In this document: piece by piece, positions 1 to 64,000 of the stretch
How positions within the stretch are numbered: position 1 is the first letter of the stretch
Layout of the letters: each line of letters begins with the position of its first letter
From: Fodinicola acaciae
GTDB lineage: Bacteria; Actinomycetota; Actinomycetes; Mycobacteriales; HKI-0501
NCBI RefSeq assembly: GCF_010993745.1
Contig: NZ_WOTN01000004.1
Span: 1,178,001 to 1,242,000, forward strand
Direction of reading: 5' to 3'
DNA: 64,000 nt
Translations under genes and position numbers: made by a program
The notes under the pieces: model-generated
Database searches by the model: none
Seen by the model: only the letters and a program-made list of their open reading frames with translations
What the model was told of the DNA's origin: nothing

Positions 1-1
1 T

Positions 2-3000
2 CTGCTCGCTCCCATTCCTGGCCATGTCAAGAAGCGTGGCGAGGCGCTGAAGATGTTGCTGGGAGAGGTGGTAGAGCGAGCCTACGTTGACGCCAAGGCC
101 GGTCTTGGCGACGATGCTATATGGGTACTCACCGCTGGTGCATTGGTCGGGCTGATTACTAGCTCACCCGACGATTACTCTCGTGCAACCGCAATGACCG
201 GCATCAGACGGCAGGAAAATAAGACCAAAAGAAAAGAACTGGCTGGTGAATGGTTTGATATAAGCCGCCGGCGACTTGACGAAAAATTGTGTCTTCGCGC
301 CTTCGTACGCGCCATCGATGCATTCACCGAAGACGACGAAGCCATGGAAGGATTTAGACGGCGGCTCAGCGTATCTGTCGAGCCACAGCGACCGCGGGAT
401 TCCGTTGCGCCTGTCGCAGAAGAGTCTCCAAAACCGCAGGCTGACAGGCCGCAATACCAGGCCGTTGCCAAGTTTCCGCCACTACCAGCATTCGATACGG
501 CGTTTGTTGATCGTCCTGCAATCGAGGAACGCTACAACACACTATTGGATGACGGCACACAGCTCGTGGCATTTGTTGGTGAGCCTGGCAATGGAAAGTC
601 GCGACTTGCGCAAGAGTTGACCGTCAGGCGTGCGGGTAGGAACGGTTCGCTGCTCTTCCTGAATGGCGGCCAGATTATGAGTCAGATGGCGGGTCTGTTA
701 GCGCAGAACGGCGTCGTGTCCGGATACGATCTGACTGCCGAGCAGATTACGCTAGCCTTTGCTGCGTACCTCTCGTCGCCCACCGCGCCAGATTTTGTGG
801 TTCTTGACGACATTGCTAACCGCGGTTTGCTAGAAGCACTCGCGCCTCCGACCGTGAAGCCAACGGTGGTCGTCACCAGTCGCACTAACGTATTGCCGCC
901 GGGACGGGGCGAGTCCATCGTCGTACGGGAAATGGAAGACGACGAAGCCGTGCAGATGGTGCGCAACCTGGGCGGCCCTGCAAGGCTCTCAGAGGTCAGG
1001 AGAATTGTCGACGCGCTTGGCGCTAGGCCGCTTGCTATCGAACACGCTTGTACCGGACTGTTGGCTGGCGGTTACATGACGGTCAAGCAGTTCTGCGAAG
1101 CACTCCAGCACGACGTCGGAACTACCCTGAAGAAGGCTCAGAGTGCCGAAGATGTCGATAAGACACTGACATGGATCTACGAACAGATCCTCACCCGGCT
1201 CCGCAGTCTTGATGCGGATGCTGCAAAGCTGCTTGAACTAGCAGCATTCGTAGCTCCTACCGCTATTCCTGAACCGCTATTGCAAGCAGCCTTCAGCTCA
1301 TGCCGTGATGCCGAGAACGACGCGGAGATAGCAGTCGCCTTTCAAGCAGCCCAACGTGACTTGCAGTCGTACTATCTGATCAACCGGAGCATCGTGCAAG
1401 ACGGCGTTGATCGGCCTGATAGCGGCCGTCAATCCTGGTTCCGGCCTGTTCACCGAGCAGTCTTCTCTATGCATTCACTGACGCAAGAACTCCTACGTTC
1501 AATCCTGACGAAGGAGGGCCGCAGCACTGAACTCTGCCTTAAGTTGCATGGGTCTCTCGGAGCGCAGCTAGCGTCAAATCCGCGGAAAGAATACTTTGAT
1601 CCTGACAGTATTTCTGACGAGGACATGCACTGGTTGCCTCACGCATACATGCTTGCCAGTGGGCTGCACGGCAGCGCCGACGACGTGTATCAGGAGGTCG
1701 GCTTTGGGGCGACGCTCGCCTTCTTGATCAAGGGAGCGCTTCAAAACGGCGACCCAGAAATGGCGTCGCAGGCGTCTAAACTGTATCCAGGACTAGGTGA
1801 CCAGCAAACGTGGCAGCGAGCGCCATATATGTACGAGGCGTACGTTGAATATTTGAAGATGCAGTACCATATGTCTGCGCTTCAAAGCAGTGAGTTCGCT
1901 CGGGCGATAGCGCACGTCAATGTTATCTGCGGCGCAAAATCTGATGTTCCTGGGAAGCTGAACCCGCCTCGGCCAATACGACTCTTAGAATGGATTGAGG
2001 CCGTCGTTGATGATGGTCGGTACACGGACGCCCTGGAGCTTTCCGAGGTATTCGATGAAATATACCGCCCGTCGGGCAGCGTTCCGAACATCGTTTTGGT
2101 CAGACGTGTGATGCTCCTTTCGGAAATCTACGTGGCGCAGTGCCGGTGGTCCGACGCGGAGGCGGCGCTAGCGGCAGCCCATTGGACCTACACGGAACAT
2201 CACCTCGGTAGTTGGGCATATATACGAGAGCAATTTCGCCTCTTTATCGCTGACTTGGAATATTGCCATATCAGTGGGCAACCAGACCGTGCGAGCACTG
2301 TCGAATCTTATGCGGATCAACGATGGGCATCCAAGGCAAACGACTACTACGATTGCCTCACTGAAGGCCGCTACTACTACGTCAAGGCACGGTGCGCGGT
2401 CGTAGTGGCGACGCGTTTTTACGTCGAGCACAGGCCGGACAGTGGGTACGAGGCAGCATATGCCGAACGGCTCAATGGCCTACTCAAGATAGCCTATTCT
2501 TACATAGACCGGTGCAGGGCCGCCTACACCAAGGTCGGGAGATTTCGACAGACCTACGAACTGTACGCGGATATGGTTCTCTGTTACTTCTTGGTCGGCT
2601 CCGGTGAGGCGTTCAAGGTCGGTCGCCGGATCATAGACGAATGGTATGAGAGAGATCATCTGCGCATGCTCCATCGGGGTACATGGCGCGCTCAGGCGAG
2701 ATTTGCCTTACTAGCCGAGCGTATGCGGATAATGACTACATCGCTCTCAAGAGATCCTGCAATTGTAGTCAACTGGAAGCGACAGAATGAATTTCTGGCG
2801 GAAGCGTTGGGTATTCGCCTAGGGTCCCCGTACCTCTACGCGGAATTCTTGGGCATTAGCAGCATCTATGATCAACTGCGTGGCCAGCCGCACTCGGGGA
2901 AGCTTAGAGAAATCGTGGCGACCTATCGGTCGATTGGCCGCCTCGATAGGTGGGAGGCGCTTGCTGAGGCATTGGCTAGCCTTCCGCAGGATAGAACTAC

Positions 3001-3037
3001 CTATCTGAAGAAGATGCGTTATCTTCTCTTGCCCTAA
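2..3037 (+). CDS. STAND/NB-ARC ATPase with helical-repeat C-terminus (5' end outside window)
   Basis: The frame is open to the window edge, so the protein probably starts upstream; the first in-window ATG is at 53 and numbering is from it. A Walker A motif GEPGNGKS lies at about 177-184, a Walker B FVVLDD at about 247-252, an NB-ARC-type VVTSR strand end at about 273-277 and a GARPLAIE segment near 325 equivalent to the GLPLAL motif. This order is typical of STAND ATPases, which are signal-gated switches. The roughly 120 residues before the ATPase should be the effector or adaptor domain but are not recognised. Residues 390-994 are helical and probably TPR-like, the sensor part. Two small membrane-protein genes follow. 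The A/T-rich codon use differs from the core chromosome. ATPase call firm; role in defence inferred. Confidence 0.8.
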   Translation: MLAPIPGHVKKRGEALKMLLGEVVERAYVDAKAGLGDDAIWVLTAGALVGLITSSPDDYSRATAMTGIRRQENKTKRKELAGEWFDISRRRLDEKLCLRAFVRAIDAFTEDDEAMEGFRRRLSVSVEPQRPRDSVAPVAEESPKPQADRPQYQAVAKFPPLPAFDTAFVDRPAIEERYNTLLDDGTQLVAFVGEPGNGKSRLAQELTVRRAGRNGSLLFLNGGQIMSQMAGLLAQNGVVSGYDLTAEQITLAFAAYLSSPTAPDFVVLDDIANRGLLEALAPPTVKPTVVVTSRTNVLPPGRGESIVVREMEDDEAVQMVRNLGGPARLSEVRRIVDALGARPLAIEHACTGLLAGGYMTVKQFCEALQHDVGTTLKKAQSAEDVDKTLTWIYEQILTRLRSLDADAAKLLELAAFVAPTAIPEPLLQAAFSSCRDAENDAEIAVAFQAAQRDLQSYYLINRSIVQDGVDRPDSGRQSWFRPVHRAVFSMHSLTQELLRSILTKEGRSTELCLKLHGSLGAQLASNPRKEYFDPDSISDEDMHWLPHAYMLASGLHGSADDVYQEVGFGATLAFLIKGALQNGDPEMASQASKLYPGLGDQQTWQRAPYMYEAYVEYLKMQYHMSALQSSEFARAIAHVNVICGAKSDVPGKLNPPRPIRLLEWIEAVVDDGRYTDALELSEVFDEIYRPSGSVPNIVLVRRVMLLSEIYVAQCRWSDAEAALAAAHWTYTEHHLGSWAYIREQFRLFIADLEYCHISGQPDRASTVESYADQRWASKANDYYDCLTEGRYYYVKARCAVVVATRFYVEHRPDSGYEAAYAERLNGLLKIAYSYIDRCRAAYTKVGRFRQTYELYADMVLCYFLVGSGEAFKVGRRIIDEWYERDHLRMLHRGTWRAQARFALLAERMRIMTTSLSRDPAIVVNWKRQNEFLAEALGIRLGSPYLYAEFLGISSIYDQLRGQPHSGKLREIVATYRSIGRLDRWEALAEALASLPQDRTTYLKKMRYLLLP

Positions 3038-3397
3038 CGGGCAAGCTTATTGAACGCAATTCTGACGATAACGTCAGATCGACGCCATCAGGTTGTCCGG
3101 TCATGGGGTGAAAGCTGTGCCGTATTACTGTCCAGATACTTCCTGATAGCGGCACTGGCGTCCGACTGAGACAGTCAAGGGCCTGGGCATGTCTACCGGT
3201 CAACTCAAGAGGCGCTGCGGCTCGTCTACGCTGGCACTTCAGCACCTTCCACCTCGATGAACCAAACTAGCCACGACGCGACGTGACTGGCGGTAGTATA
3301 GCCGTTGCAACCTCGACTCGAGTTTGTGATCTTCACATCTTCCGGATATTGGAGGACTCCGGGTGTTCGAGACGATCAGCAAGGGTTGGTTACGCAG
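3038..3397. other. intergenic, no gene recognised
   Basis: About 360 bases between the ATPase gene and the four-helix membrane protein gene. Short open frames exist on both strands but none has a ribosome-binding site or recognisable product. A weak AAGGGTTGG before the ATG at 3398 is the only signal I can point to. Confidence 0.5.
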
Positions 3398-3811
3398 ATG
3401 AGAACGTCGCCGCGTACAAAAGTGCTGATGTGGCTCGGTTTTGGGGTTGTGTTTGGGCTGGGACCGCTACTAATCGCGATCTATCGTGATGGCGTAGTGC
3501 CAGGTGCAGACAAGCTCCATCAACCCGCGATTAGTGAACTCTTGATTATTGGGGCCGTCATTGCCGCCGGTGCTATGGGTGAGCTTTTTGTGTTACTTCT
3601 GCCACCGTTCAAACAGTCGGAAAATGAGCGTGCGGCTGGATTTACAGTTCTAGCTGGCTTTTCGACGCTACTCACTTTCGGGGCTGACCTCATCGGCTAT
3701 GTATTCGCACCGTGGGCATCTCCGTTTGCTATAACCTTAACTTCATTGACTTGTTTTCCCTTGACCTTACTTGCAAGTGGTGTTCTGATCAGAATGGCGG
3801 CGAGAGACTGA
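3398..3811 (+). CDS. four-helix integral membrane protein
   Basis: A 137-residue protein dominated by hydrophobic stretches at about residues 9-27, 45-68, 80-103 and 108-130, separated by short polar loops; it ends in RMAARD. The ATG at 3398 was chosen because the upstream part of the frame is charged, unhelical and lacks a ribosome-binding site, while AAGGGTTGG precedes this ATG. The TGA overlaps the next ATG by one base (TGATG), so it is translationally coupled to the EACC1-like gene. I do not recognise the family. Position after a STAND ATPase suggests a membrane component of the same system, by inference only. Confidence 0.6.
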   Translation: MRTSPRTKVLMWLGFGVVFGLGPLLIAIYRDGVVPGADKLHQPAISELLIIGAVIAAGAMGELFVLLLPPFKQSENERAAGFTVLAGFSTLLTFGADLIGYVFAPWASPFAITLTSLTCFPLTLLASGVLIRMAARD

Positions 3812-4098
3812 TGCCGGAGCCATTTGCGCTAATACCGATTGTACTCGCCGTTGCTGGCGCGGCTGGCTCGGCAATCACCGTCCTTGCGAGTTTCATCGCG
3901 GAGAGACGGGACCGTCGTGCGCTAGCTCGTATTGTTCTCAAGATTACGCGACCAGATGGGTCTGTCGTCGAAACCGGGATTAGTAATCGAGATAGCGACG
4001 CGGAAATCTCAGATAAGGTCATTCAAGCGATGCGGAACATTCGCGGCGAAGAGGAATCAAAAGACGACGATCCCGGTGACTCAGAGGCTAAAGCCTAA
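3811..4098 (+). CDS. EACC1-like small membrane protein of a STAND conflict system
   Basis: A 95-residue protein with one hydrophobic helix at about residues 4-28, a basic stretch (ERRDRR), then LKITRPDGSVVE followed by a helix and an acidic tail. A membrane helix followed by a V-x-V-T-R-P-D-G hairpin resembles, from memory, the C-terminal half of EACC1 (effector-associated constant component 1), a partner of NTPase-based conflict systems in actinobacteria and other multicellular bacteria. Its start overlaps the stop of the membrane gene before it, and the STAND ATPase lies just upstream, which fits. It is shorter than the family members I recall, so it may be a divergent or minimal form. Confidence 0.5.
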   Translation: MPEPFALIPIVLAVAGAAGSAITVLASFIAERRDRRALARIVLKITRPDGSVVETGISNRDSDAEISDKVIQAMRNIRGEEESKDDDPGDSEAKA

Positions 4099-4214
4099 TT
4101 GTTCGTTGTCGCGGTCGGCCCGAGACATGTGGAACAAAGATGCCTCCGTGTCCATGAAGCGTCCCCGCCAGCCACGGGGAGAGCTAACGGGGACTCATTG
4201 GCTAGCGTGACACT

Positions 4215-4871
4215 CTAGTTGTCACCTTGGCAACGATCAAATGCCTCAAGCCGCGCCACAATACGTTCAGCGAGCTGTTCCGCAGTCTGCCCGCGCCACC
4301 TGACCACTTCCTGTGGCCAGCCACGAGCTTCCAAAAACTCGCATGCTTCGCCGTACAGCCGCAGTTCACGCTCGGCCGCCTGGATCGCTTCTGGGCGGGA
4401 CAATCGCGTTGCCCCGACACGCTGCAACGCGATGGCCTCGGCTCCTCGCCGCAGATAGACCGACAGGTCCGGTTGCCGGACGTGCCGGTTGTAACTCCAG
4501 GTTTCGGCCACTGACAACCCGGCAAACTGCTCCAGAACCAGCGACGACTGTATGTACCCGTTGGACACAACCCAGGCGCCCCGTTCCAGGGCTGGTACAA
4601 CCTCGTTCGCCAAGTTTGCGTACCGACCAGCTGCCAGGTGTAGCGCCACAGCCCTGCTGTGCAGTCGAGATTTCTCCGCGTACGGCAACCGGCCCCATCC
4701 CATGTTGGAGGGGTCGGTAACAGCCTGCACCGTCTGGCCACGCAACCGCAGCAGCTCGGCCAGCGTGGCACAGACCGATCCGGTGCCTGCGCCACGCGGC
4801 CCGACCACCACAACGAACAAGCCGGACTGGCCGGTCTCGACCGTTTCCGTACCAACTACTGAAGCTGTCAT
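4215..4871 (-). CDS. thymidylate-kinase-like P-loop protein with altered Walker A
   Basis: A 218-residue protein with the layout of thymidylate kinases: a P-loop strand (VVVVG), DPSNMGWGR at about 53-61 in the place of the dTMP-binding loop, SNGYIQSSLVLEQ at about 103-115 resembling the DRY-x2-SS region, and a C-terminal LID/helix part. The P-loop reads GPRGAGTG (24-31), where the family needs GxxGxGK[ST], so the catalytic lysine is missing, and the DR of DRY is replaced by SN. It may be an inactive binding protein or have unusual chemistry. It is the last gene of a ten-gene leftward operon and follows a 145-base gap holding competing hairpins. Confidence 0.6.
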   Translation of the reverse strand: MTASVVGTETVETGQSGLFVVVVGPRGAGTGSVCATLAELLRLRGQTVQAVTDPSNMGWGRLPYAEKSRLHSRAVALHLAAGRYANLANEVVPALERGAWVVSNGYIQSSLVLEQFAGLSVAETWSYNRHVRQPDLSVYLRRGAEAIALQRVGATRLSRPEAIQAAERELRLYGEACEFLEARGWPQEVVRWRGQTAEQLAERIVARLEAFDRCQGDN

Positions 4872-4947
4872 GTTCGCGCTGGACTCTCGTTTCGTTTTTG
4901 TCGCCCACAGGGCAATCGCCGCGTGGTTTGCGTTTTGCGTACAAGGG

Positions 4948-5005
4948 GAAGACCTCCGGCCCTCGCGTCACCCTGGAGGGGGTCTTAACGCAACTGGGCC
5001 GGAGG
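4948..5005 (-). promoter_or_regulatory. competing hairpins, candidate attenuator
   Basis: On the transcribed (minus) strand CCTCCGGCCC (5005-4996) can pair perfectly with GGGCCGGAGG (4962-4953). Alternatively AAGACC (about 4988-4983) can pair with GGTCTT (4953-4948), reusing the same 3' half. The stems exclude each other and sit between the 136-residue gene and the kinase-like gene, so they may set how much transcription reaches the last cistron. There is no strong U-run. Structure is read from sequence; function is inferred. Confidence 0.35.
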
Positions 5006-5016
5006 CTCCCTTTGGC

Positions 5017-5427
5017 TCAGCCGTCCTGGCCCTCCTTCTCGGGTGCGGCTGAGGCTTCGGGATGCGGCCGAATCCGCGGCAACTGCACCGTGGCCCCCTC
5101 GACCGGGGTAATGGTCACGGTCTTGCCGCCGTCGCTAGTCGGCTCGACTCGCACTCGTGGCTCAGACTGCGGTTGCCGCCGGTGGCTACGCGGCCGTGGC
5201 TTGGTCGTGTCTGGAGGTTGCAGGTCGCGCTTTTCTTCGAAGTCCTCCAGCCTGACATTGGCCGCCTGCAACACAATTTGGCCGTTGGCGTGGATGGGAC
5301 AAACCCAGCGGCGGCCACAACGGCGGCAGATAATGCCCCGTTCGCTGCGCACCGGCTGGTGCAGCCGGACGTGCTTGGCGGCCATCTTGACGAGTTCGGA
5401 ATTGGCCTGCACTACCGGCTTAGTCAT
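5017..5427 (-). CDS. small zinc-ribbon-like protein with disordered tail
   Basis: A 136-residue protein. Cysteines and histidine at C34, C37, C43 and H46 (CRRCGRRWVCPIH) look like a metal-binding knuckle; the second half is rich in Pro, Arg, Ser and Glu and is probably disordered. The front part, with RLHQ followed by the CxxC, resembles the CxxC mini-proteins encoded upstream in the same operon, so it may be a derived family member. Its ATG overlaps the stop of the 27-codon membrane peptide gene. No known function. Confidence 0.55.
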   Translation of the reverse strand: MTKPVVQANSELVKMAAKHVRLHQPVRSERGIICRRCGRRWVCPIHANGQIVLQAANVRLEDFEEKRDLQPPDTTKPRPRSHRRQPQSEPRVRVEPTSDGGKTVTITPVEGATVQLPRIRPHPEASAAPEKEGQDG

Positions 5428-5503
5428 CTCGGCTGCCGGTGCGGCGTGCTGCCAGCAGGCCGGCCAGGAAGCCCAGCAGCACCCCGAACAACAACATGTC
5501 CAT
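5420..5503 (-). CDS. 27-residue membrane microprotein
   Basis: ATG at 5503 is preceded by GGAGACCAGG, a usable ribosome-binding site. The peptide starts MDMLLFGVLLGFLAGLL and ends in a basic/polar tail (ARRTGSRDD): one transmembrane helix plus a short tail. Its TAA lies inside the first codons of the next gene (ATGACTAA), the same overlap style as the rest of the operon. It is too short for homology to help; it is called from ribosome-binding site, hydrophobicity and overlap. Confidence 0.4.
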   Translation of the reverse strand: MDMLLFGVLLGFLAGLLAARRTGSRDD

Positions 5504-5536
5504 CCTGGTCTCCTGCCTGGTGCCGTGCTGCTTCGG

Positions 5537-6226
5537 TTAGGCGGTCGGTTCCGCTGTTGGCTCGTTCGGTGCGTAGCGCTCCAAAAACACGTCGCGGGGC
5601 ATGTGCAGGTGATCCCAGGGATCGTCAGCTGTCAGGGTGTCGGCCCGGTCGTCACACAGGCTGGCCACTGCCCTGTGGCCGTAGACGCGGTACGTATCAG
5701 CGGCCTGTCGCCACAGCACCGCTTCTTCTACAAAAATGTCGGTCAGTTGGACGGCTTCGTGGTGGGAAGCCGGTTTAATACTGGTGAGCCGGTCGCGTTC
5801 CTTGCCCAGCGTGGCCAGCTCAGCATCGAGTCGCCGTTGCCACTGCGTTACCTCGGCTGCCCGCGTACCGAGCGAATACACCAGGCTGCTGCCACCGATC
5901 CAGACCACGCCGACTGCCACCATGGCCGCGGACATCGAGCGGCCCGGCTGGAGGTAGGTCAGCGCCAGACTTGGCGCGAAGACCAAGGCACTGGTGGCTA
6001 CCAGGGCCAGGCCGCCAGGACGGCCCCGTTGCATCCGCTGGAATGCCAGGTAGCTCAAGCCCGCCGTGAGCACCGCGATGGCTGCGGCAACCACAAAGAG
6101 CACCCAGGTGGTCAGCCAGTAATGATCCAAGACCATATGTACGGACTCGAAGGCCAGCGGCAGCAAGGTCAGGGCGATCAGCCATGAGGCCACGCGTTCA
6201 ACAGGTTTTCTCAGTGGCAAGGTCAT
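5537..6226 (-). CDS. membrane protein with cytoplasmic helical tail
   Basis: A 229-residue protein. ATG at 6226 was chosen over an upstream ATG because it overlaps the previous stop (ATGA). Hydrophobic segments lie at about residues 12-30, 38-60, 75-95 and 102-122, followed by a coiled-coil-like stretch (WQRRLDAELATLGKERDRL) and a helical tail containing VEEAVLWRQAADTY. The N-terminal half recalls the DUF2637-type four-helix proteins of actinomycete plasmids and integrative elements, but I am not sure. The tail motif is shared with the neighbouring gene at 6223-6759. Confidence 0.5.
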   Translation of the reverse strand: MTLPLRKPVERVASWLIALTLLPLAFESVHMVLDHYWLTTWVLFVVAAAIAVLTAGLSYLAFQRMQRGRPGGLALVATSALVFAPSLALTYLQPGRSMSAAMVAVGVVWIGGSSLVYSLGTRAAEVTQWQRRLDAELATLGKERDRLTSIKPASHHEAVQLTDIFVEEAVLWRQAADTYRVYGHRAVASLCDDRADTLTADDPWDHLHMPRDVFLERYAPNEPTAEPTA

Positions 6227-6759
6227 GACGGGGAGATTTCCGTTTCCGTGTGTAGGGATGGGTGGCGTCGAGCAGTTGCTCGGAAGCGTGTTGTTCTCAA
6301 GAAATTGGCTAGACACTGGCGTGGCTCAAGAGTGAGCAGGTCATCGGCCCAGCGCTGGCAGGCGTACGCAGCCAGCGGGTCGCCGTGCTGTTCGTAGTAC
6401 CAGGCCGCCAATTCCCAGGCGTCGGCTTCTTCGGTAATGGCCACCTCAAGGCGACGCAGCAACTCAGCCGAAATAGCGTCAACCTCGCCAGCGTCGGTCA
6501 GCACCTTGTCCTGCGTGTTATGGGCACGTTCGACTTCCAGCCAACGCCTGGCGATAAAGCGGTTGCGGGACTGCCCCGTCGACGCGCAGCCGGTGAGGCG
6601 CCACCAAAGTTTGAGCATGGCCCGGACAGCACCGAAACGAACAACCCTGTCTCGCCGGCACCAGCCACACGACGGATGGCTGGTCAGAGCGTCCGTTTCG
6701 GTGCTGCCGTTCTCGACCCGCCGCCGCAGCTTCAGCGGTACGGAGACGGGGAGCTTCAT
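6223..6759 (-). CDS. hypothetical helical protein with CxxC
   Basis: A 178-residue protein starting at ATG 6759, which overlaps the preceding stop (ATGA). The first 60 residues are basic and include CGWC; the rest is helical, with TEEADAWELAAWYYEQHG followed by a region ending in ACQRWADDLLTLEP. The spacing EEAxxW(x2)AAxxY(x3)G...C..R.AD.L is repeated in the tail of the next gene (5537-6226), suggesting a duplicated domain. Product unknown; the operon position implies it works with the CxxC mini-proteins. Confidence 0.5.
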   Translation of the reverse strand: MKLPVSVPLKLRRRVENGSTETDALTSHPSCGWCRRDRVVRFGAVRAMLKLWWRLTGCASTGQSRNRFIARRWLEVERAHNTQDKVLTDAGEVDAISAELLRRLEVAITEEADAWELAAWYYEQHGDPLAAYACQRWADDLLTLEPRQCLANFLRTTRFRATARRHPSLHTETEISPS

Positions 6760-7016
6760 GATGCAACCCGTGCCGGCGTCGCAGTGCCAGCAGTCGCGCC
6801 GGCGACAAGCGCATCGTGGTAATGCTGTTCGTGCTTGACGATGTCGTAGAGCGCCATCCACCGGACTGGCCGCCCACCGCCCACCTCTAGGCCGATAGCG
6901 GTTTGGCCGCAGCGTTCGCAACGACCGGCGAGCAAGTCAACGTGACCCTCAATGATGGCTACGGCACCGACGCGCCAGGGCGTGAAGACCTGGTGACGGT
7001 CGCAGGGGAGCATCAC
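6756..7016 (-). CDS. CxxC mini-protein, tandem family copy 5
   Basis: An 86-residue protein with a C5-H8 pair, then a strand (GHVDLLAG), C33-x2-C36 (CERCGQTAIG) and a helix with W53 and IV..HEQHYH. It aligns best with copy 4 (7013-7282), sharing CERCGQT.IG, the later W and IV...HY. The C-x2-H ... C-x2-C spacing suggests a single zinc site. The start (GTGATG) overlaps the stop of copy 4, and its own stop overlaps the next ATG. No function is known to me. Confidence 0.6.
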   Translation of the reverse strand: MMLPCDRHQVFTPWRVGAVAIIEGHVDLLAGRCERCGQTAIGLEVGGGRPVRWMALYDIVKHEQHYHDALVAGATAGTATPARVAS

Positions 7017-7282
7017 GAGCCAGACTCCACGCTCTGGCTCGGCGTGCCCAGGAATTGGTTGACTACCTCTTGGCGCCGGTAGTGCCGGACCTTGCGGACG
7101 ATCTTGCTAACCGGAATCCATTCCACCGGCAAACGACTATTGGTGTAGACCCCTATGACCGTCTGACCGCAGCGCTCACAAGCCCCGCCCAGCAGCTCGA
7201 CGCGGCCTTCCAGGATGGCCTGCACATGAATGGGAATCGGAACAACCCCGCTGTGGACGCAGTCCACGGTCTCGGCTGCCAT
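7013..7282 (-). CDS. CxxC mini-protein, tandem family copy 4
   Basis: An 89-residue protein with C8-x-H10, the strand GRVELLGGA, C35-x2-C38 (CERCGQTVIG) and a C-terminal helix with VEWIPVSKIV and RHYRR. It is preceded by GTGAAAGG and starts at ATG 7282, 14 bases after copy 3. It shares more identity with copy 5 than with the others, so these two are probably the most recent duplication. Predicted zinc-binding, soluble; role unknown. Confidence 0.6.
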   Translation of the reverse strand: MAAETVDCVHSGVVPIPIHVQAILEGRVELLGGACERCGQTVIGVYTNSRLPVEWIPVSKIVRKVRHYRRQEVVNQFLGTPSQSVESGS

Positions 7283-7296
7283 AGCTAGCCTTTCAC

Positions 7297-7530
7297 TTAG
7301 GAAGACTGGAAAAACATGGAGTGCGGCTCATCCGGCCGGCCAAACAGTTCAATCATGGGTGCCCAGTTGCCTGGCCCAATGCGGTCGCTCAGGCCCCCAA
7401 GCAAGCACTGGCAAAACCAGCAGCGCGCCGCCAGCAGGAACACCTTGCTATCGGCTGGCACCCAGAGCTGGAGGCCAACCCCAGGGACGTAGCGGTCGTA
7501 CGGCTGGTGGTGGCCGTGGCGGCAACGCAT
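7297..7530 (-). CDS. CxxC mini-protein, tandem family copy 3
   Basis: A 77-residue protein. ATG 7530 was preferred over two upstream starts that lie inside the previous gene; GGAG precedes it and the previous stop is 5 bases away. Pattern: C3, H5, H7, then FLLAARC, C37-x2-C40 plus C42 (CWFCQC), GGL, and W56 in NWAPMIELF. Same order as the other copies, with the GRVELL strand replaced by SKVFLL. Unknown function. Confidence 0.55.
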   Translation of the reverse strand: MRCRHGHHQPYDRYVPGVGLQLWVPADSKVFLLAARCWFCQCLLGGLSDRIGPGNWAPMIELFGRPDEPHSMFFQSS

Positions 7531-7535
7531 GAAGG

Positions 7536-7757
7536 TCAGATCTCCGTTCGGCCGCATTGCAGCACGTTCGACATGGCCTGCCACTCGCCGATCTGTTCCG
7601 GCGCTTCACGCTGGCCAAGGCCCAACAAGGTGGCACCGCAGCGCTGACACGTGGCTCCGATGAGTTCGACGCGGACGCCACTGACCCACGTACAGAGCCC
7701 GAGGCCGGGCAGATAGAAGCCGCTGGGCCGGTGCTCCCGACTGGCGCAGGTGTGCAT
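7536..7757 (-). CDS. CxxC mini-protein, tandem family copy 2
   Basis: A 73-residue protein with C4-x4-H9, strand VRVELIGAT, C37-x2-C40 (CQRCGATLLG), and a C-terminal GEWQAMSNVL equivalent to the W-containing helix of the other copies. ATG 7757 is one base after the stop of copy 1. The alternating strand-CxxC-strand-helix pattern looks like a zinc ribbon or treble clef. No function known. Confidence 0.6.
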   Translation of the reverse strand: MHTCASREHRPSGFYLPGLGLCTWVSGVRVELIGATCQRCGATLLGLGQREAPEQIGEWQAMSNVLQCGRTEI

Positions 7758-7758
7758 G

Positions 7759-7956
7759 TCAGATCAGGGAGTTCGTCGAGGGCGGCAGCTTGCGGCAGAT
7801 GTACTCGGCGACCGTCTCCCAGTCCGCGGTGCTGGTGCCTTCCGGGCGACACAGCATGCGGCCGCAACGTACGCAGCGGGCCAAGGTCAAGGTTTCGTGC
7901 GGTCGGCAGATGGCGCCAAGGCTCCTACCGGCCAGGTGCGTATGCGCTCTGTACAT
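7759..7956 (-). CDS. CxxC mini-protein, tandem family copy 1 (first gene of operon)
   Basis: A 66-residue protein if the ATG at 7956 is used; a GTG at 7977 would add seven residues. It has H5 and H7, C17-x2-H20, strand ETLTLA, C28-x2-C31 (CVRCGRM) and DWETVAEYICRK matching the W-helix of the paralogues. It is the promoter-proximal gene of the operon, divergent from the Scr1-type regulator with about 190 bases between. Confidence 0.5.
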   Translation of the reverse strand: MYRAHTHLAGRSLGAICRPHETLTLARCVRCGRMLCRPEGTSTADWETVAEYICRKLPPSTNSLI

Positions 7957-8058
7957 CGCGGTCCGCCTCTCTGTCACCGTCGCAGTTGATAGTGAAGCAG
8001 ATGAAGTTTCATTTCCGCAATGGCGGCGTAAGGTAACTACGCGGACGAAGGGGCTAGT

Positions 8059-8127
8059 GCGCGTGTATCACTTGACGGGCGTCGCGCGGGGCTGTTTCAT
8101 CTTGGAAACGTAAGCGCGTATCATTTT
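8059..8127 (+). promoter_or_regulatory. promoter and direct repeats before the Scr1-type regulator
   Basis: TTGACG (8072-8077), a 17-base spacer and TTTCAT (8095-8100) form a plausible -35/-10 pair for the gene at 8148. Two near-copies of GCGCGT(GT)ATCA-TT at 8059-8073 and 8114-8127 flank it and could be an operator for the XRE protein itself. The same interval may also control the leftward operon. Confidence 0.45.
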
Positions 8128-8147
8128 GGAACACCGGAGGTAATCAG

Positions 8148-9011
8148 ATGCGTACTGAAGAAGGCGGCACGGTGCCGATGCGCCAGCTCGGCCGCGAGCT
8201 GCGTCGCCTCCGGGAAGCGTCACCGCTGACCATTGAAGAAGTCTTCGAGCACATGGAGTGGTCACGGCAGAAGGTCTGGCGCGTCGAGCGCGGCGACACC
8301 AGAGCGTCATCCGTTGAGGTCGAAGCGCTGTGTCGGCTGTTCGGTGCCGACGAGCGTACGACCGAAGGCTTGGTCGCCCTGGCGAAGGCCGCCAAGACCA
8401 AGGGGTGGTACTACGCCTATGGAGATGTGATTCCGGAATGGTTTGAGCTGTATGTCGGCTTGGAGACGGCCGCGACCAGCTTGCAGGAGTACAGCGCCGA
8501 ACTGATCCCTGGCCCGCTTCAGACGGCCGACTATGCCCGTGCCCTGTTGCGCTTCGCAGCCAACGGTGGCGAACGCGAAGTTGAACGCAAGGTCGAGCTG
8601 CGGGTGGCCCGCAAGCAGCGATTAACCGTTGCCCCGGATGCGTTGCGGGTCGATTACGTTGTCAGCGAGACCGCAATCCGGCGGCCGACTGGCGGCCAGG
8701 CGGTCATGACCGAGCAGTTGCGGGAACTGCTAAAGCTCAGCGAGCTGGACAACGTGAGCATCCGAATTTTGCCGCAGTCGGTCGGCATCTACGGGGCCAT
8801 GATCGGCAGTTTCGCGATACTCACTTTCCCCGCAGAGACCGAACCTGACACGGTGTACGTCGAGGCACTGACCGGTGCCTTGTACTTGGTAAAGCCGAAA
8901 GAGCTGGCGGCCTATCGGCAGGAGTTCGAGAGCCTGCGCTCGGTTGCCCTCGATCGGGGGAAGTCACGCGACTTCCTGACCTCCGCAGTGAAGGATTTGA
9001 GCAGTGGATAA
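8148..9011 (+). CDS. XRE-family regulator with DUF5753 (Scr1 type)
   Basis: A 287-residue protein, ribosome-binding site CCGGAGG 7 bases before ATG. An N-terminal HTH (about 12-66: RELRRLREASPLTIEEV ... WRVERG) is followed by the DUF5753 domain, recognised by YxGLE-like and LIPGPLQTADYARAL segments and by NVSIRILPQSVGIY near residue 210. Such proteins are numerous in actinomycetes, pair with DUF397 proteins and regulate neighbouring genes. The downstream DUF397 gene overlaps by 8 bases, the standard arrangement. It probably controls itself and possibly the divergent CxxC operon. Confidence 0.92.
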   Translation: MRTEEGGTVPMRQLGRELRRLREASPLTIEEVFEHMEWSRQKVWRVERGDTRASSVEVEALCRLFGADERTTEGLVALAKAAKTKGWYYAYGDVIPEWFELYVGLETAATSLQEYSAELIPGPLQTADYARALLRFAANGGEREVERKVELRVARKQRLTVAPDALRVDYVVSETAIRRPTGGQAVMTEQLRELLKLSELDNVSIRILPQSVGIYGAMIGSFAILTFPAETEPDTVYVEALTGALYLVKPKELAAYRQEFESLRSVALDRGKSRDFLTSAVKDLSSG

Positions 9012-9198
9012 CCAGATCCAGCCCGTCTGGCGCACAAGCAGCTATTCAGGCGGTAATGGTGGCACCTGTGTGGAAGTGGCCGCGAACGTGCCAGATGTGA
9101 CCCTTGTTCGCGACAGCACGCTTGGGGAGGCGTCGCCCGTCCTGGTCTTCACACCAGCCCAGTGGGCAACCTTCCTCGACACGATCAAGGCCAACTAA
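9004..9198 (+). CDS. DUF397 protein, partner of the Scr1-type regulator
   Basis: A 64-residue protein starting GTG at 9004, inside the end of the regulator gene. Diagnostic pattern: WRTSSYSGGNGGTCVEVA, V.VRDST, then FTPAQWATFLDTIK. DUF397 proteins accompany XRE/DUF5753 regulators and are thought to modulate them in a toxin-antitoxin-like or signalling pair. Followed by a clear terminator at 9221-9250. Confidence 0.92.
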   Translation: MDNQIQPVWRTSSYSGGNGGTCVEVAANVPDVTLVRDSTLGEASPVLVFTPAQWATFLDTIKAN

Positions 9199-9220
9199 CC
9201 ACGCGCGTACTCCCAGACGA

Positions 9221-9250
9221 CCCCACCATGCAACGGGCTTGGTGGGGTTT
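9221..9250 (+). terminator. rho-independent terminator after DUF397 gene
   Basis: CCCCACC (9221-9227) and GGTGGGG (9241-9247) form a perfect 7-bp stem with a 13-base loop, followed by TTT. It lies just after the DUF397 stop. An ATG at 9228 inside the loop is therefore rejected as the start of the next gene. Confidence 0.65.
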
Positions 9251-9305
9251 GCGCTGTTTTCGAAGTTGTAACCCTACGCACTATCTTGATGGCACACTGC
9301 TAACC

Positions 9306-9854
9306 ATGATCTTCGAGCCGGACGACATCGCGAGGCTCCAGCGCATCACCAAGCGCGGCAAAGACCACCTCCAGGCACCGGAACGCCAAGACTGGGCCAG
9401 GCGGTGTTCGAGCGACCTGCAAGAGCACGTCCCGTGGGTCTGGTCAGAACGGCGGCAGGCATGGATACAGAAGACGTGCATGAGTGCCATGGTGCTGACT
9501 GACGCGGCTGGCGTGGAGCACCGGATGGTGATGGCCAGCGCTCGCGGCGTGATCCCCAAGGAGGTCATGCCGTACCTCAAGGCATGGGGTGCCACGGTCG
9601 TACCCAAGGATGGCGAGCGCAAGCACGCCGAGATCCGAGGTGTGGACTACGTCGAGGAGATCGGCGGCACGCTGCATGCCATTGGGGCCGGGCTGGATGT
9701 CTGCGATCCGTGCGACGACCGGGTTCGTTCCAAAGGCATCCGGCCCAGTACGTTGACGCAACGCGACCGAGCAGCCAACCGCGGCACGATAGCCGGACTG
9801 ACACCGGGCTACCGGACACCTGACCAGGGACCAAAGAAGGGACCACGCAAGTGA
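9306..9854 (+). CDS. deaminase-fold protein (HAE...CxxC), putative
   Basis: A 182-residue protein starting at ATG 9306. The second half carries H107-A-E109 and, 24 residues after E109, C133-D-P-C136. A HxE motif with a CxxC about 25 residues later is the zinc and proton-shuttle signature of the cytidine deaminase superfamily, including bacterial nucleic-acid-targeting deaminase toxins. Strands (VEHRMVMASA, GATVVPK, YVEEIGGTLHAIGAGLDV) lie where expected. The N-terminal 60 residues are basic and Trp-rich and the C-terminal tail is basic, compatible with nucleic-acid binding. The stop overlaps the next start (GTGA), so the partner is made with it. Subfamily unknown; the motif match alone could be coincidence. 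Confidence 0.5.
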   Translation: MIFEPDDIARLQRITKRGKDHLQAPERQDWARRCSSDLQEHVPWVWSERRQAWIQKTCMSAMVLTDAAGVEHRMVMASARGVIPKEVMPYLKAWGATVVPKDGERKHAEIRGVDYVEEIGGTLHAIGAGLDVCDPCDDRVRSKGIRPSTLTQRDRAANRGTIAGLTPGYRTPDQGPKKGPRK

Positions 9855-10282
9855 GCAACAACCGCCTTGAGCTGGTGTCGGCCGATCTCTGGAAGCAGCT
9901 CGCCGCTGCGGGAGAGTTCAAGCAGCACCAGGTGGCCGAAGGGGTGTTTGCCATGGCTCTTGAAGGCTGCCACGTCGCACCCGAGATCGTTGAGAGTGTG
10001 CGTCGAGCTGTCTACGGACAGCAGACCGGCGATACACCCATGCGCCAGTGGTTGAAGCAGATGGCCGACCAGGCGACGGCTGCCGAGCTGGACGCCGAAG
10101 AGCTCGACGACGACAAGACTGCTGCGGATCTGCACTGGCGAGCTGCGCGCCTGTACGAGGTGGCGTACTGGGTACTCGATCCTGACCGGGCTGAGGGTGC
10201 GGGCGAGGCGACGTACGAAGCAGCGCAGTTGCTTGATGAGGGCACGGTGTTGAGACGGGTACGCCAGGTCTTGGCAAGCTAA
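9851..10282 (+). CDS. hypothetical protein coupled to the deaminase-like gene
   Basis: A 143-residue, helical, acidic protein. The GTG start at 9851 overlaps the stop of the deaminase-like gene by 4 bases. Notable parts are an AAELDAEELDDDKTAADL acidic stretch near the middle and a final helical segment. There is no recognised family. Acidity and tight coupling to a candidate enzyme acting on nucleic acid would fit an immunity or regulatory partner, but this is inference only. Confidence 0.55.
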   Translation: MSNNRLELVSADLWKQLAAAGEFKQHQVAEGVFAMALEGCHVAPEIVESVRRAVYGQQTGDTPMRQWLKQMADQATAAELDAEELDDDKTAADLHWRAARLYEVAYWVLDPDRAEGAGEATYEAAQLLDEGTVLRRVRQVLAS

Positions 10283-10312
10283 CGCCTGCCTGAGAACGCA
10301 TAAATCCTATGG

Positions 10313-11209
10313 TCACGTCAACGGTTGTACTGACTGATCGCGCATGAAGGCGTATCGATGCTTTGCCGTCTGCTTGTTGCCAACGCCGCGGAACTCACCT
10401 CTGGGTGACGCTTGCACGATCAAGTGCTTGGTCACACGTTCGCCGTTTATTCGTTGTTGAATATCGAACTCAAGATGCCACTCGATATAGCCTGTGCCGT
10501 TGTGCGGGATAGCCACGATGGCGTACGACTGGTTTGGCTCCACTCTGACGTTCCGAATAGAAAAGTATGACCGTTGCGCCTGCTTCTGCTCAAAATCGCT
10601 CGTGAATTCGCATGGAGTGTTTTGGTCGCAGATAAAGTGAGCCGGGGAATAGTTTCTGCTCAGGTCGAAGAGGAGGCTGGCTGCCCCGCCATCTCCACCA
10701 AGAGAGTGGTCAACAAGTGAGGCCGCAAAGGTACGCGTCTCACGTCTTGTTATGCGCGCATACCCAGCCGTAATAATGATTGGCTGGCTTTGCGGATTGA
10801 AGAAGGTAACCTTAACAGCGCCCACTGTCGGCAGGCCGCCAAGACGTCCCATCGCGCGCGAGCGCACCGTTAAGCTTTCTTCGGGGGACTTCTCTGGCTG
10901 CCGAAAATCGGCCTGCATCGCAGCCTGCATCTGAGCACGACTCGGCTCAATCGGAAAGAAGTACGGGTCGCTCAATGACGCATCAGCCGAATACATAATG
11001 TCGTCCTCGGTGAGGTCATTAACCTTTTGGCCAACGATTGTGGCCACGACTCCCATTGCGAGTGCCGTCAAGTTCGTGACGATCCAAGCACCGACTAGTA
11101 ACAGTACCTTTTTAGTGCGCTTCTTTGGGTCTGTTGCCTCTGACTCACCTGGAGGCACCTGTGATGCTGGCGATTCGTCGTCTCCCGTGCTTGGTTGTTC
11201 GTCGACCAT
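10313..11209 (-). CDS. membrane-anchored hypothetical protein
   Basis: A 298-residue protein; ATG 11209 was chosen because GGAGGAG sits 9 bases upstream. Residues 1-33 are disordered and end in KKRTKK; one transmembrane helix follows at about 34-58 (VLLLVGAWIVTNLTALAMGVVATIVG). The remaining 240 residues form a mainly beta, presumably extracytoplasmic domain with C217 and C222 close together (CDQNTPC), possibly a disulfide. Convergent with the 9851-10282 gene. No family recognised; the base composition is that of the accessory region. Confidence 0.6.
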   Translation of the reverse strand: MVDEQPSTGDDESPASQVPPGESEATDPKKRTKKVLLLVGAWIVTNLTALAMGVVATIVGQKVNDLTEDDIMYSADASLSDPYFFPIEPSRAQMQAAMQADFRQPEKSPEESLTVRSRAMGRLGGLPTVGAVKVTFFNPQSQPIIITAGYARITRRETRTFAASLVDHSLGGDGGAASLLFDLSRNYSPAHFICDQNTPCEFTSDFEQKQAQRSYFSIRNVRVEPNQSYAIVAIPHNGTGYIEWHLEFDIQQRINGERVTKHLIVQASPRGEFRGVGNKQTAKHRYAFMRDQSVQPLT

Positions 11210-11608
11210 GGTGATTCTTCTCCTCCGGGTCAAGGGTCTATACGTCGCTCGCCAGTTTGTCGAGGAGGAACCTGCTGAACAGGGCATGTCGCACCTCGGT
11301 CAAGTAGCCAGTATTGAGGAGCATCCGTCGGCGGTCGCGCGCGTCTGGGGATGGTCGCATCATCGGCGGCTAACGCTGTCCAGCCGGATGAGCTCCGCGA
11401 AACTTATTTACGAGGCGTCTTACCTGTCTGGTCTCTACCCGTCACGAGTCCGGGACCTTGGACTCCGGTGGGCTGACTAGTCGGGTCGAATTGAGTCGAT
11501 CTTCAAGTCAACCCTCCGCGACAGAAGCGTGACGGCGAGAAAGCTAGGCCACGTAGACCAGAGGACTGAGCTGGATCAACAGCTCGCACAAGTCGTCAGG
11601 AGCCGATC
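11210..11608. other. intergenic, no gene recognised
   Basis: About 400 bases between two divergent membrane-protein genes. It should contain both promoters. A 64-codon open frame at about 11,285-11,480 on the plus strand has no ribosome-binding site or similarity that I recognise and is not called. Confidence 0.4.
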
Positions 11609-12280
11609 GTGACTTGGGCAGATATCTCGCTCGTGCTCGGCATCGTTCTTGCCGTAGCAGGCATTGCGGCGACAGTGATCTACGGGCGCCGTGCGCTCAG
11701 ACCACCTCAACGACAGCTCCGCTGGAGCTATGAATCGACACGTCTATTCGCGCTACAACATGTAGGTCTAGGCCGCCGGATACGAGTCTCGGTGGGAGAT
11801 AAGGAGGTCCGCGATCCACATTTATTGTTGCTGACATTATCTAACGTCGGTCGTCGTGATGTAGACACAGACGCTTTCGATAAAGAAAGGCCGATCGTAT
11901 TCAAAGTTGTCCGCGAGACCAATACGCCCGAATATAGTGGCTATGGAAAGGAGCCGTCAGAGCCGGTCGCTATGCTGGGTGCCGACTACCGCTATGGCTC
12001 CGCGCAGCCAAGCCTAGAAATCGAAGAATCAAAGATCAAGATTGCCCCTGAGTTACTCAAGGCCAATGAGAGGTGGGCGGCACGCTTGCTAACGAGTGGA
12101 GCATCAGAAATCTACTTAAGCGAAGAGCACCTAATCGACACGACCATCTTTCAGTTGCGACGGCCATCTCCACCGCGCATTTTTAGGAACCCGTGGTGGC
12201 CCACCATAGGACTAGCCCTAACGGGTCTATTGCTCGGCTTTTTGATAAACGAACTGCTACATGCTCTTCGGGTCGTCTAA
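11609..12280 (+). CDS. hypothetical protein with terminal membrane helices
   Basis: A 223-residue protein starting GTG 11609. A helix at about residues 5-26 (ISLVLGIVLAVAGIAATVIYG) and another at about 197-215 bracket a central soluble domain with beta character (LLLLTLSNVGRRDVD, RPIVFKVV). The layout, an N-terminal helix followed by a beta-rich module with an N-x-G turn, recurs in the 197-residue gene at 16530-17123 in the same region. Product unknown. Confidence 0.55.
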   Translation: MTWADISLVLGIVLAVAGIAATVIYGRRALRPPQRQLRWSYESTRLFALQHVGLGRRIRVSVGDKEVRDPHLLLLTLSNVGRRDVDTDAFDKERPIVFKVVRETNTPEYSGYGKEPSEPVAMLGADYRYGSAQPSLEIEESKIKIAPELLKANERWAARLLTSGASEIYLSEEHLIDTTIFQLRRPSPPRIFRNPWWPTIGLALTGLLLGFLINELLHALRVV

Positions 12281-12309
12281 CACGCTTATGCGCGTTCGAC
12301 CTGTTGCGG

Positions 12310-12603
12310 TCATTGCTGTATGCTTATTCGCCGATCAGGCGCAACACGCCAAACCGTAATCTCGCATGGTTTATCCCCGAAGTTCTGGAACTGGTAGAAG
12401 AGGATGTAGACCCTACCGTCTCCGAGTTTGGTCGCATGGTGGGTCACGACGTGCGGCGCATGCTCGCCGTAGTGGATGCTGAACTTCGGCTCAGGATCAG
12501 CCTCTTTATACTCGCCCAGTTCAGCCTTGTGCATGTCATGGGGCTGTATAACGAAGTGGGCGGCGATCATGTCAGCTTCGTCTTGTGTAGCGGTGTAATT
12601 CAT
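12310..12603 (-). CDS. small hypothetical protein
   Basis: A 97-residue protein if the ATG at 12603 is used (another ATG lies two codons upstream). It is histidine-rich (HFVIQPHDMHKAE, HYGEHAPHVVTHHA), then YILFYQFQNFGDKPCEITVWRV. There is no membrane segment and no recognised family. It ends 29 bases from the convergent gene before it. Confidence 0.45.
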   Translation of the reverse strand: MNYTATQDEADMIAAHFVIQPHDMHKAELGEYKEADPEPKFSIHYGEHAPHVVTHHATKLGDGRVYILFYQFQNFGDKPCEITVWRVAPDRRISIQQ

Positions 12604-13012
12604 AAGCAATGGTCTCGATTACGTTGCTGTTTCGAATATCTCGTGCAGTTCTTCTGGAGGTTCCGAACATCTATAGGATCGTCGGGCGGGTCACCTATCT
12701 GGCCTCACCGTGCCGTATCTTGTACGAGCCGGTGGACTTCAAATTGCGACCCAGCTGGCTTATAATGAATGCAGGCGTTTAGCCTACTTGCCTCTGAGGC
12801 GTTCCCTATGCGCTTAGAGGCGTATTACATTTGAGTGAGATGGTATTGAATTACCATCATAGAAATGTTACGGTTGGTAACAGGAACATTATTGTTCGAG
12901 CGAGTTTCGACGCTCAATTTAATGGTACGGTTGGCAGTCGGATCTTGTCAATGGCAAAATAAGTCCTGGGCAGATACATCCCTGTTACGCCTGGGGATAA
13001 AGTGAACTACGC
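12604..13012. other. intergenic with hairpin at 12790-12821
   Basis: About 400 A/T-rich bases between divergent genes. GCCTCTGAGGCG (12790-12801) and CGCTTAGAGGC (12811-12821) can fold into an 11-12 bp stem with one mismatch and a short loop. With no gene immediately upstream on the plus strand it is not an obvious terminator; it could be a leader structure for the gene at 13013. Confidence 0.4.
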
Positions 13013-14230
13013 ATGCAATACTTCAGAAATATCGACATCGTCAAAGACTACCGCGTGGACGAGTCCACGGTTCGTAAGTGGATTGGCCGCGCTCGCGAGG
13101 GCAAGCTCGACCTGACGCTGCATAAGCAAGGGGATCGAGAGTACATAGCGAACACGGCCCAGAACATCGCAACCATGAAGGACTTGGTCGAGGGCAACCG
13201 GAAGTTCCGCAATACCAAAGCGGCTAAGGTCGTGACGCCGCGGCCGGAGTTCTACAAGCTCTACAACCAAGCACAGATCTACGACATCGTGGCCAACCTT
13301 GAGTTGCACCATGAAATACCACGTCAGTACAACTACTTTGACGGTGGCGCAGAGAGCTGGGATGTCTATTCGGCCAAGCTGGCAACAGAAGATACGCCGA
13401 ACCTAGTGAACAGTACTATCGGCCTGCTGGAGAAGAACGAGAGCTATATCGATGATCTACTGAGCCAGTACAAGCGAGTCAACGTCGTAGATGTCGGTGT
13501 CGGCAACGCCGTACCCGTGAGGGACTTCCTCACGCGCCTCGCCGCACGTGGTGTACTCGGTCGCTACGTCGCGATCGATATCAGCGGTGAGATGCTGGCT
13601 ATCGCCGAACGCAACATCAAGGAGTGGTTCGGCGGCACGGTGCCTTTCGAGGGCCACCAGCTCGACATCAACTACGACCGCTTCGTGAACATCCTCGCAG
13701 AGGAGTACCTCCAGAAGGATGCCGCCGATACCGTCAACCTCGTGCTGATGCTTGGCGGCACACCGTATAACTTCCGCGATCCTGACGGCGTCTACAAGGT
13801 GGTGCACGACAGCATGCACGTGAACGACTTCCTGATTCATACACAGAAACTCGACTCTGACGCCACTCGCCGGTACTTCGACTTCAACCTTGATCCGGGC
13901 AAGCCGGTGTTGCCACCGATCCATCGCCTGGTCGTTGACCTGTTGAACATCGACGAAGACCTGTACGACCTGGAGCTGGGGTACGAGCATGGCCAGCGTT
14001 TCGAGCGCATCCGGCTGAAGGTCGCTCTGACGATCAAGTTTGAGTTTGAGCACGGCGAACGGATCATTCACTTCAGTAAAGGTGAGGCGATCCTCGTTTG
14101 GCGCTTCTGGCAGCAAGTCGCATTGGATGTCGCCAAGCAATTCGACCGCAACGACTTCTACATCCTCCATTCGAGCCAGACCACAGACCAGGAGTACATC
14201 CTGACTGTCTCGCGAGCCAAGGCTGAGTAG
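13013..14230 (+). CDS. HTH-methyltransferase fusion, EgtD-like SAM domain
   Basis: A 405-residue protein. Residues 1-60 look like a helix-turn-helix with a wing (IVKDYRVDESTVRKWIGRAREG). A class I SAM-dependent methyltransferase follows: motif I VVDVGVGNAVPVRDF near residue 158, acidic end of strand 2 in YVAIDISGEML, and NLVLMLGGTPYNF, matching the LGxTxGNF segment of EgtD-like (Methyltransf_33) enzymes. EgtD-type enzymes methylate amino-acid amines (histidine in ergothioneine synthesis), but the substrate here is unknown and the HTH fusion is unusual. The gene at 14278 follows after 47 bases in the same direction. Confidence 0.65.
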   Translation: MQYFRNIDIVKDYRVDESTVRKWIGRAREGKLDLTLHKQGDREYIANTAQNIATMKDLVEGNRKFRNTKAAKVVTPRPEFYKLYNQAQIYDIVANLELHHEIPRQYNYFDGGAESWDVYSAKLATEDTPNLVNSTIGLLEKNESYIDDLLSQYKRVNVVDVGVGNAVPVRDFLTRLAARGVLGRYVAIDISGEMLAIAERNIKEWFGGTVPFEGHQLDINYDRFVNILAEEYLQKDAADTVNLVLMLGGTPYNFRDPDGVYKVVHDSMHVNDFLIHTQKLDSDATRRYFDFNLDPGKPVLPPIHRLVVDLLNIDEDLYDLELGYEHGQRFERIRLKVALTIKFEFEHGERIIHFSKGEAILVWRFWQQVALDVAKQFDRNDFYILHSSQTTDQEYILTVSRAKAE

Positions 14231-14277
14231 GCCGAAAAGCTATAGGGCATGCTGAAGGCAGGTCGTATCATTTATAG

Positions 14278-15900
14278 ATGGAACAGGACGACGTGCGTGC
14301 GGGCTTCGAATCGCTTGGTCAGCAGGCGTGGAGTACCGTCTATGACAGTTGGTATGAATCGGGCGTTGGGAATCGCAGTATCTATACGGTCTTTGCCGAT
14401 CCATCTAGGCGCGAAGCCGCTATGGCCGAGCCGACCTGGGACGTAAGCATCGGAGACTACCGACCCGGGTTTGTGCAGCACTACACAGCTGGCGAACGGA
14501 CTACCGAGTACGACGCCGGAGGTGAGGAAGACGGCTTCCGGCCGCTTGTGCTCCGACGCAACTTCGATGGCATTGTGCCGTCCACGCTCGAGATAATCGA
14601 AGAATTTCGACTGTTTCACAATCTCTACTGGGACGCAGCATCGCAGCAGTTCCTGAAGCTAGCCACTGGTGGAACGCTCGACGCAGCGATCAAGATGTCT
14701 GATGACCGTGTTGAGGTTCGCACTAGCCTATTGCGGCAGTTTCAGGCCGCCCGTCAGCTGGACTTCTACTTCTTGATCGCATCAGTTCACTTAGGTGCCG
14801 AAGGGATGCAACCGCCGGACCAGATTACGTGGCGAACCGAGGTACTACATGTGGAGCGGCAGTCGTCGCGTGACGGCTTTATGGTCGGAGGACAGCCGTA
14901 TACACGGTACGTCGGCAAGAAGGTCTTGCCAGCGCCACCGGTGGAAAAGTCAGGCATATGGCCCTACGAAGAGCCGGACAACTACTTCCCGGATTTCATC
15001 ATCGACGTTGACGAAGACGGCCAGAACGTTCGCCACACGTGCAACCCGGATGCCTTGGCCAACAACTTCGGCAGCAACCCGGATGCGCCGCACTACCTGA
15101 CTCCAGTGCACTTCAGGAAGGACGTGCTCCAGAAGTACTACGAACAGCCTGAGTTGTACACCGTCGAAGATGGTTTGCTGCGGTGCGCAGGACTCTGGCA
15201 CGTCGAGATCGACAACAGTGCGGAGGAGAGCGTAGTCGTCTTCCTTGGCGACCTCGGACGTGACCTGCCCAAAGTGGAACGTGACTACTGGCGAAGCTAC
15301 AACATTGCACCGTCGTCACCAGTGAGCGAGACACTGATTCGTCGCGCCTTCCTGGCACAGTTTGTAGAGCCGATTGCCGATGACCTACGTGTCCGGTCGG
15401 CCTATATTGCCCTAGCAAAGGCATGGCGCGAGCGGTATGGGTGGGACCTATACAAGGAGCCAGAGGCTGCCGACGCGGGCTTGCTCCAACGTCTACGCAT
15501 CCCTCTCAATGAGTCACAGACCGAGTTTGAGGGCAGTATCCTCATTATGACCCTGCTGATGGTCGACGCGCTGAACGAAACCCAAATCAAGAAGCTTCTG
15601 ACGGAGCGCCGTGATAATGAACGAGGCATCTCAAAGCTGGAGCGGTGGCTGAAGCAAGAGGGCTATCCGCACGTCGACCGTGACATACCATTCCTCCGCA
15701 GTCTCCAGGAGGTGCGCTCGAAGATCGCGGCACACCGCAAGGGTAGCGACTACGAGCAGGTGCTTACGCGCAACTTCGGGCAGCTCCGCGGTAGCGCGGC
15801 TGTGAAGATCCTGTTCGGCGCGGCACTCACGATGCTGACGAGCTTGCGAGAGTGGGTCACGACAGCCGATGAAGGTCGTGAGGAACCGGCCGACGACTAA
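14278..15900 (+). CDS. 540-residue hypothetical protein with HEPN-like tail
   Basis: No family recognised over most of its length. Residues 1-380 mix strands and helices with many aromatics (YDSWYESGV, DNYFPDFIIDVDEDG). Residues about 400-530 are helical and contain R480-x5-H486 in LQEVRSKIAAHRKG, the R-x4-6-H arrangement of HEPN ribonuclease domains, with an upstream helix ending in MVDALNETQIKKLL. It is probably cotranscribed with the HTH-methyltransferase gene. Its stop overlaps the convergent gene by 4 bases. HEPN assignment is tentative. Confidence 0.5.
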   Translation: MEQDDVRAGFESLGQQAWSTVYDSWYESGVGNRSIYTVFADPSRREAAMAEPTWDVSIGDYRPGFVQHYTAGERTTEYDAGGEEDGFRPLVLRRNFDGIVPSTLEIIEEFRLFHNLYWDAASQQFLKLATGGTLDAAIKMSDDRVEVRTSLLRQFQAARQLDFYFLIASVHLGAEGMQPPDQITWRTEVLHVERQSSRDGFMVGGQPYTRYVGKKVLPAPPVEKSGIWPYEEPDNYFPDFIIDVDEDGQNVRHTCNPDALANNFGSNPDAPHYLTPVHFRKDVLQKYYEQPELYTVEDGLLRCAGLWHVEIDNSAEESVVVFLGDLGRDLPKVERDYWRSYNIAPSSPVSETLIRRAFLAQFVEPIADDLRVRSAYIALAKAWRERYGWDLYKEPEAADAGLLQRLRIPLNESQTEFEGSILIMTLLMVDALNETQIKKLLTERRDNERGISKLERWLKQEGYPHVDRDIPFLRSLQEVRSKIAAHRKGSDYEQVLTRNFGQLRGSAAVKILFGAALTMLTSLREWVTTADEGREEPADD

Positions 15901-16463
15901 CCCAACGGCGGCAAGCCGTTGTCTCGACAGTACCGAACCATCGCTCGCATGAGTGCGACAGTCAGCTGCTTCATGAACGCCTCGTCTGGCGGCCGGAGCC
16001 GGTGGACGGTACTGCCACTGCCGAACTGCCAGGCGGCCAGATTGAGTTTGTCCTCCGGGATCACGACCTGAAGGCGATTGGCAGTGTACTCGGTTTGCGA
16101 CTCGCATATGCGGTAGATAGACCAGGCGGTGTTTTGCTCGACCAGCATGGCGTGTGGGCCGTTTAGCGGGAAGCGCAGCTCTAGTGTGTCGTAGTCATAG
16201 CGCTTCTTGAACGGTCCTCGTTTGCCATGCGTGACCTTGCCCGTAATGATATTGATGACGGTATAGGGCCATGCCTTCTGGCGGTTGACGTGGTTGACAA
16301 ACTTGTGGATCTTCCGATTGATTGCATGCAGCGCCGGCGTCAGGTCTCTGACGGATTGTTCCCAGTCTTTGACCTTTTGCTGCTCCTTAATGGCTTCCTG
16401 TGCTGCTCTGTTCTCTTCTTCGTCCAGCTCGCGTTCGAGGTCGCGCCAACTTGGGTCCGGCAT
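15897..16463 (-). CDS. hypothetical protein with N-terminal coiled coil
   Basis: A 188-residue protein. Residues 5-45 are strongly charged and coiled-coil-like (ERELDEEENRAAQEAIKEQQ). The remainder is a mixed fold with many basic residues (HGKRGPFKKRYDYD) and a C-terminal helix with MRAMVRYCRDN. No family recognised. Convergent with and overlapping the end of the 540-residue gene by 4 bases. Confidence 0.5.
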   Translation of the reverse strand: MPDPSWRDLERELDEEENRAAQEAIKEQQKVKDWEQSVRDLTPALHAINRKIHKFVNHVNRQKAWPYTVINIITGKVTHGKRGPFKKRYDYDTLELRFPLNGPHAMLVEQNTAWSIYRICESQTEYTANRLQVVIPEDKLNLAAWQFGSGSTVHRLRPPDEAFMKQLTVALMRAMVRYCRDNGLPPLG

Positions 16464-16529
16464 CTCATCACTCTCTTGGTCGGAAGCACGCGTTAAATAT
16501 TCATTGCTCTAGTATGCGCATCTGAGTCG

Positions 16530-17123
16530 TCATCTGCGCCGTTCAAGCGTCTTCCGCAGTTCGGAGCGACGGCGAAGGTACCATCGTGCACGTGGATTCG
16601 TGACCAAAGCGCGGAGCGTCGTTGGATACAACCCTCGTCGACCCAGGCGCTTGATCATCCCAGTATCGATCTCTCGCGCCCATCTCCAACCGCGGGCATC
16701 GGCGAACTCGATATACATCGGCGCTCGTCGCTGCGGTTTCTTACCCAGGTGCATACTGCGAACAGCGCTGCCTCCGGGCTCGATCACGTCGGTAACGGGG
16801 TAGGGCTCAAGACCGTCGTCGTGGCCTTCGCCTACCCATTGGCCAGCGTAGCCAGTGACCTGAGTTATTGGCCGGTCCGACGCGTTATGTACCCGCAAGT
16901 CGACTGTCTTGCCATGCTCGTTGCTCCCGTAGTTTTGTAGCGTGCAGGTAACGAGCGCCGCCTGCTGAAGTTCCGACGTGCGGCGATCGCGTAAGAGGAT
17001 GTAGAACCCAAGCAATAGCGATCCGCCAGTCAGTACAGCGCTGAGCCACTGCGGGATGTTTCCCCATCGGTCGACGGGTGGTTGCGCGGCCACGGCTAGG
17101 ATCGTTGCTAGGATGCTCGACAC
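16530..17123 (-). CDS. membrane-anchored hypothetical protein
   Basis: A 197-residue protein. An N-terminal segment is followed by a helix at about residues 25-43 (WLSAVLTGGSLLLGFYILL), then a beta-rich module (TVDLRVHNASDRPITQVTGYAG) and a very basic C-terminus (YLRRRSELRKTLERRR). The helix-plus-beta layout recalls the 11609-12280 protein. Product unknown. Confidence 0.5.
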   Translation of the reverse strand: MSSILATILAVAAQPPVDRWGNIPQWLSAVLTGGSLLLGFYILLRDRRTSELQQAALVTCTLQNYGSNEHGKTVDLRVHNASDRPITQVTGYAGQWVGEGHDDGLEPYPVTDVIEPGGSAVRSMHLGKKPQRRAPMYIEFADARGWRWAREIDTGMIKRLGRRGLYPTTLRALVTNPRARWYLRRRSELRKTLERRR

Positions 17124-17399
17124 GCTAGCTCCAGTTGTCGAGGAATGATGTATCGCAAGGCGTGATCGTAGGCTCTGTGCGACGCAAAGCGGTATCGGCT
17201 AGCTGGCCCTGCTTGCCAGTCCTATCGGATGCATGGTGGTGTCGTAATGCCCATGGCATGAAAAGACCGGCATCGGCGTTCGGTCGAAACCTTAGGCCTA
17301 TCCGGTCATGGTGATAGCGCTATTGTAGCAGGCTATGTATTGGACGATCAAGTTTGACTTGTCTAATAGGCATCTTTGCGTAAAACTTAATATATAGCA

Positions 17400-18122
17400 A
17401 TGCTTATACATCAAATATCCCCGACTCCACTCCAGCCGACCGTACTGTACCTATCGACAGCTTCGGGCCGTTCTCCTAATAACGTGCTGCGATTGATCGA
17501 GTCGGCGGACGGATGGGACGGTGAGATAGGGAGTATGATTGCGAAGTTTCTGCGCGAACTATCTGAGCATGACTTCGAGCTTATGACGCTCTACCTGCTA
17601 TGGTCGGAGACTGGCCATACCCGTACCGAGCAGGTTGGCTCAATACTGTCTCGTCACAAACCTTTAGAAGTCGTTGTGGCTTGCGATTCGGCATTCACGG
17701 AGTCATCACCGAGCTTGGCCGAGCTGGAGAGGCGACTACCGAACCCGTACCTATATTCGTCTGAATACGATGCACGCAGTGCTTGGCTGCGGTCGCACGC
17801 CAGCATTGAGCAGCTGGTTCGTCTTGCCGTCACATCAGGTCATGCAGAGCTGCTTCCGGACCAACCAGAGAGTTCCGCACGGTGGTCAGATGTCAGAGAC
17901 TACATCTTGCTGGAGACGGTCGGTAAACTCGTAGTGGAGCTGAAGCCTGAAGACCTGCGTAGCGCATGGCAACAGGTTTTGGACGAGGAGGCCGTCTCGT
18001 CACCCTCGCTGGCGGTTGCTGAGGTTCGGGCCTGGGCTGTCGCTCGTGGGATAAGGGTTAGCAAGCGTGGCCGCGTGTCACGGCAGGTGATGCGCCAATA
18101 TCAGGCGGCCGTGGCTAGCTGA
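17400..18122 (+). CDS. hypothetical protein with Lsr2-like C-terminal DNA-binding segment
   Basis: A 240-residue protein. The last 35 residues (about 206-240) contain VRAWAVARGIRVSKRGRVS followed by a helix with MRQYQAA. This matches the C-terminal domain of Lsr2 and relatives (I-R-x-WA-x2-x-G-x2-V-S-x-RG-R-I), which inserts its RGR loop into the minor groove of A/T-rich DNA. The first 200 residues are helical and unrecognised, and lack the Lsr2 dimerisation domain. It could be a xenogeneic silencer-like or site-targeting protein for this A/T-rich element. An A/T-rich stretch of about 60 bases precedes the start. Confidence 0.55.
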   Translation: MLIHQISPTPLQPTVLYLSTASGRSPNNVLRLIESADGWDGEIGSMIAKFLRELSEHDFELMTLYLLWSETGHTRTEQVGSILSRHKPLEVVVACDSAFTESSPSLAELERRLPNPYLYSSEYDARSAWLRSHASIEQLVRLAVTSGHAELLPDQPESSARWSDVRDYILLETVGKLVVELKPEDLRSAWQQVLDEEAVSSPSLAVAEVRAWAVARGIRVSKRGRVSRQVMRQYQAAVAS

Positions 18123-18194
18123 ATCCAGCGCTGTCAGCCATCCGGCATATGTCCATTGAACTTGCTGCCAACCAGGCGCATAATGAGAACTACT

Positions 18195-18437
18195 ATGACT
18201 CAGGAAGAACTATTCGCCGACCTCAAACAGTTCATCGCCACGACTGTGTCGCAGCAGGTGTCGGATGTGAGAGAAGACATTAGTCGTCTCGGCGAAAAAA
18301 TAGAGCAGCTCAAAACGGATGTTGACGAGCGCCTGGATGTAATCCAGGAAGCCATTGGTGAAGCCCAGGAGCGCAACGAAGCTAAGTTCGATGACCACGA
18401 CCAACGCTTGCGACGGCTGGAACAGCGGCCAGCGTAG
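18195..18437 (+). CDS. small coiled-coil protein
   Basis: An 80-residue protein using ATG 18195 (another ATG at 18183). After MTQEELFADLKQFI the sequence is a continuous amphipathic coiled coil (SRLGEKIEQLKTDVDERLD...) with long charged heptads. No catalytic motif. It probably oligomerises. The gene at 18446 follows within 10 bases, so they are probably cotranscribed. Confidence 0.55.
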   Translation: MTQEELFADLKQFIATTVSQQVSDVREDISRLGEKIEQLKTDVDERLDVIQEAIGEAQERNEAKFDDHDQRLRRLEQRPA

Positions 18438-18445
18438 AGCCCGTC

Positions 18446-18781
18446 GTGATAGGCCATATGCACGCCCTGCAAAGCATCGAAGATTTGAAGAAAGTCGCAG
18501 CCAACACGCGTGATGCGCCGGCATTTCTCGATCTCGCGGAACGTGCGACTAACTATGTCATGACGCACTGGGAGGAGCGCGAACACGTTGCACGAATCAT
18601 GGCCGGTGTATGGATGTCGCTACCCGCCACCGACCGATCACCTGCCCTCGATGAGATAGGCGGCGCATTTGCCGACCTGGAGCTACCAGACGCGCACATC
18701 CACCTTACTGAGGGAATGACAGTACGAGGCCGCTGGGCGCGTCTGGCCGCAGAAATACATGCCGGTCGTAGCTTCATCTAA
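18446..18781 (+). CDS. small hypothetical protein
   Basis: A 111-residue protein starting at GTG 18446 or ATG 18458. It is helical, containing FLDLAERATNYVMTHWEEREH and a C-terminal RWARLAAEIHAG. No recognised domain. Directly downstream of the coiled-coil gene and probably in its operon. Confidence 0.5.
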   Translation: MIGHMHALQSIEDLKKVAANTRDAPAFLDLAERATNYVMTHWEEREHVARIMAGVWMSLPATDRSPALDEIGGAFADLELPDAHIHLTEGMTVRGRWARLAAEIHAGRSFI

Positions 18782-18851
18782 CGTTCAGTGGTAGGCAGTT
18801 TTGACAGACATGCCCAGGTCTGTTGAGCCGACGAACTACGCCGCACCTGGT

Positions 18852-19064
18852 TTACCCGTAGGGATTCTCCAAGCTGTTGTCGACCACGACCTCGCCACCC
18901 GGCTCACGCAGATAATCGGCGTTGAGTCCGTCGTTGGAGGCAATGTGGCCGTGTCCGTCGCCAGGCGTGTTGCCGTTGCTGCCACCCCACAGGGCCTCCA
19001 CGCGGTCGCCGGTCTCCTTGACTCGCGCGTCCTCGCCGTCGAGCTTGCCGTCGTACCATCCCAT
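18852..19064 (-). CDS. small Gly/Asp-rich protein
   Basis: A 70-residue protein with an excellent ribosome-binding site (GGAGGGAGGTGACAACAT before ATG 19064), which makes this frame convincing over the opposite strand. Sequence features are DGKLDGEDARVKETGDR, GDGHGHIASNDG and EVVVDNS. Hydrophilic and probably partly disordered. Similar GDGHGH-containing short proteins occur, as I recall, in actinomycete mobile elements, but no function is known to me. Confidence 0.6.
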   Translation of the reverse strand: MGWYDGKLDGEDARVKETGDRVEALWGGSNGNTPGDGHGHIASNDGLNADYLREPGGEVVVDNSLENPYG

Positions 19065-19315
19065 ATGTTGTCACCTCCCTCCGTACCTCTAGCCCACAAA
19101 CTTCGGAGGCTTGGCTGATGGGACTTGGAAGAGCGACGCCTCGTGCAATGCAGGCAACCGCTGCTTCACGTCCGAGGCTATGCCGGTTGGGGGGCGAATG
19201 AATCCACTGTCACGTCAGCCGTCGCCGACAACTATGCAAAGAGGAAAGGGACTTTGGTCACTGGTACGAGATGGATGCCGCAGAGCTTCGACGATTATAC
19301 TGGCGATCTTGCGGT

Positions 19316-20635
19316 CTATCCCCGCGCATCAAATACCAGCACCCTGCCGCTATCCGCATCAATGACGTGCAGTCCTTGGTTCCATTCTTCGGCAACGCCC
19401 GTGGTATCGAGCTTGACGTACCGACGTAGATCTTCCGGTATGACTGCCAAGGCTTGCTCCAGCTCCGTGTAGAAGCCAGTTTCACTGAGGATGTACTCGA
19501 CGTAGCCCTCCAGCGAGTCGTACTCGCCCTCAAAGTGATCTTGGAAGGCTTCATCGGTCAATAGCTCCTCGTCGGTCTCACCCACGTATCCAACCCAGTG
19601 GGCGAACGCCTCGCCATGGGTTGCGATACCGCGGGCGATGCGACTCACTGCGGCGAACGAGGCGTACTCGTCCAGCTCAAAACCGCAGAAGTCACTGTGA
19701 TCCAGGATTGCCCATTCTTCGGCATCAGCGTGGTAGCCGTTGCGGAGGATGAACTGCACCGCGTCATGCAGCTCGTCAGGTTCGAGGGTGGCATCGAGCC
19801 AGGCTCCGTGCAGCTCACCGTCGTTGTAGTCGCTCAGTGAACCGACCCAGACTTGCGGTGTGTGGCCGCTGCTGCTGGCTACCTCGCTCCGGCTCGTGGT
19901 GGCCTGCTCAAAGGCGTCGTACTGGCGCTCAAGAGTTTCCCAGTAGGTGTGGAGTTCGTCGTCGGAGTCGGTCTCCCAGGAGTGGCGCTGTCCGTAGTTG
20001 TTCTGCCCGATCACGTAGCCGCCGGTACGGTCCTGGTGGCGGATGAGGCGGAACCACCCCATGGTCGGCATGCTCAGACCGTCGTCAGCCTCCAGGAGGA
20101 AGAGGTCGTCCAGATCGGATGTGGCTTCGTCCTCGACATCGTCGGGTCGCCACCGGCTGGCATCTGTCCACGGGAAGGAGTCAACCTCGTCCCTAGCTGG
20201 GTCAATGACCGTGGCCACCTGGCCGAGGGTCGTCACCGCGGCTGCCGAGATGCGCTCAATCAGCTCAGCGCGGTCTTGGGCTTCGGCCAGCTCGACCCAA
20301 TCGGCTACGGCGGCCTTGCTCGGTCGGTTCAGGCAGTAGGCGCCAAGCCAGTTGACCCACCACTGCACACGGGGCTCCAGGTCGTCATAGCCGGCAGTGA
20401 GTTCGTTGTGGATAGCCTCGGAGATTGCGCCAGTCGAAGCCAGGCTGTACATAGCCGAGGCTTGCCCCTCGTGTAGTTGAGAGGCAATGTAGCGGGCCGT
20501 ACGGTCGTCTATCTCGTTGCTGTCACGTAAGGCCCGACCGATGCCTTCACGGATGACCCGTTCGTCGTAGCCTTCGTCGGGTGGGATGGCGGTTAGGTAG
20601 TCGTGTTCACCTCCTGGTGTTGGTGTTCGTTCCAT
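19316..20635 (-). CDS. ArdA-type antirestriction protein with long N-terminal extension
   Basis: A 439-residue protein, ribosome-binding site TAGGAGG before ATG 20635. From about residue 250 it follows ArdA: WVGSLSDYNDGELHGAWLD, a middle part with DHSDFCGFELDEY, FAHWVG near residue 346, and EDFxDHFEGEYDSLEGYVEY. ArdA proteins are acidic DNA mimics that block type I restriction and are carried by conjugative elements. The C-terminal third is strongly acidic as expected. The first 250 residues are also acidic and do not belong to ArdA as I know it; typical ArdA is about 165-180 residues. Confidence 0.75.
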   Translation of the reverse strand: MERTPTPGGEHDYLTAIPPDEGYDERVIREGIGRALRDSNEIDDRTARYIASQLHEGQASAMYSLASTGAISEAIHNELTAGYDDLEPRVQWWVNWLGAYCLNRPSKAAVADWVELAEAQDRAELIERISAAAVTTLGQVATVIDPARDEVDSFPWTDASRWRPDDVEDEATSDLDDLFLLEADDGLSMPTMGWFRLIRHQDRTGGYVIGQNNYGQRHSWETDSDDELHTYWETLERQYDAFEQATTSRSEVASSSGHTPQVWVGSLSDYNDGELHGAWLDATLEPDELHDAVQFILRNGYHADAEEWAILDHSDFCGFELDEYASFAAVSRIARGIATHGEAFAHWVGYVGETDEELLTDEAFQDHFEGEYDSLEGYVEYILSETGFYTELEQALAVIPEDLRRYVKLDTTGVAEEWNQGLHVIDADSGRVLVFDARG

Positions 20636-20731
20636 ACGTAATCCTCCTATTTAGTTGTTTAGGCACTGAGTACCGTCTGCTGTCCGAATATCTGATCGAC
20701 GGGCAGTACGGTTGGTGTCATAGTTGTTGAC

Positions 20732-21313
20732 ATGGATGACAAGTACGTGCAGCAGCTACGAGCCAAGCTCGCGCCGGACACGGTCATCGCAACGCTGATT
20801 CGCGCAAGCTGCTTCTTGTCTGCCTACGAGCTGATCAAGTCCGAAGTACTCGAAAAAGTGCATGACTTTTTCTTGTGCGGCTTCGAGGGCGATACGTTCC
20901 TCTACGATGAGGCGTCATACCAGCGGGCGGTGGCTAGCCGCGACAAAAACCCGTTCAAAGCGTCCTGTGCTTGGCTCGTCGAGATGCAGGGCCTCACGGT
21001 TGAGCAAGTCGCCACCTTGGAGGACGTACGGCAACACCGGAACGAAATTGCGCACGAACTGCCGAAGCTGCTAACTGATCCAGACTTTGAAGTCCGTTTC
21101 GACTTGCTCCTGGCGGCCGCCGAGTGTGTCCGCGTCCTTGGCGTTTTCTGGGGATCGATCGAGGTTCAGACGGACCCTGACATCGCCATGGAGGATGTCG
21201 ACTTTGAGGGTATCAAGTCCGGGCCGTACCTCCTGATGGAGTACCTTATTTTGATCGCCAGCACGGCCGGTGAAAAGACACCGGAACCTGAGGGCAAAGA
21301 ACCCGCAGGTTAG
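20732..21313 (+). CDS. HEPN-like protein
   Basis: A 193-residue, mainly helical protein. R103-N-x3-H108 in RQHRNEIAHEL fits the R-x4-6-H (often RN-x3-H) active-site motif of HEPN domains, which in defence and toxin-antitoxin systems cut RNA. The helix before it (CAWLVEMQGLTVEQVATLEDV) is also as expected. It lies between the ArdA gene (divergent, 96 bases) and the integrase gene (convergent, 2 bases). No antitoxin-like partner is obvious beside it. Confidence 0.5.
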   Translation: MDDKYVQQLRAKLAPDTVIATLIRASCFLSAYELIKSEVLEKVHDFFLCGFEGDTFLYDEASYQRAVASRDKNPFKASCAWLVEMQGLTVEQVATLEDVRQHRNEIAHELPKLLTDPDFEVRFDLLLAAAECVRVLGVFWGSIEVQTDPDIAMEDVDFEGIKSGPYLLMEYLILIASTAGEKTPEPEGKEPAG

Positions 21314-21315
21314 CC

Positions 21316-22695
21316 TTAGCGGTTCGGCAAATTGACGGCAAAATTGACGGCAACGCAGCCTAACAACCACTGCCATCGACGCTCATTTGACAACAAATTG
21401 ACCTCTGTAAATCGTCCAGTTTCACCCTTCGGGAATGTCCTGAAGAGCCTTGTGTCCCCAGTTCGAGTCTGGGAGGAGCCACCACTGTTATTTGTGGTAT
21501 TGCCAACAACGATTTGATGCCTCTGCCGGTAGAATTGCCGGCAACGTACGCTGCCAGTGCCACGCGCAAACAACCGGCCCTCGACCATTTCGAGGGCTTT
21601 TTGTTTGCTGTCTAAGTCAACGTGCTGGTAGATGCCAGTCGTCCGAATGTCACCATGTCCCAAGATGGCTTGGATGTCACGGGCATGCACATCCAGATTC
21701 TTCTGCGCGGTCGCATTGCTGTGTCGTAGTCCATGCAACGTGATACGTCGCAACCCATGCTGCTGCTTGCAGATCCGCAGGAACGACCGAGCCAGATTAT
21801 GCGACTCAAGCGGCCGGCCCGTCCGCGTCGTAAAGACCAGTTCGTCGTCACGGCCAGTGCCTTGCCAATCGGGTCCAACCTCGGCCCGACACACGGCTTG
21901 AGCCGCACGTTGCTGTAGCAGGGCCGCACGTGCTGTTGCCAACAACGGTTCATCCCGTTCACTGGAGTCGGTTTTGAGTTCGACTTGGCGCAGCTGGCCA
22001 CCTATGCGTTGTATCTGCTGGCGGATACGGAGGATGGCGCGGTCAAAGTCCACGTCGCACCACCTGAGACCAAGCACCTCACCGCGGCGTAGGCCGTACA
22101 GTGCCAGCAGCACGAAGGCAGGAAAGAGAGGATCAGGACGAGCAGCTTCGAGAAAGCGGCTTGTCTCGTCAGGTGTCCAATAGGCGGCTTCTCCTGGTCG
22201 ATAGCGGGGCAGCTCAACCAGCCGGGCGACGTTGCGCAGCAGTAATTCCTGGCGCATAGCGTAGGTCAAAGCCGCGCTCAGCACCTTACGTATCTGATGA
22301 ATTGTGGCAATGCTGGTTCCGGTCGCATGCAGCTTGTCGAAAAATTCCTGCACGATCCGTACTGTCAGGCCATCGAGTCGATAACGCCCAAGACCTGGGT
22401 TGAGGTAGAGACGGGAAATCGACTCATGTCGTTGTCGGGTGAGTGGTCGGCGCTTTTCCCGCTCCAGCCAGTAGTTCAGGTAAGAGCCCACTTTCCAGCC
22501 TCGCTCAGCCAGCAAGATCCCTTGTCGAGCTGCCTCTACCTTCTTGTCGAGCTTGTCACGAGCTTCTTGTCGTGTTCGGCCGTAGACGCGGATTCTTTCC
22601 CGGATACCGTTCGACAGAAGTAGGGTCATGGCGGCTTCGTAGCGGCCATCTGCCCGCTTGGAGATTGATCCCTCCCCGTTTGCTCGTCGTGCCAT
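21316..22695 (-). CDS. int: tyrosine site-specific integrase
   Basis: A 459-residue frame. Residues 1-60 form the arm-binding N-terminus (GEGSISKRADGRYEA), followed by a SAM-like core-binding domain and the catalytic domain with RRGEVLGLRW (first Arg), ITLHGLRH (His and second Arg) and GIYQHV with the nucleophile Tyr near 356. The natural C-terminus is probably near residue 390; the last 70 residues read through the tRNA-derived core and repeats. The ATG overlaps the TAA of the excisionase-like gene (TAATG). It integrates an element at a tRNA gene. Confidence 0.9.
   Translation of the reverse strand: MARRANGEGSISKRADGRYEAAMTLLLSNGIRERIRVYGRTRQEARDKLDKKVEAARQGILLAERGWKVGSYLNYWLEREKRRPLTRQRHESISRLYLNPGLGRYRLDGLTVRIVQEFFDKLHATGTSIATIHQIRKVLSAALTYAMRQELLLRNVARLVELPRYRPGEAAYWTPDETSRFLEAARPDPLFPAFVLLALYGLRRGEVLGLRWCDVDFDRAILRIRQQIQRIGGQLRQVELKTDSSERDEPLLATARAALLQQRAAQAVCRAEVGPDWQGTGRDDELVFTTRTGRPLESHNLARSFLRICKQQHGLRRITLHGLRHSNATAQKNLDVHARDIQAILGHGDIRTTGIYQHVDLDSKQKALEMVEGRLFARGTGSVRCRQFYRQRHQIVVGNTTNNSGGSSQTRTGDTRLFRTFPKGETGRFTEVNLLSNERRWQWLLGCVAVNFAVNLPNR
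21330..21544. other. attachment-site region: tRNA 3'-end core flanked by arm-type repeats
   Basis: The core at 21451-21484 is the 3' end of a tRNA: T-stem CCCAG (21457-21461), loop TTCGAGT, stem CTGGG (21469-21473), AGGAGCC, A, CCA. No matching 5' half (GGCTCCT...) lies to the left, so it is a carried fragment; I could not assign the isotype. On the left are two perfect tandem 12-mers AATTGACGGCAA (21330-21341, 21342-21353) and a partial third near 21396. On the right is AATTGCCGGCAA (21533-21544, 11 of 12). Repeats of the same type on both sides of a core is the layout of attP. The integrase reading frame runs through the whole site. Confidence 0.65.
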
Positions 22696-22958
22696 TAGGA
22701 GATGTCTCCGGTGCGCGACTGCGCGATGAACTCATGGAGCGCAGCTACCGGGATCAGTCTGCGCCGGCCAATTGTGACGGTTGAGAGTTGCTGTGTCCGG
22801 ATGAGCTGGTAGAGACTCCACCGGCTGATTCGTAACGCACGGCATGCTTCGGCCACGGTCAGCACCAGCTCGGGGCCAGGCTCCGGCTCCCGCATGCTGC
22901 GAGCTGCCGCTCGCCAGAACCACTGCGGCTGGTGTGTCGCTGTTACAGCAGTGAACAT
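22695..22958 (-). CDS. excisionase-like HTH_17 protein
   Basis: An 87-residue protein, ribosome-binding site GGAGGTGATCT before ATG 22958. Residues 32-80 match the MerR-like HTH_17/excisionase domain: LTVAEACRALRISRWSLYQLIRTQQLSTVTIGRRRLIPVAALHEFI. Such proteins bind arm sites and direct excision by the adjacent integrase. The one-base overlap with int ensures coupled expression. Confidence 0.85.
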   Translation of the reverse strand: MFTAVTATHQPQWFWRAAARSMREPEPGPELVLTVAEACRALRISRWSLYQLIRTQQLSTVTIGRRRLIPVAALHEFIAQSRTGDIS

Positions 22959-23057
22959 AGATCACCTCCTCTCTGTTCGGTTGATGTTTAGGAGAGCTAC
23001 TGCCCTCCCTTGGCGTGACCACCGTCGTGTGGTGACCACGGCCAAGGGAAGTCGGTA

Positions 23058-23405
23058 TCAGCTAGCTAGTGACTCGCGGTGTTTGCGCAGCAGGCGCTTG
23101 ACGCTACTGAGCGATATGCCGTACTGCTTGGCGAGTTGCACCTTGGGTGTGCCCGCCATGAAGGCTGCGATGAGCAGCCGTATCTCATCCTCGTTGAGGC
23201 GGTCAGCGACGCGCCATAGCTGGGGACTCCGGCCAGTCGAGCTGACGGTGGGTGCATCCATGCCCTGTCGAGCTTGGGCCTCATGGAGTTGCTGCGCCGT
23301 GCTGACCAGGGTGTTTGCGAGGTCCGGGTGGTTGGAGTAAGCCCCTACAAGCTCCACCCATTCCCGCAGGTCAGAGCCGGTTTGCCGGCCTGCCGCGCGG
23401 TGCAT
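23058..23405 (-). CDS. small resolvase-type HTH protein
   Basis: A 115-residue protein whose C-terminus (NEDEIRLLIAAFMAGTPKVQLAKQYGISLSSVKRLLRKH) is a helix-turn-helix like that at the end of serine resolvases. No recombinase catalytic domain is present, so it is probably a DNA-binding regulator of the integration module. Its start overlaps the end of the upstream gene by 35 bases. Confidence 0.6.
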   Translation of the reverse strand: MHRAAGRQTGSDLREWVELVGAYSNHPDLANTLVSTAQQLHEAQARQGMDAPTVSSTGRSPQLWRVADRLNEDEIRLLIAAFMAGTPKVQLAKQYGISLSSVKRLLRKHRESLAS

Positions 23406-23595
23406 TCACCCCGTTGTCGGGGCCGAGCTGGTGGGTTATGTCGATGATCGTTTGGAACGCCAGTGCCTTGCCGGTCAGGTGATCGACCCGCCGTTGATCC
23501 CCTCTCGTGCGTGCGGCGTGGAGTTCCTGCGTGGCGTCCAGGCGTGCCTGCACGATTTGGCGGCGTAACGCCACCATTTCGCCGATGACGCTCAC
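23371..23595 (-). CDS. small helical hypothetical protein
   Basis: A 74-residue protein beginning GTG 23595, which overlaps the stop of the truncated gene before it (GTGA). It is amphipathic helical throughout (VALRRQIVQARLDATQELHAAR) with a basic C-terminus. Unknown; it belongs to the integrase operon by position. Confidence 0.45.
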   Translation of the reverse strand: MSVIGEMVALRRQIVQARLDATQELHAARTRGDQRRVDHLTGKALAFQTIIDITHQLGPDNGVNAPRGRPANRL

Positions 23596-23771
23596 CGCGC
23601 CGCCGCCACGAAGGTCCGCAGGTCAGCCGGCGCGTATCGCTGACCCGGTGGAGTGGGTCGTCTCGGCTGGTCGTCCAACGACCGCGGATTGATCCCGGCC
23701 GCCGCCAGTACCGCTTCGGCGCTTGCGCGGACATCGCAGGGCCAGCAGTCTCCGCACGCGCGGCACCAGAC
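23592..23771 (-). pseudogene. 5'-truncated gene remnant with double CxxC
   Basis: An open frame of 59 sense codons that ends in a TGA overlapping the next GTG but has no ATG/GTG start; the in-frame codon before it is a stop (23774-23772). It begins VWCRACGDCWPCDVRASAEAV, with closely spaced cysteines, and continues as a plausible Pro-rich protein tail ending LRTFVAAAR. Coupled overlap with the next gene argues that it was once a real gene whose 5' part was lost. The break lies beside a perfect hairpin that belongs to the core chromosome side. Confidence 0.5.
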
Positions 23772-23779
23772 TCAGCGAA

Positions 23780-23803
23780 GGGGCCGCTCGTGCGAGCGGC
23801 CCC
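23780..23803 (-). terminator. bidirectional hairpin at the accessory/core boundary
   Basis: GGGGCCGCTCG (23780-23790) and CGAGCGGCCCC (23793-23803) form a perfect 11-bp stem with a 2-base loop. It lies 77 bases past the stop of the 138-residue gene transcribed leftward and probably terminates that operon. Confidence 0.6.
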
Positions 23804-23879
23804 TCCTGTATGTGGCTAGACTCGAAAGTGGCAGTTCAGTGGTGTTCTCGAGAGGGTGTTCGCAGCACCCTCTTGAGGA

Positions 23880-24296
23880 TCACTCGCAGAAGATCCGCAC
23901 CTTGGCATCGGGCTGGTCGACCTCCACGGTCACGTCGTCGAGATGTTCCACCAGGTCCTCAAGCTGCTCCGGCTTGAGCTGCGTCAGGTCCATCGGTACG
24001 CCCGACTTCACCAGCCCCGCGTTGGCCTGCTCCAGCGCCTGTGGCGGCACCAGCGCCGCCAGTCGTACGCCGGCGCGCAGCAGCTGCAGTGGTACGCGGA
24101 TGTTGACCCGGCCGGGTTCGCCGTTGTCGATGTTGTCCACGACCACCCGTAGATACTTGGCTCTGGCCTTGGTCACCGTGTCGACGGCGGCCGGCGGCTG
24201 GTCGCGCTCGAGCGCGGCGATGAGCTGGTCGGCCTCGGTCGCGGTGAGCTTGCCTTCGGCGAGCATGTCGAGGATGTCTTTACGTTGTTCGGTCAT
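23880..24296 (-). CDS. SHOCT-like protein of the DUF2089 cluster
   Basis: A 138-residue protein. The N-terminus MTEQRKDILDMLAEGKLTATEADQLIAALE is the short helical hairpin (SHOCT-like) found at the start of YvlB-type proteins. The rest has strands RVNIRVPLQLL and VTVEVDQPDAKVRIFCE around LEDLVEHLDD. Such proteins sit in operons with DUF2089 regulators and small membrane proteins, as here. Role probably in envelope stress; not characterised as far as I know. Confidence 0.65.
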   Translation of the reverse strand: MTEQRKDILDMLAEGKLTATEADQLIAALERDQPPAAVDTVTKARAKYLRVVVDNIDNGEPGRVNIRVPLQLLRAGVRLAALVPPQALEQANAGLVKSGVPMDLTQLKPEQLEDLVEHLDDVTVEVDQPDAKVRIFCE

Positions 24297-24307
24297 CGAA
24301 ATCTCTC

Positions 24308-24568
24308 CTATCTGATGGTTGTGACCACGGCGGTGCCGTCCTGCTCCATGGCAAACTGCGTGCCGGGCAACGCCGAGACGAAACGCCAGCCGGTGCCCAG
24401 AGCACGCAGCACGCTGACGCGGTAGATGACGCAGGCCACGGCCGCCACCAGCACGGCCAGGACCACGATCGGTGCGAACACCAGGACCACCGGCACGACC
24501 GGGACCCAGATCCGGATCGGTCGACCGGTGCGCCGTTTGACGCGTACGGTCACCAGTTGCGGCATCAT
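24308..24568 (-). CDS. small membrane protein of the DUF2089 cluster
   Basis: An 86-residue protein whose ATG overlaps the stop of the DUF2089 gene. A basic N-terminus (VRVKRRTGRPIRI) is followed by one long hydrophobic span at about 22-48 (PVVPVVLVFAPIVVLAVLVAAVACV) and a soluble tail. Middle gene of a three-gene operon; unknown function. Confidence 0.6.
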   Translation of the reverse strand: MMPQLVTVRVKRRTGRPIRIWVPVVPVVLVFAPIVVLAVLVAAVACVIYRVSVLRALGTGWRFVSALPGTQFAMEQDGTAVVTTIR

Positions 24569-24927
24569 GAGCGACCCTCCAACTCCGACAGTGCCTGCTG
24601 CGCGGTGAGCTCGCCGCGGCGCAGCCGGGCGACGACGTCGGCCTGTGAGGGCGCCGGATCGGTCTCGACGAAGTCGAGTTGCTGGCCGATCCGGTTGAGC
24701 CGCGACTTGATCGTCGGATAGCTCACCCCGAAGATCCGTTCCATCTCCTTGATCGAGCCGTGCGACCGTACGAACGCGGTGACGAAGACCTGGTCCTCGA
24801 CGTTGAGCTGAGCCAGCTGCGGCAGCTCGAACTCGCCTTCTATCGCGACGCCGTTGCCGGCCAGCCGCACGCGCTCCACGACGAACGGCTGACCGCGGGT
24901 CAGGTTCGTGAGTTCCTTCCAGTCCAT
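24565..24927 (-). CDS. DUF2089 family regulator
   Basis: A 120-residue protein (ATG 24927; a TTG at 24933 is possible). Residues 30-75 contain QLNVEDQVFVTAFVRSHGSIKEMERI and GVSYPTIKSRLN, the sigma/HTH-like core of DUF2089 proteins. The C-terminal VVARLRRGELTAQQALSELEG is a short SHOCT-like hairpin matching that of the last gene of the operon. Probably the autoregulator of this cluster, acting at the inverted repeat at 24957-24980. Confidence 0.75.
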   Translation of the reverse strand: MDWKELTNLTRGQPFVVERVRLAGNGVAIEGEFELPQLAQLNVEDQVFVTAFVRSHGSIKEMERIFGVSYPTIKSRLNRIGQQLDFVETDPAPSQADVVARLRRGELTAQQALSELEGRS

Positions 24928-24956
24928 ATCCAAAGTTGTACGCCATCAGATCTTAA

Positions 24957-24980
24957 TTTTCAAGATGTCGATCTTGAAAA
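24957..24980. promoter_or_regulatory. perfect inverted repeat, operator between DUF2089 and TetR genes
   Basis: TTTTCAAGAT (24957-24966), GTCG, ATCTTGAAAA (24971-24980): a perfect 10-bp inverted repeat in an A/T-rich stretch inside a G/C-rich genome. It lies 30 bases upstream of the DUF2089 gene and 66 upstream of the TetR gene, so either regulator could bind it. Confidence 0.6.
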
Positions 24981-25045
24981 TATTGAAGTCGCTTATTTTC
25001 GCACTCTGGATTATTCTATTGACTGGAAGTTCTCGGGAGGTGTCG

Positions 25046-25654
25046 ATGGACTCGCGGCGAGCCCGCAAGAAGCTGTTGACCAGGCAGAAGATCGCCGACG
25101 CGGCGATCGCGCTGTTTCTCCGGCAGGGCTACGACGAGACGACGGTGGCGCAGATCGCAGCCGCGGCAGACGTCGACCCGAAGACGTTCTTCAACTACTT
25201 CGGCAGCAAGGATGAGGTCGTCTTCGCCGCCGACGCGTACGACGACCCGCTGGTCGTGCGCGAGCCCGACGAGACGCCGGGTGAGTGGCTGGTCCGCGTC
25301 ATCGACGGCTACGACGAGCGGTTCGTGCCGGCTCGGCCGGCACCGGATCCGGCCGGGCAGGCGGCGCTGTCCCGGCTGATCCTGACCACACCGGCGTTGC
25401 AGGCAAAGCTGCAGTCACTGCTGCACGACCTCCAGCGCCGCCTCGCCGACGCGTTGGCCGCGGAGTTTCCGGAGCTCGACGAGGTGACCGCGGCCGCGAT
25501 GACCGGGTCGCTGGTCGGCGCGCTCTACCAGGCCGCGTTGGTGGCCATCCAGCGCGGCCGGTCTCGCCAGGAGGTACGCGACGCGACCCGGCGCGCTCGC
25601 GACATCGCCCTGCACGGCCTCATGAACACGGGCAACGGAAAGGGAAAACCATGA
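25046..25654 (+). CDS. TetR-family repressor
   Basis: A 202-residue protein; ATG 25046 has GGGAGGTG just upstream. The N-terminal HTH (TRQKIADAAIALFLRQGYDETTVAQIAAAADVDPKTFFNYFGSKDEV) is canonical. The ligand domain is variable. Its stop overlaps the start of the ligase gene (ATGA), so it probably regulates that gene in an autoregulated operon. Confidence 0.92.
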   Translation: MDSRRARKKLLTRQKIADAAIALFLRQGYDETTVAQIAAAADVDPKTFFNYFGSKDEVVFAADAYDDPLVVREPDETPGEWLVRVIDGYDERFVPARPAPDPAGQAALSRLILTTPALQAKLQSLLHDLQRRLADALAAEFPELDEVTAAAMTGSLVGALYQAALVAIQRGRSRQEVRDATRRARDIALHGLMNTGNGKGKP

Positions 25655-27012
25655 GCGACCTCGCTCGCGACGCGCGGCGGGCTCTGCGCGAGGGCCCCGA
25701 CGGGATCGCGCGGCGACAGCGCACCAGGTTGGCCGAGATCGTCGCGTACGCGCGCCAAAACTCGCCGTTCTATCGCGATCTCTACCGCGGCCTGCCGGAA
25801 AACGTCGAGGACGTGACGCTGCTTCCGGTGGTGGACAAGAAAATCCTGATGGCGCATTTCGACGACTGGTCGACCGATCGCGAGGTCACGCGAGAAAGGG
25901 TCGAGGCGTTCATCGCCGATCCCGAGCTGGTTGGCCAGCGTTTCCTTGGCAAATACCTGGTCGCCAGCACGTCCGGCACCACCGGCGTACGCGGCCTGTT
26001 CCTCAGCGACGGTGAGTACGCGCGCGTGCATCTCGCGCTTGGATCGCGGGCAACCAACGACCTGGGACTCGGCGGAGCGCTGCGCGTGCTGACGCATGCC
26101 GGACGTACGGCGGTCATCGCGGCGACCGGCGGCCATTACTACTCCGCCGCGTCGGTCGCACGGTTTCGCCTCGACCATCCGCGTCTCGGCCGGATCATGA
26201 AGGTCTTCTCGATCGACCAGCCGCTGCCGGAGCTGGTTGCCGGCCTCAACGACTACGACCCGGCCAGCGTCGCCGGTTTCCTGACCCTGCTCACGACGCT
26301 CGCCGGTGAGCAGGAGGCCGGCCGGCTGCGGATCCGTCCGGCGGTGCTGATGCCTGGCGGCGAGACCGTCACCACCGAGGCGCGTCAGCGGCTCGCCACC
26401 ACCTTCGGCGCGACCGTCCGGCCGGCGTACATGGCGACCGAGTGTTCGTTGCTGGCGCTCAGTTGTCCGCACGGGTGGTATCACGTCAACGCCGACTGGG
26501 TCGTCGTCGAGCCGGTCGACGCCGACCACCGGCCGGTGCCGCCGGGGGAGCCGTCGCACACCGTGCTGATCAGCAACCTGGCCAACCGCGCGCAGCCGAT
26601 CCTGCGCTATGACCTCGGCGACAGTATGGTCGTACGGCCCGACCGGTGCGAGTGCGGCAGTCCGCTGCCGGCCGTCCAGGTGCAGGGCAGGGCCGCCGAT
26701 CTGGTCACGCTGCCGGCTGCCGGCGGCGGATCGATTGGCCTGTCACCGATGCTTTTCGGCGTACTGCTCGACGGCGTGGCCGGCGTCGAACGCTATCAGC
26801 TGGTGCAGACCGCGCCGGACCGGCTGCGCGTACGGTTGCGGCCGGTGGCCGGCGCCGACAGCGACCAGGTGTGGCGGGCGGTATGCCAGAAACTGGCTCG
26901 GCTGCTGGCCGAACAGCGCGTCGCCGGGGTGGCGCTGGAGCACGGCGACGAGGAGCCGGAGCAGGCGAGCAGCGGCAAGGTGCGCCGGATCATCCCGCTC
27001 GCCAAGGCCTGA
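25651..27012 (+). CDS. PaaK/CapK-type adenylate-forming ligase
   Basis: A 453-residue protein. The AMP-binding P-loop ASTSGTTG lies at about 107-114, PGGETVTTEARQRL and a metal-binding-like CECGSP follow, and RYDLGD near residue 325 corresponds to the conserved YRTGD. This is the phenylacetate-CoA ligase-like branch, which activates aromatic or fatty acids as adenylates. Substrate unknown. Coupled to the TetR repressor. Confidence 0.85.
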   Translation: MSDLARDARRALREGPDGIARRQRTRLAEIVAYARQNSPFYRDLYRGLPENVEDVTLLPVVDKKILMAHFDDWSTDREVTRERVEAFIADPELVGQRFLGKYLVASTSGTTGVRGLFLSDGEYARVHLALGSRATNDLGLGGALRVLTHAGRTAVIAATGGHYYSAASVARFRLDHPRLGRIMKVFSIDQPLPELVAGLNDYDPASVAGFLTLLTTLAGEQEAGRLRIRPAVLMPGGETVTTEARQRLATTFGATVRPAYMATECSLLALSCPHGWYHVNADWVVVEPVDADHRPVPPGEPSHTVLISNLANRAQPILRYDLGDSMVVRPDRCECGSPLPAVQVQGRAADLVTLPAAGGGSIGLSPMLFGVLLDGVAGVERYQLVQTAPDRLRVRLRPVAGADSDQVWRAVCQKLARLLAEQRVAGVALEHGDEEPEQASSGKVRRIIPLAKA

Positions 27013-28365
27013 TCAGCCGCCGCTGGTGCCGAGCGACACCTCGACCTTCTTGCGCGTGCCCCAGCTGCCTTTTCGCAGTGTGCACAACGAATAAAGCCGC
27101 AGCGGCAGCAGCACGACGATGTGCATCAGGCCGTACAGCGGCGCCACCAGGAAGGTCCCCAGCCGCTCGGTGCGGCTGAATCGCTCGCCCGGCATGCTCG
27201 GAGTTTGCCAGTATCGCACCGATCGCGCATACGCGAGGACCGCGATGTAGACGATGTAGGTCCACACCAGCGCCGTACGGCCGGTCTGCAGTGGCACCAC
27301 GGTGAGGGCGGACAGCAGCATGGCGGTGAACAGGACCCAGCTCGCCAGCTCGATGGCCGACAGCCACATCGCCGGCCGCGCCGGTGTCAGGTGGGTGATG
27401 GCCCAGATCGACTCGCGCCAGAAGGACTTGTTCCAGCGGATTTGTTGGCGCACATAGTGTCCGACGCGTTCCGGCACGGCGGTCCAGGCGACCGCCGACT
27501 CCTGCAGCTTGACCCGGCCCTCCAGCAACGCGTAGTTGGTCAGCCGCCGATCGTCGCCGAAAACCGCTGGCTGGCCGAGAAAACGCTGGTTGAGAAAGTC
27601 GTTGAGATATTTGCGTACGACCCAGCCTCGATAGGCCGACAGGCTGCCGCAGCAACACAACACCGACCCCAACCGGCTGTACGCGGCGCGTTCGGCCAGG
27701 AACGCGGCCGCGTAACGCAGGTCGATGAGCGCGGTCAACACGTTGCGGCGGCGGTTGCTGGCCAGCACCAGGCCGGTCATGCCGGTCACCCTCGGGTCGG
27801 CGAACGGCAGCCTCGCCTGTGCCAGCGCGTCCGGCGCGAGCAGCGTGTCGGAGTCGACGCAGACGAAGAAGTCGGCCTCCGGATGCCGGCCGAAGCCGTA
27901 CGCCAGCGCCTCGCGTTTTCCTTTGTTGACAGGCTGTTGGTGCACCTCGTACTTGATGCCGGCGGCGGCCATCGCGGCCGTCCAGTCCAACGCGCGCTGA
28001 AAGCCGTCCTGGCTGCTGGAGCCGTCGTCGACCGCGACCACCGCGGACGGCGGCTCGGTTTGCTCGGCCAGCGAACGCAAACAGCGCTCCAGCATCGCCG
28101 GATCCTCGTTGTAGAACGGAACGACCGCGACCCAGGTCGCTTTTCGCAGCTCGGCACGCTGTTCCGCGGTCGCGGTGGCCGGCCGGTGGTCGGCCGACAT
28201 CACCAGCTTCACGCCGAGGAAGGTCATCACGATCAGGCCGTACGCCGACAGGTTGTGCGCGCCGGTGACCAGCCAGTGCACGGCGGTCAGGCCGGCCAGC
28301 AGGCCAAAGACGAGTAACGGCAGGAGATTGCGGCGGTGAGCGCGGTGTAAGGCGCGTCGACTCAC
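27013..28365 (-). CDS. processive family-2 glycosyltransferase (hyaluronan/chitin synthase-like)
   Basis: A 450-residue membrane enzyme. Two N-terminal helices (about 13-32, 37-55) precede a GT2 domain with VVPFYNED, VVAVDDGSS, VCVDSDT (DxD), GDDRRLTN and QIRWNK (the QxxRW processivity motif). Three to four C-terminal helices follow. This is the HasA/NodC layout, in which the enzyme polymerises and extrudes a beta-linked polysaccharide. It starts GTG overlapping the stop of a 51-residue membrane protein gene. Product polysaccharide unknown. Confidence 0.85.
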   Translation of the reverse strand: MSRRALHRAHRRNLLPLLVFGLLAGLTAVHWLVTGAHNLSAYGLIVMTFLGVKLVMSADHRPATATAEQRAELRKATWVAVVPFYNEDPAMLERCLRSLAEQTEPPSAVVAVDDGSSSQDGFQRALDWTAAMAAAGIKYEVHQQPVNKGKREALAYGFGRHPEADFFVCVDSDTLLAPDALAQARLPFADPRVTGMTGLVLASNRRRNVLTALIDLRYAAAFLAERAAYSRLGSVLCCCGSLSAYRGWVVRKYLNDFLNQRFLGQPAVFGDDRRLTNYALLEGRVKLQESAVAWTAVPERVGHYVRQQIRWNKSFWRESIWAITHLTPARPAMWLSAIELASWVLFTAMLLSALTVVPLQTGRTALVWTYIVYIAVLAYARSVRYWQTPSMPGERFSRTERLGTFLVAPLYGLMHIVVLLPLRLYSLCTLRKGSWGTRKKVEVSLGTSGG

Positions 28366-28517
28366 CGAACTCCTCGCTTCCGTCCGATCTGGATCAGCAC
28401 CAGTCCGGTGCCGACCAGCGTCACGGCGGCGATGGCGAGCAACGGCATGGCGGAGGCGAGACCGTCGGCCAACTGGACGGCCTGCACGGTTGCGGTGGTG
28501 GTCGCGGCGAGCGGCAC
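28362..28517 (-). CDS. 51-residue membrane protein before the glycosyltransferase
   Basis: The GTG at 28517 has GGAGGG 7 bases upstream, so I prefer it to longer starts. The peptide has a short polar N-terminus, then ASAMPLLAIAAVTLVGTGLVLIQIG and a basic end RKRGVR, a single C-terminal membrane helix. It is translationally coupled to the synthase (GTGA overlap) and may be an accessory subunit. Confidence 0.5.
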   Translation of the reverse strand: MPLAATTTATVQAVQLADGLASAMPLLAIAAVTLVGTGLVLIQIGRKRGVR

Positions 28518-29034
28518 GAAAGACCCTCCCGTGGACGAAAAGTATCGTCTGTCGCCGACCGGCAACAGAACGTATTAATCGGTTAGAGCGTGCGCTTCAC
28601 CGCCGAAAGGTACTTGTCGTTCGCAACCACGGCAATGATCCGTAAAGTGCGACAACCTGTTTACCTAGGTATAGGTAGTGACCGTTTTTGTCCGGTCACG
28701 TACGAAATGCGGCGGCCGTTACTAACAAGTCGATGAGAATTAATGCCAAACCTGAACGAAGCGGTCAGCGGAAATTCATCTGCCGATCGAGCCGTCGCTG
28801 GCAGGTTTTTGCCATTTGCCTTACACGTTTGCTGACGTTTGGTAAACGCCGAGTCGCGGCGTGACCTGTGTCATGAGTGGCATCAGCCGACTGAGTAGTG
28901 CGTACGACCGGCCACGCGTGACATCGCCGGGCCGCCTCCGCCTGGATCCTCGGCCGCCCTGAACGACTGGCCACCAGTCTAATCTCCGCGTATCATGGGA
29001 AAACAGGACTAATCTGCACGGAAGGGGTTAAGTC
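28518..29034. other. intergenic, divergent promoter region
   Basis: About 500 bases between the synthase operon and the 80-residue gene. It contains an A/T-rich middle part and the inverted repeat CCTAGGTATAGG (28664-28675), a possible operator, but no convincing gene. Confidence 0.4.
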
Positions 29035-29277
29035 ATGACCAGCCGGAACGGCAGGCATCGGCGGTCCGACCGAGACCTCGGGGTCGACCTCGAGATCGAC
29101 CTGCGGTCGCCGCGGCTGAGCCAGTACGACGGCCGCTACGGCGACCCGACTCCGGCGGCCGACTCCGCCAGCGAGGCCTCCATCGAGCTCGCGGCCCTGC
29201 GCAGCACGTCCGCCAACGAGCTCGCCGTCGAGGCCAGCGCGCGCCGCTACGCCGGCAACGCCAGCAGCGGTCTCTGA
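29035..29277 (+). CDS. small hypothetical protein
   Basis: An 80-residue protein with GGAAGGGG upstream of ATG 29035. It is hydrophilic: a basic start (TSRNGRHRRSDRD), an acidic middle and an Ala/Ser/Glu-rich helical second half. It is followed by a strong terminator. No family recognised. Confidence 0.5.
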   Translation: MTSRNGRHRRSDRDLGVDLEIDLRSPRLSQYDGRYGDPTPAADSASEASIELAALRSTSANELAVEASARRYAGNASSGL

Positions 29278-29293
29278 CCAAACGTCCAAGAGG

Positions 29294-29319
29294 GTGGCGC
29301 TTGATCGCTCAAGCGCCAC
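29294..29319 (+). terminator. terminator after the 80-residue gene
   Basis: GTGGCGCTTGA and TCAAGCGCCAC form a perfect 11-bp stem with loop TCGC, followed by TTTGG. It separates the small gene from furA. Confidence 0.65.
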
Positions 29320-29337
29320 TTTGGCATGCGCGTCAGA

Positions 29338-29354
29338 TCTTGATTCATTCAAGA
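29338..29354 (+). promoter_or_regulatory. FurA operator upstream of furA
   Basis: TCTTGA-TTCAT-TCAAGA is a perfect 6-5-6 inverted repeat, 22 bases before the furA start. Position and A/T-rich palindromic form match the autoregulatory FurA box of mycobacterial and streptomycete furA-katG operons. Confidence 0.65.
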
Positions 29355-29376
29355 AAAGGGTCCACACTTACCGGTT

Positions 29377-29808
29377 GTGACCACCACGGCCGAGTACGAA
29401 CGCCTGCTGCGCGAGGCCTCGCTGCGGGTGACCCGGCCGCGGGTGGCCGTGCTGGCGGCGGTCTACGCGCATCCGCACGCCGACACCGACTCGATCATCG
29501 GATACGTACGAGACGACCTCGGTGAGGTCTCTCACCAGGCCATCTACGACGTGCTCCGGGCGCTGACCAACGCCGGCCTGCTGCGGCGCATCCAGCCGGC
29601 GCACTCCGTCGCGCGTTACGAGTCCCGGGTCGGCGACAATCACCACCACATCGTGTGCCGATCGTGTGGTGCGGTCGCCGACGTGGACTGCGCGGTCGGC
29701 GGGGCTCCCTGCCTGACCGCCTCCGACGACCACGGCTTCCGGATCGACGAAGCCGAAGTCATCTACTGGGGCCTGTGTCCCAACTGTCTGCCAACCCGCA
29801 GTTCCTGA
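29377..29808 (+). CDS. furA: FurA, peroxide-sensing Fur-family repressor
   Basis: A 143-residue protein. Winged helix with VTRPRVAVLAAV and SHQAIYDVLRALTNAGLLRRI, then the metal site HHHIVCRSCGAV and a C-terminal C-x2-C (CPNC). FurA represses itself and katG until oxidised by peroxide. It starts GTG 29377, with katG 18 bases downstream, the conserved actinobacterial arrangement. Confidence 0.93.
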   Translation: MTTTAEYERLLREASLRVTRPRVAVLAAVYAHPHADTDSIIGYVRDDLGEVSHQAIYDVLRALTNAGLLRRIQPAHSVARYESRVGDNHHHIVCRSCGAVADVDCAVGGAPCLTASDDHGFRIDEAEVIYWGLCPNCLPTRSS

Positions 29809-32043
<2,235 letters not shown>

Positions 32044-32053
32044 TCTTCCGGCA

Positions 32054-32087
32054 AAGGGCCGGCCGGGCGTTGTCCCGGCCGGCCTTT
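32054..32087. terminator. bidirectional terminator between katG and marR
   Basis: GGCCGGCCGGG (32057-32067) pairs perfectly with CCCGGCCGGCC (32074-32084), flanked by AAA and TTT so that it works in both directions for the convergent katG and MarR-type genes. Confidence 0.8.
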
Positions 32088-32620
32088 CAGTCCGTACGAA
32101 GCGTGTCGGTCTTGGCGGCCGGGCCGAACTCCTCCTCGAACCGCGCCAACACCTTGCGCAGCAACGGATTCAGCGCGGCCAGCTCCGCATCAGCCAGCGC
32201 TGAAGAGAAAATCTCGTGCTCGGAGTCGGTCCGCCGCTTGGTCGCCGCGCTCCATTTCCGGTGACCTTTCCTGGTCAGCCGCACCGGCCGGCTGCGGCCG
32301 TCGGCGGCCGCGATCCGCTCGACCAACCCGGCACGCTCCAGCCGGTCCAGCCGCACGCTGATGGTGCCGGAGGTGACCCCGAGCCGGTCGGTCAGCTCTT
32401 TCGGTGTGAGCACATGCGGCCGGCCAGAACGGTGCAGCACCGAGAGGGCCTGCCAGTCGCCGGTGGTCAGCTCGTACGCGGCCGCCGCCTGCCGGAGCAC
32501 GTGCTCGAACTGGCGGCCGATCCGGGCGATCCGCTGCCGCGCGGCCTCGACCTGCGGGTCGACCCCGGCCGGCATGGCCGCGATCCAGGCGTCCAGCTCC
32601 GCGTCGACCGAGTCAGCCAC
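32087..32620 (-). CDS. MarR-family regulator
   Basis: A 177-residue protein starting at GTG 32620 (AAGGGAG upstream); a longer TTG start would lie inside the operator. Winged helix: LHRSGRPHVLTPKELTDRLGVTSGTISVRLDRLERAGLVERI followed by the wing DGRSRPVRLT. It is divergent from the SDR gene across a perfect inverted repeat and most likely represses both. Confidence 0.88.
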   Translation of the reverse strand: MADSVDAELDAWIAAMPAGVDPQVEAARQRIARIGRQFEHVLRQAAAAYELTTGDWQALSVLHRSGRPHVLTPKELTDRLGVTSGTISVRLDRLERAGLVERIAAADGRSRPVRLTRKGHRKWSAATKRRTDSEHEIFSSALADAELAALNPLLRKVLARFEEEFGPAAKTDTLRTD

Positions 32621-32630
32621 TCGCACTCCC

Positions 32631-32663
32631 TTGATACTCAAGCTATATTGATTTGAGTATCAA
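32631..32663. promoter_or_regulatory. MarR operator
   Basis: TTGATACTCAA (32631-32641) and TTGAGTATCAA (32653-32663): a perfect 11-bp inverted repeat with an 11-base spacer, centred between the divergent MarR and SDR genes. Confidence 0.8.
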
Positions 32664-32683
32664 GATATCAGGGAGAGTCAGGG

Positions 32684-33517
32684 ATGAGCGAACCGAAGGT
32701 CTGGTTGATCACCGGCACGAGCACCGGTCTCGGCCGGGCGCTCGCCGAGGCGGTCGTCGCGAGCGGCGACCGGGTGGTCGCGACCGCGCGGGATGTCGAC
32801 AGTGTCAAGGATCTGGCCGACAAGGCGGCCGGCCAGGTCCATGCCGCGCGGCTCGATGTCACCGACAGCGCGTCGATCGCCGCGGCGGTCGAGTCGGCCA
32901 TTTCCGCGTACGGACAGATAGACGTGCTCGTCAACAACGCCGGCCACGGCCTGATCGGCGCGGCCGAGGAGTTGTCCGACGAACAAACGCGTTCGGTGTT
33001 GGAGACCAACGTTTTCGGTGTGTTGGCGGTGACTCGTGCCGTGTTGCCGCACATGCGCGAGCGGCGGCGGGGACACATCGTGCAGATGTCGTCGGTCGGC
33101 GGTGTGGTCGCAAATCCTGGCCACGCGATCTACAACACCTCGAAGTTCGCGCTGGAAGGCATGTCGGAGGCGCTCGCGGGCGAGGTCGCGCCGCTCGGCA
33201 TCCGGGTCAGCATCATCGAGCCGGGGCCGTTCCGCACCGACTTTCTCGGTCGTTCCATGGCTTTCGCCGAGCCGATCGCCGACTACCAGGACACCGCCGC
33301 CGGCATCGTGCGGCAGAATTTCGCGCGTAACGACGGAAACCAGCCAAACGATCCGGTGAAGGCGGCCGCGGCCATCGTACGGTTGGTGAACACGCCGGAC
33401 GGGCCGCTGCGGCTGCCGCTCGGACCGGAGGCGGTCGGCCGGATCAGGGAAAAGCTGACCAAACAGCTGGCCGACCTGCAGGAGTGGGAGGCCGTGTCGC
33501 TGGACACTCGCTTCTGA
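32684..33517 (+). CDS. short-chain dehydrogenase/reductase
   Basis: A 277-residue protein with the classical SDR set: TGTSTGLGRA nucleotide-binding glycines, NNAGHG, catalytic S (MSSVGG) and Y-x3-K (YNTSK). An oxidoreductase acting on a carbonyl or alcohol; substrate unknown. ATG 32684 lies 20 bases after the operator. Regulation by the divergent MarR protein implies induction by a small toxic or aromatic molecule. Confidence 0.9.
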   Translation: MSEPKVWLITGTSTGLGRALAEAVVASGDRVVATARDVDSVKDLADKAAGQVHAARLDVTDSASIAAAVESAISAYGQIDVLVNNAGHGLIGAAEELSDEQTRSVLETNVFGVLAVTRAVLPHMRERRRGHIVQMSSVGGVVANPGHAIYNTSKFALEGMSEALAGEVAPLGIRVSIIEPGPFRTDFLGRSMAFAEPIADYQDTAAGIVRQNFARNDGNQPNDPVKAAAAIVRLVNTPDGPLRLPLGPEAVGRIREKLTKQLADLQEWEAVSLDTRF

Positions 33518-34075
33518 TCACTGGCCGACCCGGCCGTCGATGCGCTCGCGCAGGAAGTCGGCATGTCCGTTGTGCCGCGCGTATTCCTCGATCATGTGCA
33601 CGACCACCTCGCGCAGCGCGGTTTTGCCGTCTTTCCCGAGAAAACCCAGATCGGTGTCGTCGACGAACTTCTCCGCGAAGGCGATCTCGGCACGCCAGCT
33701 CTGCCAGGCCTCGGCGACGACGGCCGGGTCGGCGACGGCACCGTCGAACTCACCGTTTGGCGCGTCGTCGCCGCGATAGCGCCGTGAGACGTCCTCGCCA
33801 GCCAGGAAAATCCGGAACCAGAACCGCTCGACGTCGGCGAGGTGGCGCAGCAGGCCGAGCAGCGACAGGTTGGACGGCTCGACCGAGCGGCGAGCCAGCT
33901 GCTCGGCGTCCAGACCGTCGCATTTCATCTCGAAGGTCAACCGCCGGTCGCGCAGATAGCGTACGAGCACCGACCGCTCGTCGTTGTGGATGTCGCCCCG
34001 CTCGCGTGGATCTTTCTCCGGCGAGGTCCACATGTCCCACCAGCCGAAGGACCGCGTCGGCGTATTGTCAGGCAT
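33518..34075 (-). CDS. DinB-family (DUF664) protein
   Basis: A 185-residue four-helix protein. A DinB/DUF664 pattern is seen: LTFEMKCDGLDAEQLARRSVEPS, LLRHLADVERFWF and a C-terminal HMIEEYARHNGHADFLRERIDG, giving three metal-binding histidines. Such proteins include thiol-dependent (mycothiol) transferases. ATG 34075 starts the conserved part. Confidence 0.85.
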   Translation of the reverse strand: MPDNTPTRSFGWWDMWTSPEKDPRERGDIHNDERSVLVRYLRDRRLTFEMKCDGLDAEQLARRSVEPSNLSLLGLLRHLADVERFWFRIFLAGEDVSRRYRGDDAPNGEFDGAVADPAVVAEAWQSWRAEIAFAEKFVDDTDLGFLGKDGKTALREVVVHMIEEYARHNGHADFLRERIDGRVGQ

Positions 34076-34313
34076 GCGGCGGATTATCGCAGTCCGTCGA
34101 CCAGAACAGCAGCGATTTTCCGGCGCGGTCAGGTCGTCGCCGCCGGTGACCGACGCGGTCGCCGAGGCGGTCACCAGGATCCGCGCGGCCGCGCACGTAG
34201 GGGCCTTGCGAATGTCCAGCAGCGGCCAGGGTGGTGCTGGTGTGGCTGACAATTTAGGTGAGGCGCGCGTGCCACTCTACGTTTGACACCGAGTGATTAC
34301 GCCGTCAAGGCGG

Positions 34314-34327
34314 TGTGAGCGCTCCCA
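34314..34327 (+). promoter_or_regulatory. CebR-type operator before the LacI gene
   Basis: TGTGAGCGCTCCCA matches the CebR palindrome TGGGAGCGCTCCCA at 13 of 14 positions and lies 23 bases before the regulator start, so autoregulation is likely. Confidence 0.6.
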
Positions 34328-34349
34328 GGATGAGCGCTAAGGTGTGCTG

Positions 34350-35348
34350 GTGGGACGACCGACGATCGAGGAGGTCGCGCTGCGGGCCGGGGTGTCCCGC
34401 GGCACCGCCTCGCGAGTGATCAACGGCGCCGCGCACGTCAGCGCGGACGCCCGGGAAAAGGTGCTGCGCGCGGTCGACGAGCTGCGATATGTGCCGAGCC
34501 GGGCCGCCCGATCTCTTGTGACACAGCGAAACGACACGGTCGCGCTGGCGATTTCCAACGTGGATCCGCGGCTGTTCAGCGACCATCCGTTCTTTTCCGA
34601 GGTGATCCTGGGGATCGACGAGGTGCTGGCAGAGGCCGACCTGGAGTTGACGCTGGTGCTCGGCACGTCACAAGCGGCCCGCGACCGGCTCAGCCGGCGA
34701 CTGAGCTCGCGCCGTGTCGACGGCGTGATGTTGTTGTCGTTGCATGGAAACGACCCGCTCTATTCGCTGGTCGAGCACGCCGACATCCCGATCGTCTTCG
34801 GTGGCAAGCCGCTGGGGATCGAGCCGGACCACTACGTCGACGCGGACAACCGAGGCGGCGCGCGGCAGGCCGTGGCGCACCTCGTACGCACCGGCCGGCG
34901 GCGGATCGCCACCATCACCGGTCCACAGGACATGGACGCCGCCGTGGCCCGCTTCAACGGATTCCGTGACGCGCTCGGCGAAGCACGGCTGGAGGACCAC
35001 CGCGTCGCGTACGGGGATTTCAGCGAAGCCAGCGCAAGCGCGGCGATGGCCGAGCTGCTGGAGAGGTTTCCCGATCTCGACGCCGTTTTCGCCGCCGCCG
35101 ACGCGATGGCGGCCGCGGCGATGCGCGTACTCGCCGCGAACGGCCGGCGCGTCCCGGAGGATGTCGCCGTGGTCGGATTCGACGACCGACCGGCGGCGCT
35201 GCACCTTTCGCCGCCGCTGACCACCGTCCACCAGCCGATTCGCGCGCTGGGGACGGAAATGGCGCGAATGCTGGTCGCATTGGTCAACGGACGACCGGCC
35301 ACGTCGCTGATCCTGCCGACGCGGCTGGTCGTACGGGGCTCGGCATAA
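34350..35348 (+). CDS. LacI-family repressor, CebR-like
   Basis: A 332-residue protein; GTG 34350 has AAGG 7 bases upstream. HTH: PTIEEVALRAGVSRGTASRVINGAAHVS, then the hinge SRAARSLVTQRNDTVAL and a periplasmic-binding-protein-like ligand domain ending FDDRPAALHLSPPLTTV. The hinge/LVTQR and FGGKPLG segments resemble CebR of Streptomyces, which releases cellulose genes in response to cellobiose. CebR-type operators precede this gene and the GH12 gene at 36883-37638, supporting the same role. Confidence 0.85.
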   Translation: MGRPTIEEVALRAGVSRGTASRVINGAAHVSADAREKVLRAVDELRYVPSRAARSLVTQRNDTVALAISNVDPRLFSDHPFFSEVILGIDEVLAEADLELTLVLGTSQAARDRLSRRLSSRRVDGVMLLSLHGNDPLYSLVEHADIPIVFGGKPLGIEPDHYVDADNRGGARQAVAHLVRTGRRRIATITGPQDMDAAVARFNGFRDALGEARLEDHRVAYGDFSEASASAAMAELLERFPDLDAVFAAADAMAAAAMRVLAANGRRVPEDVAVVGFDDRPAALHLSPPLTTVHQPIRALGTEMARMLVALVNGRPATSLILPTRLVVRGSA

Positions 35349-35483
35349 CGGCTTTACAGGTCGCCAGCTGATCGGTAGCGTGGGCGCGTTCAGTTGATCT
35401 GTTCCCCAGAAGTGCGCCACAGAGTCGGGAACACGCTGTCCCAAGAGAGGGTCAGTCGCCAAGGGGTGGCAGGGAGTTTTGCC

Positions 35484-36896
35484 GTGCCCCGCGGTCGACA
35501 CATGACGTCTTCTACTGCTCATCTCACCGGTTTTCGCTGGCGTTGGCCAGCCTTACTCGTCATCCTCTGTGCGTCGGTGATGGACCAGGTGGACACCACG
35601 GTGACCGGCACGGCCGGGCCGGTGATCCGCGCGGACCTCGGCGGCGACCTGTCGGTGTTGCCGTGGCTGTCGGCCGGATACACGTTGCCGTTCGCGGTCC
35701 TGCTGGTCGTCGGCGGCCGGCTCGGCGACATCCACGGCCGGCGCCGGATGTTTCTGGTCGGCATGGCCGGTTTCACGCTCGCGTCGCTGGCCTGCGCGCT
35801 CGCGCCGTCAGCCGGCCTGCTGATCGGCGCGCGTGCCGTGCAGGGGGCCTTCGGTGCTTTGTTGATACCACAGGGATTCGGCATCGTGCGTACGGTGTTC
35901 GCGGCGCGCCAACTGGGACTGGCGATGAGCATGTTCGCGCCGTCCCTGGCCGCGGCGTCGGTGTGTGGACCGGTGCTGGCCGGAGCGCTGATCGGCGCCG
36001 ACCTCGCCGGCCTGGGCTGGCGGATGGTGTTTCTGGTCAACGTCCCGCCCGGCCTGCTGGCCATGGTCGGCGCGCTGGCGTTTCTGCCACGTACGCAGGT
36101 GCGCACGGTGGCGCGTCTCGACGTCGCCGGTGTGTCAGTGCTCGCGGTCGCGTCGACGCTGTTGGTCTGGCCGTTGGTGCAGGGCCGCGAGTGGGGCTGG
36201 CCGTGGTGGTGCCTGGTCATGATCGCCGCGGGACTGGCCGGCTTCGGAGTTTTCGCCGCACACCAACGTAAAACCCGCTGCCTGCCGGTGGTCGAGCCGA
36301 CGCTGTTGACCAACCGCGTCTTCGTGGCCGGTCTGGTCGTCGCGGTGGCCTTCTTCGCCGTCGTTGGTGGATTTCTGTTCGCAGCGGGGATGTTCCTGCA
36401 GTTGGGGTTGGGGCTGTCGCCGCTGCGGGCCGCGCTGACGACTGCGCCGCTGCCATTGGGCATCGTGGCCGCGGTGACCGCGTCTCGGTGGATTCGCGCG
36501 ACCAGACGAAAGTTGTTGCACGCCGGTATGACCGTCGTGGCGATTGGCGCAGCGGGCTTCGCTGGCACGGTCGTCCCGCTCGGACCACATCTGCCGCTCT
36601 GGGCTTTGGCGCCGTCGCTGGTGACGGTCGGCTTCGGCATGGGTCTGGTTTTCGGGCCTTTGTACGCGGTCATCCTGGCCGGTGTCGGCGAACACGAGCT
36701 CGGATCGGCATCCGGGACACTGTCGGCCATCCAGCAGTTTGGCGGTGCGTTGGGAATCTCCGTGCTAGCCACCGTCTATTTCACAATGGCCGACCCGATC
36801 GTCGCGGTGGCGATCGTCGCGGGGATCGCCACCCTGGCGATGGCCGGCACCCACGCGGCCGCATTCCTGCTGCCAAGAGAGGCTAGTCGACGGTGA
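35484..36896 (+). CDS. MFS drug exporter, DHA2-like
   Basis: A 470-residue protein. GTG 35484 follows AGGGAG; an ATG at 35502 is the alternative. Around fourteen hydrophobic helices; motif A in GGRLGDIHGRRRMFLVG and motif C-like SVCGPVLAGALIG. Proton-driven efflux of an unknown compound. It overlaps the convergent GH12 gene by 14 bases. Confidence 0.85.
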   Translation: MPRGRHMTSSTAHLTGFRWRWPALLVILCASVMDQVDTTVTGTAGPVIRADLGGDLSVLPWLSAGYTLPFAVLLVVGGRLGDIHGRRRMFLVGMAGFTLASLACALAPSAGLLIGARAVQGAFGALLIPQGFGIVRTVFAARQLGLAMSMFAPSLAAASVCGPVLAGALIGADLAGLGWRMVFLVNVPPGLLAMVGALAFLPRTQVRTVARLDVAGVSVLAVASTLLVWPLVQGREWGWPWWCLVMIAAGLAGFGVFAAHQRKTRCLPVVEPTLLTNRVFVAGLVVAVAFFAVVGGFLFAAGMFLQLGLGLSPLRAALTTAPLPLGIVAAVTASRWIRATRRKLLHAGMTVVAIGAAGFAGTVVPLGPHLPLWALAPSLVTVGFGMGLVFGPLYAVILAGVGEHELGSASGTLSAIQQFGGALGISVLATVYFTMADPIVAVAIVAGIATLAMAGTHAAAFLLPREASRR

Positions 36897-37638
36897 CCGA
36901 GAAGGAGTTGGTGGCTAGGCCGGTGCCGCCTTTCCACAGCTCGAACCCGGCCTCGACGTCGATCAGCCACCAGGAATCCTGGATATAGCCACGATTCACC
37001 GAGTCGCGCGTCACGCCGTAGAGGTCGAGGCCGGTCACCGAGGTCCGCGGCGTGGTCAGCGCGTACGAGACCAGGTTCCAGCCGGCCTGCCGGCCAAACC
37101 ACACGTCGTACGTGAGTCCGCCGATCGTCACGGTCGCGACCTTGGATCCGGCCGGGCCGACGTTTCCGTTGTGTGCCAGCCAGATCATGATCTCGGTGCC
37201 GTCGGGTTGGCCGCCGGTCGAGGAAGTCTGGTTGAACCAGATGTCGTAGGCCACGTCGTACACGTTGCTGCCGCCAGGCTGCGTGGTGCTCCAGCTGGTC
37301 CGCACTTTTCCGCTGTTCAGGCCGGAAACCTGGATCGGAAGGCCGCTGTTGGCCGTGCAGGCACCCCAGTGGCATCCCTTGAAGATCGACGGATAGCCGG
37401 CCGGCGGCTGGCCGGTGGGGCTGTCCATCGACGAGCTTGTCACCGTGAAGTCCGCGCCGCCGGAGGTGCTGATGCACTGCGGTGCGCTCGAGTTCCACTC
37501 ATTGTTTTGCACGACGTACGCGCCGCCGGCGACGGTCGCGGTCTCCGACTCGCACAACGTGGTCGCCGCGTTGGCAGGTGTCGCCACCAACGCGCTGGCC
37601 GCGACGGCGAGCGCGACCAGCGTGATCCGTACACCCAT
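36883..37638 (-). CDS. secreted GH12 endoglucanase
   Basis: A 251-residue protein with a Sec signal peptide ending in TPANA-A (about residue 24) and no extra binding domain. The GH12 fold is shown by NEWNSS, VYDVAYDIWFN, nucleophile E149 in GTEIMIWL, VWFGRQAGWN and acid/base E233 in VEAGFELWKG. It hydrolyses beta-1,4-glucan (cellulose, mixed-linkage glucan or xyloglucan). A perfect CebR-type operator lies 17 bases upstream, tying expression to cellobiose through the neighbouring repressor. Confidence 0.92.
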   Translation of the reverse strand: MGVRITLVALAVAASALVATPANAATTLCESETATVAGGAYVVQNNEWNSSAPQCISTSGGADFTVTSSSMDSPTGQPPAGYPSIFKGCHWGACTANSGLPIQVSGLNSGKVRTSWSTTQPGGSNVYDVAYDIWFNQTSSTGGQPDGTEIMIWLAHNGNVGPAGSKVATVTIGGLTYDVWFGRQAGWNLVSYALTTPRTSVTGLDLYGVTRDSVNRGYIQDSWWLIDVEAGFELWKGGTGLATNSFSVTVD

Positions 37639-37654
37639 CGTCGGACTCCTCTCA

Positions 37655-37668
37655 TGGGAGCGCTCCCA
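37655..37668 (-). promoter_or_regulatory. perfect CebR-type operator before the GH12 gene
   Basis: TGGGAGCGCTCCCA, a perfect 14-bp palindrome identical to the known CebR box of Streptomyces, between the promoter region and the GH12 start. Confidence 0.85.
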
Positions 37669-37791
37669 AGGTCGCCGTCACGCTAACACCGTCCGGAAAG
37701 CCCCACAAGGGCCGCTTTCGGCGTGACGGCGGTCGCATTTGCCAGCGGCGGATGCCGGGGGAGGATCATCAGAGGGACGAGAGGAGCGCGG

Positions 37792-38334
37792 GTGGCTGCG
37801 TATGTGACGGCGGTGAGCGTCGACGGCGGACACAACTTCAGCAAGCCGGCGGTCGAGCAGATCCGGCTGCTCGAAGGCCTCGGCGTCGAAGGCGACGCGC
37901 ATCTGGGAGTGACCGTGCGGCACCGGTCACGGGTGGCGCGGGACCCTAGCCAACCGAATCTGCGGCAGGTGCACCTGATCCACTCGGAACTGCACGACGA
38001 GCTGCGGCCGCGCGGATTCGATGTGAAACCCGGAGAGCTGGGGGAAAACGTCACCACTCGCGGCCTCGACGTGCTCGCGCTGCCGACCGGGACCCGTTTG
38101 CACATCGGGAAAACCGCGATCATCGAGGTGACCGGCCTGCGTAACCCCTGCGTGCAGATCGACAATTTCCAGCGTGGTCTGATGAAGGCGGTGCTCGGCC
38201 GCGACGCGGCCGGCGAGCTGATCCGCAAGGCCGGCGTGATGAGCGTCGTACGCGCCGGTGGTGACGTGCGGCCGGGCGACGGCATCGACATCGAGCTGCC
38301 GCCGCGGCCGCACGAGCCGCTGCGTCCGGTTTAG
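37792..38334 (+). CDS. MOSC-domain protein
   Basis: A 180-residue protein starting GTG 37792 (GAGGAG upstream). MOSC features: the N-terminal strand [40 protein letters not shown] and the conserved cysteine in [16 protein letters not shown] domains bind molybdenum cofactor or sulfur and often act in resistance to N-hydroxylated compounds. It stands alone; its stop overlaps the convergent DsbA-like gene. Confidence 0.9.
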
Positions 38335-38933
38335 CGGAAGTCGAGCTCGCCGGTGCGCGTACGCTTCAACTCGAAGAAGTTGGGGAAGCGCGCGAGCGCG
38401 ACGGCGCCGTCGAAAACAGTGAGCGCGTCCTCGCCTTTCGGGATGGAGTTGAGCACCGGCCCGAAAAACGCGACGCCGTCGACATGGATGGTCGGCGTGC
38501 CCACGTCCAGGCCGACCGGATCCATGCCTTCGTAATGGCTTTTCCGCAGCGCTTCGTCATATTCGGTGGAGTCGGCAGCCTCGATGAGCTCCGGATGTCC
38601 GATCGCGTCCAACGCCGCGACAACGACGGCGCGGCGGTCGCGCATGCCGTTGTTGTGATAGCGCACGCCAAACTCGGTGTAGTAGTCGCGTACGGCTTGG
38701 TCACCTTCGCGCAGCGCCAACGCGGTCGCCACCCGCACCGGGCCCCAACCCTCCGGGATGCGCGCTTTCCGTTCCTCGGAAAGGTCGTCGCGGCGGCTGT
38801 TGAGCTCGGACAGGCTCATCACCCGGAACCGTAGGTCGACCGGACGCTGCTTCTCCACCTCCAGGATCCACCGCGAGGTGATCCAGGCGTACGGACAGAC
38901 CGGGTCGAAATAGAAGTCCACCTTGACCGTCAT
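38331..38933 (-). CDS. DsbA-family protein, Rv2466c-like
   Basis: A 200-residue thioredoxin-fold protein. [22 protein letters not shown] begins the fold, and [21 protein letters not shown] carries the cis-Pro region. Mycobacterial Rv2466c is a mycothiol-dependent reductase with a CPWC site; here only the first cysteine is present (CPYA), a one-cysteine variant common in FrnE-like members. Confidence 0.8.
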
Positions 38934-39020
38934 GCGGACTCCATGATCTCGGCGAGCAGTTCCTAGGATGGTAACCGGGCCGGCTGGTCAGAGCCGGGGC
39001 GAGCACGGAAATCCGCGCCG

Positions 39021-42000
39021 TCACCCCACTCCGATGGCGAAGACGTGCATCGCGGTGGAATGTCCCTGCGAACCGGCGCTGATCGCCGGCAGCCGGACGG
39101 CGACGACCTGCTTCGAGGCGTCGATCGGTGCGGTGGCGGCGAAAACATGGACAGTGTGGTCATAGTGGCCGGTCGGGCTGTTGAGATATGGCAGGTTGGC
39201 GACCGCGATGTTGGAGCCACCGGCGTCGAACCAGAAGTCGTCCAGGCCGATCGTGACCGTTTGGCTGCTGCCATCGGCGTAAAACACCGTGGCGAGGCCG
39301 CGTGGACTGCCGGAGTTGCTCGCGCCGAGGAACCCCAGCGAGGCCCCTTTGCCATTCAGCGCGATGATCTGGCCGTTCGCCGCGGTGTTGTCCGGTTGGC
39401 CTGCCGCCGCCGACGGCCAGCCGTAGGCGATGTTGCCAGACCGTACGCTCGCACCGGGTGCGAGGCCGGCGGCGGCCAGGGCCTGTGCGGAGAAACTGTA
39501 GCCGGCGCCGTCGAAATCGGCTGCGGTCGGCCGCGCGTCATCTGAGATTCCCTTGTTGTCGAAGGTGTCCGCGATTTTCGCGTACGGCACGGCGAAAGTC
39601 GCCGTCCCGGCGGTCGCCGCGCCGCTCTGGCTGGTCACCGTCGCGGCCACCTGATAGCTGCCGGTTGCCAGGTTTTCCGGCGCTCGTACGGTCCATCGCA
39701 CACTGGCCTGGCCGCCTGGCTTGATGTTGCCGGCGTCGACCACACCGTCCGGCGTCACCGACCAGCCGGTCGGCGCGGTGAGCCGCAGTTGTGTGCCGTT
39801 GGCCGCGGTGGCCGCGGTGTTGCTCACTTTTCCGGTCACCGTAAAGGATTCGCCGCCACGCAGGAGCTGCGTCGTGCCCGACAGTGCGAGATTCAGCTGG
39901 CCTGGCACGGCAGGAGAGCCGTAGGTGTGTGCGTTCCAGGCTGGCGCCGGCACTTGTGACACTGGCACGCCACCGGCGTACGCGCCGTATGGGACGAGTC
40001 TCACCGATCCCAGGCCGCCGCTGTTGTCGGCGCCGGTCACCGCGATGGCGATCGTGTTGTGGCCGTTGGCGTTGAGGATCCCCGGCGGCAGGCTGTAGGT
40101 GTGCTGCGGACCCAGATCGTTGGCATACAGGCCGAGCAGCCAGCCGTTGACGAAGATTTCCGCACGATAGCGGGAAACCGGATTGTCGTCGAGTCGGAGC
40201 CCGAGCGGGATGTCGGTGCCGGCCGGCAGATGGAGGTCGAAGCCGGCGCGATACCAACCGACGCCGGCCGGCAGCCCACGATCCTGCCAGTGATCCGGCA
40301 AAGCGGCCTTTTGCCAGCTGTCGTCCGGATATCCGGGCAGCGACCAGCCGTGCCGCTCGCCGTAGAGGCCGCCGGTGTTGAGCGGACCACGGGCGCGGTC
40401 GACCGGCTGCTCGCCGCCGAGGTTTCCCTGGATCTTCCAGCTGATCGTGGTCGCCGAGCCGGTGAGCTTGGCGGTCCGGATGCCGCGCGGGTTGAGAAAG
40501 GAGCCGCACGGTGCGCCGCATTCCTCGTGTCCGGCGTTATGGACGACGACCGACACGACGTTTTCCTTGCGCAGCAGGCCAGCTGGCAAGGTGAACGTAC
40601 GGCTGCCGCTCGCCTGGGTGCCGAGCAGCGCGCCGTTCAGCCACGCGGACCAGGTGCCGGCCGGTGAGCCGCCTTGGCCGTCGATGGTGATGCCGGCCGC
40701 GTTTCCGTTGAAGTGGCCGCGATACCAGACGTCACCGGTGTGGAAGCCGTAGTCGTCCGCGTAAAGCACCGGCAGGCTGCCAGGTGCGTTGGGGTTGTCG
40801 GTCGTCGTGTGGTCGGCCGCGAGCCAGCCGGAGTCGTCGAAATCCGGTTGCCGCTCGGTCGACTCGTACGCGAACTTCCAGTTGTCCAGCCGAGGCAACG
40901 TGACGGCCGGCGGTCCACCGGTCCGGAACGTGAGGCTGCCGTCGGCCTGCCGGGTTGCGCCTGTCGGCCGGTCGTTCCAGCTGACAGCACTGACGTTTGC
41001 CGGCGCGAAAACCTGCACATCGGTGGGCGCGCTGGTGTCACCGCGCAACCTGAGCAACCGGCCGCGTACGTCGGCGGAGCGGACCAGATAGGGGCCTCGC
41101 GTGAGCACCGGACCGTCCGGCCAGAACGTCAGCGCGTTTGTGGTGTCACCGAACAGAAGCCGCACCGGAGCGCGGCCACCGCCGCTGACCAGCACCTCAG
41201 TTAGTCCACTGTGGACGTAGTTGAGCCGCAGGTCGCCACGCGCCGGATCCCAGCTGCTGGCGGCCTTTCCGGCCAGCACCCGCACGTGTGGCTTGCCGGG
41301 ATAGCGGAGAACGGTCTCGCCGTCGGAGCCGTCCACGCCGTAGAACAACGCCATTCCCGGCGTGGCGGTGACGAGCTGAGAGGTGGAATACGCGAGCCGC
41401 TGATCGCCAAACCGGTAGTTGGCGACCAGCAGCTGCGAGTCGCGCCCGCCGACCGTGACCGCCGTGCCCGCCTGTTGCGGCACGGTGGGGTAGTCGTCGG
41501 TGGCGGTCGAGTCGTACGCGTCGATGCCGTCAACTGGCACGAATGTGCCGGAAGAGGCGGGATTCTTCGCGCCGGTCGCGACGATCGTGACGGTGTGCCG
41601 GCCGGTCAGTCCACGCGCCTGGTAGTAGATCTGTTGGTATTCCCTGTTTCCGGGCGCGTACGTGTCGACCGTCGCGACTTTCGCGCCGTCCAGGAAGATC
41701 TCCGCGATGCCGCCGTTGGATCCCTTGGCGCCGACGACGCGCACGGTGTTGGTGCCGAAGGTGAATGACGCGCTCGCGCCGGAAGCCGACGCGAACGACT
41801 CGGTGTTGCCGTAGTCGCCGGCGGTGTAGTTTTGCTTCGCGGCATGCGTCCAGTCACCGGCGTACGCGATCGCGTTGCCGGCGTCGTCGTTGCTGATCGC
41901 CGTCCGCGCGGCCAGGTCGACGGAAATGTGTGTCGTTTCCGGTGTGTTCGTGCGCGTGTCGGCATGGCGCAGCGTCAACAGCTGAAACCCGTCGTCCGGA

Positions 42001-43199
42001 TTTGCTCGACCGAGCACGGTCAACCCCGTCGACGTCGGTGGCCGGACGGCGAGCTGGTCGGTTTTGGTCAACGACGGCGCCGATCGCAGGAACTGCGCGA
42101 TCAGTTTCTGTTGGTTGTATTTGGTCTCCACCTGCCGCGACTCGCTGATCGCCGAGCCGTAGTCGTAGGAGGAATAGACGCAGGTGCACGGCAGGAAACC
42201 CCAGCTGGTGCCGCCGTAGGTCATGTAGAAATTCATCATCGTCGAGCCGGCGGCGATGCTGTTTCCGTAGTAAACCTTCTCGAACTGGTCGTTGGTCAGC
42301 TGCCGGCACTTGTCATAGCCGGCACCACCCCACGGATCGAACGCGCCGCCCTGGAACTCCGGAAAGAACAGCGGACTGTTCGGCGCGTAGTCGTGCAGGC
42401 CGAACTGGTCCTCGACCTGACCCGGCCAGACCGTCGGGTTGGAGCAGTCGAAACCGAGCGGATAGCGGTCGTGGCCGGGGAGCTGCACCGAGCCGGTGCC
42501 GTTGACGTAGTCGGTGTTGTTGTTTCCTGTCAACGGAACCGTGATGCCGTCCGCACGCATCTGCGCCTGCAGTGCGGCCATGTAGTCCCGGCCGTCGGCG
42601 GTGTCGGAGTTGTAGATCTCGTTTTCCACCTGGGTGGCGATCACCGTGCCGGTGCTGTCGGTCAGCTGGTGCGCGGCGATGATCGGGTCGATCGCGTGCA
42701 ACCATTCCTTTGCGTACGCGAGATATCGTGGGTCGGACGAGCGCGGCGTACCTGCCATCCTGGCCAGCCAGCCAGGAAATCCGCCGCCGTCGGCCTCCGC
42801 GTTGATATACGGACCAGGTCGCGCGATCACGTACAGGCCGGCGTTGGCCGCGTCGCGGAGAAACCGTCCCACGTCACGGATGCCGGAGAAGTCGTAGACT
42901 CCCGGCGCCGGCGAGGCGTATCCCCAGTCGAAATACGCGGTGACCGTGGTGAACCCGGCCGCACGCATTTTCGCCAGCACGTCCGGCCACAGGCTCGGGC
43001 TCGGCAGCCGGAACGGATGCACCTCGCCGGAGTAGACGAAGGTCCGCCGGCCGTCGATCGAGAGCGAGTAATGATCCCAGGTGATCGTGTGTTTCGGTGG
43101 GGCGGCAGCGGCCGCGAACGTGCCTGGAAGGAGCGCGCCGAACAGAAGCAGGATGACCGAGACGACCAGCGACCGTGAGCGCACACCACACCTCCGCAA
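39021..43199 (-). CDS. large secreted GH35 beta-galactosidase
   Basis: A 1,392-residue protein with a signal peptide (to about residue 32). The GH35 barrel includes SGEVHPFRLP, YFDWGYASP, GPYINAEADGGGFPGWL, acid/base near E194 in QVENEI and nucleophile near E281 in FFPEFQGGAF. Next come beta-sandwich domains (about 400-1000), including two galactose-binding-like jelly rolls, a NEW3-like alpha-galactosidase-associated domain near 1150-1220 (VTGKVSNTAATAANGTQ), and a C-terminal sandwich. It probably removes terminal galactose from plant polysaccharides outside the cell. No operator resembling the CebR box was seen upstream. Confidence 0.9.
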   Translation of the reverse strand: MRRCGVRSRSLVVSVILLLFGALLPGTFAAAAAPPKHTITWDHYSLSIDGRRTFVYSGEVHPFRLPSPSLWPDVLAKMRAAGFTTVTAYFDWGYASPAPGVYDFSGIRDVGRFLRDAANAGLYVIARPGPYINAEADGGGFPGWLARMAGTPRSSDPRYLAYAKEWLHAIDPIIAAHQLTDSTGTVIATQVENEIYNSDTADGRDYMAALQAQMRADGITVPLTGNNNTDYVNGTGSVQLPGHDRYPLGFDCSNPTVWPGQVEDQFGLHDYAPNSPLFFPEFQGGAFDPWGGAGYDKCRQLTNDQFEKVYYGNSIAAGSTMMNFYMTYGGTSWGFLPCTCVYSSYDYGSAISESRQVETKYNQQKLIAQFLRSAPSLTKTDQLAVRPPTSTGLTVLGRANPDDGFQLLTLRHADTRTNTPETTHISVDLAARTAISNDDAGNAIAYAGDWTHAAKQNYTAGDYGNTESFASASGASASFTFGTNTVRVVGAKGSNGGIAEIFLDGAKVATVDTYAPGNREYQQIYYQARGLTGRHTVTIVATGAKNPASSGTFVPVDGIDAYDSTATDDYPTVPQQAGTAVTVGGRDSQLLVANYRFGDQRLAYSTSQLVTATPGMALFYGVDGSDGETVLRYPGKPHVRVLAGKAASSWDPARGDLRLNYVHSGLTEVLVSGGGRAPVRLLFGDTTNALTFWPDGPVLTRGPYLVRSADVRGRLLRLRGDTSAPTDVQVFAPANVSAVSWNDRPTGATRQADGSLTFRTGGPPAVTLPRLDNWKFAYESTERQPDFDDSGWLAADHTTTDNPNAPGSLPVLYADDYGFHTGDVWYRGHFNGNAAGITIDGQGGSPAGTWSAWLNGALLGTQASGSRTFTLPAGLLRKENVVSVVVHNAGHEECGAPCGSFLNPRGIRTAKLTGSATTISWKIQGNLGGEQPVDRARGPLNTGGLYGERHGWSLPGYPDDSWQKAALPDHWQDRGLPAGVGWYRAGFDLHLPAGTDIPLGLRLDDNPVSRYRAEIFVNGWLLGLYANDLGPQHTYSLPPGILNANGHNTIAIAVTGADNSGGLGSVRLVPYGAYAGGVPVSQVPAPAWNAHTYGSPAVPGQLNLALSGTTQLLRGGESFTVTGKVSNTAATAANGTQLRLTAPTGWSVTPDGVVDAGNIKPGGQASVRWTVRAPENLATGSYQVAATVTSQSGAATAGTATFAVPYAKIADTFDNKGISDDARPTAADFDGAGYSFSAQALAAAGLAPGASVRSGNIAYGWPSAAAGQPDNTAANGQIIALNGKGASLGFLGASNSGSPRGLATVFYADGSSQTVTIGLDDFWFDAGGSNIAVANLPYLNSPTGHYDHTVHVFAATAPIDASKQVVAVRLPAISAGSQGHSTAMHVFAIGVG

Positions 43200-43255
43200 C
43201 GTCGGCCGAGGTGAATGCTAGGACGTTTTGTCCGGCACAATGTGGCCAGATGCGG

Positions 43256-43660
43256 TTAATATTTGCCGTTGAGTGGTTCTCGCCTTCCGGTCACCGTGCG
43301 ATGGCCGATCCGCCATCCGGCCTCGGTGCGCGTCGCGACGTCCTCGTAGGTCGCGCTGCCCGATGTGCCGTCGGCCTTGACCACGATCGCTTTGGACAGC
43401 ACGCGAACCTCGCCGTCGGACGACTCCGTGATGACCACATTGGTCACAAGGTGCGCGAGCGGGTTGCCGCTGCCGAGATCCAACGCGGCTTTCTTCAGCG
43501 CGGCGCGTCCGCGCAGCACGCCAAAGCCGACATCGCTCACGTCGTAGACGACGTCCTCGGTGAACAACTCGGTCATTCGATCCAGCTCACCCGCGTCGGC
43601 GTAATGGCCGTGCAGGTTGACCAAATCCGCGATCGCCACTCGGTCCTCGTACGTCAACAT
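43256..43660 (-). CDS. SnoaL/NTF2-like protein
   Basis: A 134-residue cone-shaped-fold protein of the SnoaL_4 type: YEDRVAIADLVNLHGHYADAGELDRMTELFTEDVVYDVS followed by strands TNVVITESSDGEVRV and SATYEDVATRTEAGWRIGHRTVTGR. Members are isomerases, hydratases or ligand binders; the substrate here is unknown. Confidence 0.85.
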   Translation of the reverse strand: MLTYEDRVAIADLVNLHGHYADAGELDRMTELFTEDVVYDVSDVGFGVLRGRAALKKAALDLGSGNPLAHLVTNVVITESSDGEVRVLSKAIVVKADGTSGSATYEDVATRTEAGWRIGHRTVTGRREPLNGKY

Positions 43661-43918
43661 CGCCTCTCCAGTTATCCGGGGACATCCCCGTTTATATCAC
43701 GAGTCGGTTCGGTCGCGATCCATTTGCGACTCACCGTCCAGCGATGACCGATGACGGCGGCACCTCTGGTCACGTGCGCGAGATCGTCAAGGTGATGTCC
43801 GTGGTGTCGCTGGATTGGCTGGATCGTGACGGTTTCGACCGGTCGGTGCGCTCGACTATCCGGAGACGGCATTTTGGAGCCGTGGCGGCCAACAGCTGCC
43901 ACGGCTTACAAACACGGC

Positions 43919-44209
43919 TTAGTTCGAGTGGTACGTATACGTGCCGTTGTGGTTGTTGTAGGCGTCGTACGTGTGGCCGGTCGATGTCGTCTCGTGCACG
44001 TCGTTGACCGTGCCGTTGGCGTCGATGTTCGCGCTGGCGCTGTTGCCGTGGGTGTCGTAGGCCGTCACGTGCTGCGATCCGTCGGCGTGGATGCTGTCGT
44101 GCGCGTAGGTGCCGTCCACGCCATATTCATAGACATCCGCGCTGCCGTCGGCGTGCTCGTACACGTGATATTCGTTGCCGTGGCTGTCGTACTCGGTGTG
44201 TTCGGTCAT
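43919..44209 (-). CDS. His/Tyr-rich repeat protein
   Basis: A 96-residue hydrophilic protein, GGGGAGTGG before ATG 44209. It consists of about eight near-repeats of 10-11 residues with the pattern aromatic/H-x-D/A-x-x-G-x-x-x-V (YDSHGNEYHVY, EHADGSADVYEY, IHADGSQHVTA, YDTHGNSAS, IDANGTVND, YNNHNGTYTY). There are 12 histidines and no cysteine. No signal peptide is visible. Could bind metal or form a small beta-solenoid; unknown. Confidence 0.6.
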   Translation of the reverse strand: MTEHTEYDSHGNEYHVYEHADGSADVYEYGVDGTYAHDSIHADGSQHVTAYDTHGNSASANIDANGTVNDVHETTSTGHTYDAYNNHNGTYTYHSN

Positions 44210-44452
44210 TTCCACTCCCCAGTAGTCTCCGCCGCCGTGGCGGTTCGGCTGAGGAACGGGTGTCCGACGCGCCGGGTTCCACACGGCGACATTTTCACCC
44301 ACAGGTCGGGATGGGTGCCGACTTTGGTCGGAGCGGCACCTGGCGAACGGAAAACGCCAGCACGCCATCGGCCTGTCGCGGCGCATGCGAGAAAATTCGC
44401 GCGACGGCGGATCAGATCCGCCGCCGGCTCCGGCAACGACGATGGACGGTGG

Positions 44453-46864
44453 TCAGTCGGTGAGTTCGACCGTGGTGATGGTGGCGGTGCCGCCGAGGAC
44501 TTCGACGTCGACGTCGTCCTCGGTCTGCCGGGCCAGGCCCCAGCCGTCGCCGGTCGCGAAGAAATCGACGGCACCGGGTCGACGGCGAAGGCGCAGCAGG
44601 CCTTCGGCCGCGACGTAGCCGAAACCGGTCAGCGCGTTCACGGCACCCCAGCTCGCCATCGCGCGTGCGTAATGATAGCCGCATTCGGCTTCGTTGAACG
44701 GATTCCGATGCTTGCCGTCGAAGCGTGCTCGTACGTCGGCGATCGCGGCGATGCCTTCGTCGACCAGGCCTTCATAGATCATGCCGACCGCGGCGGTGTA
44801 TTCCATCCCGGTCATGACCTCGGCGAAATACGGGAACGGCCGCTGTGGCCGGTTGCCGTCCGGATAGCTGCACATCAGCAGGCCGGCCTCGGCGCCGAGC
44901 GCGTAGCTGCGCATCGGGTTGAAATGGCTGCCGAAGTCACTGTTCTTGTTGTACGTGCGGATGCTTTCCAGCGTCGTACGCACATTGTCCGGGTCGAGCA
45001 CGTGGCCGAGTCCGCCGATGTGTGCCAGGACCTGGCCGACCAGTTGGTCGCACAGGCAGCCGCCGCCGAGCTGCAGATCCGGATGGGCGGTGTCCTTCGC
45101 GCCCATCTCGTCATGCCGCAGGCCCTTGGCGATCGCGCTGGCGTCGGACACCGGCCGGATCTCGTGCTCGTAATAGCGGCCGTTGAACAGGTGCTGGTCG
45201 GTCCAGGCGGATCCGGCCTCGAAGATTTTCCGGCAGGTCGCGGCGAAATCGTCGTCGCCGAGGTGGCGCGCCATCTCCTCGCTGGCGCGCAGGGCGGCCA
45301 GATACCAGCCCTGCATCTGAGGATTGGGGCCGTAATACTCGACGTCCATCGTGTTGTGCTGGCAGCCTTCCATGACGCCGTCGCGGTCGGCGTCCCAGCC
45401 GCCCGGTTGCCAAGCAAACTCCAGTGCCGCTTTCGCGTGCGGCCACAGCGATCGCAGCAGCTCGTCGTCGCCGCTCAGCTGCCATTCCCGGTGCAGCTTG
45501 ACCAGGCAACCCATCTGCCCGTCGGCGGCGGCGAGCCGGAAGCTCTGTGCCTGCTCGGCGAGCGGCAGGCCGACCCGGAAGCTCATCAGGCCGTTTTCGT
45601 CGGTGGCATGGCCAAACTCGATGCGCCGCATCGACCTGGCCAGGTCGCCGAACAGGTGCGCGGTCGCCGGCTCGTAGTTCCACACGTGCGTACAGCTGCC
45701 GAAACAGCTGCCGGTGGTGTCGTGACTGCCTTCGAAGCCGAAGAAGTTTCCGTCAGCGGTGCGGAAACACGTCTGCGTACGCAGGGTCGAGAGGTTGAAC
45801 AGCGCGGCTTCCTGCACCGTCTCGGGCAGGTCGCTGGACAGGAAGGCGTTGACAAAGGCGGCGGTTTCGCTTTCCAGCTGCGAAAGCTCGGCAGCCGTAC
45901 GCGTCACCACGTCCCAGGCGTCGGCATACTGTGTCGCGTAGTAGTTGCCGACGATGTCCTCGCTGTATTCCTCGTACGACCCGTGACCCGGCCACCAGGC
46001 GTGCCGGTTGGGGAAATGCCAGCCGATCAGGAAGGTCACCGGTCGGCTTTGGCCTGGCGCAAGGGTAACGCCGCTGGCGAGCGAGCCGACCGGTGCCGGA
46101 TCGCCGCTGTCGCGCGGATCCAGCGCGCCATCGGCGCTCAGGTCGTCCCAGAAGTCCAGCAGCGGCCGGCCCCAGTGACCGTCCAGCCAGGCCGTACGGT
46201 AGGACACGTCGTCGGTGTCGATCGTCGCGAGCGCCATCGTGCCGGCGCGCTCGGCGGTCGAGTCTTCGCGGTTGGTGGCGAAAAGTACACCGGCGACCTC
46301 GTCCGACTCGCGGAAGGTGTTGACGTTGCCGGCGATCTCGCCGCCGGAGCCGTCGGTGCCGATGAAGTTGCGGATCGATCCGCAGACGGTGGCGGTGATC
46401 GGCTGGTCGCTGTCGTTGGTGAGCACGTAGCGCAGGATCGCGACCGGAATGCCGCTACGGTCCGAGTCGGCTGGGATGAGCGGGTTGAAAGCCTGCAACC
46501 GCACCGAAACCGGCACGTCAGGATCGCTGAGCACCACCTGTCCGAACGGATACGCGGCCTCGAAGTGAGCGTTGGCGAACTTCGGCAGGCCGTGACCACG
46601 CGCCGGACTTCCGTTCGAGCCCTCGTAAAGCGCGGCCTCGATCGGTCCCTGCAACGCGCGCGTGATGCCGGCCTCGGCCAGGTGCAGGGCGAAGAATCCG
46701 ATGTCTGGTGCGAATCCCTTGCCCGGCCGGTTGGTGACCTCCCAGTCGCGCAGGTCACCACGGCCACCCAGGCTGATGGTGCCGGTGCCGATGCCACCGA
46801 GCGGCAGGGCGATCCGGGCCAGCGAATCCGGTTCGTACGTGCGCAGGACGGGCCAGTCGGTCAC
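44453..46864 (-). CDS. GH116 beta-glucosidase/glucosylceramidase-like enzyme
   Basis: An 803-residue cytoplasmic protein (no signal peptide). GTG 46864 overlaps the stop of the previous gene. It has an N-terminal beta-sandwich and a C-terminal alpha/alpha toroid as in bile-acid beta-glucosidase GBA2. The nucleophile near E509 (HNTMDVEYYG) and acid/base near D607 (GGGCLCDQLVGQ) correspond to those of GH116 enzymes. The gene ends a five-gene sugar ABC operon, so it probably hydrolyses the imported beta-glucoside or xyloside. Confidence 0.9.
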   Translation of the reverse strand: MTDWPVLRTYEPDSLARIALPLGGIGTGTISLGGRGDLRDWEVTNRPGKGFAPDIGFFALHLAEAGITRALQGPIEAALYEGSNGSPARGHGLPKFANAHFEAAYPFGQVVLSDPDVPVSVRLQAFNPLIPADSDRSGIPVAILRYVLTNDSDQPITATVCGSIRNFIGTDGSGGEIAGNVNTFRESDEVAGVLFATNREDSTAERAGTMALATIDTDDVSYRTAWLDGHWGRPLLDFWDDLSADGALDPRDSGDPAPVGSLASGVTLAPGQSRPVTFLIGWHFPNRHAWWPGHGSYEEYSEDIVGNYYATQYADAWDVVTRTAAELSQLESETAAFVNAFLSSDLPETVQEAALFNLSTLRTQTCFRTADGNFFGFEGSHDTTGSCFGSCTHVWNYEPATAHLFGDLARSMRRIEFGHATDENGLMSFRVGLPLAEQAQSFRLAAADGQMGCLVKLHREWQLSGDDELLRSLWPHAKAALEFAWQPGGWDADRDGVMEGCQHNTMDVEYYGPNPQMQGWYLAALRASEEMARHLGDDDFAATCRKIFEAGSAWTDQHLFNGRYYEHEIRPVSDASAIAKGLRHDEMGAKDTAHPDLQLGGGCLCDQLVGQVLAHIGGLGHVLDPDNVRTTLESIRTYNKNSDFGSHFNPMRSYALGAEAGLLMCSYPDGNRPQRPFPYFAEVMTGMEYTAAVGMIYEGLVDEGIAAIADVRARFDGKHRNPFNEAECGYHYARAMASWGAVNALTGFGYVAAEGLLRLRRRPGAVDFFATGDGWGLARQTEDDVDVEVLGGTATITTVELTD

Positions 46865-47520
46865 GGGTTTCTCTCCTCGACGATGTACCAGGTGAGCGCG
46901 GATGCGTACATTGCCAGCGGTGCCGGCAAAACCGCGGCGATGCCAAGTGCGAGCGCGGGGCTCAGGCTGGACAGGCCGGTCGCGGTGGCGACCAGCAGTG
47001 CGATGCTGCCGACGGTGAAAAGTGGCCGCATGCCGGCCACGGACGCCGCCGTCCGCCACAGCATCCAGCCGTGCCGGCCGGCGGTGACCGCCATGCAGTA
47101 CGCCGCCGGAGTCAGTACGCCGATCACGACGAGTGCGGCGGTCGCCAGCGCCAACGCCAACAGGCCCCAGGAGTTCAGCGTCGTGACAGCCAAAACATGC
47201 AGGATCGCGGACGCCAGCACCGCTGCCGGCGCCGCGACTCGTACGCCGGTCAACGCGTGCTCACGAAAAGCGGACGCGATGTCGCTGAGACGGCGTACCC
47301 GGTCGGCGGTCAGCTGGTCGGTCAGCGCGGTCGCCGTGGCCCAGGCCGGGCCAACTGTCAGCGCCGCCACCAAAGGTGCCGCCGGCAGCCACACACGCGC
47401 GGTGGCGAGCACCGGAATCGCGGCGATGACAAGCAAAGCGTCGAGCGCGAGGAGCAGTGGCAGGCTCTGCCAGAGCTGGCTGGCCAACCCGCGCAGCAGT
47501 CCGCTGTCGTCACGGCTCAT
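46861..47520 (-). CDS. DUF624/YesL-like membrane protein
   Basis: A 219-residue protein with about six hydrophobic helices (starting LPLLLALDALLVIAAIPVL) and the GPAWATATALTDQL segment typical of the DUF624 group. Such proteins are often encoded inside carbohydrate ABC operons; their function is not established. Overlaps both neighbours by 4 bases. Confidence 0.65.
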   Translation of the reverse strand: MSRDDSGLLRGLASQLWQSLPLLLALDALLVIAAIPVLATARVWLPAAPLVAALTVGPAWATATALTDQLTADRVRRLSDIASAFREHALTGVRVAAPAAVLASAILHVLAVTTLNSWGLLALALATAALVVIGVLTPAAYCMAVTAGRHGWMLWRTAASVAGMRPLFTVGSIALLVATATGLSSLSPALALGIAAVLPAPLAMYASALTWYIVEERNP

Positions 47521-48344
47521 CGCGAGATCCCGGTGAGCGCCACGCCCTGGGTGAGTTTGGACTGTACGGCCGCGAAAAGCGCGAGCAACGGCAGCACGAC
47601 CAGCGTGACACCGGCGAAGATGACGACGGTCGGGTTCGAGCCGAACTGGTTTTGCAGTGACACCAGGCCGACCGGGATCGTCATCCTGCTGTCGGAGATC
47701 AGGTAGACGCTCGGCGCGAAGAAGTCGTTCCAGTAGGTCTGCGCGATGAAGATCGCCAGCGCCGACAGCACCGGCGCCGACATCGGCAGGAAGATCTGGA
47801 AAAGCGTACGCAGGTGGCCGGCGCCGTCGATCCGCGCGGCCTCCTCGACCTCGCGCGGGATCGACCGGAAGTGCTGGCGGAGCAGGAAAATCGAGAACAC
47901 CTGGATGAGGCCGGGCAGCCACAGCGCCGCCTCGGTGTCGAGCAGCCGCGCATATCGCATCATGATGTACGTCGGGATGGTGAGCACCTGGATCGGGATC
48001 ATCATCGCCGCCAGGAAGACCACGAAAAGCAGCTCGCGGCCGGGAAAACGCAGCCGCGCGAAGGCGTACGCGGCCATCGAGCTGACCAGCAGCGAGCCGA
48101 CGACCACGATCGCGGTCACCTGCACGCTGTTCATCACCTGTCCGCCGAACGGGATCAGCTCGAACACCTGGCGGTAGTTGGTCCAGTCCAGCTTGGTCGG
48201 GATCCAGTCCGGCGGCAGCGCGAACGCTCGGTCCTCCGGCACCACCGAGGTGATGAACAGCCACAGAAACGGCGCCAGGATCAGGATGCCGAGCGCCACC
48301 AGCATGAGATTGCCGAGCCAGTTCAGAACGCGGCTAACGCTCAT
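47517..48344 (-). CDS. carbohydrate ABC permease, MalG type
   Basis: A 275-residue, six-helix permease. The cytoplasmic EAA loop EVEEAARIDGAGHLRTLFQI, which contacts the ATPase, is intact, as is the C-terminal TQGVALTG. It overlaps the next gene upstream by 11 bases. It pairs with the MalF-type permease at 48334-49221. Confidence 0.93.
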   Translation of the reverse strand: MSVSRVLNWLGNLMLVALGILILAPFLWLFITSVVPEDRAFALPPDWIPTKLDWTNYRQVFELIPFGGQVMNSVQVTAIVVVGSLLVSSMAAYAFARLRFPGRELLFVVFLAAMMIPIQVLTIPTYIMMRYARLLDTEAALWLPGLIQVFSIFLLRQHFRSIPREVEEAARIDGAGHLRTLFQIFLPMSAPVLSALAIFIAQTYWNDFFAPSVYLISDSRMTIPVGLVSLQNQFGSNPTVVIFAGVTLVVLPLLALFAAVQSKLTQGVALTGISR

Positions 48345-49221
48345 AGGTCACCCACATCCGGCTCAGCCGCAGCTGCAGCAGCGTGATCGCCATGATGATC
48401 AGCGAAAGCACGACCGCGAGCGCGCACGCGTAACCCATCTCGAAGTCCCGGAACGCGTTGTAATAGATCTCCTGCACCATCGACAACGTACGGTTGTCCG
48501 GCCCGCCTTTGGTCATGATGTACATCGGCTCGAAGATCTGCAACGCGCCGATGAACGTGATGATCGTGGCGAAAAGCAGCGTCGGCGACAGCATCGGTAC
48601 GGTCACGTTCCAGAACCGGCGCAGCGGTCCGGCGCCGTCCACTTTGGCCGCCTCCAACAGATGTTGCGGCACCGTCTGCAGTCCGGCCAGCAGGATGACG
48701 AAGGTGTAGCCGAGCGTCTTCCACAGGTCGATCGCGACCAGCGACGGCAGCGCCCAGGTGGTGTCGACCAGCCAGTTCGGCGGGTCGATGCCCAGGCCGC
48801 GCAGGTAGTAGTTGACGAAGCCAAACTCCGGGTCCAGCGCGTAACGCCAGAGCAACGCGACCGCGGCCCAGGACACCAGCGCGGGGAAGAAATAGGCCGT
48901 ACGAAGGAAATACTTCAGCCACCGGCCGACGACGCGGTTGACCGCGAGTGCCAGCAACAGGCCGAGGACGATGTGCAGCACGACCGTGGAGACGGTGAAG
49001 ACGAAGGTGTTGAACAGGGCGCTGTGGACCCGGTTGTCGGCGAAAAGCGTCTGGTAGTTGCCAAAACCGGCGAAGGTGGCCGGGGTCAGGATGTCCCAGT
49101 TGAAAAAGCTCAGCACCAGCGCCGCGCCGAACGGGATGGCGATGAAGATCAGGAACAGCAGTGCGGCCGGACTGATCAGCAGATAGCCAGCCCGCGCCTC
49201 GGCCCACGACATCCGGCTCAT
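48334..49221 (-). CDS. carbohydrate ABC permease, MalF type
   Basis: A 295-residue, six-helix permease starting ATG 49221, overlapping the stop of the binding-protein gene by 4 bases. The EAA loop LLEAAKVDGAGPLRRFWNVTVPM and MTKGGPDNRT are typical. No ATPase gene is in the operon; actinomycete sugar importers commonly share the MsiK ATPase encoded elsewhere. Confidence 0.93.
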   Translation of the reverse strand: MSRMSWAEARAGYLLISPAALLFLIFIAIPFGAALVLSFFNWDILTPATFAGFGNYQTLFADNRVHSALFNTFVFTVSTVVLHIVLGLLLALAVNRVVGRWLKYFLRTAYFFPALVSWAAVALLWRYALDPEFGFVNYYLRGLGIDPPNWLVDTTWALPSLVAIDLWKTLGYTFVILLAGLQTVPQHLLEAAKVDGAGPLRRFWNVTVPMLSPTLLFATIITFIGALQIFEPMYIMTKGGPDNRTLSMVQEIYYNAFRDFEMGYACALAVVLSLIIMAITLLQLRLSRMWVTYER

Positions 49222-50540
49222 CGCTTCAGCGCGTCCTCGATGGTCTTGTTCAGGTCCGCCAGTTTTCGTTCCGGCGTCACCGCGCCGGTGAGGATCTGCG
49301 TGTACGCCTCCTCGACTCCCTGCTGCACCAGGTTTTGCCGGTCGGGCGAGGCGACCGGCGTCGCGTACGCCAGCGCGTCGTACATCTTGCTGGTGCCGAT
49401 CGGCGAGTTTTCGCCGGTTACCGGGCCTTTCGCGGTGGACCGCCTGGCCGGCAGGATGCCGGCCACCGCCTCCCGGCCGATCAGCTCCTGGATCGGCCTG
49501 GTGAGCAGGAACTTGACGAAGGCCCAGGCGGCCTCCTTGTTCTTTGACTTGCGCAGGATCGGGATCGATCCCCAGCCGACCGGCGAGCCGAGCTGTTTTT
49601 GCCGCGGCCACGGCACAATGCCGATGTCGTCGACAATGCCGGCGTCGCGCATCTTGGGGATCGGCCACCGGCCGGCGCCGAACATCGCCAGTTTTCCCTT
49701 GGCGAACTGGTCGAACACGTCGTACGCGCCACCCGGCGTCGGCGACAGCCGGTCGCGCACCATGCCGCGCGCGAAGGTCGTCGCGGCGATCGCGGCCGGC
49801 GAGTCGACCGTCGACACGGTCCAGGCGCGGTTCAGTACGTCCGCGCCGTTTGTCAGCAACCACGGCGCGAAACCCACGAAATATCCCGGATCCATGTGGA
49901 TGCCGTATCGCTGCCCGGGCCGGGTGAGCCGCTCGGCGGCGGCCCGGACATCCTTCCACCGCCAGTTGTCGGCCGGCTCCGGGATCCCGGCCGAGCGGAA
50001 CAAGCTACGGCGATACCAGATCGCCATGGTGTTGAAGCCGTACGGCAGATAATACGTGTGCTGGTTGGGCGACGACGTGCGGCGAGCGGCCGTGACCAGC
50101 CGTGGATCGGCATCGGCCAGGAAGTCGTCGATTTCCGCGCGATCGCGCTCGATCCAGGCGTCGATGCTCTGCACCAGGTTTTTCTTCGCGAACAGCCGCT
50201 GGCCCTCGGTCGGCAGATAGAGGATGTCGAAGTCCTGGCCGCCGGCCAGCCGGATCTGCACGGCGGTGAAGAAGTCGGCCCAGCTGGTGCCGGGCGCGTT
50301 GATCGCGGTGGTCCGCACTTTGGGATATTTCTTGTGAAACTCGGCGAAGATCTTCTCCCAGCTGCCCCGGTCGGCGGCCTGTCCCTGGAACAGCAGCCGC
50401 AGCTCACCGGACGGCTCGACGCCGGCCGGTGCCGGTGCGTCGTCGGTGCCGGCGGCCGGGTCGGCGCAGCTGGCGAGCACGGAGGCGACCACCGTCGCAG
50501 CACCCGCACGCAGCAGGCTCCGCCGGCTCAACTGGCTCAT
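49218..50540 (-). CDS. sugar-binding lipoprotein of ABC importer
   Basis: A 440-residue protein. The N-terminus carries a twin-arginine-like SRRSLLRAG and a lipobox VLAS-C near residue 24. The rest is the extracellular solute-binding protein fold (family 1) with FDILYLPTEGQ and PYGFNTMAIWYRRSLFRSAGI. First gene of the operon ABC binding protein, two permeases, DUF624, GH116; a LacI-type operator lies about 23 bases upstream. Confidence 0.92.
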   Translation of the reverse strand: MSQLSRRSLLRAGAATVVASVLASCADPAAGTDDAPAPAGVEPSGELRLLFQGQAADRGSWEKIFAEFHKKYPKVRTTAINAPGTSWADFFTAVQIRLAGGQDFDILYLPTEGQRLFAKKNLVQSIDAWIERDRAEIDDFLADADPRLVTAARRTSSPNQHTYYLPYGFNTMAIWYRRSLFRSAGIPEPADNWRWKDVRAAAERLTRPGQRYGIHMDPGYFVGFAPWLLTNGADVLNRAWTVSTVDSPAAIAATTFARGMVRDRLSPTPGGAYDVFDQFAKGKLAMFGAGRWPIPKMRDAGIVDDIGIVPWPRQKQLGSPVGWGSIPILRKSKNKEAAWAFVKFLLTRPIQELIGREAVAGILPARRSTAKGPVTGENSPIGTSKMYDALAYATPVASPDRQNLVQQGVEEAYTQILTGAVTPERKLADLNKTIEDALKR

Positions 50541-50562
50541 ACGTCCCCACACCGATCAGTGA

Positions 50563-50574
50563 GAAATCGTTTTC
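50563..50574 (-). promoter_or_regulatory. LacI-type operator before the sugar ABC operon
   Basis: On the coding strand GAAAACGATTTC: GAAA and TTTC arms around a central CG, the usual form of LacI-family half-sites. It lies 23 bases upstream of the lipoprotein start. It differs from the CebR box, so another LacI-family regulator not in this window is implied. Confidence 0.5.
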
Positions 50575-50648
50575 CAGGGACCGTACGTACCGGCTCCGCG
50601 CAGTGTCAAGACGTCGCCGCGGCAGATGGCCGCCCCTGGCCCCACCAG

Positions 50649-51608
50649 TCAGGGCTGGCGAAACCTCGCCCGCGCGCTGCGGTCGTAGACGCCGCTGCTG
50701 AGGTATTTCAGCCCGGAGTCGATCAGCAGTGTCGCCACCGTCGCGGTGGGGCCGAGTTGTTGGCCGACGCGGATCGCGCCGATCACGTTCAGCCCCGAGG
50801 ACGTACCGGTGAACAGGCCCTCCTCCCGGGCCAGCCGGCGGGCCATGGCTTCGGCCTCGGCCGTCGTCGCGGTGACGATCTGGTCGGCCAGGCCCGGGTG
50901 CCACATCGGTGGCTGGTAGCCGATGCCGATGCCCTCGATCCGGTGGGAACCGGCGGGGGTGCCGGAGAGCACCGCCGACTCGGCCGGTTCGGCCGCGATG
51001 ATCCGCACTCCCGGATCGTGCTGGCGCAGCACCGCGGAGACTCCCCGCAAGGAGGCCGTGGTGCCGACGGCTTGGACGAAGGCGTCCACGGCTCCGTCGG
51101 CCTGTTGCCAGATCTCCTCACCGAGCCGGTGATAGCCGGCGATGCTGTCTGTGTTGTTCAGCTGGTCGGTCCAGTAGACGCCCGGATCTGCGGCGATGTC
51201 CCGGGCGGTGTGGATCATTTTCTCGATGAGATCCTTGGTGATCAGCCGCCCCGGGCTGGGGATGACGGTCAGCTGCGCACCGAAGGCCGCCATCTGGATC
51301 AGCTTGTCCTCGCTGAACGCGTCGGAGGTCACGATCCGCAGCGGATAGCCCTTCGCCGCGGCCACCAGCGCCAGCGAGGCTCCCGTGCTGCCACCGGTGT
51401 ACTCCACGATGGTGGCCCCCGGCCGCAGCCGGCCGTCGATCTCGGCCCGGCCGACCATCGCCTGGGCCATACGGTCCTTCATGCTGCCGGTCGGATTGGC
51501 CCCCTCCACCTTCACCACGATCCGGGCACAGTCCGGCGGTACGACCCGACGCAACCGCACCAACGGAGTGTTCCCGATCGCCGCCAACACGCTGGTCTCA
51601 CTGTCCAT
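50649..51608 (-). CDS. PLP-dependent cysteine-synthase-like enzyme
   Basis: A 319-residue fold-type II PLP enzyme. GNTPLVRLRRV, PLP lysine in NPTGSMKDR, the phosphate-binding TGGSTGASLA and a C-terminal TLLIDSGLKYLS are present. Sequence is close to O-acetylserine sulfhydrylases and their 2,3-diaminopropionate or related branches; no ergothioneine or siderophore partner is nearby to settle the substrate. Preceded by GAGGTGG. Divergent from an HxlR-type regulator. Confidence 0.88.
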   Translation of the reverse strand: MDSETSVLAAIGNTPLVRLRRVVPPDCARIVVKVEGANPTGSMKDRMAQAMVGRAEIDGRLRPGATIVEYTGGSTGASLALVAAAKGYPLRIVTSDAFSEDKLIQMAAFGAQLTVIPSPGRLITKDLIEKMIHTARDIAADPGVYWTDQLNNTDSIAGYHRLGEEIWQQADGAVDAFVQAVGTTASLRGVSAVLRQHDPGVRIIAAEPAESAVLSGTPAGSHRIEGIGIGYQPPMWHPGLADQIVTATTAEAEAMARRLAREEGLFTGTSSGLNVIGAIRVGQQLGPTATVATLLIDSGLKYLSSGVYDRSARARFRQP

Positions 51609-51684
51609 GCTGACCACCTCAGTCGAGCACGGCGAGCCCGTCCAGTTCACCTTCTGAACCAGCGCCGCCCGTATAGTCGGCGGC

Positions 51685-52371
51685 ATGGTCGGGTACGGAC
51701 AGTTCTGCGCGGTGGCCCGGGCATTGGACGTGCTCGGGGAACGATGGGCGCTCCTGGTCGCCCGGGAACTGTTGCTCGGCGCGACCACGTTCAGCGACAT
51801 CCGCCGCGGCCTGCCGCGCATCCCGCGTGCGACGCTGTCCTCGCGCCTGCGCAGCCTGTGCCGCTCCGGGATCGTCGAGGCCACCGAGGGTGGGTATCGC
51901 CTCACCGAGGCTGGTACGGCCCTGGCCCCCGTCCTGCGGGAACTCGCCCGGTGGGCGACCGTCGACGACCGCGCCGCGCTGTCTGACGACGACCTGGACA
52001 CCGCGGCCCTGACCTGGGACATCCGCAGACGCGTCGACACCGCGGCCCTGCCCGCGCGTACGGTTGTCCTCGCTGTCGAGTTCACCGACCGCGCTCCCGC
52101 CGATCGGCACTTCTGGCTGCACCTGTCCCGCACCGAGGTGAACCTGTGCCGCGAGGACACCGGAGCGTCGGTCGACATCTGGTTCGCCGCGCCGACCCGG
52201 GCCGCGACCCAGTGGTGGCTCGGCCAGCTGTCCTGGGCCCAGCTGATCCGCCGGCCCGGCGTTCGGATCCAGGGCGACACGGCGCTCACCAGCCAGATGC
52301 GCCATTGGTTTCTGCGCTACGTCTTCGCTCCCGACAACGCGACCGCGGGACCGGCTAAACAACAGGCTTAG
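51685..52371 (+). CDS. HxlR-family winged-helix regulator with C-terminal domain
   Basis: A 228-residue protein. Residues 1-90 are HxlR: FCAVARALDVLGERWALLVARELLLGATTFSDIRRGLPRIPRATLSSRLRSL (in order). The C-terminal 120 residues form an SCP2-like or ligand-binding domain. Divergent from the PLP-enzyme gene with 76 bases between, so it probably controls it. Confidence 0.85.
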   Translation: MVGYGQFCAVARALDVLGERWALLVARELLLGATTFSDIRRGLPRIPRATLSSRLRSLCRSGIVEATEGGYRLTEAGTALAPVLRELARWATVDDRAALSDDDLDTAALTWDIRRRVDTAALPARTVVLAVEFTDRAPADRHFWLHLSRTEVNLCREDTGASVDIWFAAPTRAATQWWLGQLSWAQLIRRPGVRIQGDTALTSQMRHWFLRYVFAPDNATAGPAKQQA

Positions 52372-53051
52372 GGCGAAATCCGCGGCTGCACGAGACCGCT
52401 CTCGTACGCCAACACCACCGCCTGCGTACGGTCGCGCAGCTGCAGCTTGCCGAGGATGCGGCCGACATGGGTCTTCACGGTCTGCTCGGCGACCGACAGC
52501 GACGCGGCGATCTCCGCGTTGGACTGGCCGCTCGCGATCAGCCGGAACACCTCGACCTCGCGCTGCGTGAGGGTGTCCAGCGCGGCCGGCGTGCCGGGCA
52601 GCGGACCCTGCCGCGTACGCGCGAAGTCGGCGATCAGCCGCCGGGTCACCGACGGCGCGAGCAGGCCGTCGCCGGCGTGGATGACGCGTACGGCGTTGAC
52701 CAGGTCGGCGGCCGGCGCGTCCTTCAGCAGGAACCCGCTGGCGCCGGCCCGCAGCGCCGAATACACGTATTCGTCCAGGTCGAAGGTGGTCAGGATGAGG
52801 ACACGGGTGAGGTCGGCGTAGGTCTCCAGGATCCGGCGGGTCGCCTCGACGCCGTCCATCTCCGGCATCCGGATGTCCATCAGCACGACGTGCGGCGGCG
52901 CGCCGGCCGCGTGCAGCCGCTCGACCTCCTTGACCGCGGCGAAGCCGTCGGCGGCCGTACCGGCGATCTCCATGTCCGGCTGTGCGGCCAGCAGCGCACC
53001 GAAGCCCTCCCGGACCATCGCCTGGTCGTCGGCGATGAAGACGCGGATCAC
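52368..53051 (-). CDS. NarL/LuxR-type response regulator
   Basis: A 227-residue protein. Receiver: IADDQAMVREG acidic pair, phospho-Asp in VVLMDIRMPEMDG, K in FLLKDAP; then a LuxR HTH (TLTQREVEVFRLIASGQSNAEIAASLSVAEQTVKTHV). Its ATG overlaps the stop of the sensor kinase gene by 4 bases. Confidence 0.95.
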   Translation of the reverse strand: MIRVFIADDQAMVREGFGALLAAQPDMEIAGTAADGFAAVKEVERLHAAGAPPHVVLMDIRMPEMDGVEATRRILETYADLTRVLILTTFDLDEYVYSALRAGASGFLLKDAPAADLVNAVRVIHAGDGLLAPSVTRRLIADFARTRQGPLPGTPAALDTLTQREVEVFRLIASGQSNAEIAASLSVAEQTVKTHVGRILGKLQLRDRTQAVVLAYESGLVQPRISP

Positions 53052-54355
53052 TCGGCGGATTCTCCGTCCTTCGGCTGCACCCGAGGCAGGGTGGCCTCGA
53101 CCACGAACCCGCCACGGTCGGCCGGGTATGCCATGAAGTTACCGGCAACCAGCGCCACCCGCTCACGCATTCCGACCAGTCCGTGGCTGGCGCCCTGCTC
53201 GGTCGGCAGCTCGACCGTACGGTCCAGGTCGACCGGCGGACCGTTGCGGATGGTGATGGCGACCTCGGTCGCCGTGTATGCCACCCGTACGTTCACGGTC
53301 GCGCCAGGCGCGTGCCGGCCGGCGTTGGACAGGCCTTCCTGCACGATCCGGTAGGCGGCCAGGCCGACCGCCGCCGGCAGGTCGCCGATCTCGCCGGCGA
53401 TCTCGCTGTGTACGTCGGCACCGGCCGCGACCGCCGCTCTGACCAGGTCGGGGATCTGTTCGGCACCTGGCTGCGGCGCCATCTCGGCCGGTTCCTGGCC
53501 GTCGCGCAGCACGCCGAGCAGGTTGCGCATGTCGGCCAGCGCGGCCCGCGCCGCCGAGCCGATCTCGGTGAACTCCACCCGGGCCGGCTCCGGCACGTCG
53601 CTCAGCCGGTATGGCGCCGTTTCGGCGCGTACGGCCACCATCGACATGTGGTGCGCGACGACGTCGTGCAGCTCGCGCGCGATCCTGGCGCGCTCGGTGA
53701 GCGCGGCCTGTTTGGCGCGTACCTCCGCGCTGGCCTGCCGCTCGACGCTCAGCTCCCGCTCGGCCGTACGCCGGTCGCGCAGCACGCTGCCGGTGATGGC
53801 GCCCGCGATGGCCAGCACGGTCGCGACGGCCAGCGCGTCCAGATGCGACAGGCCCTGGGTCAGCACCGGCATGGTGAACAGGACGGTCACCGCCGCCGCG
53901 GCCGCCGCCGGCAGCGCACCGAACCGCAGGCCGATCGCGGCCAGCACGACGCCGATGATCACCGCCTGCGGAAACGTCCAGCTGGTCGCCGACGGCAGCT
54001 GGTTCCCGGCCAGGTGGCTGTCCGGAATCAGCCCGGCGACCAGCGAGAGCACCAGCCCGGCCAGGCTGATCCGCCAGGCCAGCAGCGGCAGCCGGAAGGC
54101 CAGCGGCAGCGGTGCGAAGTACGCCGCCGCCAGCACCAGCATGAACGTGATGTCGAGCTTGTAGATCTCGGTGGCCACCGCCACGCAGGCGATGAGCGCG
54201 ACCAGGTTGATCGCGGCCCAGCCGATCCACCACCAGGTGTTGTGTTTGACCGGCGGCCGCGACTCGTCACGGCCGCGCCAGATCACGAAGGCGATCTGGT
54301 CGCCGATCCGGCGGGTGACATCGTGGAACGGACGCGAGACGGCGAGCTCAGACAT
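53048..54355 (-). CDS. sensor histidine kinase, NarX/DesK-like
   Basis: A 435-residue protein with about six hydrophobic helices (residues about 40-190), then the HisKA_3 dimerisation helix with phospho-His in ARIARELHDVVAHHMSMV and an ATPase domain (EGLSNAGRHAPGATV, GLVGMRERV). Typical actinobacterial sensor with no known ligand. Encoded just before its response regulator. Confidence 0.93.
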   Translation of the reverse strand: MSELAVSRPFHDVTRRIGDQIAFVIWRGRDESRPPVKHNTWWWIGWAAINLVALIACVAVATEIYKLDITFMLVLAAAYFAPLPLAFRLPLLAWRISLAGLVLSLVAGLIPDSHLAGNQLPSATSWTFPQAVIIGVVLAAIGLRFGALPAAAAAAVTVLFTMPVLTQGLSHLDALAVATVLAIAGAITGSVLRDRRTAERELSVERQASAEVRAKQAALTERARIARELHDVVAHHMSMVAVRAETAPYRLSDVPEPARVEFTEIGSAARAALADMRNLLGVLRDGQEPAEMAPQPGAEQIPDLVRAAVAAGADVHSEIAGEIGDLPAAVGLAAYRIVQEGLSNAGRHAPGATVNVRVAYTATEVAITIRNGPPVDLDRTVELPTEQGASHGLVGMRERVALVAGNFMAYPADRGGFVVEATLPRVQPKDGESAE

Positions 54356-54420
54356 GGTCAGCCGAGCGTATGCCCGCTGGCCTGCGATGTCGTCCGCCGG
54401 CAGCACGTCATACCGCGGAG

Positions 54421-55170
54421 CTATCCGATCAGGTGTCCCGGCCCGGTGAGCAGGCCACCTTCGACCGGCAGCGTGACGCCGGTGATCCAGGAGGCCTCGT
54501 CGGAGGCCAGGAACGCGACCGCGGCCGCCACGTCGGCCGGCTGGCCGACCCGTCCGAGCGGATAGATCGCCTTGAGCTCGTCCAGCGCCTCCGGCTTCGT
54601 CGCGAAGGCACGCGTCGCGATCGTCCCCGGTGCGACGACGTTGAACCGTACGCCGCTCGGTCCGTGTTTGGCGGCGAGGTTTCTGGCCAGGTTGACCAGG
54701 CCGGCCTTGGCGGCGCCGTACGGCTCGGTGCCGAGCGCGGCCAGGCCGCTGATCGAGCCGATCAGCACGACCGCGCCGCCAGGCGAGGCCCGCAGGTGCG
54801 GCAGCGCGGCCTCGACGCATCGCACCGCGCCGACAAAGGTGAAGTCGTACTGTCGCAGCCACTGCTCCTCGGTCGGCTCGGCATCGGCCGTGCCACCGAG
54901 ATTGTGGCCGGCCGCGTTGACGACGATGTCCAGCCGTCCGAAGCGCTCGACCGTGCTCGCGACGGTGGCGGTCACCGAGGCGCTGTCCGTGGTGTCGCAG
55001 TGGTACGCGGCGGCCTCCGGCAGCTCCGACGCGACCGAATCGACCGCCGCCGTGTCGATGTCGGTCAACGCCACCATCGCGCCTTCGGCCGCCAGCCGCC
55101 GCGCACACGCCTCGCCGATGCCGTGGCCGGCACCGGTGACGAACGCGACCCGTCCCTCAAGTCCCCGCAT
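54421..55170 (-). CDS. short-chain dehydrogenase/reductase
   Basis: A 249-residue protein with TGAGHGIGEA, NAAGHN, catalytic Ser (LIGSISG) and Y-x3-K (YGAAK), and a C-terminal VEGGLLTG typical of FabG-like NAD(P)-dependent dehydrogenases. Transcribed with no obvious partner. Confidence 0.9.
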   Translation of the reverse strand: MRGLEGRVAFVTGAGHGIGEACARRLAAEGAMVALTDIDTAAVDSVASELPEAAAYHCDTTDSASVTATVASTVERFGRLDIVVNAAGHNLGGTADAEPTEEQWLRQYDFTFVGAVRCVEAALPHLRASPGGAVVLIGSISGLAALGTEPYGAAKAGLVNLARNLAAKHGPSGVRFNVVAPGTIATRAFATKPEALDELKAIYPLGRVGQPADVAAAVAFLASDEASWITGVTLPVEGGLLTGPGHLIG

Positions 55171-55260
55171 GTGGATCTCCTTCTCGGTCGACGGCAGACG
55201 TTAGATGCTCGACTCGGCTCTCGGTCAAGCGCTGTCACACCCGGCTGGTACGCATGAGGA

Positions 55261-55821
55261 GTGCCGCTCGACGCGCTTGAGAAGACGTTGTCCCGCAACG
55301 AGATCCTCATGGAGGTGCTGGCGCGCAGCGAGCAGCTGGCGCTGCCCGGCTGGTATCTGGCCGCCGGCTGCGTCGTGCAGACCATCTGGAACGTGGTCAC
55401 CGGCCGTCCGCCGACCGACGGAATCCGCGACTACGACCTCGTCTACTTCGACGCGACCGACCTGTCGTGGGAGGCGGAGGACGCGGTGATCCAGCGCGTA
55501 CGCGACTGGGTCCCGGCGGAGGTGGAGCCGCGCAACGAGGCCCGGGTGCACCTCTGGTACGAGAGCAAGTTCGGCGTGCCGTGTCCGCCGTACGGCTGCA
55601 CCGAGGACGCCATCGACTCCTTTCCATCGACGACGTGCAGTGTCGGCGTACGCGTCGAGGCCGGCCGCTGGCGGGTCTACGCGCCGTACGGCCTCGCCGA
55701 TGCGTTCAACCTGGTCGTACGCCCCAACCCGAGGCTCGCGCCGCAGCCGGTCTACCAGGCCAAGACGGCCCGCTGGAAACAGCGCTGGCCGGAGCTCACC
55801 ATCCTGCCCTGGCCCGGCTGA
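55261..55821 (+). CDS. nucleotidyltransferase-like protein (NTP_transf_6)
   Basis: A 186-residue protein, GTG start 55261. LAAGCVVQTIWNVVTGRPP followed by GIRDYDLVYFDATDLSWEAED is the signature of this nucleotidyltransferase-fold family (PF06042), with the DxD-like DYD metal site. Substrate unknown. Confidence 0.85.
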   Translation: MPLDALEKTLSRNEILMEVLARSEQLALPGWYLAAGCVVQTIWNVVTGRPPTDGIRDYDLVYFDATDLSWEAEDAVIQRVRDWVPAEVEPRNEARVHLWYESKFGVPCPPYGCTEDAIDSFPSTTCSVGVRVEAGRWRVYAPYGLADAFNLVVRPNPRLAPQPVYQAKTARWKQRWPELTILPWPG

Positions 55822-55939
55822 CGGCGCAGGTCAGAGCCGTTGTCCGGCCGGCTGGGCTGCACTTTAAGGACACGTTAACGGCGCTGAGGATCCTTTGTGG
55901 CACAACGTTGGCGTCACGAGGGTGACCCCCTATGGGTAG

Positions 55940-56575
55940 GTGGTGGAGATGATCGAACGGCTTCCGGTCCTGTTGCACGCGCGCGATCCGATCTCGTACG
56001 CGGGGATCAAGGGACAGCTCGCGCCCAGGCCCGAGGTCCGCATCGTCAGCAACGACGAGTGGAGCTCGGCGAAGGTGGCTCTGGTGGTCACCGACCGGAT
56101 CGACGAGGCGGCGATCCGCGCGCTGCGCGGCCTGCGCTGCCGCGGCATCAACCGGCTGGTCATCGTCGCCACCCAGATCGACGAGTCCGAGCTGGTCGCG
56201 GTCGTCGAGATCGGGGTCGCCGGTCTGGTACGCCGCGCCGACGCGACCGCCGAGCACCTGGTGACGGTGCTCAGGTCGGCCGCCGCCGGCGACGGCGCGG
56301 TCCCGCCGGACCTGCTGGGTCGGTTGCTCAACCAGGTCGGACAGCTGCAGAGGCAGGTGCTCGGCCCGCGGGGGCTGACCTTCTCCGGCCTGGCCGAGCG
56401 GGAGGTGCAGGTGCTCCGGCTGGTCGCCGACGGTTTCGACACCGAGGAGATCGCGCAGAAGCTGTCGTACTCGCAGCGGACGGTGAAGAACGTCCTGCAC
56501 GACGTGACCAGCCGGCTGCACCTGCGTAACCGCTCGCACGCGGTCGCGTACGCACTCAAGCACGGACTCATCTGA
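55940..56575 (+). CDS. orphan LuxR-type regulator with atypical receiver
   Basis: A 211-residue protein (GTG 55940; ATG 55949 has AGGTGG upstream and is an alternative). The first 110 residues resemble a receiver (ALVVTDRIDEAA, LVIVATQIDESEL, GVAGLVRR) but lack the N-terminal acidic pair and the conserved Lys, so phosphorylation is doubtful. The C-terminal HTH (LAEREVQVLRLVADGFDTEEIAQKLSYSQRTVKNVLH) is canonical. No kinase gene adjacent. Confidence 0.85.
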   Translation: MVEMIERLPVLLHARDPISYAGIKGQLAPRPEVRIVSNDEWSSAKVALVVTDRIDEAAIRALRGLRCRGINRLVIVATQIDESELVAVVEIGVAGLVRRADATAEHLVTVLRSAAAGDGAVPPDLLGRLLNQVGQLQRQVLGPRGLTFSGLAEREVQVLRLVADGFDTEEIAQKLSYSQRTVKNVLHDVTSRLHLRNRSHAVAYALKHGLI

Positions 56576-56633
56576 CCGGCGGTCTGCCGTCGAGGAAACC
56601 TCGGCCGGCAACGTTGCGAGGTGAGGGAACACC

Positions 56634-56660
56634 GGCCCCGGCGCGGCACGCGCCGGGGCC
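56634..56660 (+). terminator. terminator after the LuxR-type gene
   Basis: GGCCCCGGCGCG (56634-56645) and CGCGCCGGGGCC (56649-56660) form a perfect 12-bp stem with a 3-base loop, 59 bases after the stop. Confidence 0.75.
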
Positions 56661-56670
56661 GTGTCGTTTC

Positions 56671-56692
56671 AGACCATTGGTCTACGGTCAAT
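56671..56692 (+). promoter_or_regulatory. inverted repeats before the second sugar ABC operon
   Basis: AGACC-ATT-GGTCT (56671-56683) is a perfect 5-3-5 repeat overlapping ATTG...CAAT arms (to 56692). It lies about 80 bases upstream of the binding-protein gene and could be its operator. The regulator is not identifiable. Confidence 0.35.
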
Positions 56693-56771
56693 AGCGGCAT
56701 CGTCTTGACCCTCGCGGACGGCGCGTGGAACCGTACCGGCATTCCACGAATTTTCCCGCTGGGAGGCCGAT

Positions 56772-58082
56772 ATGGAGCTGAGCCGTCGCCGGGTGCTGCG
56801 ACTGGGCGCACTCGCCGCGACCGCTCCGGTGCTGGCCGCGTGCGGCAGTGGCGCCGGAAACTCCGCGGGCAAGCTGAAATTCGCCGGCTGGGACTACGAG
56901 TCGGCGCTGGTCGAGCAGAACATCAAGCGTTTTCAGCAGCTCAACAAGGACATCCAGATCGCCTACACGCCGGTCACCAGCTCGTCGTACGTGCAGAAAA
57001 CCGTCGCCGAGTTCACCGCGGGCGACGGACCGGATGTGCTTTATGTATATGACGACTCGCTCGCCGGCTGGGTCGACGCGGGTTATCTGCAGCCGCTGGA
57101 CGACCTGCCGGGGATCGACCAGCTCTATGGCCAGATCTATCCTGGCAACGTCGAGGCCATGACGTACAACGGAAAACGCTACGCTCTGCCGTATTACACC
57201 GACTCCGTGTGCCTGGTCTACAACGCCGCCATCCTGGCCAAGGCCGGCATCAAGAACCCGCCCAGGAGCCTGCCGGAGCTGGAGGCGCAGGCGAAGAAAA
57301 TTCAGAGCGCCGGCATCCTGGCCAATCCGATCGGGGTCAGCGCGCTGCTGCAGGACACCTCGTGGGGTTGGTTGTGGAGCCTGGTTTTCGCCAGTGGCGG
57401 TGATTTCTTCGACGCGCACGGCGAGCCGGTCATGGACAAGACGCCGGTCGCCAAAGACATCGTCAGCTGGATCCTGAAAGCCACCAACGAAACGAAAATC
57501 ATCGACCCGTCGGCAATCCAGCTGACCGGCCAGGCGATCGGTACGGCGATGATGACCGAGCGCTATGCCTTCACCTTCGAGTCGCGCTATGGCGTCCAGC
57601 TCTACAACGACCCGAAACAGTCCAAGGCGGCCGGAAAGTTCAAGATCGGCTATCTGCCGAGCCTGGACGGCCGGGTCGTCGGCACCATGAGCACGACCAG
57701 GATGTACGCACTGGCAAAGGAAACGCAGGCCAAGGACAAGGCGATGAAGCTGCTGGGCTATCTCGGCGGCGTCGACTCCAGCGGCCTGCCGTACACGGCG
57801 AAGTTCTGGTTTCTGCGCAAGGGCCTGGGTTTCGCCTACCGGTCGCTGGAGAAGGACGCCGAGGTCCAGGACGCACTCAGGAAGTTCGTCGATCCGGCCG
57901 TCTACTCCGGCATCGCCGCGATCGCCAAGCCACGGTCGGTCAACGGGCAGCCATGGTATGGCGAATACGAACACCAGCAGCAGGCGACGATACAACGCGT
58001 GCTGAGCAAGCAAACCACGCCGGAGGCCGCGATGACCACGCTGGCACAGGCCGCGCGGACGCTGAAGAAGAAATACGCCTGA
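56772..58082 (+). CDS. sugar-binding lipoprotein of second ABC importer
   Basis: A 436-residue protein. Twin-arginine-like SRRRVLRLGAL and lipobox VLAACG at the N-terminus, then a family-1 solute-binding fold (FAGWDYESALVEQN, DGPDVLYVYDD, YALPYYTDSVCLVYN). ATG 56772. Followed after one base by a single permease gene. Confidence 0.92.
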   Translation: MELSRRRVLRLGALAATAPVLAACGSGAGNSAGKLKFAGWDYESALVEQNIKRFQQLNKDIQIAYTPVTSSSYVQKTVAEFTAGDGPDVLYVYDDSLAGWVDAGYLQPLDDLPGIDQLYGQIYPGNVEAMTYNGKRYALPYYTDSVCLVYNAAILAKAGIKNPPRSLPELEAQAKKIQSAGILANPIGVSALLQDTSWGWLWSLVFASGGDFFDAHGEPVMDKTPVAKDIVSWILKATNETKIIDPSAIQLTGQAIGTAMMTERYAFTFESRYGVQLYNDPKQSKAAGKFKIGYLPSLDGRVVGTMSTTRMYALAKETQAKDKAMKLLGYLGGVDSSGLPYTAKFWFLRKGLGFAYRSLEKDAEVQDALRKFVDPAVYSGIAAIAKPRSVNGQPWYGEYEHQQQATIQRVLSKQTTPEAAMTTLAQAARTLKKKYA

Positions 58083-58083
58083 C

Positions 58084-59001
58084 GTGGTCGCGGCGACCTC
58101 GCCGGCCAGGACGCGGCGGCCGTTCAGCGACACGCTACGCGCATACCTGTTCAACCTGCCGTGCCTGCTGATCATCCTCGCGCTGATCGCCTATCCGGTC
58201 GGCTATTCGTTCTGGCTGAGCCTGCACAAATACAACCTGAAGCGGCCGGCCGCGGAGAAGTTCATCTGGCTGCGGAACTATTTCTCGCTGGTCTCCGACC
58301 CGGAGTTTCTCAGTTCTCTCAAGGTGACCGTGTCCTTCGCGGTGGTCGTCCTGGTCGTGACGCTCGTCTTCGGCCTGACACTTGCCTTGGTCCTCAACGA
58401 ATCCTTCCCTGGCCGTGGCGCGCTGCGCAGCCTGGTGTTGTTGCCGTGGGCCATGCCCGGCGTGGTCAACGGCCTGATGTGGCGTACGGTTTTCGACGCG
58501 AAAACCGGGCCGTTCAACGGCGTGCTCTACCAACTCGGCCTCATCGACAGCTACCAGGGCTGGCTCAGCACGCCGACCAGCGCGTTCGTCATCTGCGCGA
58601 TGACCCAGGTGTGGAACAACCTGCCGTTCACCGTCATCGTGCTGCTGGCCGGCCTGTCGATGATCCCGTCCGAGCAATACGACTCGGCGCGCGTCGATCG
58701 AGCCGGGATTTTCCAGCGTTTTGGCCACATCACGCTGCCCTGGCTGCTGCATCCCCTGCTCATCGTGCTGATCCTGGAGACGATGAACGCTTTTCGTGCC
58801 TTCGACGCGATCTACGTGCTCACCGGTGGTGGTCCAGGCGATGCGACCAACGTGATCTCGATGCTCAACGTGAAGACCATCATCTCCTACACCGACTTCG
58901 GTCTCGGCAGCGCCTATTCCTGGGTGATCACGCTGGTGTCCGCGCTGATCGCCGTCGCGTACGTCGGGACGCTTTACCGGAAGGGAAGTTTCGAGGTCTG
59001 A
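58084..59001 (+). CDS. sugar ABC permease, MalF type, without a MalG partner
   Basis: A 305-residue, six-helix permease starting GTG 58084. The EAA loop is weak (DSARVDRAGIFQRFGHITLP: the EAA is SAR), and TGGGPGDATNV is present. An importer normally needs a second permease, but the next gene is on the opposite strand and overlaps this one by 74 bases. Either the partner is encoded elsewhere or it was lost by deletion. Confidence 0.88.
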   Translation: MVAATSPARTRRPFSDTLRAYLFNLPCLLIILALIAYPVGYSFWLSLHKYNLKRPAAEKFIWLRNYFSLVSDPEFLSSLKVTVSFAVVVLVVTLVFGLTLALVLNESFPGRGALRSLVLLPWAMPGVVNGLMWRTVFDAKTGPFNGVLYQLGLIDSYQGWLSTPTSAFVICAMTQVWNNLPFTVIVLLAGLSMIPSEQYDSARVDRAGIFQRFGHITLPWLLHPLLIVLILETMNAFRAFDAIYVLTGGGPGDATNVISMLNVKTIISYTDFGLGSAYSWVITLVSALIAVAYVGTLYRKGSFEV

Positions 59002-59572
59002 CGTTTTTCAGCGTACGGGCCAACATCAGCGTCGCCGCCGTCACGCCGGTGACGCCGAGAGCGATCAGCCGGGGATCGGACCGGTGCAGGCCGTAGAGCA
59101 GCCAGCAGGCCAGCTCGCCGAGGACCAGGCCCCAGGTGCCACGTGAGATGCCGGTGGGGTTCCTGGTGCGCAACGCCGTCCAGATCGACGGCACGACCTG
59201 GATGACGAAAGCGGCGGCGAGGACGGTGCCGAGGCCAGGAAGCCCGGCGACGGCGACGGACGCGACGAGCAGCGCGGTCCAGCAGCCGATGAGGACGACG
59301 GCGTGCCTGGTGACCAGTCCTGCCCTGGCGAGCATCACAGCGAGCACGCCGGCGAGCAGGGCGGCCGCCGAGGACGGCAACATCGCCGTCCAGTAGGCCG
59401 ACAGGGTGAAGTACGCGAACCACGCCGTGTTGTTGACGCTCGTCAACGCCGTCCACGGCCAGGAAACCCCGGCCGTGTCCCCGGTGCGGCGTACTTTGCG
59501 GATCTGCGGGAGATACTGCGGGATTCCACAGGCCGCGGCGGCGAACGGAAGAAAGTCGAGCAGCTGCGTCAT
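58928..59572 (-). CDS. PQ-loop (SemiSWEET-like) membrane protein
   Basis: A 214-residue protein (ATG 59572) with about seven helices. A first PQ loop, GIPQYLPQIRKVRRTGDTAGVSW, and a second repeat, FVIQVVPSIWTALRTRNPTGIS, are those of SWEET/PQ-loop transporters; the internal duplication gives a 3+1+3 plan. Substrate could be an amino acid or sugar. The last 25 codons overlap the permease gene. Divergent from the Lrp gene. Confidence 0.8.
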   Translation of the reverse strand: MTQLLDFLPFAAAACGIPQYLPQIRKVRRTGDTAGVSWPWTALTSVNNTAWFAYFTLSAYWTAMLPSSAAALLAGVLAVMLARAGLVTRHAVVLIGCWTALLVASVAVAGLPGLGTVLAAAFVIQVVPSIWTALRTRNPTGISRGTWGLVLGELACWLLYGLHRSDPRLIALGVTGVTAATLMLARTLKNVRPRNFPSGKASRRTRRRSARTPA

Positions 59573-59655
59573 ATTAGGCAATAATACTGCTGCTTGCGCC
59601 GCGTTTTCTTGCTTCTTTTCGCGCACTCACCGCTGTCTCGGCTAATATTTCTTCA

Positions 59656-60114
59656 ATGGACAACATTGACCGCAAAATGATTGCTCTGCTGGAGGCGGAG
59701 GCCCGGCTCACCGTGACCGAGCTGGCGCAGCGCGTTGGACTCAGCGTTGCCCCCTGTCACCGCCGGCTGCGTGAGCTCGAGCGGGCCGGTGCGATCCGCG
59801 GATATCGAGCCGTCGTCGACCCCGCCGCCCTCGGACTGGGGTTCGAGGCGCTGGTGTCCGTGACAATGGACCGCGAGGACGCGAGGACGATCACCGACTT
59901 CGAGAACGCCTTGGAAAGTGTGCGGGAAATCCGGGACGCCGAGCGTCTTTTCGGTGATCCCGACTATCTGCTGCGGGTCGCGACGGCCGACATCGCGTCA
60001 TACCAGCGGCTCCGGGACGAAAAGCTCGCCACCCTGCCAGGCGTACGCCGGATCACCTCCACGATCGTGATGAAACGAATCGTCGAGCACCGGCCGTATC
60101 CGACCAGCTCGTGA
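59656..60114 (+). CDS. Lrp/AsnC-family regulator
   Basis: A 152-residue protein: HTH NIDRKMIALLEAEARLTVTELAQRVGLSVAPCHRRLRELERAGAIRGY and the C-terminal RAM domain with DPDYLLRVATADIASY. It is divergent from the PQ-loop gene with an A/T-rich 83-base intergenic region, and most likely regulates it in response to an amino acid. Confidence 0.92.
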   Translation: MDNIDRKMIALLEAEARLTVTELAQRVGLSVAPCHRRLRELERAGAIRGYRAVVDPAALGLGFEALVSVTMDREDARTITDFENALESVREIRDAERLFGDPDYLLRVATADIASYQRLRDEKLATLPGVRRITSTIVMKRIVEHRPYPTSS

Positions 60115-60123
60115 GGTCGGGTC

Positions 60124-61233
60124 TCAGGCGGCCTTGCGAGGGGTGGTGGCGGTCAGCCGGAGCAGGAACTCGGCGTTGGTCTGGGTTTTGCGCAGGCCCT
60201 CCATCAGCTGCTCGATGGCGTGCTGGCCGTCGCGGGCCTGCAGCGCGCGGCGCAGATCCTGGACGATCGCCAGCTCTTCCGGTGTGAACAGCAGCTCCTC
60301 GCGGCGCGTACTCGACGCGTTGATGTCCACCGCGGGGAAAATTCGCTTTTCGGCGATCCGGCGGTCCAGGCGCAGCTCGGAGTTGCCGGTGCTTTTCAGC
60401 TCTTCGAAGATCAGCGTGTCGGCGGCCGAGCTGTTTTCCACCAGCGCGGTGGCGACGATGGTCAGCGAGCCACCGTCTTCGACGTTTCGCGCGGCGCCGA
60501 GAATCCGCTTGAGCGGATGCAGCGCGGCGGCGTCGACTCCGCCGGAGAGCACCTTGCCGGACGGACGCGCGGCCAGGTTGTACGCGCGGCCGAGCCGGGT
60601 GATCGAGTCGAGCAGGACGACCACGTCCTGGCCGTTTTCGACCAGCCTTTTGGCGCGCTCGATGGCAAGCTCGGTGACCGCGGTGTGCTCGGCCGGTGGC
60701 CGGTCGAACGTACTCGCGATCACCTCGCCGTCGACCGAGCGGCGCATGTCGGTGACCTCCTCGGGCCGCTCGTCGGCCAGCACGACCATCAGCCGGCACT
60801 CCGGATGGTTGGTCGCGACGGCGTTGGCGATCGCCTGCAGGACCGAGGTTTTTCCGGCTTTCGGCGGCGAAACGACGAGTGCGCGCTGGCCTTTGCCGAT
60901 CGGCGCGATCAGGTCGATGATGCGGGTGGTGAGCTGGTGCGGGGTGGTTTCCAGCACGAAACGCTCCTGCGGATGCAGCGGCGTGAGGCTGGCGAACTGC
61001 GTCCGCCGGCTGGCCGGTGGCCGGTCGTTGACGGCGCGTACGCCGGTCAGGGTGTCGAACTTGCCGTTGCCGGCGGTTTTCTCGCCGTCGACCAGATCGC
61101 CTTTGCGCAGGCCGAATTTCTGCAGGACAGCCGGCGACACGTGCACGTCGTCGGGGCCGGCGGTGTAGCCGGTGGTGCGGAGGAAGGCGGACTTTTCCCT
61201 GATGTCAAGGATTCCGCGTACGGGTTCGGACAT
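60124..61233 (-). CDS. rho: Rho-type transcription termination factor, short form
   Basis: A 369-residue hexameric helicase. ATG 61233 with GAGGAG upstream. P-loop VSPPKAGKT, Walker B VVLLDSITRLGRAYN, Q-loop region SGGVDAAALHPLKRILGAARN, and DRRIAEKRIFPAVDINASSTRREELL are all conserved, so it is probably active. It lacks the N-terminal Rho_N domain and the long basic insertion of the usual 600-700-residue actinobacterial Rho, retaining only a short RNA-binding domain. It is probably a second, specialised paralogue. Confidence 0.9.
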   Translation of the reverse strand: MSEPVRGILDIREKSAFLRTTGYTAGPDDVHVSPAVLQKFGLRKGDLVDGEKTAGNGKFDTLTGVRAVNDRPPASRRTQFASLTPLHPQERFVLETTPHQLTTRIIDLIAPIGKGQRALVVSPPKAGKTSVLQAIANAVATNHPECRLMVVLADERPEEVTDMRRSVDGEVIASTFDRPPAEHTAVTELAIERAKRLVENGQDVVVLLDSITRLGRAYNLAARPSGKVLSGGVDAAALHPLKRILGAARNVEDGGSLTIVATALVENSSAADTLIFEELKSTGNSELRLDRRIAEKRIFPAVDINASSTRREELLFTPEELAIVQDLRRALQARDGQHAIEQLMEGLRKTQTNAEFLLRLTATTPRKAA

Positions 61234-61454
61234 GGGTTTCTCCTCAAGGGGGTGTGGCAGCTCGTGCGCGGAATGGACGTCGCGCTGGAGGTGGCTGCTG
61301 CGAACTGTGACTCTAACGGCTTCCCGGGGCGGCTCGGCCGTCATCCACAGGAGCTGTTGATCGAAATGTAGCCTGTCCACAGCCGCTTGGCAAGCAAGAC
61401 GCCGCCGCGGGTGTCGGACCTAACGACCACAATCGATTCGGAGGGTCTTTTATT

Positions 61455-61508
61455 CCGTGCGTGCAAGAAGCCGCCGGAAGACAGCGAAAGGCCCGGCCGG
61501 TGAGCCGG
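61455..61508. repeat. 54-bp direct repeat, copy A
   Basis: Identical to copy B (61722-61775) except for one base; the offset is 267. It contains the left arm of a terminator-like hairpin (GGCCCGG...CCGGGCC) that here is shorter and imperfect. Confidence 0.85.
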
Positions 61509-61721
61509 GCCGTGCGCGTGGTGACCGCCGTCAGGAAGGCGGCCTTCGCCGAGCGCCACCTTCCTGACACAAGTCAACGCTTACTGCCACGTTTTCGGCG
61601 GCACGCGGCGAACGCCGCGGTTTGGTCGCCCCTGGCCGCGCCACCCCGGACCGCAGCGGACGCCGGATGGCGCCGAGAATCAACTGCCAGGCCGCCATCC
61701 AGGTGGACGTACGCATGATGG

Positions 61722-61775
61722 CCGTGCGGGCAAGAAGCCGCCGGAAGACAGCGAAAGGCCCGGCCGGTGAGCCGG
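61722..61775. repeat. 54-bp direct repeat, copy B
   Basis: Second copy of the 54-bp repeat. It begins CCGTGCGGGCAAGAAGCCG and runs into the terminator of the hydrolase gene. Confidence 0.85.
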
Positions 61776-61785
61776 CCGGGCCTTT
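61754..61785. terminator. bidirectional terminator after the hydrolase gene
   Basis: AAAGGCCCGGCCGG (61754-61767), loop TGAG, CCGGCCGGGCCTTT (61772-61785): a perfect 14-bp stem with A- and T-runs. It is 15 bases past the hydrolase stop. Confidence 0.9.
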
Positions 61786-61799
61786 CGTAGGAACGGAAA

Positions 61800-63377
61800 C
61801 TACCGGCGTACGCGTCCGGTCAGGCCGCTGGAGGCCTTGGCGACCGTGCCGGTCGCGGCCTTGGCCGACTTGGCCGACGCGGCGGTCGGCACCGGCCGCG
61901 GCAGGTACGGACAAGTCGCGTCGGCACCGGTGCCGGCCTTGCGCTGCGGCAGCTTGCCGGTGGCGAGGTAGTCGGCGACCTGGTCGTCCACGCACGACAC
62001 GCCGGACAGCGACGCGGCGTGCGTCGTGCCACCGGGGCTGGCGATCAGCGACGAGTGCGGGAACAGCTTGCGCACCTGCAGCGTGCCCTCGTACGGCGTC
62101 GCCGCGTCCAGCGTCTCGTCGAGCAGCAGGATCGGCGCGACACCCTTACCGTCGATCTTGACCGGCTTGCCGGCCTTCGCGGGCCAGAACAGGCACGGCG
62201 CGTTGTACCAGGCGTTGGCCCAGGTCTCGAACGGCGCACGCGCGTACGTCAGCCAGTTGTCGACCTTCCACCGCGTCCAGCTGGTTGGCCACTGTACGTC
62301 GGTGCACTGCACGGCGTTGTAGACCGCGTAACCGTTGTCGGCGTTCGGCGCGGTCGGGTCGCCGTAGAGGTCGAGCAGCGGCTGCGCGTCCTGCTTGTGC
62401 ACCCAGCCGGCGAAGGCGTTGCCGAGGTCGACCCAGCCGTAGATGTAGTAGCCGGCCTGCAGGAAGATGTCGACCCACTCGTCCGGGCCGATCTTGCCGG
62501 CCGCCGGCTTCTTGGCCAGCAGTGCCTTCTGCTTGTAGAACTCGCGCTCCACCGCGCTCTCGGTCTTGCCGAGGTGGAAGACGTTGTCATACTGCGCGAC
62601 CCAGCCGAACCAGATCTTGATGTTGCGCTCGAACGCCACGTCCTGGTCCAGGTTGGCCTGATACCAGACCTTCCGCGGGTCGACGTTGGAGTCCAGCACG
62701 GCACGACGCACGTTCTTCGGGAACATCGTCGCGTAGGCCTGACCGAGGTAGGTGCCGTAGGAGAAGCCGTAGTAGTTGATCTGCTTCTCACCGAGCGCGG
62801 CGCGGATCGCGTCCATGTCGCGCACCGAGTCGGTGGTCTTCATGTGGTTGAGCAGCTCGCCGCCGTTCTTGCCGCACGCCTGCGCGTACGCCTTGGAGCG
62901 GGCCAGCCAGGTCTTCTCGATGGCCGCCGAGGTCGGCTCGTACGGCGTCCGGTTGAAGCCGGCGTAGTCGGAGATGCAGGTGAGGGCCGGCTTGCTGGAG
63001 CCGACACCGCGCGGGTCGAAGCCGATCCAGTCGTACGCGTCGCCGGCGTGCTTGGGCACCGCGGCACCGAGCGTCGACAGCGTCAGCCCGGAGCCGCCGG
63101 GACCGCCGGGGTTGGTGATCATGATGCCCTGGTACTGCGAGTCCGGCACCTTGTGCTTGATCCGGGACACCGCGAGCGAGATCTTCTTGCCGGACGGCTT
63201 GCCGTAGTCCAGCGGCACGTCGATGAACGCGCACTGCGCGCCGGCCTGCTGCAGCCGGGACGACGCGCACTTCCCCCAGTTGACGGTCGGTGCGGCGGAG
63301 GCCGGCACGCCTTGCACGGCCGACGCGAGCAGCGCGCCGACCGAAGCCGCGGCGGCCGCGACTAGCAGTTTCCTCAC
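61800..63377 (-). CDS. secreted TAP-like alpha/beta hydrolase
   Basis: A 525-residue protein starting GTG 63377 (GGGGAT upstream) with a signal peptide ending near PASA-AP (residue 29). The alpha/beta hydrolase fold has oxyanion-side TNPGGPGGSG, nucleophile near S206 in GFSYGTYLG, and the C-terminal TAP domain with catalytic Asp/His (ILLLDETLDAATPY, GTTHAA). It resembles tripeptidyl aminopeptidases (SlpD/SlpE, Tap) of Streptomyces. Secreted; cleaves short peptides or esters. Confidence 0.9.
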   Translation of the reverse strand: MRKLLVAAAAASVGALLASAVQGVPASAAPTVNWGKCASSRLQQAGAQCAFIDVPLDYGKPSGKKISLAVSRIKHKVPDSQYQGIMITNPGGPGGSGLTLSTLGAAVPKHAGDAYDWIGFDPRGVGSSKPALTCISDYAGFNRTPYEPTSAAIEKTWLARSKAYAQACGKNGGELLNHMKTTDSVRDMDAIRAALGEKQINYYGFSYGTYLGQAYATMFPKNVRRAVLDSNVDPRKVWYQANLDQDVAFERNIKIWFGWVAQYDNVFHLGKTESAVEREFYKQKALLAKKPAAGKIGPDEWVDIFLQAGYYIYGWVDLGNAFAGWVHKQDAQPLLDLYGDPTAPNADNGYAVYNAVQCTDVQWPTSWTRWKVDNWLTYARAPFETWANAWYNAPCLFWPAKAGKPVKIDGKGVAPILLLDETLDAATPYEGTLQVRKLFPHSSLIASPGGTTHAASLSGVSCVDDQVADYLATGKLPQRKAGTGADATCPYLPRPVPTAASAKSAKAATGTVAKASSGLTGRVRR

Positions 63378-63558
63378 CAAATCCCCTTTGCCGAAAGATT
63401 TCCCGCGCCGGTCGCGGTTGTGCCGCACATTAGCGCAGGTGGCCGGGGGTGATTGTTCGCGCCGTCGAAGGTCAGGACCAGCCGCCATCCACAGGCGTTA
63501 CCAAACTGTGATCGCCGCTTCAGGTTACGTTATGGCCGTGCGCGACCAAGGAGGAAAT

Positions 63559-64000
63559 GTGCTGTTTCGTCAGGATGCCTTGCGCGGCATAGAAAACGGT
63601 ACGGTGACGCTCGCGTACCGGCGCTGGCGGCGGCCGCGGGTCAAGCCAGGCACGCGCTTGCACACGGCGATCGGGATGGTCGCGATCGACGACGTGACCA
63701 CGGTGACCGACATTTCCGAGGCGGACGCGCGGCTGGCCGGCGCCGCTTCGCGCGACGAGCTGTTGCGTTGGCTCGACGGCGACGACGGTGAGATCTTCCG
63801 TATCAGAGTGCGCTATGCCGGTCCTGATCCGCGCATCGCGCTGCGTGCGGACGACAACGTCGACTGGCCTGACCTCAAGGCACGGCTGGACCGGCTGGAC
63901 GGGCGCGGCGCGTGGACGGCGGCGACACTGCGGCTCATCGCCGACCATCCGGCCGTACGAGCCGCCGAGCTGGCCGCCATGCTCGGCCGCGAGACCCAAC
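63559..64000 (+). CDS. partial hypothetical protein, possibly ASCH-like
   Basis: Runs off the window end. GTG 63559 follows AAGGAGG (an in-frame ATG lies at 63532). It begins MLFRQDALRGIENGTVTLAYRRW and has a compact basic beta domain (RPRVKPGTRLHTAIGMVAIDDV), like ASCH/PUA-like RNA-binding domains, followed by helices. From about residue 110 a helical ADHPAVRAAELAAMLG segment looks like an HTH. Family assignment is tentative. Confidence 0.55.
   Translation, partial: MLFRQDALRGIENGTVTLAYRRWRRPRVKPGTRLHTAIGMVAIDDVTTVTDISEADARLAGAASRDELLRWLDGDDGEIFRIRVRYAGPDPRIALRADDNVDWPDLKARLDRLDGRGAWTAATLRLIADHPAVRAAELAAMLGRETQ

Follow-up and report, generated by a model that had tools for sequence, protein, structure and literature searches.

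Actinobacterial genomes that contain bldB carry a median of 19 BldB paralogs, and such paralogs hetero-oligomerise (PMC10294661). Streptomyces venezuelae has an iosA-whiJ9-bldB9 locus at which a divergent gene is activated by WhiJ9, a protein that binds direct repeats (PMC10294661). The small protein of that locus, IosA, is a single cytoplasmic, basic protein of 15 kDa with a pI of 10.3 and a structure unlike known ones. The abaA/whiJ/bldB-type clusters of Streptomyces contain a WhiJ-type regulator, a DUF397 gene and a variable third gene, usually encoding an AbaA-like anti-sigma protein (HATPase). XRE-DUF397 pairs were predicted to be type II toxin-antitoxin (TA) systems in the sections of two reports used here (PMC2701414, PMC7159879). 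In the section used of a study of S. coelicolor, none of the 14 XRE/DUF397 pairs tested behaved as TA (PMC10364602). The target of WhiJ/BldB-type loci is a long-standing open question, and the only outputs named in the cited literature are the S. venezuelae abaA paralogs and iosA.

The locus described here lies in a 64,000-nucleotide stretch of DNA (the window) from Fodinicola acaciae, a soil bacterium. Like the iosA locus, it contains small-protein genes divergent from a WhiJ-type XRE gene, a DUF397 gene and intergenic direct repeats. It encodes five Cys/His mini-proteins instead of a single IosA, and its repeats are ARRTGAWAC rather than CGXXCTCAAC. It shares the WhiJ-type regulator and the DUF397 gene with the abaA/whiJ/bldB-type clusters, but the third gene is replaced by tandem mini-genes without a Pfam match above cut-off; the AbaA HATPase domain was not found in the mini-proteins (no Pfam family above cut-off). 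The predicted TA pairs (PMC2701414, in the section used) have the same regulator-DUF397 pair. Unlike the partner in those pairs, the mini-proteins are not DUF397 proteins by Pfam. The core features are as follows.

6756..7013, minus strand: g5 mini-protein (85 aa), overlapping the stop codon of g4 with its start
7013..7282, minus strand: g4 mini-protein, 89 aa
7297..7530, minus strand: g3 mini-protein, 77 aa; best conserved between loci
7536..7757, minus strand: g2 mini-protein, 73 aa
7759..7956, minus strand: g1 mini-protein (65 aa), the most diverged of the five
8006..8126, minus strand (all four): 9-bp direct repeats ARRTGAWAC, 5' ends at 8126, 8102, 8073 and 8014
8148..9011, plus strand: XRE HTH and DUF5753 (WhiJ-type) regulator (HTH_31, E 2.5e-15; DUF5753, E 2.3e-51), divergent from the array
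9004..9198, plus strand: DUF397 (BldB-type) small protein (Pfam, E 2e-19); overlaps the end of the regulator gene

The mini-genes and their Cys/His plan

The tandem array of divergent Cys/His mini-proteins reported in the earlier note was confirmed. It consists of five consecutive minus-strand genes (6756-7956) encoding proteins of 65-89 aa, with neighbours overlapping or separated by 1-14 bp. By profile and sequence comparison the five are diverged paralogs, with g1 the weakest link. The E value was ~1e-14 for g4-g5, ~1e-7 for g2-g3 and 6.9e-8 between the g2/g3 and g4/g5 profiles. Profile comparison linked g1 to g4/g5 with E 4.2e-5 and a probability of 70%, and to g2/g3 with a probability of 31%. 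The dN/dS values were 0.03-0.40 among the copies of g1-g4 in the window and at two further arrays (L010 and L011), so the mini-genes look like real genes, and purifying selection on them is clear from these alignments. The g3 protein is 97% identical to its L010 copy, with a dN/dS of 0.03. A purine-rich, SD-like stretch lies 5' of the g1 ATG at 7956, and an alternative GTG is at 7977.

The common plan proposed earlier holds in its strict form (C-x1-4-H ... L ... C-x2-C ... W) for g2-g5; in g1 the C/H pair, C-x2-H, is displaced to shortly before C-x2-C. The chance of the plan was 0.00005-0.00165 (20,000 residue shuffles per protein). Four of the five window members contain two Cys/His pairs that could coordinate a single zinc ion. 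Predicted models of g4 and g3, both from the same six sequences, were of low confidence (mean pLDDT 65 [64.8] and 68 [68.1]). The g3 model is four-stranded, and the two share their strand order around the C-x2-C turn. Neither model had a PDB match at E<=0.001, and the two are too weak to establish the fold or the shared zinc site that the earlier note proposed to look for. The expected Trp-bearing helix was not recovered: Trp lies at a short strand in both models, and a 5-residue helix follows it in g3 only.

The mini-proteins share with zinc-ribbon and zinc-knuckle folds (e.g., the PCF11 finger, a TniQ zinc region and DUF35-type ribbons) a C-x2-C knuckle after L-L-x-x-x-C, a G/T and Trp after the knuckle and an N-terminal C/H pair. 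They differ in giving no significant profile match to solved structures (best E, 0.16-0.19). The mini-proteins are probably small zinc-binding proteins. Each would hold one zinc ion with its N-terminal C/H pair and its C-x2-C knuckle.

The sixth member suggested in the earlier note does not belong to the family.

5017..5427, minus strand: distinct Cys/His protein; its relatives at L010 and L011 are encoded downstream of the arrays

It gave hhalign probabilities of 3.2% against g4/g5 and 1.3% against g2/g3, and no match to the family up to E 10 (hmmsearch) or E 1 (phmmer). Its motif is a different one, C-x2-C-x5-C-x2-H.

Six mini-gene loci in Fodinicola

Tandem homologues were found elsewhere by profile search, and copy number varies between loci, two points that the earlier note had proposed to check. 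Besides the window array, the own genome contains two arrays and a single-copy locus; F. feengrottensis contains one of each. The six loci carry 5, 4, 4, 3, 1 and 1 mini-genes. The single-copy form is of the g5 subfamily, and from gene lists its site is apparently syntenic in the two species. The genes g1, g2 and g3 keep their order at the window, L010 and L011, with 63-97% aa identity and under purifying selection, and so look like distinct required parts. This weakens the proposal of an interchangeable set; L013, however, contains only g1-, g3- and g5-like genes, which are more diverged.

A DUF5753 regulator lies within 1 kb of the mini-genes at all six loci (called by Pfam at the window, L010, L011, L012 and L013, and at L014 via a match to G001:C23:61422-61955). 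A DUF397 gene is also present at all six. It was called by Pfam at the window and L014 (E 7.9e-20) and elsewhere by a local five-sequence profile (L013, E 5.6e-17), four sequences of which come from the own-genome loci L049, L054, L058 and L060. This constant XRE-DUF5753/DUF397 (WhiJ/BldB-type) pair had been missed in the earlier note. The array is divergent from the regulator at the window, L010, L011 and L013, whereas the regulator, DUF397 gene and mini-gene lie on one strand at L012 and L014. At L013, L012 and L014 a distance of 0.9-1 kb separates the regulator from the closest mini-gene, which leaves room for intervening genes. The L010 regulator is apparently split, with its HTH and DUF5753 in different frames; the L010 array is intact. 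Regulator identity between loci is 29-38% and that of g2/g3 is 81-97% (window, L010 and L011), so the regulator and mini-genes have not diverged in step.

All four own-genome mini-gene loci fall inside the 1.3% of the DNA that surrounds the ~30 DUF5753 genes. The chance of this is ~3e-8 if the loci are independent, which they are not fully. The profile found no family member at the 26 other own-genome DUF5753 loci, nor at 29 DUF5753 loci from other genomes (hmmsearch, E<=5), which were the top-scoring matches and not a random draw. Motif look-alike frames occur at three of the 26 loci and were judged spurious. Two more at the 29 foreign loci were judged unrelated by eye.

A search of genome contigs returned F. 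feengrottensis as the sole match. In the own class, 1 of 394 genomes matched, the own one; F. feengrottensis was not among the matches in that sample. In the order, both of the genomes matching at E<=0.001 (2 of 249) were Fodinicola, with 12 further at E 0.003-0.085. In the phylum, the g2/g3 profile matched 1 of 296 genomes at E<=0.001, with 3 further at E 0.0018-0.0083. These searches scored ~14-20 candidates per genome (~14 in the class search), so distant members could escape. C-x2-C was present in 7 of the 15 weak order and phylum matches. Most of the 15 lie within long frames and look like chance. Those at L036 and L040 (E 0.016 and 0.030) are short, at 22-31 residues, and fall in a longer protein, probably a DUF35-type ribbon, in which C-x2-C occurs twice. 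The match at L107 (E 0.0018) is g3-like over 50 residues and lacks C-x2-C. None of the 15 was accepted as a member, by judgement and not by test. No match was found in plasmids (queries g3, g4, g5 and the 9210-9854 protein), phages (g4 only) or viral contigs (the g4/g5 alignment and g3). At E<=0.001 among the genomes sampled, the family appears lineage-specific and confined to Fodinicola.

Repeats and flanking genes

The window array is transcribed away from the regulator, and the gap between them is 170 bp. The repeats in this gap are a candidate operator of the WhiJ-type regulator, by analogy with the iosA locus. Four of the five ARRTGAWAC-type 9-mers in the 64 kb lie in the gap, from which the motif was itself derived. 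The repeat pair spaced by 24 bp (<=1 mismatch) occurs once in the 8.86-Mb genome, and a control pattern gave 0. In shuffled gaps the 4-copy count was reached in 1 of 60 and the 3-copy count in 0 of 60. Counting 12-bp words, the gap was not exceptional (14 of 60 shuffles), which counts against the operator reading. Direct repeats at the three other array loci were not clearly above shuffles, and CGXXCTCAAC was missing from all four gaps examined.

The flanking genes are as follows.

53-3037: NB-ARC gene, a conflict-type neighbour
4215..4871, minus strand: P-loop protein resembling thymidylate kinases; a protein encoded at the L011 array locus shares 50% identity with it
5537..6226, minus strand: protein that, judged by eye, has hydrophobic stretches like those of membrane proteins; its start overlaps the preceding gene's stop
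6223..6759, minus strand: next gene after g5, with its start overlapping the stop of g5
9210..9854, plus strand: HAE...C-x2-C protein (presumably a deaminase-like signature), also at L011
9851..10282, plus strand: uncharacterised; related proteins occur at the array loci L011 and L013, and BrxA is matched weakly (E 8e-4)
19316-20635: ArdA gene, a conflict-type neighbour

The 6223..6759 protein is a distant member of a second family, tandemly duplicated at L010 and L011 and, judged by eye, probably helical. Genes for NB-ARC, KAP, Fic and DUF6119 proteins occur around the arrays.

The mobile region described in the earlier note is partly upheld. Replic_Relax, a TraD/TrwB-like protein and a serine recombinase lie 3-9 kb left of the window, and ArdA and a tyrosine integrase lie 11-15 kb right of the array; all are within 20 kb of the array. 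By blastp, the left-flank (L002) genes, ArdA and the integrase have no relatives at L010, L011 and L013 (15-20 kb each). The flanks of the array are not linked by any exact direct repeat of at least 22 bp. A second copy of the tRNA 3'-end-like stretch at the end of the integrase gene was not found in the 104 kb examined, allowing up to 5 mismatches.

Proposed output of the WhiJ-type pair

We slightly favour the reading that the array opens an output operon under the adjacent WhiJ-type regulator and its BldB-type DUF397 partner. Similar rows opposite or near a WhiJ-type switch elsewhere in the genome suggest that the mini-proteins are its output. By analogy with iosA-whiJ9-bldB9, the regulator would bind the ARRTGAWAC repeats, repress its own gene and activate the divergent operon, restrained by the DUF397 protein until a signal. 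The products of g1-g5 would be distinct, co-translated small subunits or adaptors and not catalysts. They may act together with proteins encoded downstream of the array and fill the target slot held in Streptomyces by AbaA-like anti-sigma proteins or IosA. A more specific version is rather doubtful: a Fodinicola-specific class of WhiJ-controlled output, with tandem zinc-ribbon subunits that would co-assemble, as BldB paralogs do, into a hetero-oligomer regulating development or stress, replace the Streptomyces anti-sigma and IosA outputs and form a cassette independently of which the regulator and operator end changes. The compact locus, distinctive repeat cluster, ordered tiny genes and natural copy-number variation within one genome offer a candidate new type of output that can be tested directly.

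Small, tandem mini-genes beside NB-ARC, KAP, Fic and DUF6119 genes would also suit toxins, antitoxins or extra antitoxin-like subunits of the predicted XRE-DUF397 TA system, with tandem copies neutralising variants. This is improbable given the 14 tested S. coelicolor pairs, the fact that g1, g2 and g3 each persist as a separate ortholog at three loci without fast diversification, and the lack of a PADLOC match (E<=0.01) or a Pfam family above cut-off. An anti-defence or defence accessory cassette, with mini-proteins as interchangeable adaptors for one downstream effector, seems more improbable still. It draws on the NB-ARC and ArdA neighbours, the varying copy number and a mini-gene cassette that can be aligned between loci when the regulator side cannot. 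However, ordered orthologs under purifying selection are not interchangeable variants, and the queries tried had no viral or phage relatives. The antitoxin or anti-defence role suggested earlier gained no direct support: g1-g5 had no match in Pfam or NCBIfam above cut-off, in PADLOC, or in PHROG (E<=0.1).

We give equally little credence to an accessory cluster (spread- or establishment-type) of an integrative conjugative element, in which coupled small genes would serve plasmid spread together with a membrane protein. The overlapping small genes, the membrane-like protein and the mobility genes and ArdA on both sides fit it. Against it stand the absence of relatives of the flanking genes at L010, L011 and L013, the apparent synteny of the single-copy site and gene lists in which no transfer gene was recognised by eye. 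Hitchhiking by duplication, in which homologous small zinc proteins beside WhiJ-type loci would be functionally unconnected with the regulator, is unlikely, if a little less so than the readings above. The regulators diverge far more than the mini-genes, repeats are conspicuous at only one of the four array loci, and common descent of the arrays means that the six adjacencies are not six independent events. Yet the neighbour is retained in two different gene arrangements, and the window repeats sit in the shared divergent promoter region.

The mini-gene array

The tandem array described in the earlier note is present, with all five small genes (g1 to g5, the minis) on the minus strand.

Mini-genes of the window
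g1, 7759-7956, minus strand, 65 aa
g2, 7536-7757, minus strand, 73 aa
g3, 7297-7530, minus strand, 77 aa
g4, 7013-7282, minus strand, 89 aa
g5, 6756-7013, minus strand, 85 aa

Successive genes from g1 to g4 lie 1, 5, and 14 bp apart, and the g4 stop overlaps the g5 start. Translation looks coupled, because the downstream genes at 6223-6759 and 5537-6226 also each start on the stop of the preceding gene. The product of 5537-6226 appears by eye to be membrane-like. For the minis there was no above-cut-off match in Pfam or NCBIfam, none in PADLOC at E<=0.01, and none in PHROGs at E<=0.1.

By phmmer and blastp, g4 and g5 are homologous (E about 1e-14), as are g2 and g3 (E about 1e-7). Profile comparison joined g2/g3 to g4/g5 (E 6.9e-8, probability 95%) and g1 to g4/g5 (E 4.2e-5, probability 70%). 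The match of g1 to g2/g3 was weaker (E 5.2e-4, probability 31%). The C/H...C-x2-C...W plan proposed for all five fits four of them in its strict form. When each protein is shuffled, the strict pattern arises at a rate of 0.005-0.17%. A sixth member had been suggested at 5017-5427. It was ruled out as unrelated by profile comparison (probability 3% and 1%). This distinct protein carries the motif C-x2-C-x5-C-x2-H, and relatives of it are encoded downstream of the arrays at two further loci. A short frame at 23595-23771, beside an integrase, is related to it (E 4e-5).

The C/H pair and C-x2-C suggest that a mini may bind one zinc. AlphaFold models of g3 (pLDDT 68.1) and g4 (pLDDT 64.8) were built from the same six sequences and are of low confidence. 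In both, strands flank the C-x2-C turn and the Trp lies at a short strand, where a helix had been expected. Fold searches with these low-confidence models returned nothing at E<=0.001. We infer that the minis are adaptors or subunits.

Copies and distribution

The Fodinicola acaciae genome (8.86 Mb, four contigs) was compared with that of its congener Fodinicola feengrottensis HKI 0501. Both tandem homologues and changes in copy number, which the earlier note proposed to look for, were found.

Mini loci outside the window
L010, F. acaciae, array of four: g1-g4
L011, F. acaciae, array of four: g1, g2, g3, and a g5-type gene
L012, F. acaciae, single copy
L013, F. feengrottensis, array of three: g1-, g3-, and g5-like
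L014, F. feengrottensis, single copy

By eye, L012 and L014 have flanking genes in common, and L014 contains extra DNA. The window shares 81% DNA identity with L010 across g1-g4 (909 bp) and 82% with L011 across g1-g3 (602 bp). Both alignments end inside g1, on the regulator side. Copies of g1-g4 from these three loci gave dN/dS values of 0.03-0.40. Values for the g5 type were 0.11-0.56 with dS partly saturated, and the window-L011 pair was not computable.

The proposed profile search of genomes was also run. With the threshold set at E<=0.001, members turned up in Fodinicola only: in 1 of 394 genomes of the class sample, 2 of 249 of the order sample, 1 of 296 of the phylum sample (g2/g3 profile), and two of the three genomes of the taxonomic family. 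Each genome contributed only about 14-20 scored candidates to the class, order, and phylum searches, which could therefore overlook distant members. Weaker matches (12 genomes in the order sample, three in the phylum sample) were all inspected and judged to be non-members. Plasmid, phage, and viral sequences yielded no relatives with the queries tried. The mini-proteins are not described in the passages covered from the literature on DUF397, DUF5753, WhiJ, and Fodinicola, a set with few subscription papers.

The regulator and candidate operator

An XRE-DUF5753 gene lies within 1 kb of the minis at all six loci. DUF5753 was assigned by Pfam at the window, L010, L011, L012, and L013 and through match G001:C23:61422-61955 at L014. 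The regulator is directly divergent from the array across about 140-190 bp in the window, L010, and L011, and divergent at about 0.9 kb in L013. In L012 and L014 it is upstream of the mini on the same strand. All six loci also contain a DUF397 gene (Pfam for the window and L014, a local profile for the other four). Methyltransf_19 also occurs near the L012 and L014 minis. In L010 the regulator's HTH and DUF5753 regions fall in different overlapping frames (6506-7375 and 6525-7082), for which reason this gene looks frame-broken or misassembled. The L010 array is intact.

The F. acaciae genome has 33 DUF5753 matches in about 30 genes. The local profile found DUF397 at 23 of the 30 loci fetched from this genome and at 28 of 29 from other genomes. 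Minis occur at only four of the 30 and none of the 29. By these counts DUF5753/DUF397 pairs are ordinary, and within the sampling the minis are something that Fodinicola has added to some of them.

In Streptomyces venezuelae, WhiJ9 is reported to bind three direct repeats in the region that separates whiJ9 from the divergently transcribed iosA (PMC10294661). In a bldB mutant, iosA is activated only if WhiJ9 is there, and WhiJ9 apparently represses itself. The same source describes BldB as not binding DNA and as forming hetero-oligomers with DUF397 paralogs. The window locus has the layout of the iosA-whiJ9 locus, and on this likeness the most economical reading is that g1 to g5 would form a regulated output operon. 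XRE/DUF397 pairs have been named toxin-antitoxin systems (PMC2701414, PMC7159879), and such behaviour is reported as absent in 14 tested pairs (PMC10364602). The usual WhiJ neighbours are given as small SCO4542-like and anti-sigma-like genes (PMC4255298).

The 170-bp gap between array and regulator (7978-8147) contains ARRTGAWAC four times on one strand (5' ends 8126, 8102, 8073, and 8014). The entire window has five copies, counting both strands. Four copies at two mismatches in 10 bp were reached by 1 of 60 shuffles, three copies at one mismatch in nine by 0 of 60, and the gap was matched for 12-bp words by 14 of 60. The 24-bp-spaced repeat pair (<=1 mismatch) occurs once in the genome, in this gap, with no control matches. 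The motif was read off the gap itself, so these statistics are biased in its favour. The L010, L011, and L013 gaps contain no repeats clearly above shuffles. If the repeats are the operator, the window regulator is dedicated to this site.

Surrounding genes

A second small-protein family, probably helical, follows the minis, as tandem duplicates at L010 and L011.

Second small-protein family
L010, 3646-5438, four copies
L011, 9787-11241, three copies
Window, 6223-6759, one distant member

Three more window genes have relatives at L011: a thymidylate-kinase-like gene (4215-4871, 50% identity), one for an HAE/C-x2-C protein (9210-9854, 46% identity, L011 6008-6586), and 9851-10282 (44% identity), which also has a relative at L013. 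Because these genes and the second family recur at other array loci, the minis are part of a larger and modular set of genes that lack family names.

The 9210-9854 gene adjoins the DUF397 gene and has no Pfam family above cut-off. Its conserved HAE and C-x2-C are what we take to be a deaminase-like signature. In PADLOC the 9851-10282 protein matches BrxA weakly (E 8e-4, 17 bits). DUF6119 proteins are encoded near two arrays in different species (L011 15433-16932, L013 3228-5144). The left edge of the window encodes a large NB-ARC protein, a conflict-type gene (53-3037, 994 aa), and 19316-20635 encodes an ArdA antirestriction domain protein. A tRNA 3'-end-like sequence (21456-21483) lies inside the 3' end of a tyrosine integrase gene (21316-22695), with no second copy in the 104 kb examined. 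In the left-flank region (L002), a tRNA-Lys (11160-11235) and the 3' end of a serine recombinase gene (11171-12997) overlap, and Peptidase_M78, Replic_Relax, and TraD/TrwB-like genes come next. An integrated element may end here.
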